Shown here: piece after piece, positions 1-33,177 of the stretch
Layout: the number at the start of each line of letters is the position of its first letter
Numbering within the stretch: the stretch's first letter is position 1
Source: Planctomycetota bacterium
GTDB taxonomy: Bacteria; Planctomycetota; B129-G9; JAJDCN01
Reading direction: 5' to 3'
Assembly: GCA_029260815.1 (NCBI GenBank)
Contig: JAJDCN010000269.1
Location: forward strand, 1 to 33,177
DNA: 33,177 nt
Position numbers and translations under genes: made by a program
Notes under the pieces: generated by a model
Told to the model about the DNA's origin: nothing
The model's database searches: none
What the model saw: the letters and a program-made list of their open reading frames with translations, nothing else

Positions 1-478
1 CCGCTGGACGGCTCAGATCAAGAGCCCTCGCAAGGTCGAAAGCGTCGTCGCCGCCCTCGGCCTCTGAATCCAACACCTTTGTCAGCAGATCGCTGATCTC
101 ATCGCCACTGAAGCCTGTGAGCTGGATATCGACATCGGGAAACCCTTCGAATTCCTGGAGCAAGCTTGCGAGCTTGGGCTCGTCCCATTCTCCAACAGTC
201 TTGTTCAGCGTCAGGTTGAGGGCCTTTTCCTTCTCAATGGGAATATCAACAAAGACGACTTCGACCTCCATGTATCCGAGATCCTCGAGGACCTTGAGCC
301 GCTGGTGCCCACCGACGACATGGCTCGTCTGCCGGTTGACAATAACCGGCTGTAAATAACCGAACGTGGCTACGCTAGCCTTAAGGTTTTCGTAAACGGG
401 ATCTCCCGGCTGAAGATCCACCCGCGGGTTGTAAGGCGCGGGATTTAAGGAATGAATTGGAATTTTCTGAACATTCAT
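1..478 (-). CDS. ParB/Srx-fold N-terminal domain protein, phage type (partial, cut by left edge)
   Basis: I translated this frame by hand from the ATG at 478; 159 codons are open up to the window edge, so the 3' end is missing. The sequence reads as a ParB N-terminal (ParB/Sulfiredoxin fold) domain of the kind found in phage and integrated-element proteins, which often continue into an adenine or cytosine DNA methyltransferase. Visible landmarks are the opening NPAPYNPR (residues 12-19), PVIVNR (44-49), the nucleotide-binding-type motif VVGGHQRLKVL (54-64) and a conserved stretch EKEKALNLTLNK (82-93). The start is set by a strong AAAGGAGT ribosome binding site immediately upstream, which lies inside a long palindrome (484-523). 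The next gene upstream on the same strand ends at 584. Whether a methyltransferase domain follows cannot be seen here. The family assignment is firm; the function is not. Confidence 0.8.
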   Translation of the reverse strand, partial: MNVQKIPIHSLNPAPYNPRVDLQPGDPVYENLKASVATFGYLQPVIVNRQTSHVVGGHQRLKVLEDLGYMEVEVVFVDIPIEKEKALNLTLNKTVGEWDEPKLASLLQEFEGFPDVDIQLTGFSGDEISDLLTKVLDSEAEGGDDAFDLARALDLSRPA

Positions 479-483
479 AGTCT

Positions 484-523
484 ACTCCTTTCAAAGCGGG
501 ACCATTCCCGCCTTTAAAGGAGT
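484..523. promoter_or_regulatory. Imperfect 18+18 bp palindrome covering the ribosome binding site of the ParB-like gene
   Basis: Two 18 bp arms flank a CCAT loop and match at 16 of 18 positions. Each arm ends in AAAGGAGT when read outward, so the structure contains one Shine-Dalgarno-like sequence on each strand. On the minus strand this is the RBS of the ParB-like gene starting at 478. On the plus strand it precedes an ATG at 531 that opens only a 10-codon frame. As RNA the hairpin would sequester the RBS; as DNA it could be a dimeric operator. The function is inferred. Confidence 0.5.
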
Positions 524-583
524 ATCCACCATGAATAAGAGGGTTTCTATCCCCTCAATGTGAGTTTCACATTAAGCTCACGT

Positions 584-1195
584 TCAAGTCGGTGGTGGAG
601 CATCTGGGCGATAATATCCTGTTCCGCGCTTGTTGAAAATCGTTCGACCGGATTCTTTGATTTGTTCGATGCGCTTACGGACGGCTTCATCCCTCACCTC
701 TTCTCTTTCCTCTGCCAGCTTCGCGGAGATCTCTTTAGCAGTCAGCGCCTGCCCTTTGAGAAGGTCCCATACCTTACGCTGCCCATCAGGCAATGGTGCG
801 TCAGCATCAGTTAGCTGATTGATTTCGCCGTCCAAAGCAGCATCTAACGGGCGATACCTCTTTGCGAGCCGCACGAGATCTACCGGAGCTGCAAACACCT
901 TGTCTTTAAACCACTTGAGAGCCTCCTTAGAAGCAACTCGAACCGCTTTCGAGTTTGCATCGAAATCATCACTTCCATCCAAGGGACCAGTGATATCAGG
1001 ATGTTTGGAAACCTGGAGAACAAGCCATGAACCTTCATAGGAGGGGTTTCCGTGACCACTGATATCGATCAAACATTCATCATAGTTCGGATTTGGTGGG
1101 GCATGCCACACTCTGCACGTCATCTCATTGAAAGAATCGGTCTTGAACAGACCACCCTTATATACCCCATCGCTATCACAAATTCTAATTTTCAT
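584..1195 (-). CDS. Hypothetical protein with C-terminal winged-helix-like segment
   Basis: I do not recognise this 203-residue protein. The C-terminal part (about 140-198) looks like a winged helix: VWDLLKG then a helix TAKEISAKL, a charged recognition-like helix around 167-183 and a wing ending GTGYYRP. The first 110 residues are rich in aromatic and acidic residues and resemble a small beta-rich domain with no motif I can name. No signal peptide or membrane segment is visible. It reads in the same direction as the ParB-like gene downstream, 105 bases away, so the two may be co-transcribed; both look like parts of an integrated element. The start is supported only by a GAGG about 13 bases upstream, so the exact N-terminus is uncertain. 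Confidence 0.6.
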   Translation of the reverse strand: MKIRICDSDGVYKGGLFKTDSFNEMTCRVWHAPPNPNYDECLIDISGHGNPSYEGSWLVLQVSKHPDITGPLDGSDDFDANSKAVRVASKEALKWFKDKVFAAPVDLVRLAKRYRPLDAALDGEINQLTDADAPLPDGQRKVWDLLKGQALTAKEISAKLAEEREEVRDEAVRKRIEQIKESGRTIFNKRGTGYYRPDAPPPT

Positions 1196-1461
1196 AATGA
1201 TTCGAGGACCTCACACTTTGTTAAGCTCGTCATTTCGGAATTTTGAACACACTGTACCCGCGCCGGTATCAAGCAAAAGTTAACGTTGAACCTTAATATT
1301 ACGAGAGACAAAAAGTAACTGCAATGCCTTTCAGCCCGCCTCTTATAATCCTTGCGCCTGCTTTTTAATCCTGGTACTCTTCGCTTCCCCAAATCGCCGA
1401 ACTCCAACAGTGCGATAAATGAGCATGAAGAAAAGCCTCGAAAATTCTTAGGAGTAAAGTC

Positions 1462-2304
1462 TTGCCTCGTACAGCGATACCAAAGGTCGCTCTGATTTAC
1501 GATTTTGATCGGACCTTATCACCACGCAATATGCAGGAATATAATTTCCTGCCCGATCTAGAAATAAAGCCCGCGAAGTTCTGGACAGAGACAGGGAAGC
1601 AGGCGAGAGAACATAAAGCCGACGACATTTTGACTTATATGATCCTTATGCTGGAGCGTGCAAGGGAAAAGAACATTAAAGTAGACCGCAAATCATTTGC
1701 TCGGTATGGCAGCGGTATCAACCTCTTTAAGGGAGTTGAGGCATGGTTTGACAGAATCAATGATTACGCAAAATGCAAGAAACTAAAAGCGGAGCACTAT
1801 ATTATATCTTCTGGTCTCCGCGAGATGATTAAAGGAACGAAAATTGGTAAAAAGTTTAAGCACATTTACGCATCGGGCTTTTGGTATGACCAACATAATG
1901 TGGCAAAACGCCCAGCAATGGCAATTAACTATACAACGAAGACTCAATTTGTTTTCCGAATAAACAAAGGCTGTTTGGACGAGGCTGATCATACAAAGAT
2001 CAACAAGTGGACCAAGCCCAACGAAAGGGATATTCCCTTTGACCGCATGATCTTCGTCGGAGATGGCGATACGGATGTTCCTTGCATGCGACTAATCAAG
2101 GATCAAGGCGGTTTTTCGATTGCTGTTTATCCTCCACACAGCTCCAAAAAGAAGAATGCGGAGCGTCTAAAAAAGGAAGGGCGCGTTGATTTTGTTGCAC
2201 CAGCAGATTACAGCAAAGGCCGCCCTCTCGATCGAGCCATCAAAGCGCGCATAGACCTGATTGTTGCTCAATGTATGTACCAGAAAGAGATCGGGCAACC
2301 CTAG
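1462..2304 (+). CDS. HAD-superfamily hydrolase (phosphoserine-phosphatase-like)
   Basis: This 280-residue protein carries all HAD signature motifs in order: motif I DFDRTLS with the nucleophile Asp14 and general acid Asp16, motif II IISSG (Ser116/Ser117), a motif III lysine near Lys160, and the Mg-binding motif IV VGDGDTD (Asp201, Asp203, Asp205). The family dephosphorylates small phosphoesters through an aspartyl-phosphate; the substrate here cannot be told. A long helical cap lies between motifs I and II. The start codon is TTG, chosen because AGGAGT sits seven bases upstream; no ATG fits better. It is the first gene of the plus-strand pair that continues with the TM0106-type nuclease. The stop is followed by an overlapping open frame (2271-2447) whose composition is protein-like, so a frameshift near the 3' end is possible. 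Confidence 0.85.
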   Translation: MPRTAIPKVALIYDFDRTLSPRNMQEYNFLPDLEIKPAKFWTETGKQAREHKADDILTYMILMLERAREKNIKVDRKSFARYGSGINLFKGVEAWFDRINDYAKCKKLKAEHYIISSGLREMIKGTKIGKKFKHIYASGFWYDQHNVAKRPAMAINYTTKTQFVFRINKGCLDEADHTKINKWTKPNERDIPFDRMIFVGDGDTDVPCMRLIKDQGGFSIAVYPPHSSKKKNAERLKKEGRVDFVAPADYSKGRPLDRAIKARIDLIVAQCMYQKEIGQP

Positions 2305-2447
2305 CTCTTCATTATAAGGCTGGGCATCAACAAGCAGACCTAATACCGCTGGCGGACGAATCAGAGGACTTTCAACGTTCGGTTAGAGAATTTTACGATC
2401 CTTTCCCGTCTGGGAATCCTTACGAAAAGCAAGAAACTCGGTGTTAG
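2271..2447 (+). CDS. Possible short ORF or frameshifted C-terminal tail of the HAD protein
   Basis: A 58-codon frame opens with ATG inside the last codons of the HAD gene, in a different frame, and closes with TAG 16 bases before the next gene. The predicted peptide has ordinary amino acid usage (for example LIPLADESEDFQRSVREFYD at 24-43), unlike most shadow frames. I see no ribosome binding site. It may be a small translationally coupled protein, or the original C-terminus of the HAD protein displaced by an indel. It fills most of the gap between the two plus-strand genes. No function is proposed. Confidence 0.3.
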   Translation: MYVPERDRATLALHYKAGHQQADLIPLADESEDFQRSVREFYDPFPSGNPYEKQETRC

Positions 2448-2462
2448 CATAGAGGCGCCAAC

Positions 2463-3950
2463 ATGACAAGAGTCACTGCTTCAATGTTATATAATCATGT
2501 TCAATGCCCACATCGAGTGTACTTGGACGAACATGGTGATCCCTGCAAACAAGATCCCGTTGATGATTTTGTAGAATTGCTTTGGGAACGCGGCAATTCT
2601 TATGAGCGACAAGTCATTGCAGATCTCGGGGAAGAATATCTGGACATGACTCAATATCACGGGGACGAGCGGGAAACAAAGACCCGTGAGGCCATGATTG
2701 CTGGGGCGCCGTTGGTCTACTCCGCAAGGCTTTCCCATGGCGATTTGTTGGGAGAACCCGACCTTCTACGTAAAGTAGATGGTCAACGGTATATTGCAGG
2801 AGATATCAAGAGCGGAGTAGGTTACGAAGGATCAATTGACGAAGGTGAAGGGAAACCTAAGAAACACTATGCGGTTCAGCTTGCGCTATATACCGATTTG
2901 CTCCATTCCATAGGGATGGGCGCTGAGGGAAAGCGAGCGTTTGTTTGGGATGGAAGAGGAGAGGTTGTTGAATATGATCTTGACGAGGCCCAAGGAAAGA
3001 GAACACCTGAAACATGGTGGCAACTTTACAAGCGGATCAAGGCCGAAGCTCTGGCCATAGTCCAACAAACCACCCAGGCGCTGCCAGCTTTGACATCCGA
3101 TTGTAGTTTGTGCCACTGGAAGACCCATTGCAGGAAAATTATCGAAACCAAGTCAGATCTAACCTTGATTCCCGAACTCGGTCGCTCTCGACGGGATACG
3201 CTATCTCAGGAATTCGGTACCGTTCAAGACTTAGCGAAATGTAATCCGGCAGACTATCGGACAAAGAAAGACTCTACCATCTTCCCCAGGATTGGCATTA
3301 AAACCCTTGAGAAGTTTCAGGAGCGTGCTGAATTGAGAATCGCACCCGATTCGAAGCCTTACTTGAAGACGGCGGTAAATCTTCCAAATATTGCTCGGGA
3401 GCTCTTTTTCGATATCGAGAGCGATCCAATGGCAGGAATCTGCTATCTGCACGGTTTTGTTGTACGAGAGAGTGGGGATAACAACGGAGAAACATTTCAT
3501 GGCTTCATGATGAATGAAAACACCCAGGAAGAGGAGAAGCGTGTTTTTGCTGAGGCTCTTGATTTCATCAGATCGTCTCAGCCTTGTGTCATCTATTTCT
3601 ATTCAAAATATGAAAGAACAATCTGGAAACAGCTGGCCGAACGTTACTCCTCAGTAGCTTCAGTGGCAGAAATTGAGGATCTCTACGAGCACGAGAACAT
3701 GGTAGACCTGTATTATGATGTCGTCTACCGACACATGGTTTGGCCCACGCATAATCATTCCATCAAAACCTTGGCTCAATATTGTGGATTTTCATGGCGG
3801 GATGATCACCCGTCTGGTGCCGCGTCCATCAAGTGGTATCAGGACATGTGTCGCACGGGAGATATTGGATTACGAGACAGAATTTTGAAATACAACGAAG
3901 ATGATTGCCGAGCAATGCGGGTCCTTGTTGACTATATTCGCACTTTGTAG
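2463..3950 (+). CDS. TM0106-family RecB-like nuclease with C-terminal RNase H-fold domain
   Basis: This 495-residue protein matches the architecture of the TM0106 family: an N-terminal PD-(D/E)xK (RecB/Cas4-like) nuclease followed by a DEDD-type exonuclease domain. In the first half are Cys15, the metal ligand Asp100 (GEPDLL), the core Asp114-Ile-Lys116 and the trailing motif QLALY starting at Gln139. Cys214, Cys217 and Cys223, with Cys15, look like the four ligands of an iron-sulfur cluster as in AddB and Cas4. In the second half FFDIES (Asp317, Glu319) and NEDDC (478-482) are exonuclease-type motifs. The likely role is processing of DNA or RNA ends; the family has no settled function. It follows the HAD gene on the same strand with a 158-base gap. 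No clear ribosome binding site was seen at the ATG. Confidence 0.85.
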   Translation: MTRVTASMLYNHVQCPHRVYLDEHGDPCKQDPVDDFVELLWERGNSYERQVIADLGEEYLDMTQYHGDERETKTREAMIAGAPLVYSARLSHGDLLGEPDLLRKVDGQRYIAGDIKSGVGYEGSIDEGEGKPKKHYAVQLALYTDLLHSIGMGAEGKRAFVWDGRGEVVEYDLDEAQGKRTPETWWQLYKRIKAEALAIVQQTTQALPALTSDCSLCHWKTHCRKIIETKSDLTLIPELGRSRRDTLSQEFGTVQDLAKCNPADYRTKKDSTIFPRIGIKTLEKFQERAELRIAPDSKPYLKTAVNLPNIARELFFDIESDPMAGICYLHGFVVRESGDNNGETFHGFMMNENTQEEEKRVFAEALDFIRSSQPCVIYFYSKYERTIWKQLAERYSSVASVAEIEDLYEHENMVDLYYDVVYRHMVWPTHNHSIKTLAQYCGFSWRDDHPSGAASIKWYQDMCRTGDIGLRDRILKYNEDDCRAMRVLVDYIRTL

Positions 3951-4172
3951 CGATCTACTTGAAATGCGGGCATATCCTTCATCACCCTTAATTGTTGGGC
4001 TTGGCCATTTTTTTGGCATGTGGCCTTAACGCGTGTTCCGTGATCGACGACTGGCTAACGCCTCGATAGGCAAATAATCGAAGCGGGACTAAGTGGGTTG
4101 AAACACGCGAGTTAGATGGGAAATGATCGGGAAATCTTTGTACGGATGTGTCGGTCAGGGACACACAAATAA

Positions 4173-4604
4173 AATGCGCTGGTCCGAAAAGGCGCGAAGT
4201 TGTTCTTCCAAGATACGGTGCATTGCTCTTTGATAACAGAATAACGCTGGATTGTGCCAAGTCAAGCCCGATTGGTTGACTGTGGGCGCAACGCAACCAA
4301 GGAGTAAGCGGCTGTCTGGAGCATTGTTTCAGGCGGCTTTTTTCTTGTGGATCCGATGTTTCAGATCAGGGCCAAGCGGTAGACCGAATTTGAGCAGCTT
4401 GCGTTGTTCGTGCGGATAGGCATGAACTCTGTTGCCAACCCAGCGGCGTAGGATTTCATTCTCGGCTTTAAGAAACTGAATGGTCCGAGCTAGTTGTGGC
4501 TGTGTCCATTTGGCCAGGAGTAAAAGAAGGTGTTGCATTTAAACCTCGTGGAGGTTAGAATTGAAAAGGTGGTTTGCATAAGTCTAGATTATAAGGTGCG
4601 CATT
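4173..4604 (-). mobile_element. Short non-autonomous insertion-sequence relic with internally deleted transposase
   Basis: The segment is bounded by AATGCGC at the left and its inverse GCGCATT at the right, and holds only the first and last codons of a transposase (4329-4538, minus strand). The bases from 4173 to about 4340 resemble, at reduced identity, those at 17202-17360: the same 18-base end AATGCGCTGGTCCGAAAA, a related block (TGCATTGCTCTTTGATAACA against CGCATCGCTCATTGAAAACT), and the same GGCGGCTTTT at the end of the transposase. I interpret it as a deletion derivative of an integrase-core insertion sequence. I could not confirm target-site duplications. Confidence 0.6.
4329..4538 (-). 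pseudogene. Integrase-core transposase remnant, N-terminus fused to C-terminal tail
   Basis: The 69-residue frame begins like the integrase-core transposases common in planctomycete genomes: a helical stretch MQHLLLLLAKWTQPQLART, then FLKAENEILRRWV and a basic LLKFGLPLGP segment. It then runs straight into the last residues of such a protein, ending HKKKAA. The second relic in this window (17348-17386) ends GLLKHYYRKAA, so the join most likely happened at a shared LKH. The catalytic DDE core, about 250 residues in an intact protein, is gone, so it cannot act as a transposase. Confidence 0.65.
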
Positions 4605-4697
4605 TTAATTGCACACGCCTGGGGAAGTTCAGGAGAGCCTCAATCAGCCAAATTGGACCTTGTCCTGAGAATTTCAGAATAACCTAAATTTGAGGAA

Positions 4698-5021
4698 CTA
4701 AATCAGAGAGGTTTTTCGCCGGGTTATTTGCATAGCCGAGGCCACAACGATTCCCGGCAGCGACGTGTTGTCCTGGATGTTCACCCCGTTCGCACGAAGA
4801 TGCTCAAGTGGGTTGTCCTGACCTGCGGCGAGCCCGAGTTGGGTTATCAACCAGACCGCTTGATTGTAACCCGAGTCATCGTTGACGAATGTAAAGGCAT
4901 CATCAGCGGCTTTGATGGTGGCATTGGCGACCTGGGGCACATCCGCCCCGGCAGCGATGAGTTCTACAACATCACGCCATTTTCTAGTTCTCGGTAACTG
5001 CCCAAGCCGTATATGCCCCAT
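4698..5021 (-). CDS. Small hypothetical protein, last gene of the restriction/defence operon
   Basis: This 107-residue protein has no motif that I recognise. It is predicted to be largely helical, with an arginine-rich N-terminus (LPRTRKWRDVV, 8-18) and an alanine-rich middle. It starts 27 bases after the PLD-like gene, behind a GGAAAGG ribosome binding site, in the same direction as the whole operon. Its position as the last cistron suggests an accessory or immunity-type partner of the ATPase and PLD-like proteins just upstream, but this is only inference. Downstream lies the transposon relic at 4173-4604, so the operon probably ends here. I saw no clear intrinsic terminator. Confidence 0.65.
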   Translation of the reverse strand: MGHIRLGQLPRTRKWRDVVELIAAGADVPQVANATIKAADDAFTFVNDDSGYNQAVWLITQLGLAAGQDNPLEHLRANGVNIQDNTSLPGIVVASAMQITRRKTSLI

Positions 5022-5048
5022 GAAGCGCCTTTCCTGCCACCAAGTCCA

Positions 5049-5987
5049 TCAATGCGGAACCGAGAATCTGTGCCGCAGAATATGGCGGTTCGAAGCGGGG
5101 TCGAATTCCCGTTGAATGTCGTCTCTGTCATTTCTTCCCAGGCGCGTCCATGTCGTAATGCTTCGGGTATCTGTGGTCGTATCGAATCCGTTCGGAACCG
5201 AGATTCCGGCCAAGTTGCTGATAACGTAACGGTCGTGAAAGCCATCCCAAATAAATATGTTGGCAGTCAGTCCGGCAGCCCGTAGAGGGGCGGTCCATGA
5301 GTCGAACAAGGATCGCCAGCCAGCTTCGTCATGCTGATCTCGTTTGTCGCGCGAATCGAAATAGCAGACGCGATGAATCTCAATCAGTGGGGCAGGCGTT
5401 CGTCCTGCCATTTTCTTCAGCAAGGTAAGGACATCACTATATCGCCGTTGGGATGGGTTCAGATGTGGGTCTAGAAACATGAATGAATTAGCGCATTGAA
5501 AAATCAGATCCAAGTGCTGTGTGTATTCCTCGACGGTTTGAAGCAGACGAACCGACGAACCTCGACTCGACCACCACCCCGAACTTCCAAGACGATCAAT
5601 ACAACCCACCAAAGTTTCTTGGCGGTAGTTGGTCGCCACTGGTTGCGTGGCAATAATGCCCGACAGCGGCGTGGTCGCGTGGGATTGGAGCGCTTCATCG
5701 CACCACTCACTGTCAGTTGCCGGGTCAGCGGCCACAGCTGGCGGGATCAGTCGAAGTCGTTGTTGTTGGGCAAGTTTCTTAAGCAGCTCCTTGCCTCGTG
5801 AATGCCACGGGCGACCGTCGTTCGAAAACAGCGCTGACCATGCACCAGATCGGAGATTCCTCACCAACCCTTCGGTCAATAACACTTCCTTAAGCTGCTG
5901 AAGCCGTATGCCGCAAACCTCGTCACTGCTGTATGAAGTCGCGTCGAACACATCAGGAGTGAGGGCGTATTCCGCGAGAAGCGCCAT
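5049..5987 (-). CDS. PLD-like (HDRY motif) defence-associated protein
   Basis: With the ATG at 5987 this is a 312-residue protein. That start overlaps the TGA of the ATPase gene by one base (TGATG) and has GGGAGGT ahead of it; an upstream in-frame ATG at 6032 would overlap the ATPase gene by 46 bases and is less likely. The second half looks like a phospholipase-D-like fold: FMFLDPHLNP (169-178) and WDGFHDRYVISN (247-258), the HDRY resembling a degenerate HKD/MIT_C-type active site, followed by an arginine- and aspartate-rich tail (281-297). The first 110 residues are a separate helical domain. The gene is translationally coupled to an OLD-type ATPase, so the two probably form one ATP-gated effector. 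Nuclease activity is plausible but unproven, since only one HxD-type motif is visible. Confidence 0.65.
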   Translation of the reverse strand: MALLAEYALTPDVFDATSYSSDEVCGIRLQQLKEVLLTEGLVRNLRSGAWSALFSNDGRPWHSRGKELLKKLAQQQRLRLIPPAVAADPATDSEWCDEALQSHATTPLSGIIATQPVATNYRQETLVGCIDRLGSSGWWSSRGSSVRLLQTVEEYTQHLDLIFQCANSFMFLDPHLNPSQRRYSDVLTLLKKMAGRTPAPLIEIHRVCYFDSRDKRDQHDEAGWRSLFDSWTAPLRAAGLTANIFIWDGFHDRYVISNLAGISVPNGFDTTTDTRSITTWTRLGRNDRDDIQREFDPASNRHILRHRFSVPH

Positions 5988-7654
5988 CAAAATACCTCCC
6001 TCAATCCTTCTTCGAAAAAGCCGCCGGGCCAAGCTTTTGCCAACTCACCGCGCTCATTAAGCGGCATTTCACGGATGATGCTGCGCTTCCCGTCTGGTTC
6101 CAGGTAGAGAACCAGAACATCGTCTTTCGTAACAGGAGGAATCCCGTCAGGCAGTTCACTGGAGAATGTCTGGCGCATCCGCTTCATTACGCGCAGCAAC
6201 AGATGTTCGCTGTGCGTTTCAAGCATGAAGCGGTTCTTTCTGTCACCGAGGGCAGATGTGACGAATACATCACCCAGTTCCGCTTGCAGTTTGGGATGGA
6301 GGTGAATCTCAGGCTGTTCGATGGTGATGATGCGCTCTTTTGCCGCGTAGGCGCTCACGAGGACGGGCAAAACCTGGCTGATTCCAATGCCAACATCACG
6401 GTGACTGACGACCGTGTTTGATCGCCTGTCCATCAAGACCAATTCGTTAAGCTTCTCAATGTCGGCGGTACGAATTGCGTCAACCATCTTCGTAACCTCT
6501 TTCTCGAAGTCCTTGATGGCCGCGTATGCACCCTCGGGCTCAGGCTTGTCATCGTAGTCCGGTTCAATCGTCAACCCATCCTCATTGAGACGTTCCATTG
6601 CCTCCCACATCGGAGTCTCGAGTTGGTCGATACCGATCAGGTCTCGAACCAGAAGTTCGTAGGGGGTTTGCAGACGCTCTGGAGAATTCAGCCACTCATT
6701 TACCAGCGTGCGGACGCGAGCGTCACGTCGCACCACGTCCCAGGCGTATCCGCCACCAGCGAACCAGTTCGGATCATGGTGCTGGGCAAATGCCAGGTGA
6801 CGCGGTGGATATGATCTGAGAGGACCGAGATACTGCAACTTGTCCAGTTCATCTCCCACCGACTGACTGATGCCCTGGAGGATTTCGTCAAGTTTCCGGG
6901 GAAGAAAAGACCGCACTGCTGCAGCCAAGTCCTCCTTTCGGCGACCCTTGCTGATCGTGAAGAAGAGATTCTGCTGACTCGAACCACCGAGGCCGTCGAA
7001 TTTCGCGAGTCCATCGGGTAGAAATTGCGTGCTTGTTGCAACCACCTCAGGAACCAGCGCCGCGATTGCTTCGTCGAGCCCTTCGAAATCCTCTGGGCGA
7101 AGGTTCTCCGTTGTGGACGACATCATGACCATGGCCCTGATGGCCTCTCGAAATACCGGGTGTTCATGGTCCAGGCGATCAAGTTGGAGCTTGCCGTCCT
7201 TGCGGCGGCTCATTCGTAGGAGGCTGCGGTTGTCGGCCTGCAATTCGTAGGTGTGAAGTTCGGGTCGGGCTTCCGGTTTAGGACGGTCTTGGTCGTCCAG
7301 CGAGATTCCGATGTTGATCACCATCGTGACCATGTCAGCTGGAGCGAATAGCTCAGCGAGTTTTCCGGTGAACTCGCTCGCTTTCAAATCAACAGCCCAC
7401 TCGACGCGGCGGGTTGCCTCTCGCCGATGGACGTATTGCCGGAATCCCCCCAAATCGACCGAATCGCCACCAACGTTCGTGCGATGAATATCCAGGTCGC
7501 CTGTCTCCAGCGCATGCCGGGCCAGTATCAAACTGTGGATAATGCTGGACTTGCCTGCACTGTTCGCGCCGTAGATCAGGGTTAACGGGCGCAGCGGAAT
7601 GCGTTGCGTGTCAGCAAATGCTTTGAAGTTTCCGAGGTGCAGTGCATTCAGCAT
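5987..7654 (-). CDS. OLD/ABC-type AAA ATPase (DUF3696-like), defence-associated
   Basis: A 555-residue P-loop ATPase of the AAA15/OLD group. It opens with LHLGNFKAF (5-13), as SMC/RecF-like proteins do, followed by Walker A GANSAGKSS (29-37). A signature-like GIGISQVLP lies near 422-430, Walker B IITIEQPEIHLHP at about 442-454 and a switch histidine in THSEH (480-484). No TOPRIM nuclease domain follows, so the effector activity is probably supplied by the PLD-like neighbour. The start at 7654 gives an ATGCTGA overlap with the upstream gene and follows AGAGGAGG; the longer frame from 7696 would overlap by 49 bases. ATPases of this group are sensors or motors in many anti-phage systems such as Gabija and PARIS. 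Its place in the operon fits that role. Confidence 0.85.
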   Translation of the reverse strand: MLNALHLGNFKAFADTQRIPLRPLTLIYGANSAGKSSIIHSLILARHALETGDLDIHRTNVGGDSVDLGGFRQYVHRREATRRVEWAVDLKASEFTGKLAELFAPADMVTMVINIGISLDDQDRPKPEARPELHTYELQADNRSLLRMSRRKDGKLQLDRLDHEHPVFREAIRAMVMMSSTTENLRPEDFEGLDEAIAALVPEVVATSTQFLPDGLAKFDGLGGSSQQNLFFTISKGRRKEDLAAAVRSFLPRKLDEILQGISQSVGDELDKLQYLGPLRSYPPRHLAFAQHHDPNWFAGGGYAWDVVRRDARVRTLVNEWLNSPERLQTPYELLVRDLIGIDQLETPMWEAMERLNEDGLTIEPDYDDKPEPEGAYAAIKDFEKEVTKMVDAIRTADIEKLNELVLMDRRSNTVVSHRDVGIGISQVLPVLVSAYAAKERIITIEQPEIHLHPKLQAELGDVFVTSALGDRKNRFMLETHSEHLLLRVMKRMRQTFSSELPDGIPPVTKDDVLVLYLEPDGKRSIIREMPLNERGELAKAWPGGFFEEGLREVF

Positions 7655-8763
7655 TCGTGCCCCTCCTCTGAGATCTGGATCATGAACGTCAGCCATGAGT
7701 CGGTTCGGAGTAACAGTGCATTGAGCTGCCGATCGGATAAACCCGTTTCCAGTTGATGAACCCGATTGAGAAACTGGACGTATTCCACGAGCGCCTTGGT
7801 ATCGCTATCGAGGAAATCGCTCAGAGGTTCGTGGTTGATTTCTCGACATACATAGAGGATGCGTGCTCGCCTGGTGGGTTTGCCTTCATGGAGCAGTTCC
7901 GGATGCTTGCCGGAAAGCCAGGGAATCACATTCTCGTCCGAAGCCAGGCTCCGGAGCAGGTGGCCCCACAGTTCCCGCAAGGAGGCCAGAACGTGACGCC
8001 CGCGATCAATGCCACCGCCAGACAGGGCCTCTCTTGCGCCCTGATATGCCTTGGCCAGTGCGGGATTGACCCGGCTCAGCAAATCGAAGACGCCTGACGT
8101 TTCCTCACGCACATCGGCCAGCACAGATGCTTGTTCGTCATCAGCATCTTCCGCATCATCTGGCCATAGCTCCATGACCGCACGTCCAGTGACCAGCACC
8201 TCACGACTCGCACTCGGTAGCACGAAGGATGGCAACGCTGTCAACTTCGGGAGGCTTTCGACGGCAAGCGCGAGTCTGTCGAAACCGGATGTGAGATTTT
8301 CGAATCGCCCCTGAAGCTGCGCGACGATGTCGTCTTGAAATTTGAATGCGTTTCGAATCCTATCGAAGTCGATTCTGGTGCTGAACGTTTCGGCGATAGT
8401 CGCCATTTGCGATGCCGACGTGAGCGCCAATTTTGCGGATGCTTGAATATGGCTGAGGCGGTCCGCGCTGGCCTGGACATTGCGCATCCAACTGGCATGG
8501 ACCCGGGCCAGATTATCTATCCCTCGCGTGTCGATCTTGATCTTGTCGAAGGAGGTCAGCATCCGCTGGTTGGCCTGAGCGATTTCCTGCATGCGCGTGA
8601 CAACACCACTCACCTTCAATTGCTCGGCCAGGGCAAGGTGGCTGCGGCGGAACGGCTCCAGAGCCTTTTCCATTTGCTGAAACGAATCGAGATAGGCAGG
8701 CCGCAAGGCGCGGCTTGCCTGTTCGAGCTGTTTCTGCATTGCCAAGTAGGACGACGTACTCAT
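7648..8763 (-). CDS. Coiled-coil protein with pPIWI-associated-nuclease-like C-terminus
   Basis: The 371-residue product has a long helical, glutamine- and alanine-rich N-terminal half (about 1-175) that looks like coiled coil, an acidic linker PDDAEDADDE (201-210), and a compact C-terminal domain (about 230-365). The latter has the pattern NPALAKAYQGAREAL, then RHVLASLRELWGHLLRSLA, then TRRARILYVCREI. I associate this pattern with the predicted pPIWI-associating nuclease family, with moderate confidence. No membrane segment is present. The gene is followed by the ATPase gene with a 7-base overlap, so both are made together. A long coiled coil plus an effector-like tail suggests a sensor or scaffold for the ATPase/PLD pair. 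Confidence 0.6.
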   Translation of the reverse strand: MSTSSYLAMQKQLEQASRALRPAYLDSFQQMEKALEPFRRSHLALAEQLKVSGVVTRMQEIAQANQRMLTSFDKIKIDTRGIDNLARVHASWMRNVQASADRLSHIQASAKLALTSASQMATIAETFSTRIDFDRIRNAFKFQDDIVAQLQGRFENLTSGFDRLALAVESLPKLTALPSFVLPSASREVLVTGRAVMELWPDDAEDADDEQASVLADVREETSGVFDLLSRVNPALAKAYQGAREALSGGGIDRGRHVLASLRELWGHLLRSLASDENVIPWLSGKHPELLHEGKPTRRARILYVCREINHEPLSDFLDSDTKALVEYVQFLNRVHQLETGLSDRQLNALLLRTDSWLTFMIQISEEGHEC

Positions 8764-8790
8764 GAGTTCATCAAGCCTCCGGTTTCCACA

Positions 8791-9045
8791 CTATCTTTTC
8801 TTCTTTCCCTTCTCCCGTTGAGAAAGGGTGCTCCCGGCAGCAGATTTTGATGCCTTGCTGGTGCGCCCGTCTCGCAACGTTTTCGATGCCGCACTGGCCG
8901 CTTTCGCCGACGAGGTCTTCTTTGGAGCCTTGCGCTGCGACAAGGCGCTTCCCGAAGATGTTTTCGTAGATTTGGCCGTGCTCTTGCTGCGCAGCGTTTT
9001 TGATGCGGACGAACCGGCCTTCTTTCCTGTAACTTTCTTACCCAT
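8791..9045 (-). CDS. Small lysine/serine-rich basic protein with two 25-residue repeats
   Basis: The start at 9045 is chosen because AAGGAG lies nine bases before this ATG; it gives 84 residues, while an upstream ATG at 9099 would run into hsdS. The protein is almost entirely Lys, Ser, Ala, Thr and Arg, with no aromatic residues. It holds two copies of a unit that begins ASKTLR and ends LSQR, at residues 14-38 and 53-77 (15 of 25 identical). Small proteins with this ASK-LR...K-AAGS-LSQR pattern are widespread; I know of no assigned role. The charge suggests nucleic acid or polyphosphate binding. It sits between hsdS and the coiled-coil gene in the operon. Confidence 0.65.
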   Translation of the reverse strand: MGKKVTGKKAGSSASKTLRSKSTAKSTKTSSGSALSQRKAPKKTSSAKAASAASKTLRDGRTSKASKSAAGSTLSQREKGKKKR

Positions 9046-9082
9046 GATCAATCTCCTTGTTCTTGGTGAGGTTATTGATGTC

Positions 9083-10951
9083 CTACGAATCCCCGGCACT
9101 CATTGGCGTCAGGAGCCCACATTCCCTAAGCCCCTCCAGTGTCGATCCGAGTTTCTCGTCTGAAAACTCGGTCCGGTCCAGCTTGGCTTGCCACTCTGGG
9201 TGCTTATCGATTTCAGTTTTGATGCTGGCAATCGAAAGGTCGCCATCTTCAGCCAGTATCGCTTCGGCGGCATGAAGTACGGTCGCCCAGCGTTCAAGCG
9301 CCTGCCATCCCCAATCCTTCATCTTCTCCAGCATCGCATCGATTTGGTCTTTGGCGGCCCCGAGCGTTTTCTCCGCCTGCGCCACGCCTTTTGCGACGTC
9401 TGCGCCTGGACGGACAGGCTTGAGACCGCCTTGCGCGCGCCCCAGAACCATCCACTTTTGTTTGCGAGCGAGGCTCAGAAACTTGTGGATCGCATCGTCA
9501 AGCGGCCCGGCCGCACGCTGCGCGAACTTTTCGGTCAGCGAAAGTTCCGCCTTGCGCTGAACCAGATAGAACAGCTTAGCCAGCTTGACGCGTCCCAGCG
9601 GGCGGTCATCGGCGTGACAGCGGTCCGTGATGTATGCTGCCAGCGCTGCCTTGTTGTACATGTCATGGCCGCCATGGCGTTTGTCGGACTTCTTGCTGCC
9701 TCCTGATTTAGGAGGATTGGCCTCAAGTGTTTTTGTCTGCTGCTCCATTTCCTGGAGCAACTCTTCCATTTGGGCCTCTCGCCATTTTGCAGTGAGAGAA
9801 CCGTTGAATGCGCGATAAAGAAGCACATCGAACAAGCGGTTAATTTTCTCGCAGGACCTGAATCGGCTTTCCTCTATCCCGACAAGCTGCTCTGCCTGTT
9901 CGTTGAACGTGGCTAATGTGCTAGGGGCAGGAATCGGCGTATCGAATGAGCCCAACTGGTTCTTGTTGAGCTTGGGTATCCGAAGACGGCCTGAGTGGAC
10001 CTTCGCATAAGCCAAGAAAGCTGGAGATCGCAAGAGTGCGATGAGATACCAGCGGGATATTCGTTCGTCTTTAGGCTCAAGAGGATAAATATCCGCACTA
10101 CAGACACCCTCGAAACCCGGGAAGGAGACCTTGTTAAGGTAGGGTCGAATCTTCGAGTAAAGAATGTGATTTGGTGAAAACCAAAACTTGCTGCTCTTGA
10201 GGGCGCTGTCTCTCACCAGCTGAGGAGAGAGAATTCGCCCCGTGTCCTTCTCGATGTGCTCGCCGCCGACGTGGGGAAGGTTCTCGTATTCAGGACAATT
10301 CGGATCGACCAACCGTGTGCCGATCTCAACCAAGGAATCGAAGCGCTCTGTATCCCATCCGTTCGGATTTGTCGCCAGGTCACCGAACATTTTGCAGAAC
10401 AGTGCAGGCAGGATGCGCGCGGCTTTGGTGTCGGCCTCGGTGCGCTTCTTTCGAAGTGCTTCTGCTTGATCAAGAATTTCGACGATACGATCTTGTTCGG
10501 ACCTTGGCAGCCAGGGAATCTCCACGTCATAGACATTCTTGTCGGTGACTGCTGGGTAGTTCGCTCCACGCACATGCTGAAGAAGAGTATTGATAAATTG
10601 CTTCGTCCGGACGAAGAAGAAAAGAAGCCGTGGATGAAGAACCGACTCCATTGCCCTAAGCACGCAAAAACCCGTAGATGCTATTTCACCGCCAAGTTCA
10701 CTGGGCACCATCGCCACGGCATTGAGATTGGGGCGAACGGTAGAAACGACTACGTCGTTAGCTTCAACCACTTGTCGTGCCCGACTGGGAGCATCGCTGC
10801 CAAGAAGCTCTGCCGTTGAGGCAATGCACTTCTGTTCTCTATCGATACCGGAGATGTCTATGTATCGAAATGATGAATCCGGACTAAGGCGAGGATCCGT
10901 CTTTCGCGCCCGGGTACAGAGAGCGCCGATTCTAGCTGTGGGCCACGTCAT
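9083..10951 (-). CDS. hsdS: Type I restriction-modification specificity subunit HsdS with C-terminal extension
   Basis: HsdS reads the DNA target and bridges HsdM and HsdR. The 622-residue product has the expected layout: target recognition domain 1 (about 1-150), a conserved helical spacer with QDRIVEILDQAEALRKK (153-169), target recognition domain 2 (about 200-345) and a second conserved helix ending SLTAKWR (385-391). It then continues for about 230 residues, roughly twice the usual tail. The extra part contains a glutamine-rich helix, a Ser/Lys linker and a domain from about 431 (PLGRVKLAKLFYLVQRKAEL) that faintly resembles SocA/Panacea-type antitoxin domains. The ATG overlaps the hsdM stop as ATGA. 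Met431 could serve as an internal start for the tail alone. Confidence 0.9.
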   Translation of the reverse strand: MTWPTARIGALCTRARKTDPRLSPDSSFRYIDISGIDREQKCIASTAELLGSDAPSRARQVVEANDVVVSTVRPNLNAVAMVPSELGGEIASTGFCVLRAMESVLHPRLLFFFVRTKQFINTLLQHVRGANYPAVTDKNVYDVEIPWLPRSEQDRIVEILDQAEALRKKRTEADTKAARILPALFCKMFGDLATNPNGWDTERFDSLVEIGTRLVDPNCPEYENLPHVGGEHIEKDTGRILSPQLVRDSALKSSKFWFSPNHILYSKIRPYLNKVSFPGFEGVCSADIYPLEPKDERISRWYLIALLRSPAFLAYAKVHSGRLRIPKLNKNQLGSFDTPIPAPSTLATFNEQAEQLVGIEESRFRSCEKINRLFDVLLYRAFNGSLTAKWREAQMEELLQEMEQQTKTLEANPPKSGGSKKSDKRHGGHDMYNKAALAAYITDRCHADDRPLGRVKLAKLFYLVQRKAELSLTEKFAQRAAGPLDDAIHKFLSLARKQKWMVLGRAQGGLKPVRPGADVAKGVAQAEKTLGAAKDQIDAMLEKMKDWGWQALERWATVLHAAEAILAEDGDLSIASIKTEIDKHPEWQAKLDRTEFSDEKLGSTLEGLRECGLLTPMSAGDS

Positions 10952-12618
10952 TCTAATTCCTCAACTTTCAGCAAGATCGAATCAAGTCCTTCAACGATAG
11001 CTTGCTCGTCTTCCCGGAGTGAGTTGATCAGATCAATAGGATCGTCGTCCGGCGCAGAGGTCCCGATGGTTGGCTTGTAACGACTTGCAGCCAAGTTGTA
11101 ATCGTTCTCGCCAATTCGCCTGATGGTTGCCCACCAGCATCGCGGTAAATCACTGCCCGCTTGCAGCACCGAGTTCGCCTCAATGCCCGGCGCCTTCTTG
11201 AAGCTCGACTTCTTGTACTCGGCCCACTGCGCAAGCAAGTTCGGAAGGTCATTACGCTCTGGCGTTTCGGGGCGGCCGCCCCCCGAGACCTTATCGGGGT
11301 CATAACCGTCGATCCGGACGTCGTAAAACCAGACCTTTCCCTTCTGCTTAGACTTCTTGTCAGGCTTGGCGTCTTTGGGCGGTCGACGGAACACAAGTAC
11401 CCCGGTTTTGACACCCGCGTAGGGTTTGAAAACCCCGGCGGGCAGGGAGACGACGGCTAAAAGGTCGTAATCTTCGACGATCTTGCGTCGAAGCTCGACA
11501 TGGGCTGACGTGGACCCGAACAGAAGCCCCTCGGGCACGACCACCGCACATCGCCCGCCAGGAGCAAGTGCCTCCATCATCACCCCGAGAAATAGCAGTT
11601 CACTCTTCTTCGAGTTGGTCGGTAGGTCATTGCGGATGGATTCCTTTGGTAACTGCCCGGCGAATGGCGGATTCGAGAGGATGACCTTGTACTTGCGGGC
11701 AAGGTCGTCTTCGGTCAGACCGCCCATGTCGGAAAGCGTGTTGCCTCGTTTTACATTGGCCTTGCGAATGCCGTGAAGGACCAGGTTCATCATGGAGATG
11801 CGCATCATCTGGCGCGATACGTCGATTCCGAAGATCGACCGTTCAAGGATGCCCCAATCAGGAATCTTCTCGCCCGGTCCCTTGCGATAGGTCTGTAGTG
11901 TCGGGATTTCCTTGCGCGCCTCCTCAAGGCTCTGATTGCGCTTTTCTAACCACTCTTCGCCGTATATGGGAACTTCCTGTGGTTCGGTGGAGTACTTGGC
12001 CAGGATGTATTCCACCGCATCGATCAGGAATCCGCCCGTACCGCAAGCTGGGTCATAGACGGTGTCGCCGAGGTCAGGATCGACCATCTCGACCATCATG
12101 GTGCGGATCTGTCGCGGTGTGCGAAACTGGCCGTTCAAAGCCGACTGACCAAGATGGGTGAGCATGTACTCGAAGATATCGCCCTTGACGTCCGTTCCAA
12201 GTTTGGCGAATTCGATATTGTCGATTTCATCCACAACCTGTTTGAGAACATTGGGGTCCACGATTTCAAGCACTGCATCACGGAAGTATTCAGCGATCTG
12301 CGGCACTTCCTTCACCAGCGATGCCATGTATGGAAATACTTCATCCCGGATGAAGTCTCGCAGTTCCGTTCCGCTCTTGAACCGCCACTTGGTCCAGCGA
12401 TAGCGTTCGGATTGCTTGGGAAAAAGGCGTTTACCGTTCCCGTTGCTCGTCTTGCCCGTTAGCCTGGCTTGCAGCTCGCGGGTGGCCTCTTCCTCATCGA
12501 GCAACTTGAGATAGATCAGGTAGGAGATCTGCTCGATGTAGGTGACCGGGTTGGTGACACCGCCTGCCCAGAGGATGTCCGTAATCCGGTTCAGTTTCCT
12601 TCTCAAATCCTGGTTCAT
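10948..12618 (-). CDS. hsdM: Type I restriction-modification DNA methyltransferase subunit HsdM
   Basis: A 556-residue N6-adenine methyltransferase. It has the HsdM N-terminal helical domain (about 5-155), the SAM-binding motif I DPACGTGGFL (189-198) and the catalytic motif IV NPPF (316-319). The length is normal for the family. It methylates the target adenines chosen by HsdS and so protects host DNA. The start follows AAGGA with six bases of spacing and comes nine bases after the hsdR stop; the end overlaps hsdS by four bases. All key residues are present, so methylation should be active. If the operon is inducible, as the sigma54 promoter suggests, methylation and restriction would be induced together. 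Confidence 0.95.
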   Translation of the reverse strand: MNQDLRRKLNRITDILWAGGVTNPVTYIEQISYLIYLKLLDEEEATRELQARLTGKTSNGNGKRLFPKQSERYRWTKWRFKSGTELRDFIRDEVFPYMASLVKEVPQIAEYFRDAVLEIVDPNVLKQVVDEIDNIEFAKLGTDVKGDIFEYMLTHLGQSALNGQFRTPRQIRTMMVEMVDPDLGDTVYDPACGTGGFLIDAVEYILAKYSTEPQEVPIYGEEWLEKRNQSLEEARKEIPTLQTYRKGPGEKIPDWGILERSIFGIDVSRQMMRISMMNLVLHGIRKANVKRGNTLSDMGGLTEDDLARKYKVILSNPPFAGQLPKESIRNDLPTNSKKSELLFLGVMMEALAPGGRCAVVVPEGLLFGSTSAHVELRRKIVEDYDLLAVVSLPAGVFKPYAGVKTGVLVFRRPPKDAKPDKKSKQKGKVWFYDVRIDGYDPDKVSGGGRPETPERNDLPNLLAQWAEYKKSSFKKAPGIEANSVLQAGSDLPRCWWATIRRIGENDYNLAASRYKPTIGTSAPDDDPIDLINSLREDEQAIVEGLDSILLKVEELE

Positions 12619-12627
12619 TTCGATTCC

Positions 12628-14829
12628 TTATGCACTCTTCTTGAAGACCGATTCGTTCAGGTCCTCGACGATGTCTTTAAGCCCTTTTTCGCCGAACAGT
12701 TCGACGCCTAACTCGGCTGCGTTCAAGATCGACAGCGGCGGCTGGAACAGGTCTTCAAGTTCGATCCGGCCTCTAGCAATTCCACGATTCTTCAACAGCG
12801 AAAGATACTGCGCCTGCTGCGGGGTTATCGATTTCGCCACAAGCCATGCCTGGAAGTTCTCCGTCAGTTCTTCATCGCGACTCTTAATCTTGAGGTTTCC
12901 AAGAGCGGCCTTGATAAAGTCGATCAGGTTTCCACCGGGTTGCTGGTAGGCGCGCCGAAGGTTTTCCTCATTGAAATACATCTCGGGGCGGTTCAATCGG
13001 TCGGCGAGAGCCTGTTCTTCGTTCTCATCCAACAGTTCCCCGTCACGGACTTTCTTAATGACGGGATCGTCTTTTGCAGAAGATTGAACCGCCTTCTGCC
13101 AGTTGGTGATGTAATCCTTTTTGTCCACGCGCTCGCCATCCTTGCCAACCTCAACGTAGGTGACCGCATGAAGCCACTCATCCTGCAGTCCCAACTCGAC
13201 AAGATCGCGCCGCTCACCGGGAGGCTTGCGCGTGCCGCCAGGCGCGACACCGCTACCAGCACCCGTGAAGATGTCGGTGTCGCTGTCGTTGAAATACTCG
13301 TGGTTGCCGAAGAAGTCGTAGATGACGAATTTCTTCTTATCGATGTGTGGGGCGGTGCGGGTTCCACGACCGCGCATCTGCTGATAGAGAATCGGGCTTC
13401 GGACACGGCGGCACATGACGAGGTGGAGCACCTCGCGGCAGTCAAACCCGGTATCCAGCATTCCGACACTGACCGCGACCTGGGGATAGTCTTCGCGTTT
13501 GAATTTCCGGATGAGGTCGTCCGCGTTGGCCACATCACTCGTGATAACCTCCGCGTACTGCCCCTTCAGATCAGGATGGAGTTCATTCAAGTAGTTGGCG
13601 AGGCGGGCAGCATGGTGTTTGGTAATGGCAAAGACAATGGTCTTGCCTGGGCCAACCTTCTGACCTGGCGCAAGTTCCTGATAACTCTTCCATGCCAAGC
13701 GGTCGAATTCCTGGATCATCTTCTTGTTCGAGTCTTCATTCGTCCATTCGCGCTCGAATTTAGCAGGGTCGTAGGATTCGTCCTCGACTTCCGTGCCTTC
13801 CGCGAGCAGAACGGTGATCCCTGTGGCGAATTTGTAGGGCGCTAAATAGCCGCTCTTAAACGCCTCCTGAATTGGAAAAGCAAAATCAGGCTGGCCATCC
13901 TTACACTGATAGAATTGAAACGTGTTCCTTTCTATGTAGGCCGAAGGCGTTGCTGTTAATCCGATGTGCAAGGCGTCGAAATGCGTGAGTGCGGTCTGCC
14001 ATGAGCCGTAAATTGATCGATGCGATTCGTCAACAACGACGACATCAAAGTAGCCGCTGGTGAATTCCGTATAGCGGCTGACCATGGTTTGGAGCAGGCA
14101 AACTGTGATCTGCTGCTCCTGACGCGCCATGCCAGGGCGAAGCCAATAACTACCGTGTTGATTCAGCACATCCTGGAACGCCTCAAGAGCCTGCTTGGCC
14201 AGCTGCTCACGGTCAACAAGGAACAGCACCCGTTCAGCGCGCCCTGCCTGGATCAATCGCTTTATATACAGGCAGGTCAGGTCTGTTTTTCCCGTGCCCG
14301 TTGGAAGCTCGATAAGAAAACGCCGTTTGCCAAGTTCGATGGCGTGATCCAGCGCTTGCATGGCCTCCCGTTGATAGGAGCGAACCTGTCGGTCTTCTCC
14401 CTGGCGCAGGTAGTACTCAGGGATATCGACTGACGCAAGCGGCTTGCGCGTGGCTCGCATCTCGACGAGGCGCTCAAGGTCACGTCTGGAGAAAAACGAG
14501 TTGACGATTCGAGCATCATCGTTCGTGTAGTCCCAGAAGTAGATCAGTTCGCCATTCGTTAGAAAAATGAACGGTGCGCCGATCTTCTTCGCGTAGGGAA
14601 GAGCTTGCTGCTTCGCCGTATAAGGTTCGATGGCGGAGCGCTTCGCTTCGAGGATAGCTAACGGGCGACCGTTTCTTGCCATCAACATGTAATCAGCACG
14701 CCCGCCATCCGGAGTCGTCAGCTCAGTAGCCACCTGCGATTTGTCAGACGGTTCCCATCCGGCCTGTTTCAGCAGGTCGTCGATCACGATTCTTGCATCG
14801 GCTTCAGTCGAATGGTCCTTCACGGGCAT
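12628..14829 (-). CDS. hsdR: Type I restriction enzyme HsdR (EcoEI-like DEAD-box helicase-nuclease)
   Basis: The 733-residue motor and endonuclease subunit has an N-terminal PD-(D/E)xK domain with Asp46 (GGRADYML) and Glu61-Ala-Lys63. Next come a superfamily 2 helicase core with Walker A LPTGTGKT (175-182) and motif II VVVDESHRS (264-272), a second RecA-like domain ending QQMRGRGTR, and a C-terminal helical region of the EcoEI type. It translocates DNA and cleaves it far from unmethylated HsdS targets. The ATG at 14829 follows AGGAGA and lies 18 bases after the SNase-fold gene. All catalytic motifs look intact. It is the second gene after the sigma54 promoter, which is unusual because hsd genes are more often transcribed from sigma70 promoters. 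Confidence 0.93.
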   Translation of the reverse strand: MPVKDHSTEADARIVIDDLLKQAGWEPSDKSQVATELTTPDGGRADYMLMARNGRPLAILEAKRSAIEPYTAKQQALPYAKKIGAPFIFLTNGELIYFWDYTNDDARIVNSFFSRRDLERLVEMRATRKPLASVDIPEYYLRQGEDRQVRSYQREAMQALDHAIELGKRRFLIELPTGTGKTDLTCLYIKRLIQAGRAERVLFLVDREQLAKQALEAFQDVLNQHGSYWLRPGMARQEQQITVCLLQTMVSRYTEFTSGYFDVVVVDESHRSIYGSWQTALTHFDALHIGLTATPSAYIERNTFQFYQCKDGQPDFAFPIQEAFKSGYLAPYKFATGITVLLAEGTEVEDESYDPAKFEREWTNEDSNKKMIQEFDRLAWKSYQELAPGQKVGPGKTIVFAITKHHAARLANYLNELHPDLKGQYAEVITSDVANADDLIRKFKREDYPQVAVSVGMLDTGFDCREVLHLVMCRRVRSPILYQQMRGRGTRTAPHIDKKKFVIYDFFGNHEYFNDSDTDIFTGAGSGVAPGGTRKPPGERRDLVELGLQDEWLHAVTYVEVGKDGERVDKKDYITNWQKAVQSSAKDDPVIKKVRDGELLDENEEQALADRLNRPEMYFNEENLRRAYQQPGGNLIDFIKAALGNLKIKSRDEELTENFQAWLVAKSITPQQAQYLSLLKNRGIARGRIELEDLFQPPLSILNAAELGVELFGEKGLKDIVEDLNESVFKKSA

Positions 14830-14847
14830 GCTCTCCTGATTCTCAAA

Positions 14848-15132
14848 TCACTTGTACGCTGGAAAGTAATCCGCCAGGTACTTGCCTTTGAAGTACACGT
14901 CACAGACGAGCCTGCCGCGATCCACCTTGTGGGCGGTGCGGAGGTCAACCTGTTCACCCAGGATCAGGCGGGTGAGCTTTTCCTTAGCGGCCTGCCCACC
15001 GGCGGCGTGAAGTTCCGGGGCGTCAAACCCAGTAGGGCGAACCCGCGTTCCTGATTGCCCTTCCCACTTCCATCCACCGCTAACCTCAAACGTGTCGCCA
15101 TCGATGATCAAACTAACCGTAAACTGTGCCAT
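14848..15132 (-). CDS. SNase-fold (thermonuclease-like) nuclease, apparently cytoplasmic
   Basis: A 94-residue staphylococcal-nuclease-fold protein. The start at 15132 is chosen over an upstream one because AAGGAG is placed well before it, and the extra residues would cover the sigma54 promoter region. Key residues line up with staphylococcal nuclease: IIDGDT with Asp11 and Asp13, Arg32 (for Arg35), Asp37 and Glu40 in GFDAPE (for Asp40 and Glu43), and Arg74 in DRGRL (for Arg87). The enzyme is therefore expected to be active on DNA or RNA. There is no signal peptide or membrane segment, unlike most secreted thermonucleases. It is the first gene after the sigma54 promoter, so it would be made first on induction; a toxic or nucleic-acid-degrading effector role is inferred. 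Confidence 0.8.
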   Translation of the reverse strand: MAQFTVSLIIDGDTFEVSGGWKWEGQSGTRVRPTGFDAPELHAAGGQAAKEKLTRLILGEQVDLRTAHKVDRGRLVCDVYFKGKYLADYFPAYK

Positions 15133-15180
15133 AATCGAATCTCCTTTCTTGCTTCGGACCAAGTTCTGGCAAGCAAGAAA

Positions 15181-15196
15181 CGCAAGGTGCGTGCCA
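15181..15196 (-). promoter_or_regulatory. Sigma54 (RpoN) -24/-12 promoter of the SNase-hsdRMS operon
   Basis: Read on the minus strand, the site is TGGCAC, five bases, then TTGCG. It matches the sigma54 consensus TGGCAC-N5-TTGC at every conserved position, with the GG and GC the required distance apart. The predicted start of transcription is about 12 bases further on, near 15170, leaving a leader of about 38 bases before the SNase ATG at 15132. It lies directly downstream of the gene for a sigma54-dependent activator (15296-16804), which is the strongest support for its function. Confidence 0.8.
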
Positions 15197-15209
15197 AAGA
15201 CGTCAGTCG

Positions 15210-15227
15210 CGCACAATTGTCTGTGCG
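15210..15227. promoter_or_regulatory. Inverted repeat CGCACA-N6-TGTGCG just upstream of the sigma54 promoter
   Basis: A perfect 6+6 bp dyad with a six-base spacer (ATTGTC) lies 14 bases upstream of the -24 element. It could be the site for the Fis-type DNA-binding domain of the activator, although enhancers are usually about 100 bases further upstream. It may instead bind a repressor. The assignment is inferred from position and symmetry alone. Confidence 0.35.
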
Positions 15228-15295
15228 GCCAGGCCTTATGGCATTTCGCTTCGTCATGGTCATTTTTCGCTCTTTCAACCCAGGCTTCAAAATCT

Positions 15296-16804
15296 TCAAC
15301 TTCGGTTGTAGTCGTCTGACTTTTTCATGAACTTGCTGACGGCTTGCGGGGTCATCCCCAGCAGACGCGCAGCCTCGCTTTGGTTGCCACCCGCGATTTC
15401 GACCGCGCGCAGGATCAACTGCTTTCGCGCGCTACTCAGAAATTCATCCAGCGCGAATCCAGGCTGCGGTTCGGGCAGGGTGTCGAGCGGATCGGCGTAG
15501 CTCACTGGTTCCGAGATGAGCAGATCGTCTGCCGCTAGGACGGAATCACGGCTCAAACGAACGGAACGCTCAATAACGTTTTCGAGATCGCGGACGTTGC
15601 CCGGCCACGCGTGGCTTTGAAGCCGCGCCAGCGCTTCTTGAGAAAGGCGTCGGGGTGAGCGCATCGTGGCATTGACTCGGTCGAGGACATGCAGGGCAAG
15701 TTTCGGAATGTCGGACCGGCGTTCACGAAGCGGTGGCAGAATCACTTCGCCCACGTTCAGACGGTAATAGAGATCCTCTCTGAACTTCTCCTTCTTGATT
15801 GATTGCGCAACATCGCGATTGGTCGCGGCGACGATGCGCACATTGACCTGATGAGGCTTTGGTTCACCAATTGATTCAACCATTCCGTCCTGAAGAACCC
15901 GGAGCAGTTTCGCCTGCATCGGCATGGGTAGCTCTGCAACTTCATCAAGGAAGAGCGTTCCTCCATCCGCCAGATCGAACTTCCCAGTCTGGTTTGAAGT
16001 CGCCCCAGTGAATGCGCCCTTCTTGTGGCCGAACAAAATGCTCTCGACCAAGTCCGGAGGAATGGCCGCACAGTTCAGAGCAACGAAGATGTCAGAAGGG
16101 CGACCGCTCAGGCGATGGACAAGTCGAGCAAGAAGTTCTTTTCCGGTGCCGGTTTCCCCGCGAATGAGTATCGGCGCGTCGGAGGACGCGAGGGTTCCCG
16201 CCATTTCTAAAGCCGCATTCATGGCTGGATGATCGCCAACGATTCCCAATTGGCGGATCGCCACATTCAAATCAGGAGGCGTTTCGGGTGCCGCTTCAAT
16301 CTCTGTTGTGGTTGCGCGGACGGAGGGGAATTCGTTTGCAGTGAGATCGACCTCGCCGACAAGCGGCCTGTCCTTCGTGACAAACCGGGGTGGTCGAACG
16401 TGCAGGAGTTTTGCAGGAATTTCGCCACTCGCGGCAAGGAGCACCCAGCATGCATGCATCTGTGGGGTTCCGGAGGCGACAGCGATAGAAAAGGATGCTT
16501 CTGGATGCTCTTCAGCGAGTTCTCGGATGTGCCTGCGGAGCGCACGGAAGATTGCAGCGTAGTCGGTGGGGTCTTCGAGGGAGACATTTCTGATCTCGAC
16601 CTCGACGCCGGAACCGCGCTTTTCGATCTCCGCTTTGGTTTCGGTTGTCCGGTCTTCTGTGTTGGGCGTGGCGAAGAGAACGACTCGCTCGAATGTACGT
16701 GCGGACACAAGCGACAGGATCGGACCAAGCTGCTCCTCTTGGCCGACCAGCCCTTTGGAATACGGGTCGTGGAACCCTGTGAATGTGAGTAGTACGTCCG
16801 TCAT
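15296..16804 (-). CDS. CARF-domain sigma54-dependent transcriptional activator (RtcR-like)
   Basis: A 502-residue bacterial enhancer-binding protein. Residues 1 to about 155 form a CARF/Rossmann-type sensor domain: a beta strand DVLLTFTGF, VVLFATP (41-47) and the typical CARF loop VASGTPQMHA (109-118). Next comes the AAA+ domain with Walker A GETGTGKE (216-223), the sigma54-contacting loop GAFTGA (263-268) and Walker B GGTLFLDEV (281-289). A Fis-type helix-turn-helix closes the protein (about 465-498). RtcR, the known relative, uses its CARF domain to sense RNA damage products and activates rtcBA; here the downstream target is a restriction operon. CARF domains generally bind cyclic oligonucleotides or RNA ends. 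The ATG overlaps the stop of the small HTH gene (ATGA), so the two are co-expressed. The domain assignment is firm; the ligand is unknown. Confidence 0.88.
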   Translation of the reverse strand: MTDVLLTFTGFHDPYSKGLVGQEEQLGPILSLVSARTFERVVLFATPNTEDRTTETKAEIEKRGSGVEVEIRNVSLEDPTDYAAIFRALRRHIRELAEEHPEASFSIAVASGTPQMHACWVLLAASGEIPAKLLHVRPPRFVTKDRPLVGEVDLTANEFPSVRATTTEIEAAPETPPDLNVAIRQLGIVGDHPAMNAALEMAGTLASSDAPILIRGETGTGKELLARLVHRLSGRPSDIFVALNCAAIPPDLVESILFGHKKGAFTGATSNQTGKFDLADGGTLFLDEVAELPMPMQAKLLRVLQDGMVESIGEPKPHQVNVRIVAATNRDVAQSIKKEKFREDLYYRLNVGEVILPPLRERRSDIPKLALHVLDRVNATMRSPRRLSQEALARLQSHAWPGNVRDLENVIERSVRLSRDSVLAADDLLISEPVSYADPLDTLPEPQPGFALDEFLSSARKQLILRAVEIAGGNQSEAARLLGMTPQAVSKFMKKSDDYNRS

Positions 16805-17013
16805 TGATCCTGCCTTCGCGGTTCATCGCCAAGAAGGTGCTCGGGGTGACCCTTCAGCCATTCGTCGATGGAGTCCTTGTGGAATCGCCACCGCTTCCCG
16901 ACCTTCTGGCCGGGCATGCCGCCGTCCTGGACCAACTTGTAGAGCGTGGACTTGGAAATCTTCAGGTAGTCCGCCAACTCTTCGATGGTCATGACCTCGT
17001 CCGGTCCGGCCAT
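16801..17013 (-). CDS. Small excisionase-family (HTH_17) DNA-binding protein
   Basis: The 70-residue product is one MerR/excisionase-type winged helix: EELADYLKISKSTLYKLV (11-28), then a wing with GQKVGKRWRF (35-44) and a closing helix DSIDEWL (47-53). Such proteins bind short operators as repressors or recruit recombinases. The ATG at 17013 follows AGGAGG with an eight-base spacer. It comes first in the regulator operon, behind a sigma70-like promoter with a repeated GATAATA motif, which suggests autoregulation. The stop overlaps the CARF-sigma54 gene start by four bases. Excision activity is unlikely, since no integrase is present nearby. Confidence 0.8.
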   Translation of the reverse strand: MAGPDEVMTIEELADYLKISKSTLYKLVQDGGMPGQKVGKRWRFHKDSIDEWLKGHPEHLLGDEPRRQDQ

Positions 17014-17056
17014 GCGCCATACCTCCTGGTGGAATCGGGAATTTGCATAAGCGGGT

Positions 17057-17084
17057 ATTATCAGATATTATCGAATGTTGTCAA
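17057..17084 (-). promoter_or_regulatory. Sigma70-like promoter of the HTH/CARF-sigma54 regulator genes
   Basis: On the minus strand TTGACA (17084-17079) and GATAAT (17062-17057) are separated by 16 bases; a slightly shifted TAATAC would give 18. The heptamer GATAATA occurs twice, three bases apart, across the -10 region, and could form an operator for the small HTH protein. The distance to the ATG at 17013 is about 40 bases. Confidence 0.55.
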
Positions 17085-17201
17085 GAACAACCTACGGGTG
17101 CAAGAAGTCGAAGCGAAGATAAGCTGAAGGAATTCTGAAGGTTGCGTGGGGTATTGCCGAGCTTCTTGCCCTCGCCCGGCCGCGAGAGGCATACAATATA
17201 G

Positions 17202-17386
17202 AATGCGCTGGTCCGAAAACGAACATTCAGGACACAGCGCATCGCTCATTGAAAACTGAATAGACGACATTATTGGCTTCGCCGAGCGACTTTGACCGAA
17301 TCATGGCGCACGGTGACCACGAAGTCAATGGTCGCTCGAAGAAAGACCTAGGCGGCTTTTCTGTAGTAATGCTTGAGTAAACCGGG
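17202..17386 (-). mobile_element. 3' end relic of the same insertion-sequence type as at 4173-4604
   Basis: The segment begins with AATGCGCTGGTCCGAAAA, identical to the left end of the relic at 4173, and ends in the last codons of a transposase on the minus strand (17348-17386), which read GLLKHYYRKAA and stop. Upstream of this tail the frame is closed at once and the sequence is unrelated, so the rest of the element has been lost. It has the same orientation as the other relic. The two lie about 13 kb apart, on either side of the restriction/defence operon. Confidence 0.55.
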
Positions 17387-17655
17387 CTACGGCAAAAGTT
17401 GCTCTGGTCGTGGCTTATGCCGTAGCCAGCCGGATCTTTCCCCAGAAAGCTTCACGAAGCTGTAACGTTACTAATCCTGTCCTCGCTACGAACCATATCG
17501 GGGTCTTACACTTGCAGAGCAAAGGCTAAGAATCGAACCTTGCTTCCGATAACCGTCCAAGTGAGGCTCGCCTTTAAGGTGTCTTGTAAGTTCTTATTCA
17601 ACATTGGAAGCGCTTCGTTTGCACACCTCTCGTTAACGATCATGGTGATCATTGC
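17387..17655. other. Intergenic stretch between the transposon relic and the dNTPase-like gene
   Basis: I see no convincing gene here. The sequence holds several short frames with poor composition and a 5 bp stem (GATCA-TGG-TGATC) just beyond the stop of the dNTPase-like gene, without a T-run. It may include eroded transposon sequence. Confidence 0.4.
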
Positions 17656-19293
17656 TCAGACGTCCTGCACGTCTAGGAAGTAGCGTTCCCAAGAGGCGTG
17701 CTGGGGCGCAAACAGCGCGGTATGAGTCGCAATTGCCTCATCATCTGTTAGCCACGCAACATAATCAGCAGCAAGGCGCTGCGAAGTCAACTTTGAATCG
17801 TCACCCCACCGCTCTCTGTTGTAGTTGTCATACCTCTTTTGAGCTTTTCTCTCAATACTACGAGAGTTGTTGCCACGCCCCACATAAAACCAAAACAATT
17901 CACGTATAATGCGCGTTGCGGCCACCTGCCTTGCCGCCAAAGCTGGATGCACGTATTGCTCAATGATATCCATCCTCACCTTATCGATGATCCCTGTCCG
18001 TGTATACTCAGACTTGTGCTCCTCGAAATGAAAGCCTGTCTCACAGAACTGAAGTCGTCGGCTGTCAGAAGGCAGATTTCTCTGTGACGTCGGTGCGTTA
18101 GCAAGTTTGAATATCGCACGCCTGTGATCCTTCTCCTTCTCCCCCCCCTTCTCCCAAGCATCCCAATTGAGAATCCCAGCCTCGAATGCATCATTCAGGT
18201 CTGAGTTGACAAAGCAGATGTTGTCCGCAGTGCGCACTACAAACGCCTCTCGTGTTTCATCCTTTTTGCGCAATGTCATGGAGCCCCCGCGATAAACGTT
18301 TGGGGCCTTAAGCATGAAACTCTCGTATGCCCCGCGCCACGAGTGCGACAGAATCCCATATGCCGTTTGTCGTGTTACATCAGCGTTCTGCTTTTTGGGA
18401 TTGCACAAGAGTATACGTAGACCGTGTACGTAGTGTGCAAACAGTTCACCCATGCCTTTCTGAACCCAAAACTCGGTCTCCAAGTCATTCGGATATGGTG
18501 GCAGACCTTCCCACTCAAGAGGCTCATGAAACGCACACTTGCCATTGTCTACCAATAGTATATTCTTGCATCCAAGCTCGTCGAACAGCGGTTGCCCCAG
18601 TAGCCTCTGAACGTCACTCTCCATTGGCAGCTCAGTTTCATGACGGCGAGGATCTTTCATGGCAAGCCATTGGACTAAGTGCCATATGGCAGCGTCCTTG
18701 TGTTTATGCTGTGCCTTTCTCTTCTTGGCCTTCTCTTTCCCACCAGTAAGCCCGCCAATCTCTGGACCACCCGGGAGATTGATACAAAGACGGATGAAGA
18801 GCTCATATAAGCACAGGTTAAGAGCTGCTTCACCTGTATGTCCAAAAGGCGTATGGCCGATATCGTGCCCATATGCTATTGCTTCAGTTAAATCAACGTT
18901 GAGACCATTCTTGTGCGCAATACTCCGACTCAATTGGACGACATCAAGAGTATGTATAAGGCGGTTTCTATAGACCGTTCTCCCTGGACCTGTGAACACT
19001 TGAGTCTTCCCTGCAAGGCGGACGAAATTGGGGTTGAACAGAATCTGATCCCGGTCAATATCAAAATGTGTTCGGCCACCGGGCCACCCATCCTCGTCGG
19101 CATTCGACTCGATGAGCTTCGTGTTCTTTACGCGCGTTGCGCTCGTATACCTATAACCCAATGCCCTTCTTGTCTCGCCTTCAGGGCTAAAGTGGCAAGC
19201 ACGCGCGTCCATGTTCTTGTCGGCGATCTCCGACGCTTGTTTCAAAGCTCCTCGAGCTTTCTCTGTACTCTCAGTCACCGAACACCCTCCCAT
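17656..19293 (-). CDS. dGTPase-like HD-domain deoxynucleotide triphosphohydrolase
   Basis: The 545-residue protein belongs to the Dgt/SAMHD1-like HD group, which removes triphosphate from dNTPs. The metal ligands can be followed: His114 in RLIHTLDVVQ, the HD pair His143-Asp144 in YGHDIGHTPFGH, and the distal Asp358 in RTADNICFVNSD. The active-site helper histidines 147 and 152 are also present. A lysine-rich insert (about 180-275, with KEKAKKRKAQHKHK at 187-200) is not typical and may regulate oligomerisation or bind nucleic acid. It is the last of four overlapping genes; its ATG lies 19 bases inside the HIT-family gene. An eight-base G tract occurs in its coding strand (18141-18148). The family is known in phage defence and in phage nucleotide-pool remodelling. 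The substrate is not determined. Confidence 0.85.
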   Translation of the reverse strand: MGGCSVTESTEKARGALKQASEIADKNMDARACHFSPEGETRRALGYRYTSATRVKNTKLIESNADEDGWPGGRTHFDIDRDQILFNPNFVRLAGKTQVFTGPGRTVYRNRLIHTLDVVQLSRSIAHKNGLNVDLTEAIAYGHDIGHTPFGHTGEAALNLCLYELFIRLCINLPGGPEIGGLTGGKEKAKKRKAQHKHKDAAIWHLVQWLAMKDPRRHETELPMESDVQRLLGQPLFDELGCKNILLVDNGKCAFHEPLEWEGLPPYPNDLETEFWVQKGMGELFAHYVHGLRILLCNPKKQNADVTRQTAYGILSHSWRGAYESFMLKAPNVYRGGSMTLRKKDETREAFVVRTADNICFVNSDLNDAFEAGILNWDAWEKGGEKEKDHRRAIFKLANAPTSQRNLPSDSRRLQFCETGFHFEEHKSEYTRTGIIDKVRMDIIEQYVHPALAARQVAATRIIRELFWFYVGRGNNSRSIERKAQKRYDNYNRERWGDDSKLTSQRLAADYVAWLTDDEAIATHTALFAPQHASWERYFLDVQDV

Positions 19294-19982
19294 ATGCCCT
19301 TCACCGACAGTAACAACTCCCGCTGAGGAGTCTCCATCGTTGCGCCCGGACGCATAGTCCCTCCGAATGCGCGCTCAAGAACGTTAACACTTTGTTGAAT
19401 GTTCTCGCGACACGGATACCTTCTCCAATCCCACATGCTACACTTGTCTTCCGCCACACTTAGTACCTGTCGCAGAAACTGTCGCGGTATCACCGTGTTG
19501 ATCGGATATAGGTCATATGTAGTGTCTTCGCCTTCCGAACCAACAAGAAGGTATCCGAACTCATCGTGCTCGGCCAAGTTCAGCAAATGGCAGCGCGCCG
19601 CAATGGGAAAAGGGAGCAATGACCGAAAGCGCTCTGGGGACTTGCAAGGAGCGACGTGCACGTGCGTGTGCTGGATACAACACCCCCCCGTTATATGACG
19701 GCTCTTACCTGGTCCGTGTTCAAAGACAATGCTCGGGCCGTATGCGCAGTTGATCGCATCACGCGTCAGTTGGACTACGTGGTTAAGCTCTTCCAGCAAC
19801 TCGCGGTCGAGAGATCTTGCACAGGAGCAGTGATGCTTAGAGACAACCATGAGCCAGCCTTGTATGAACTGGCCGAGCGTCGGCATCACCACAAAGTTTC
19901 TCGTCTCATATAAAGGGGTGTTCTCAATCCGCTGCGATCCAGCGTGGGTTAGGGCCTGACAAAGGGGACATGGGTCAATCAT
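19275..19982 (-). CDS. HIT-superfamily nucleotide hydrolase/transferase-like protein
   Basis: The 235-residue product has the histidine-triad motif CIQHTHVHVAP (His105, His107, His109), which in HIT enzymes attacks the alpha-phosphate of a nucleotide. A zinc-site-like CPLC lies at residues 5-8, and Cys102 directly precedes the motif. At 235 residues it is longer than simple HIT hydrolases, closer to the GalT/ApaH-like branches; the C-terminal 100 residues are unassigned. The start follows AAGGAAG and overlaps the stop of the upstream TGT-like gene by eight bases. The context suggests action on a modified or activated nucleotide produced by the neighbouring kinase-like and base-exchange proteins. 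Nucleotidylyl hydrolysis or transfer are both possible. Confidence 0.8.
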   Translation of the reverse strand: MIDPCPLCQALTHAGSQRIENTPLYETRNFVVMPTLGQFIQGWLMVVSKHHCSCARSLDRELLEELNHVVQLTRDAINCAYGPSIVFEHGPGKSRHITGGCCIQHTHVHVAPCKSPERFRSLLPFPIAARCHLLNLAEHDEFGYLLVGSEGEDTTYDLYPINTVIPRQFLRQVLSVAEDKCSMWDWRRYPCRENIQQSVNVLERAFGGTMRPGATMETPQRELLLSVKGIWEGVR

Positions 19983-20790
19983 GCTTTTTTGATCTTCCTT
20001 CTAATGCGGCTTCTATCAATGCAGATAAGCGTGATGCCCTTGCTTGAAACTCTATAGGTGCTGCTACTGAGTCGCTCATCTTGAGCGGTGCAACATATGT
20101 ACTGAAAGGATCTTCTCCGGTGTACGCATATCGATGTAGAAAAGTGGAATCAAGACTTCGAACAGAGCCATGAGAGCCCAGCATTCGGAGTTCGAGCAAG
20201 AACTCTCTACCAGCACCAAGCAAATGCACGTCAATACGTGGATACCGGCGCTTGAGCTCTGCAGCGATCTCTATTCTGAATTCGGGCCTTCCGTTGCTGC
20301 ATCTGGCGGAGAACAGGCGCGGTATACCCACAGTGCAACTACCTACTTGTTGGATCAGCTTGTGTGCGTTCTCGGCCCACTCTACGTACGATGTTCCATG
20401 CGGAACGATCATTAGCTGTGGCCTTCTGTCGTTCGGCAGTCGGGACCAGGCTCGTATGAAATCTCTCGTTCTCAACAGACTTTTGCTTGGGTCATTGGGA
20501 CAATCAGAGCAAACGACTTCCTGTACACCAAGGTCAATAGCAAGATCAAGAAGCTCGATGTCGGTGAGTTCCGCGCTTTCTGTTCCGATCGAGACTTCTA
20601 AGGCTCCGGAATCCAGTGTAGTAAATACAGATTGTGACCTCTTAGCACAATAGTCGGCATATTGATGTGAGCGAAGCGCCAGCGGGGCCAGAAACATCTC
20701 CATGTCGCTATGAGGCGACAACACGTCTACCGTCGCAAGGCTTCCAACATGCGCAAACTTTATGTTTCTGGCAGTAGCAACCCTAGCCAT
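19975..20790 (-). CDS. TGT/DpdA-like base-exchange (transglycosylase) protein
   Basis: The 271-residue protein reads as a tRNA-guanine-transglycosylase-like TIM barrel of the small phage DpdA type. Recognisable pieces are TTLDSGALE with Asp60 (compare the catalytic DSG of TGT), LGVQEVVCSDCPND (87-100), LMIVPHGTSYVEW (126-138), VGIPRLF (154-160), VHLLGAG (188-194) and SLDSTF with Asp214, in the place of the nucleophilic aspartate. The usual C-terminal zinc site of tRNA TGT is absent. TGT enzymes swap guanine for a 7-deazaguanine; DpdA proteins do this in DNA. No preQ0 synthesis genes are present in the window. The ATG follows GAGGA and overlaps the ThiL-like gene by eight bases. The fold is likely; the substrate is unknown. 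Confidence 0.65.
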   Translation of the reverse strand: MARVATARNIKFAHVGSLATVDVLSPHSDMEMFLAPLALRSHQYADYCAKRSQSVFTTLDSGALEVSIGTESAELTDIELLDLAIDLGVQEVVCSDCPNDPSKSLLRTRDFIRAWSRLPNDRRPQLMIVPHGTSYVEWAENAHKLIQQVGSCTVGIPRLFSARCSNGRPEFRIEIAAELKRRYPRIDVHLLGAGREFLLELRMLGSHGSVRSLDSTFLHRYAYTGEDPFSTYVAPLKMSDSVAAPIEFQARASRLSALIEAALEGRSKKHD

Positions 20791-21889
20791 GGAGAAAGTC
20801 CTCTATGCTCTTTGACATCATATCTTCCACATGTCTCTTTACGTCCCCCCCCCAAAACGAACCAGGACTAAACTGGTAACCACCAAGTAAGGAGGATGCT
20901 TTCTTGGTAACGCACTGTCCGTCGACGATTATCTTGCCGTGTCCGCTCACCACTTCACCGAGAACCACGAGTTCGCTGCCAATTGTTTCTAGTGCGGCTT
21001 TAGCAGCTACTACAGCATCTCTATCAGCCGAACATAAGAGATGGCATGTTCCCCAACTCAATGCCCAAGCACGTGCGTCAGAATTGCAAGCAGCTGCTAC
21101 CTCATGAATCTCATGCGCAACAATGTCGTCTTCGAGAGAGATAACAGCATCAACGTCTGATAATGCTACTAAGTCCAGCGCGCAGGCGAGAAGACCATCG
21201 GAGGTGTCCATGCAGAATCTGGGCGGCGCTTTCTCCAACAGAATCTGGCCTTGTTCGACCTTTGCTGTGGGTGTAAGCGCCATGCTACGGACTCTGGATA
21301 GTAGGTCTTCTGAAAGAGTAGAGCATTTGCCCTTTCGTTCCTGGGTTGCTATCCCTGCCCAAAATCCGCCAAAGTCAGCCCTGTCTACAACAAAAAGCAT
21401 GTCACCCGGGCAAGCAGCTCCTCTGAGCAACGCTTGCTTTGTTCTTGTGGCACCAACAGCACATGAGACGGCGTGTGACCTCTCTCTTGCCTCTCTGATA
21501 TTGCCGCCAAGCAATGCCGTCCCGTGAGCAGAAGAACATGCAACCACCCCATTGAAAAACGAATCGAAAGTCTGGATCGCGGTCTGTCTTGGAAAATCAA
21601 CTGTTACAACTACCCCTAAAGGAGAAGCTCCCATTGACGCAAGGTCTGATAGAGATTTGACAACGCAGAGCCAGCCTGCATGATAGTAATCGCCCATGCC
21701 AAGTCGCTGAACTAGATTGGGAATGGGGCAAGGGTCAGTCGTGATCCATGTTGTCTCCCCGCGAGTGGATGTTTGCAGGCAAGCTGAATCATCAAGCATG
21801 AGCTCGGGGCCACCGTGCTCGGCCACAATGTCTCTTATCCTGTAAATCAGCTCGCGCTCGCCAAAATCCTCAAGAATTTGGGCTGTCAC
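20783..21889 (-). CDS. ThiL/PurM-fold ATP-dependent kinase-like protein (AIR synthase-related)
   Basis: The 368-residue protein opens like ThiL with GERELIYRIRD (10-20) and has the metal-binding pair Asp33-Asp34 (LDDSA), TTDP (50-53), KSLSDLASMGASP (78-90) and DTSDGLLA (228-235). These mark the PurM/ThiL ATP-binding fold, used to phosphorylate a phosphate ester or activate an amide. Where ThiL has GGDT, this protein has GGNI (128-131), so the substrate is probably not thiamine phosphate. Start: GTG at 21889 after GAGGGGGAT. It leads the four-gene overlapping cluster. A run of nine G in the coding strand (20845-20853), near codon 347, is a possible slippage site that would change the last 20 residues and the coupling to the next gene. 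Confidence 0.78.
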   Translation of the reverse strand: MTAQILEDFGERELIYRIRDIVAEHGGPELMLDDSACLQTSTRGETTWITTDPCPIPNLVQRLGMGDYYHAGWLCVVKSLSDLASMGASPLGVVVTVDFPRQTAIQTFDSFFNGVVACSSAHGTALLGGNIREARERSHAVSCAVGATRTKQALLRGAACPGDMLFVVDRADFGGFWAGIATQERKGKCSTLSEDLLSRVRSMALTPTAKVEQGQILLEKAPPRFCMDTSDGLLACALDLVALSDVDAVISLEDDIVAHEIHEVAAACNSDARAWALSWGTCHLLCSADRDAVVAAKAALETIGSELVVLGEVVSGHGKIIVDGQCVTKKASSLLGGYQFSPGSFWGGDVKRHVEDMMSKSIEDFLHG

Positions 21890-22618
21890 TTATCCCCCTC
21901 TTTTCAAGTGTTCACTTCTTTTTGGAGCAGAGGCCCTATGTAGTGACTGCAGGCTTATTATCCATTATTGGCCCGAGGATCGATCCCTTTTCACTCATTG
22001 GAGAACGTCCCAATGATTCCTTTGAGGTTCTTGGCAATATTCGGCCCGTTCTCTTCCTCTCCGAGAATTTCACAAAAGATTTTTCCGTGAACTCTCACAA
22101 TCTTTGTGGCTCAAAGATAACAGAGAGCTTTTGAGGTTTCAAGGCCAGATATCGTTGCCCCGAGCAGTTGCACTCCCTTTCCGTTGCGGTAAGGTTTGGC
22201 TGCAGAGGCTTGGCAGACAGGCGGTGCAATTGCTGAGTCTGGAGAATGCGCCTTGGTCCGGGAAGCTCCAGACGGTCTATTTCCTTGGCATTGCGTAACG
22301 CTTTTTTCACATGCCTTTATGTCTCCTCGCCACGCGAGTTGCCTAGAGTCCAGCTCGCGCCAATAGCATTCTATCTGGTGGATTCGAATTCTTGGTCCGA
22401 TAAGCCCTATTCTGTTATTGACTCATCAGAAAATTGCTTGTTTGCCTACGCCATGGGCAACTGCGATTGCGCTTTTTACACTGATTGCTTCCTCCGTTGA
22501 CTGCCGCTGCAATTAACCGCTAAAGGCTAAATAAGTAATGGTAGGATTCTGCTGGCCTGTGCCCAAAGATACTTGTGCAAAAAATCTCTATCTGCAAGGA
22601 GAGTTCGTTGTTTGCGCA
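21890..22618. other. Gene-poor intergenic region with a possible short ORF and a stem-loop
   Basis: This 729-base gap separates the nucleotide cluster from the protease-like array. A minus-strand frame (22095-22310, GTG start after AAAGG, 71 residues, rich in Leu, Gln and Arg) might be a small gene or an eroded one; I do not recognise it. Its end overlaps a perfect 7 bp stem-loop (22100-22118). An AAGTG-TT-CACTT dyad (21906-21917) precedes the ThiL-like ribosome binding site and could be an operator. A weak stem followed by a T-run on the minus strand (about 22580-22606) may end the protease-like operon. Confidence 0.4.
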
Positions 22619-25018
22619 TCACTTATTTTCAGGATGAAGTGATTTTGGCGGATGATATGAATCACTCTCGCTTTGGATCCGAATGCGGAAGCTCTGGTAA
22701 TCGTTCTGCTGAGCCTGATCAGTAACGTGTACGATGACGCTGACCTCCTTCTTATCGAAGTCGGCCGGCACTGGCCACGTAATTCGTCCTTCTTGAGAAA
22801 TTTTCATACCCTCAGGAGCATATTCCAAATGATATTGCACAGCTTTGCTTTTTGTTAGAGTGCCGACGCTGTATTGGTACTCTGTTCCTCTCATCGCAGT
22901 TTCTATAGGGCTAGTGTTAATATACAGGAAAGAGCGGCCCGCGCGCTGGAGAGCGGCTACGGGATCAAGTTTTTGGAGCACTAAGCGATCGTTTGATTCC
23001 GGAAGGAAGAGAACGACTTTCGCTTGAGGGATCAAGTAGATACGTTTGTGCATATCACGCATCTGTCCACTATAGGAAATATGGAGGTTTGGAATGTCTG
23101 CCAGCGGGCGCGTGTCTCCGAGGATGTACAGTCCTCCGCGGAGGAACCAAGTCTCGACACCTCGTTCCTTGTGAAGCTTGGCAATGATCACAAGGTAAAA
23201 CAGGCTGTCTGTTCCAGGGAGGCACCAAGCCCGTCGACGGCCTTGGTGAGGTATCAGGTGCAATATTGCACCTTCCGGAGAGTAGACAGCATTTCTTCTG
23301 AAGAACGCACTGGCATTCGGGTTGGGTATTTTATCGGTTCTGTTGGATTGATTCTCATTGCGAAACAGGTTGCCTAATTTCCCCTCAGGTACTTGATCAT
23401 TGTCCTTGAATGATAATGGGAAAGAAGCCAAACGCTCGAAGGACTTCAGGCTGTATCGCTGAAGCATGCGCGTATCTTGTCGCAAGATTAAAAGCGTGTC
23501 CGCTTCGGCAGCAATACGAACGTCATTTGTGTGGGTATCGATATAATGCACCACGCGCCCGTGGTTGATGTCAAATATGGCGAGTTTCCGGACTCGCGGA
23601 AGCGAGAAAATGTAATAGCGGCCGCCCCCTCCGACAGCGACCTCTTGATATTGCGCGGGAAGAACGATTTCCTTTGTCTTGCCAGGAAACGCAGGCTCGC
23701 GAATTAATGCGGCCGCCCTAGCCGAGGCGTTGTTGGCCGCCGGCGGGCTAACAACCTCGATCGAGCCGCCTTTGCGAACGACTTCGCTGTTGTTGTGATA
23801 AAAGACTACTTGGTAACGAATTCGTTCGATTTCTGTGAGAGGTTGCACTTGCACCCGGGTTGCAGCCTCAATGGGCAATTCGATTTGTTGTCCGCCCACG
23901 GAAATCTGCAAGGATTTTAAGGAACGGGTGTCTCGGGGCAAGCCCTTGGCCAAGCCACTAATACTGCCTTCGGGAAACTCTACGGTGACCTCTTGATCCA
24001 AACCAGCTGGGTGAACAGGCGTTGGCATCACATCACGGCGATAGCTGCCCTTGATACGGTTGAGTTGAAATCGTCGGGAATCCCACTTGCCACACGATAT
24101 TGTCAACCATGCCGTTGTTACCGGCTCGGGGTCAAGAAAGGAAACAAAACTCCCCTGAAACTCAACAGGTTCGCGAAGTGTGCTACGGTTTAGTTGTTTC
24201 GGGCTTATCGCGATGTGGGGAAGCGTCAGGAACTTTTCGAGGTGCGTAACGGGTACTGCGAACATGAGACCCGTGGCCGTGAAACCGATGGTAATTATAC
24301 CGACTACCTGGCCCGCTTTGTTAAGAACCGGCCCCCCTCCGTATCCAGGAGTCAATTTGGCATCTAGCTGAATGTATTCCAAAACACCTTGCTTCTTTCT
24401 CAAAGACGTAACACGACCTGCATTGACGCTGACCGCCGGATACTTCCCTTCGGCAACAAACATGTCCTTGCCAAGGGGATATCCAAATGTCACCAACTCC
24501 TGGGTCTCAAAAAGTTGTTCTGTTGTTCCCAGCGAAATAGCAGGAATCGGATTTTGAGGCGTTGTCTTAAGTAGCAGGAAGCCGTGCTCCGGATCACGAC
24601 GAATAACCGACGCCTCTAAAACCTCTTCACGGGCCGTACCCGCTCTCACGATAAGACGAACCTGAGCACCCAGACGAGATACGAGGCCTGAATGATCAAG
24701 CGTGACAAAAAAACCAGACGAATGAACACAGAATGCTGTTCTTACGGATTCTATTTGTTTTCCAGGCTTACTTTTTTCTGCTTCCTTCCTTACGCCCTTC
24801 TGAACGGTAACCTCTACCATTGCCGTAGCCTCTTTCCCCCGAGCAACAGCTTGATCTTGGGTAAGAGGCGCCGCTCCGGCCGTTGGAGGACCGATCCAAA
24901 GCGCGACCAAAAAACATACACAGCCGAATGCCTGTCTAGATAGGATCACGATGTTTTTGAGCAGATTATTCGACAAGGACAACCTCAAAGTTGTGCATTT
25001 TCTTTTGTTTGTCATCAT
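22619..25018 (-). CDS. Exported trypsin-fold pseudoprotease paralogue 4 (Ser and Asp lost)
   Basis: The 799-residue protein has an N-terminal hydrophobic signal segment (about 31-48), a chymotrypsin/HtrA-like domain (about 60-260), a middle region with a beta-propeller-like repeat (VGGGGRYYIFSLP onward) and an Ig/He_PIG-like C-terminal domain with APEGMKISQEGRITWPVP. Aligned with its active paralogue, His109 is kept, but the Asp is Gly146 and the catalytic Ser is Gly227 in PGYGGGP. It should therefore not cleave peptides. The ATG at 25018 overlaps the upstream gene by 53 bases; a TTG at 24976 after GAGG, or a GTG near 24949, is also possible. It is the last of four tandem copies. Role: probably envelope or extracytoplasmic binding; inferred. 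Confidence 0.75.
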   Translation of the reverse strand: MMTNKRKCTTLRLSLSNNLLKNIVILSRQAFGCVCFLVALWIGPPTAGAAPLTQDQAVARGKEATAMVEVTVQKGVRKEAEKSKPGKQIESVRTAFCVHSSGFFVTLDHSGLVSRLGAQVRLIVRAGTAREEVLEASVIRRDPEHGFLLLKTTPQNPIPAISLGTTEQLFETQELVTFGYPLGKDMFVAEGKYPAVSVNAGRVTSLRKKQGVLEYIQLDAKLTPGYGGGPVLNKAGQVVGIITIGFTATGLMFAVPVTHLEKFLTLPHIAISPKQLNRSTLREPVEFQGSFVSFLDPEPVTTAWLTISCGKWDSRRFQLNRIKGSYRRDVMPTPVHPAGLDQEVTVEFPEGSISGLAKGLPRDTRSLKSLQISVGGQQIELPIEAATRVQVQPLTEIERIRYQVVFYHNNSEVVRKGGSIEVVSPPAANNASARAAALIREPAFPGKTKEIVLPAQYQEVAVGGGGRYYIFSLPRVRKLAIFDINHGRVVHYIDTHTNDVRIAAEADTLLILRQDTRMLQRYSLKSFERLASFPLSFKDNDQVPEGKLGNLFRNENQSNRTDKIPNPNASAFFRRNAVYSPEGAILHLIPHQGRRRAWCLPGTDSLFYLVIIAKLHKERGVETWFLRGGLYILGDTRPLADIPNLHISYSGQMRDMHKRIYLIPQAKVVLFLPESNDRLVLQKLDPVAALQRAGRSFLYINTSPIETAMRGTEYQYSVGTLTKSKAVQYHLEYAPEGMKISQEGRITWPVPADFDKKEVSVIVHVTDQAQQNDYQSFRIRIQSESDSYHPPKSLHPENK

Positions 25019-27536
25019 CTTCAGCCTCTAGCGTAACGGAAACACGATCCGTCTCCGGTTTCTGTGGGATGGCCCACTCGACACGTCCTGTTTCTGATAC
25101 CGTCATTCCTGGTGGTCCGGAAACCAACCGCCAGCGCACATTGCCTGTTTTCGAGCGTGCGGCCGCCTGATACTGATACACCGTACCGGTGCTGGCAAGT
25201 GCCGGCGGCACTGAGACAATGATTAATTGCCGAACGTCTGCTCGCTCAATCCAAGTGTCCAAGTCCGTTTTTCGTAAAATAAGGCTCTTGAACGGTGGTG
25301 GTATCTCGACGATAACGCGATATTCCGGAAAAAAGTGAAATTGCTTATCCAAGGAAAGCTCCTCGGCTGGTTCCTCACGGTTTCGACGACTCCGCTTGTT
25401 GCGCCGCTTCTTTGCAGGTGGGTTTTTTGACACTTTTATAGTCAAAAGAGGGGAATTTAAACCATGGAGATAAACATGACCTCGGTATGGGCCGTTACGT
25501 GGCCTGCCGTTTCTAGGCATTCTTTTGACGCCCAAGTAGAAATCGCTGTAGCCACTTGCTGGATAGTAATATTCGAGATTTTCCTGGAGCGCTGCTCGAT
25601 CCTGCCGGAGAACCTTGCCGGATTCGTTATAAATTGCTCCGTGCGAATAAAAGAATCGTCCATCTGAATCTGGAATCAAGTATTTTTTGAGGGGGGATGT
25701 AAAAACACGAAACGCCTGGCGCGCTTGTACCCGGAACACCTTTGGAGAGGAGAATGAGCCAGGGGTCCAAGTGGAAAAAATGTTCCCATTTTGAGACCAT
25801 CGTGTCTCTAAGCTCAGCCCCCCCGGAATAGGTTCCCATGCCAGCCGCTTAAAAGTAGCTAAATCGATTGCATTTTTTCCAATCCACAGTGGCCCGTTCG
25901 AAAGAGTTCCAAGGCTCGCCGGGCCAAACGCGTCCGGATCTACCGGCAGCTTATGTACGCCCACATGCTCAAAAGATTTCAAGCTCCAGACTTGCGCAGC
26001 CATGTCAGAACTCGAAACAATAACAAGCTTATTCACTCCGACAGCATAGGTGACAGTCCCCACGACTTCAATCCGCTTCACAACCTTTGCTTCGCGCAGA
26101 TCAAAGATGGTAATTTCCTCAGCGTCACGGTGGTGTAAAACCAAGTAGCGACCGCCGCCGCCAACTTTTGCATCATGAATCGTCTTGTTCAGAAAGACGC
26201 TATATTGGGTTTTGTTTTGCAGAGGTGGTGGAAACAATGTTTCAGATGTTTTGTCTTCTTCCACGGGAGGCCCCAGCCCCGTCACAATTCCGCTTGCGTG
26301 ACCAACTTCGTTTCCGGCTCGAGTCACGCTAACGGCATAAGAAACCTGCTTGATCGGCGGTGGTGATAAGATTTGCAGGCTCATCGCGCTAGACAAATCC
26401 ATGCTTATCGCCTGGCCCCCAAGCATGATTTCTACGCGCTCAAGTCCCGATACTGTGCCGAGCACCTTCTGGTCATTGTGAAGAACAATCATTGGTTGAG
26501 GCGTCGTGTCAATCGAGCGAATGGCTTCAAGAGTGAATTCTTTGTCCCCCACGCGGACCTTTTGGCTCTTCGTAGTGCCGTGCACCCATCCGGAAACGAA
26601 TTGAGCGGAGAGGTTAAGTCGTGTGCTCTCGTCGGACTTTGGTACGGGGGCGGCCTTGACCTCAAAGGTTCCACGAGACCTCTGTTTCATCGTGAACTGT
26701 CGCTTTTTGCCCCCTTCCGCTTGCAGCGTTAGTGTGACCTGAGGCGGCTCTTTTGCAAGGGGCGTGGATGGAATATGGACAACAAATTTGTGTGGAGCGC
26801 TGCGGTTTTTCCATGTGACCTTGGGCACATTCAGAGTGGGCTGCACTTGGTGTATAAACGCCTTGACCGTGTTCACGGGCACGGCAAAGTTGATATTGGC
26901 GCCGGGGATGATCGCCACAGCGACACCGACAACCTGACCGCGGGCATCAAGGATTGGTCCGCCCGAATTCCCAGGATTCAGTGTTGTGTCCATCTGGAGT
27001 ATACGAAGTTGTCCATTCTCTTTGCGCAGGGACGTAATGCGCCCTTTATTGATACTTATAGCTGGAAACTCATCCTTTTCTATGGCAAGCAATTTTCCTA
27101 ATGGGAAGCCAAAAGCGGTAACTTCTTGCGTTTCTATAAGGTTCGCCACATCACCGAGCGGTAATGCAACAAGGTCTTTGGCTCCAGACGAACGCAGCAA
27201 GGCCAGGTCGTTCTCATCATCTCGGCTGACAATGATCGCTTTGAGTATTCGTTGGTCCACTTCACCAATCCGAACCACCAGGCGCACGGATCGGATGCCT
27301 GATGATTTCGGTGGAACCGCATGAGCGTTCGTTAGAAACAGCCCAGAGGGGTGCACGCAGAACGCTGTTGCCGTACTGCCGCGGGGGCCTTTCACCTCAA
27401 CCAGAGCCGTTGCGGCTTTGCCTTTCCGAATTTGTTCGCCAATCGAAAGCGCGTCATCCGCCATTAATGCGCTATCCTGCGCGCCAACGAGGGCAATGAT
27501 AAATAAAGACTGTATTGTGCGTACAAGGAATCGCAC
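24966..27536 (-). CDS. Exported trypsin-like serine protease, intact triad (paralogue 3 of 4)
   Basis: The 856-residue protein has a signal peptide (about 1-26), then an HtrA/trypsin-type domain with His72 (FLTNAHAV), Asp110 (DDENDLALL) and Ser191 (LNPGNSGGPI): the full catalytic triad. A propeller-like region follows (VGGGGRYLVLHH, IFDLREAKVVKRI), and the C-terminus has an Ig-like segment with GPPGMTVSETGRVEWAIP. A very basic insert (AKKRRNKRSRRNREE) sits in the last quarter. The start is GTG at 27536 behind GGAG, two bases after the stop of the upstream paralogue. Active serine proteases of this kind act in the periplasm or at the surface. This is the only one of the four copies that appears catalytically competent. 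Confidence 0.82.
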   Translation of the reverse strand: MRFLVRTIQSLFIIALVGAQDSALMADDALSIGEQIRKGKAATALVEVKGPRGSTATAFCVHPSGLFLTNAHAVPPKSSGIRSVRLVVRIGEVDQRILKAIIVSRDDENDLALLRSSGAKDLVALPLGDVANLIETQEVTAFGFPLGKLLAIEKDEFPAISINKGRITSLRKENGQLRILQMDTTLNPGNSGGPILDARGQVVGVAVAIIPGANINFAVPVNTVKAFIHQVQPTLNVPKVTWKNRSAPHKFVVHIPSTPLAKEPPQVTLTLQAEGGKKRQFTMKQRSRGTFEVKAAPVPKSDESTRLNLSAQFVSGWVHGTTKSQKVRVGDKEFTLEAIRSIDTTPQPMIVLHNDQKVLGTVSGLERVEIMLGGQAISMDLSSAMSLQILSPPPIKQVSYAVSVTRAGNEVGHASGIVTGLGPPVEEDKTSETLFPPPLQNKTQYSVFLNKTIHDAKVGGGGRYLVLHHRDAEEITIFDLREAKVVKRIEVVGTVTYAVGVNKLVIVSSSDMAAQVWSLKSFEHVGVHKLPVDPDAFGPASLGTLSNGPLWIGKNAIDLATFKRLAWEPIPGGLSLETRWSQNGNIFSTWTPGSFSSPKVFRVQARQAFRVFTSPLKKYLIPDSDGRFFYSHGAIYNESGKVLRQDRAALQENLEYYYPASGYSDFYLGVKRMPRNGRPRNGPYRGHVYLHGLNSPLLTIKVSKNPPAKKRRNKRSRRNREEPAEELSLDKQFHFFPEYRVIVEIPPPFKSLILRKTDLDTWIERADVRQLIIVSVPPALASTGTVYQYQAAARSKTGNVRWRLVSGPPGMTVSETGRVEWAIPQKPETDRVSVTLEAEDDDKQKKMHNFEVVLVE

Positions 27537-27538
27537 GG

Positions 27539-30112
27539 CTATTTCTCCACGGAGATTGTAAAGGTGTGAAAGCGCTCTTGGCCGCTGCCGTCGCGGATCA
27601 GAATGGTCACCTCTTCCTCTGTTGCCTCAAGCGTCTCCGGCACGTGCCACGTCACCTTGCCTTTCGGGGATACGGTCATACCCTCAGGGCCCCACTCCAG
27701 ATTATAGGTAACACCACCCTTTCGAGAGCGCACAATGATCGGATAAGTGTACGTCTCTCCCTTCTGGAAATGCTTCGGTGCCCTGGATGCAACAAAAAGA
27801 TAGTCGGCTTTGGACTCTTCCAACAACTGCTCCACATCGAGATGCTGGACAATCAGTCTGTCGTTCGTGAACGGAACAATCACCAGCAGGCGCGCTTCCG
27901 GGGCGAGATGTAGGCGCTGATACATCCGGATTTTGGGATCTGATAAGTTTATTTTGCTCTGATCCAGTGGGATGGATACATTGTGCACAATCGCGGAAGG
28001 ATCGCCCATGATGTACAGCGACATCTGTAAGGGAGCGTTTTTTATCTCGCGCCCTTTCGTATCAAAAATCGGCGCGCCGCGCTGGACAGACACGAAATAG
28101 TTTGCGTTTATCGCATGAACATAGCCGCAAAAGTTACCAGGATGAAGAGGAACTGGGCTTTTTGGCGAGCTGGGGAGCGGAGCTTTCAGATCCTTTGAGT
28201 AGAACTTCTTACCGCAAAAAATCACTTCCCCATCGGGACTTGGTACGCCGTCGTGATTGACGCGACCCGCCGGGTCTTTATGGAGGATCAATTTATTTCC
28301 TGTAATTTCCAGGATCTTTTTTTCGTAATGGAGGGCAAACACACTACCGCTCGCGGATGCTATCATGCGCTTGACCTTCCTTAGGTCGATGCCCATATTG
28401 CGAGGAGGCTCAACATCGAGCTTTGCCATACTGTGAATGTCGTACAGAAAGATCTGGTCGGGATCTCCTCCCGTTGATAGTACGAGTAGCGGTCCTTCAG
28501 ACGCCGAGCCCATCGAAACGGCTCGGATGACACCTCCTGTGTTCAACGTTGCGCTCGATTCACGTTGAAAGGTCTCCAGGCCCCATCGCTGGATGATCTT
28601 GGACTGGGTATAAAGGATCATCAGTTTTGTCATCCCCGCCGTGATTCTGACTTCGTCATTGGCCAGGGGAAGGATGCGAACGATACCTCCTTGGTTCACA
28701 TCAAAAATCACTAGCTCGCGCCGCTCCTGCAAGTGCGCGATAAGGAAGCGCCCTCCACCGCCGACAATAAGATCCTCGATTTTTGAAGGCATGACGATCT
28801 CAATACGTTCGTTGGGAAGTACCGGTGGCTGGATATTCGGTTTGGATCGAGGTTCGACAATGGGGATCATACCGCTAGCTTGGGCAATGATGGCTCCACC
28901 GCTTGTTGCGGTTAATGTGTATCGAATTGAAGAAACAGACTGGGTGTTGGTAAAAGACGCGAACCAGAGGTCTTTTGTAGAAATAGGAAGCATCTTTTTT
29001 CCAATGCAAACCGATATCGTGTCCATACCGCTGATCGACCCGCTGGAGCGGCTTCCGTTGTGCAATCGCGCTTCCGGCTTCGGCTTCCACCGTAACGTAC
29101 CAATGTCGCGAAGGCGTACCGGGTTGTCTCCAATCCGTATCTCCTGATCCTCAACCAGGCCCTCAATCGCATTGGCATCGGTCTGAAGCTGCGCCCAAAG
29201 AGGGTGTTTCCCATCCACCTTTACCACCGGCGGGGCCTGAACCCGATAGGTTCCGTCGATCAGCTTCATCGAATATGTACGGCGATCCGAAGGCCCCCGC
29301 GTAAGGACCATTTCGATTGATACGGGTTCCGGGAGCTCGGTGAATCCAGCGCACTCCGCTTCAAACAGAGCCGGTTGTTCCAGCCTCTCTCGAGGCACGC
29401 TGACCGGCTTTAGAGCAAGATGCGGCTGCCTTAAGAGCTCTTTCAACACTTCTACCGGCCACACGAATTGGCCCGCTGGATCCGATCGGCGTCTACTGAC
29501 AATACCGACGACGGAACCATCGGTAGACAATACGGGGGCGCCTACAACAGGGTCCGCATGTCGACCGAAGTGAAAGCTCTTTATTCTTCCTCGAAGCTTG
29601 CTTAGCTCACTCGCGACACCTCGAGATGTGCCAATACCTGACCTGCTCACGAGCTGCTGAAAGCCTATGTCGTTTCGACCGCTGCTACCAGTGCTAATGG
29701 CCAGCAGATCGTCTCCATCTCTCAACAGATGCGTTGATCCCAATTTTACAGCCGGCGCCTTTAAGGCAATGTCTGCTTTTACGATGCCAAGCCCGGTGTC
29801 AGGATCAAACCGTATAAGACGGGCAGGAACCGCCTTGGGAGTTTTTGGATCGCTAAAGTCTACAAGGTGAAGTGCTTCGCCCGGGAGTAACCGCCGACGC
29901 TTATATGGGATTCTCTCTAAGCATGTTGCGTAAAAACCGCTCGGGTGGATGCAAAACGCCGTGGCAATCCCGAATCGTTGTTTTGCCACAAGGAGTCCAA
30001 CGCTCTTTTGAAGCGGTGTAACCACTTCTTGGGGAAAGGGGTTCCGGTCTTTAGCATACGCGCTCGGTGCAAGGACCGCGAAGATCACAGACAAGCAAAG
30101 GACTTGTTTCAC
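27539..30112 (-). CDS. Exported trypsin-fold pseudoprotease paralogue 2 (triad completely lost)
   Basis: The 857-residue protein has a clear signal peptide ending near PSAYA (16-20) and the same domain order as its neighbours: trypsin-like fold, propeller-like middle (VGGGGRFLIAHL, IFDVNQGGIVRILP) and Ig-like end (GPEGMTVSPKGKVTWHVP). In the protease domain His is replaced by Glu66, Asp by Gly107 and Ser by Val190 (DPVVGAP). All three catalytic residues are therefore gone, while the fold residues around them, such as TAFCIHPSGF, are kept, which points to a retained non-catalytic role. The GTG start overlaps the upstream stop as GTGA and follows GGAAGG. Confidence 0.78.
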   Translation of the reverse strand: MKQVLCLSVIFAVLAPSAYAKDRNPFPQEVVTPLQKSVGLLVAKQRFGIATAFCIHPSGFYATCLERIPYKRRRLLPGEALHLVDFSDPKTPKAVPARLIRFDPDTGLGIVKADIALKAPAVKLGSTHLLRDGDDLLAISTGSSGRNDIGFQQLVSRSGIGTSRGVASELSKLRGRIKSFHFGRHADPVVGAPVLSTDGSVVGIVSRRRSDPAGQFVWPVEVLKELLRQPHLALKPVSVPRERLEQPALFEAECAGFTELPEPVSIEMVLTRGPSDRRTYSMKLIDGTYRVQAPPVVKVDGKHPLWAQLQTDANAIEGLVEDQEIRIGDNPVRLRDIGTLRWKPKPEARLHNGSRSSGSISGMDTISVCIGKKMLPISTKDLWFASFTNTQSVSSIRYTLTATSGGAIIAQASGMIPIVEPRSKPNIQPPVLPNERIEIVMPSKIEDLIVGGGGRFLIAHLQERRELVIFDVNQGGIVRILPLANDEVRITAGMTKLMILYTQSKIIQRWGLETFQRESSATLNTGGVIRAVSMGSASEGPLLVLSTGGDPDQIFLYDIHSMAKLDVEPPRNMGIDLRKVKRMIASASGSVFALHYEKKILEITGNKLILHKDPAGRVNHDGVPSPDGEVIFCGKKFYSKDLKAPLPSSPKSPVPLHPGNFCGYVHAINANYFVSVQRGAPIFDTKGREIKNAPLQMSLYIMGDPSAIVHNVSIPLDQSKINLSDPKIRMYQRLHLAPEARLLVIVPFTNDRLIVQHLDVEQLLEESKADYLFVASRAPKHFQKGETYTYPIIVRSRKGGVTYNLEWGPEGMTVSPKGKVTWHVPETLEATEEEVTILIRDGSGQERFHTFTISVEK

Positions 30113-32649
30113 CGACCTTCCCCCTTTTGCATTTCCACCCGAATCCAGAACGTTTTGAGCGCTTCGCGCTCGGCATGATCCGTCACGGCGACGACGACAC
30201 GATGCTTTTCGTCCTCAACGTAAGAAGGGACACTCCATCGGATCGTGCCCTCCGGCGAGATTGTCATGCCTTCGGGGGCCGCCTCCAGTCGGAAACGAAG
30301 CCCTCCCTGGCTTGACCTGACATCGAGAGTGTGCCGATAAATTGTTCCAATACGAGCGCGGCGAGGTGGGTCGGAGACGACCAACAGATAATCTGTACCC
30401 AGCTTACCCAATTCGGAATCCAGGTCAAAACGGTGAAGGATGAGCCGGTCATTTATTTTGGGAATTGTGATGATCAGGTCCTCATCTGGATACAAAAGAA
30501 GTCGTTTGTCATACGAGAGACTCTGTTTTTGCGCATTGTGGCTTTCGCTTCTTTGAGGCGTAAGGGCATGCTTCAACAGCAAGATCGGCCGAGGGTCGGG
30601 CACCACGTGAATCCTAACGAATTCCATATCCTTTAGTCGGTTTGTTGGATGGGGCTGCGAACGGACCGACAGGCACAAAGTTCCGGATCCGACCGCGGGA
30701 ACAAACCATCGGTTTGGTGGAGGCGTGATTTTTTGCATTTCCAAATTGATAATCCCTCCACTGCTAAATATGTACTCTGCGTTGGGCCCACCTACAAGAC
30801 CCCAGCCTCTTGCACGGTTTTCATGCAGCACTGCGAAGGCCTTCCCGAGCAAAAGACTTCTCTGCTCGGCCTCCTTTGGGGCCCAAAAGGTAAAGATCGA
30901 TCCATCTCGCGAAGCGCGCACGACGCTTTCTGCGTGGATACCGATCTTCTGGAATTTTTCGACATGCAGAGCCCTTGGCTCTAGCGTTTTAAGATCGAAC
31001 AAAGTAGGAACTGCTTGAGCATGGGTATACGATATACACAACGGCCCCTTGGACGCGTACCCCATGGCGATCCACGCGATTGTGCTTTCCGGTCGAAGGT
31101 TCAGCACGGCTGTACGCTCACGCTGAAGCGTTTTTAGGTTCCAGCGGTGAATCAGCTTTTTCGTTTTTTCAACGATGATCAAGTGCTCGAGACCCGCGGC
31201 AAACACACTGTCTTCCGGCATGGGAATGTAGCCGATAAACTTCGCCTGATCGCGATCGAAGAGTCCCAGCAAGTGTAGCTTATGAAAATGGAATATCAAT
31301 AAGCGTCCGCCTGCGCCCAGGCACAGATCATGGATCGTGGAGGGAAGCTTCTTCGTGATCTTGTCCTGCCTACTTTGAATAAACAACTGATAGAGTGGAC
31401 GATGCAGATCGCGGAGCCGAATGATCCCTTTCTGCCGCGCAATCTCCTGGTCTTTTTGCTTAACGGTCACCGTATAATAGACTTGATCGATATTTTTTTT
31501 GTGATTGAAGACAAGCCGGGAAGCATCGGACAACTCGACCGTTACCCTGTTTTCGCCTACCTTCAGCGTAAGATTCTCCAGCCCGTCAAGTTTTCCCTCC
31601 AGTGTTGTACCGTCCACGAGCAGGGCTTTCGCTGGAGACTGCGGTGTCAGTTCGCGGAGGGTTGATAACTGCAGTTCGCGATTCCCGATCTTGAACTTTC
31701 GGTCTTCTGTAGAGCCTCGCACAAACGCACCGGACAGACTCGCAGAGCAGGTCACCCCTTCCGCATCCTTGCTGCGCTGGAGCAAGGGAGCATCTACGCG
31801 AAACTCGCCATTCTCGGCAAGCATGGCGAACTGTCGGGTGGAAATGCCAGGAAAGCGAAGTTCAAGCGACACGTTTAGATCGGGGTTTATCCAAGGTGCG
31901 TAACCGCTTAGCCGAACGCGAAACGTTATTTCCTTGTGCAAATCATCGAACTGCACTGCCGGTGGAACCCATTGGATTTTCGGTTGAGTCAAAAAGTCAC
32001 GGAGCTGGTTTACCGGCACCGCAAAGCCGATGCCTGTTCCGCCAGTGCCGAATACGACGACACCCAGCACACGTCCTGTCGCGTCGAGTACGGGCCCTCC
32101 GCCACTACCCGGGTTTAGCGCCGCGTCCAATTGAACGGCCTCCACTCGCTCACCGTTCTTGCGTAGAGCGGTTACTTTGCCCATCGTAACAGTAATCGCT
32201 GGCTGCTCTTCTATGCCCAAAGACAAGCCTCTGCCAAGCGGGAACCCCAAAACGGTCAAGTCCATGACCTCTGTTAGATCTTTGTCTGTGCCCAAAGAAA
32301 GGGTCGGAAGGTTGGTTCCTCCCTTCACCTGAAGTAAAGCCAAGAGCTTCGAACGATCTTCATGCACTACTTGCGCGTCGAGTTGCCTCTCCGTCTCTTC
32401 GCCGATATTTAGGATCAGAACGATTGAGCCAGATGCTTCGGCTACACGCGACGTAGTCACGAAAAGGCCGGACGGGTCAACACAGAATGCCGTCGCATAC
32501 CCCTCCCACCCGTCATCCAACACAACGAGCGCGGTTGCAGCCTTTCCGTTATTAAGGGCCGCTGGCTGAGGCGGAGCGGAGAGCCCTTCGTTTGTAGCAA
32601 CGAAGAAGAAAAACACGCAGGAAACTGAGCAAAGCAGCTTATTGACCAT
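30109..32649 (-). CDS. Exported trypsin-fold pseudoprotease paralogue 1 (first gene of the array)
   Basis: The 846-residue protein has a signal peptide rich in Phe and Val (about 1-25), a trypsin-like domain, the propeller-like middle (LGAGGRLLIFHFH, LFDRDQAKFIGYIP) and an Ig-like C-terminus (APEGMTISPEGTIRWSVP). Compared with the intact paralogue, His is Arg68, Asp is Leu102 and the Ser position is Gly183 in NPGSGGGP, although a serine sits next to it at 182. It should be inactive as a serine protease. It is the promoter-proximal gene of the four-gene array. A TATAAT lies 35 bases before the ATG (32684-32689), but I found no convincing -35 at proper spacing. The neighbouring gene overlaps its end by four bases. 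Confidence 0.78.
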   Translation of the reverse strand: MVNKLLCSVSCVFFFFVATNEGLSAPPQPAALNNGKAATALVVLDDGWEGYATAFCVDPSGLFVTTSRVAEASGSIVLILNIGEETERQLDAQVVHEDRSKLLALLQVKGGTNLPTLSLGTDKDLTEVMDLTVLGFPLGRGLSLGIEEQPAITVTMGKVTALRKNGERVEAVQLDAALNPGSGGGPVLDATGRVLGVVVFGTGGTGIGFAVPVNQLRDFLTQPKIQWVPPAVQFDDLHKEITFRVRLSGYAPWINPDLNVSLELRFPGISTRQFAMLAENGEFRVDAPLLQRSKDAEGVTCSASLSGAFVRGSTEDRKFKIGNRELQLSTLRELTPQSPAKALLVDGTTLEGKLDGLENLTLKVGENRVTVELSDASRLVFNHKKNIDQVYYTVTVKQKDQEIARQKGIIRLRDLHRPLYQLFIQSRQDKITKKLPSTIHDLCLGAGGRLLIFHFHKLHLLGLFDRDQAKFIGYIPMPEDSVFAAGLEHLIIVEKTKKLIHRWNLKTLQRERTAVLNLRPESTIAWIAMGYASKGPLCISYTHAQAVPTLFDLKTLEPRALHVEKFQKIGIHAESVVRASRDGSIFTFWAPKEAEQRSLLLGKAFAVLHENRARGWGLVGGPNAEYIFSSGGIINLEMQKITPPPNRWFVPAVGSGTLCLSVRSQPHPTNRLKDMEFVRIHVVPDPRPILLLKHALTPQRSESHNAQKQSLSYDKRLLLYPDEDLIITIPKINDRLILHRFDLDSELGKLGTDYLLVVSDPPRRARIGTIYRHTLDVRSSQGGLRFRLEAAPEGMTISPEGTIRWSVPSYVEDEKHRVVVAVTDHAEREALKTFWIRVEMQKGEGR

Positions 32650-33065
32650 ATCAAGCTCTATCCATCAAAAATTCTGCATCGATATTATAAGATTGTAGCT
32701 TGCAAAATCTTAGAGTCAACCCAGGACAACCAGAATTTTGAGGTCGCAAGGGAAAAGAAAAGACCGAGAGACATCTTAAATCAGCTCTGTCGGGGCAACA
32801 ACAACCGACATGTTGTAACTAGCTGGACTCAAATAGTTACAAAGGTTTGTGTCGCAAAACTCCGACAAACCCGCCACCATTGAAACTCGCACAAGAACCT
32901 CAATATCCCTCAGGAAGACCTTCCACATAAAATCCAAGTGATTTCAACAAATCCTGAACTGACGCCCAACCAACCAGAGAGGACTTGCGCTCGGTTAATC
33001 ACACCGGGTACCATTAATTTTAGCCGAAACCCAATCCCGCCCCAGTTGACACAATCCACGCGTGA
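32650..33065. other. Upstream region of the protease-like array; no gene seen
   Basis: The stretch contains a minus-strand TATAAT (32684-32689) that may be the -10 element of the array. A TTGACT further upstream is 24 bases away, too far for a normal promoter. The frames in both directions here look like chance. Confidence 0.4.
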
Positions 33066-33177
33066 AACCACCTCTTCACCGATCCGGGCTCTATCTCTGC
33101 GCTTCGCTCTCTTCTGGCGCATGGAGCAGACATCAATGCACGCGACGCGTATGGACTGACGCCACTGCACTATGCCG
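33066..33177 (+). pseudogene. Ankyrin-repeat coding fragment, partial at right edge
   Basis: In this frame the plus strand reads SLLAHGADINARDAYGLTPL, the canonical ankyrin-repeat consensus, continuing to the window end as HYA. An in-frame TGA lies at 33063-33065 and there is no ATG, GTG or TTG start between it and the repeat, so the fragment is either the eroded or frameshifted start of an ankyrin gene or uses an unusual start. Ankyrin repeats mediate protein-protein contacts. The rest lies outside the window. Confidence 0.55.

Follow-up and report, generated by a model that had tools for sequence, protein, structure and literature searches.

The window, a stretch of 33,177 nucleotides on one contig of a draft genome of 352 contigs, carries on its minus strand four open reading frames that overlap successively (Table 1). 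The ThiL-like and TGT-like frames share 8 bases, the TGT-like and HIT frames 8, and the HIT and HD frames 19, as the earlier note had claimed and the coordinates of the open reading frames confirm. The family names given there (ThiL/PurM-like, TGT/DpdA-like, HIT and dGTPase-like HD) also hold on profile and structure comparison. All four genes are intact. The four frames are not a product of chance, since they are long, overlap one another and each have conserved catalytic motifs and remote homologues, and it follows from the overlaps that they are probably made as a unit. A ribosome-binding site, aaaagaggggg, precedes the GTG start of the ThiL-like gene, and a weak sigma-70-like site lies upstream of the operon at 22142-22114. 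Trypsin-like-protease genes are found about 0.7 kb upstream of the cassette and the next unit downstream is about 0.6 kb away. QueC and canonical forms of TGT and ThiL are encoded on other contigs of the host genome; because these ordinary copies are separate, those in the cassette are extra and not housekeeping genes.

Table 1. Genes and flanking regions of the four-gene cassette (positions in the window)
Feature	Positions	Strand	Basis
ThiL-like predicted phosphotransferase of the AIR synthase/PurM fold, 368 aa, starts with GTG and heads the operon	20783..21889	-	
TGT/DpdA-fold predicted base-exchange enzyme, 271 aa	19975..20790	-	structure prediction
Extended HIT-domain nucleotide hydrolase/transferase (predicted), 235 aa	19275..19982	-	profile, motifs
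dGTPase-type HD dNTP triphosphohydrolase (predicted), 545 aa	17656..19293	-	PADLOC, NCBIfam, PDB, motifs
Intergenic region 5' of the operon	21890..22618	.	ribosome-binding site and weak sigma-70-like site
Intergenic gap from the cassette to the following unit (regulator plus type I RM)	17014..17655	.	

Judged by its sequence, the HD protein is a dGTPase-family enzyme. It matches the PADLOC dGTPase at 1.3e-45 as well as the NCBIfam dGTPase models, its closest PDB relative is 2dqb (5.6e-27, with the motifs aligned), and the H...HD...D metal site is complete (H114, H143-D144 and D357). A thymidylate-synthase-like stretch at residues 429-495 (0.0016, below the cut-off) overlaps the HD_assoc match and was taken as chance. 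Many dGTPase relatives accept dNTPs other than dGTP. Anti-phage dGTPases are known, and the cassette protein is like them in family and in its intact residues; it differs in its length of 545 aa, in a divergent second half and in its place inside a four-gene operon. The PADLOC match and the setting in a defence island would fit a plain dNTP-depletion defence with the HD protein as effector and the three companion genes in sensing or regulation. To our knowledge, however, dGTPase defence is the work of a single gene, and the three companions look catalytic rather than like sensors, which makes such a system very improbable here.

The ThiL-like protein shares its fold and most conserved positions with thiamine-monophosphate kinases, as seen in its profile match to these enzymes in the PDB (3e-27) and its match to Pfam AIRS (4.5e-15). 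The score against NCBIfam thiL (128 bits, 2.8e-37) does not reach the curated cut-off of 184. The protein has the motifs LDDSA and GGNIR, the latter at the site where ThiL has GGD(T/V/S), whereas the ThiL that the host keeps elsewhere has GGD. With a score under the curated cut-off and no GGD motif, the cassette protein does not class as a ThiL thiamine-phosphate kinase. A ThiL scan of viral contigs gave no match.

The HIT protein is weak in Pfam and clear by profile. It contains a CPLC motif and the HxHxH triad in the form HTHVH (105-109), and its profile matched 48 distinct sequences in the PDB, nearly all of them HIT or HIT-related (best 1.2e-9). The C-terminal extension is CWF19-like, with a CWF19L1 match over positions 49-209. 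Strong matches to this HIT clade occurred in 4 of 392 genomes of the phylum; the GGNIR clade of ThiL occurred in three of the 392, all of them among those four (hypergeometric 4e-7). Three further genomes of the phylum (G306, G338 and G789) likewise pair HIT with a ThiL/PurM-fold gene. In G306 and G338 the genes stand in the row HIT, dCTP-deaminase-like, APH/TCAD9-like and ThiL-like, so that these operons resemble the cassette in joining HIT, a GGNIR ThiL and a deoxynucleotide enzyme, and differ from it in having the dCTP-deaminase-like and APH/TCAD9-like genes in place of the TGT-like and HD genes. In G789 the HIT gene overlaps an AIR-synthase-fold gene. A ThiL match in a further genome (G144) was set aside for its different gene context. 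No HIT match was obtained in a scan of viral contigs, in tblastn against phages, or with the HIT profile in 297 actinobacterial genomes, a set that held no positive control.

Since HIT and ThiL occur together without a TGT-like gene, these two proteins may serve a different chemistry. They could be the core of a pathway of their own that yields a nucleotide derivative, such as an adenylylated or phosphorylated small molecule serving as signal or toxin, with interchangeable helpers. The joint occurrence of the two clades is in line with such a core, as is the pairing in four genomes with differing helpers, TGT plus HD in the window and the dCTP-deaminase-like and APH-like proteins in two genomes. 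The pairing is nevertheless drawn from few genomes, the AIR-synthase-fold protein of G789 resembles the ordinary ThiL of the host more than it does the GGNIR clade, and plasmid-borne HIT relatives adjoin other enzymes (cysteine desulfurase, dCTP-deaminase-like, thymidylate-kinase-like or thymidylate synthase genes). We therefore hold a separate HIT and ThiL pathway to be unlikely.

Searches of Pfam, NCBIfam, PADLOC, PHROGs and the PDB, the last by sequence or by profile, gave no significant match for the TGT-like protein. The earlier note had proposed structure prediction, and the AlphaFold2 model (pTM 0.78) does show the (beta/alpha)8 fold of TGT, the best PDB matches being the TGT structure 4ghr (9e-8) and then 2pot (1.6e-6). 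Because no sequence library gives a match, the TGT fold is assigned by structure prediction alone. The closest viral structure is a protein of Cellulophaga phage phiST (TM 0.72). Three candidate catalytic residues, D60, D96 and D214, are invariant in a diverse ten-member alignment (A1) and in alignment A8; by motif order rather than by residue-level superposition, D60 and D214 would correspond to the two catalytic aspartates of TGT. The canonical zinc site CxCxxC is present in none of 19 family members and is present in the host TGT. With neither this site nor a Pfam TGT match, the protein falls outside the canonical tRNA TGTs. It also falls outside the Dpd systems, having no PADLOC DpdA match and no DpdB or DpdC among the window proteins scanned, and no QueD, QueE or FolE was found among the annotated window proteins, unlike in a phage-type 7-deazaguanine cluster.

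The fold and the order of the catalytic motifs are common to the TGT-like protein (LDSGAF ... CDSSSW) and phage 9g DpdA (LDSGAL ... LDSTF). Small size together with an absent zinc site was considered as proof of a monomer substrate and rejected, as phage DpdA, which acts on DNA, is equally small and likewise has no zinc motif; protein size thus does not show the level at which the enzyme acts, and the missing zinc motif is no difference from phage DpdA. DpdA-type enzymes of bacterial Dpd islands mark host DNA, and the window lies within a defence island. The TGT-like protein could accordingly be read as a divergent DpdA that inserts 7-deazaguanine in DNA or RNA, the other three proteins tailoring the base or cleaning up nucleotides. 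Such a polymer-level role is, in our estimate, improbable: the protein resembles DpdA weakly in profile comparison, its neighbourhood has no DpdB, DpdC or dedicated preQ0 gene, and it belongs to a separate sequence family whose relatives accompany nucleotide kinases and MazG, unlike DpdA in phages 9g and CAjan.

Kinase-like genes recur near members of the family. The proteins nearest to the TGT-like protein are phage proteins from 7-deazaguanine clusters, and its relatives are usually accompanied by QueD, QueE and FolE, with QueC also among the neighbours. The family was found in phages of Bacillus, Weizmannia, Chryseobacterium, Cellulophaga, Flavobacterium, Vibrio and Campylobacter, on a Streptomyces chartreusis plasmid, where tblastn placed it next to QueD, QueE and FolE, and in other Streptomyces plasmids, IMG/VR contigs and Micromonosporaceae genomes. 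Of 18 readable loci, 12 have a small P-loop (deoxy)nucleotide-kinase-like gene beside or near the TGT-like gene. The two genes are direct neighbours in each of the six named phages examined (BSP7, Youna2, MA9V-3, phi13:1, CP20 and D479) and in two IMG/VR contigs; in four actinobacterial loci, a gene of the thymidylate kinase family lies within 2.4 kb. The kinase-like neighbour matches Pfam DNMK in D479 and thymidylate kinase in the loci L016 and L025; in BSP7 and Youna2 it shows a Walker A motif but only weak Pfam matches. MazG is present in five loci. In contrast, no P-loop kinase-like gene was found near DpdA in the control phages 9g and CAjan, which are two controls and thus few.

The actinobacterial relatives, which cluster with QueD and QueE, could also point to biosynthesis of a nucleoside-like secondary metabolite of the 7-deazapurine type. 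In L025 the cluster also includes genes for an FAD-enzyme-like protein, a thymidylate kinase and a phosphoribosyltransferase-like protein (the last two names come partly from reading the sequence). We find this decidedly unlikely for the cassette, which has no transporter, tailoring oxidoreductase or base-synthesis gene, is adjoined by restriction and other defence genes, and has an HD protein of the dGTP-hydrolase type.

The earlier note had suggested a search for co-occurrence of all four families in other genomes. No second locus with the full set was found, and two parts of it recur, TGT with kinase and HIT with ThiL. The recurrence of these partial linkages suggests that two modules, one of TGT and one of HIT with ThiL, are brought together in the window. 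There were no TGT-like relatives in the 391 other genomes of the phylum and no HIT or HD gene at the collected TGT-like loci from phages, plasmids and other genomes. The ten-member alignment was too diverse for pattern scans. Because the scan of genome contigs worked with narrow patterns and recovered only four relatives, the absence of the TGT-like gene or of the full set elsewhere is weak evidence. The nucleotide-modification logic that the earlier note saw in the cassette is borne out by the tie of the TGT-like family to 7-deazaguanine synthesis and nucleotide kinases in phages, but not by any co-occurrence of the four families elsewhere.

Taken together, we tentatively propose that the operon makes a base-modified purine deoxynucleotide at the monomer level and removes dGTP, a reading to which we give somewhat less than an even chance. 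It is built on the observed gene layout, folds, conserved catalytic residues, recurring partial linkages and host queuosine genes, from which every reaction, its substrate level, the sequence of steps and the purpose are inferred. The TGT-fold enzyme would replace guanine in a (deoxy)guanosine nucleotide by a 7-deazaguanine base, which the host queuosine pathway could supply, the ThiL-like enzyme would phosphorylate the base-exchanged product, and the HIT enzyme would hydrolyse or transfer a nucleotidyl group in the same pathway. The HD enzyme would hydrolyse dGTP or a competing dNTP. The end product may be a modified dGTP analogue that is put into host DNA or corrupts phage replication. Monomer-level synthesis is suggested by the TGT fold, the kinase- and MazG-linked relatives and their contrast with 9g and CAjan, the HIT and ThiL pairs, the family match in CPt10 (see below), and the host QueC and TGT. 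Against it stand the full four-gene set found at no locus besides the window, a cassette with neither preQ0-synthesis genes nor a P-loop kinase, the occurrence of HIT with ThiL where no TGT-like gene is present, the weakness of the CPt10 match taken alone, and an HD family whose sequence does not fix the substrate. The neighbours of the TGT-like gene in the window are the HD dGTPase and the ThiL-like gene in place of MazG and the P-loop kinase, and these two may be analogous to the phage pair; a nucleotide-kinase role of the ThiL-like protein is only an analogy.

A close parallel in logic may be the Z-genome (2-aminoadenine) phage pathway of PurZ, DatZ/MazZ and DpoZ, which likewise makes a modified dNTP precursor while clearing its normal competitor with an HD or MazG hydrolase. 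In the cassette, the swap would be made by a TGT-fold enzyme as opposed to one of the adenylosuccinate-synthetase type, and the genes lie on a bacterial chromosome with no dedicated polymerase seen. With a bacterial operon that joins a TGT-like enzyme to a dGTPase, the Z-genome logic would reach beyond phages into cells and possibly into defence.

A defence role for the cassette is plausible from the neighbouring genes, which include type I restriction genes, an RtcR-like CARF activator, a MAD1-like regulator, an NsnB-like ATPase gene and a PDC-S34 gene. Control of the cassette by this RtcR-like protein, a sigma-54 activator, was considered and rejected, as no sigma-54 site precedes the cassette. 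On the same strand the best site, with one mismatch, lies before the restriction genes, and the total count of sites is not above chance. Deazaguanine chemistry has already been proposed in defence for QatC and Cap9 (PMC13329287). A more specific version, in which the cassette defends the cell with a toxic or marked 7-deaza-dGTP analogue, made by base exchange on free nucleotides and coupled to dGTP destruction, with a monomer-level transglycosylase of the class used by guanine-replacing phages, we regard as rather unlikely.

The TGT-like family also bears on the phages with complete guanine replacement. In Campylobacter phages CP220 and CPt10 all dG is reported to be dADG (100%) (PMC8306585), and phages of this type are listed as being without DpdA (PMC6884629). 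That study mentions a proposal that modified dGTP is made in such phages, and it leaves open the route to complete 7-deazaguanine replacement in CPt10 and CP220, which have no recognised DpdA (PMC6884629). We found the TGT-like family in CPt10, with a match that is weak taken alone (5e-4), and in CP20, and the catalytic positions are conserved in the ten-member alignment. In CP20 the TGT-like gene is directly followed by a P-loop kinase-like gene. These phages share the family with the window but differ from it in that the genes are phage-borne and that no HIT, ThiL or HD gene was found beside the TGT-like gene in the 10.6 kb examined. The family, which in phages often adjoins a kinase-like gene, is a concrete candidate for the enzyme that exchanges bases on free nucleotides.

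The TGT-like protein of the four-gene cassette has relatives in phages, and the pair formed by such a gene and a P-loop kinase-like gene in Campylobacter phage CP20 is a candidate for the step that is still missing in the route by which guanine is completely replaced. Relatives of the cassette HIT protein lie in other gene clusters, and those on two Streptomyces plasmids possibly encode a pathway for a sulfur-containing nucleotide. In one of these plasmids (L009) a phage portal gene is located close to the HIT cluster.

HIT is also found in a separate three-gene unit, together with a small membrane-protein-like gene and a gene for a protein of about 800 aa, which is carried by one Caulobacter plasmid and two genomes from the phylum of the window. 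The ~800-aa proteins of the three copies share 25-29% identity, and the L007 copy has a MazG/PRA-PH-like domain.

Features in the window and in collected loci (L-numbers, local coordinates)
Feature	Position	Strand	Content
CP20 gene pair	L014:4968-6328		TGT-like, then P-loop kinase-like
Streptomyces plasmid clusters	L006:6450-9746; L009:6381-9681		dCTP-deaminase-like, HIT, unknown 313-aa protein, cysteine desulfurase
Rhizobium plasmid cluster	L004:2173-9487		thymidylate-kinase-like, PRPP-synthetase-like, PfkB, cysteine desulfurase, HIT, glycosyltransferase-3 (TrpD-type)
HIT three-gene unit	L007:7001-10657; L051:182-3829; L080:5629-9443		
Defence unit	window 5987-17013	-	MAD1-like HTH, RtcR-like CARF/sigma-54 activator, HsdR, HsdM, HsdS, pPIWI-associated nuclease, NsnB-like ATPase
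Sigma-54-like site	window 15181-15196		TGGCACGCACCTTGCG
HAD-family protein	window 1462-2304		PADLOC candidate defence family PDC-S34, 4e-119

In the window itself, a defence unit adjoins the cassette, and its sigma-54-like site is situated between the RtcR-like activator and the restriction genes.
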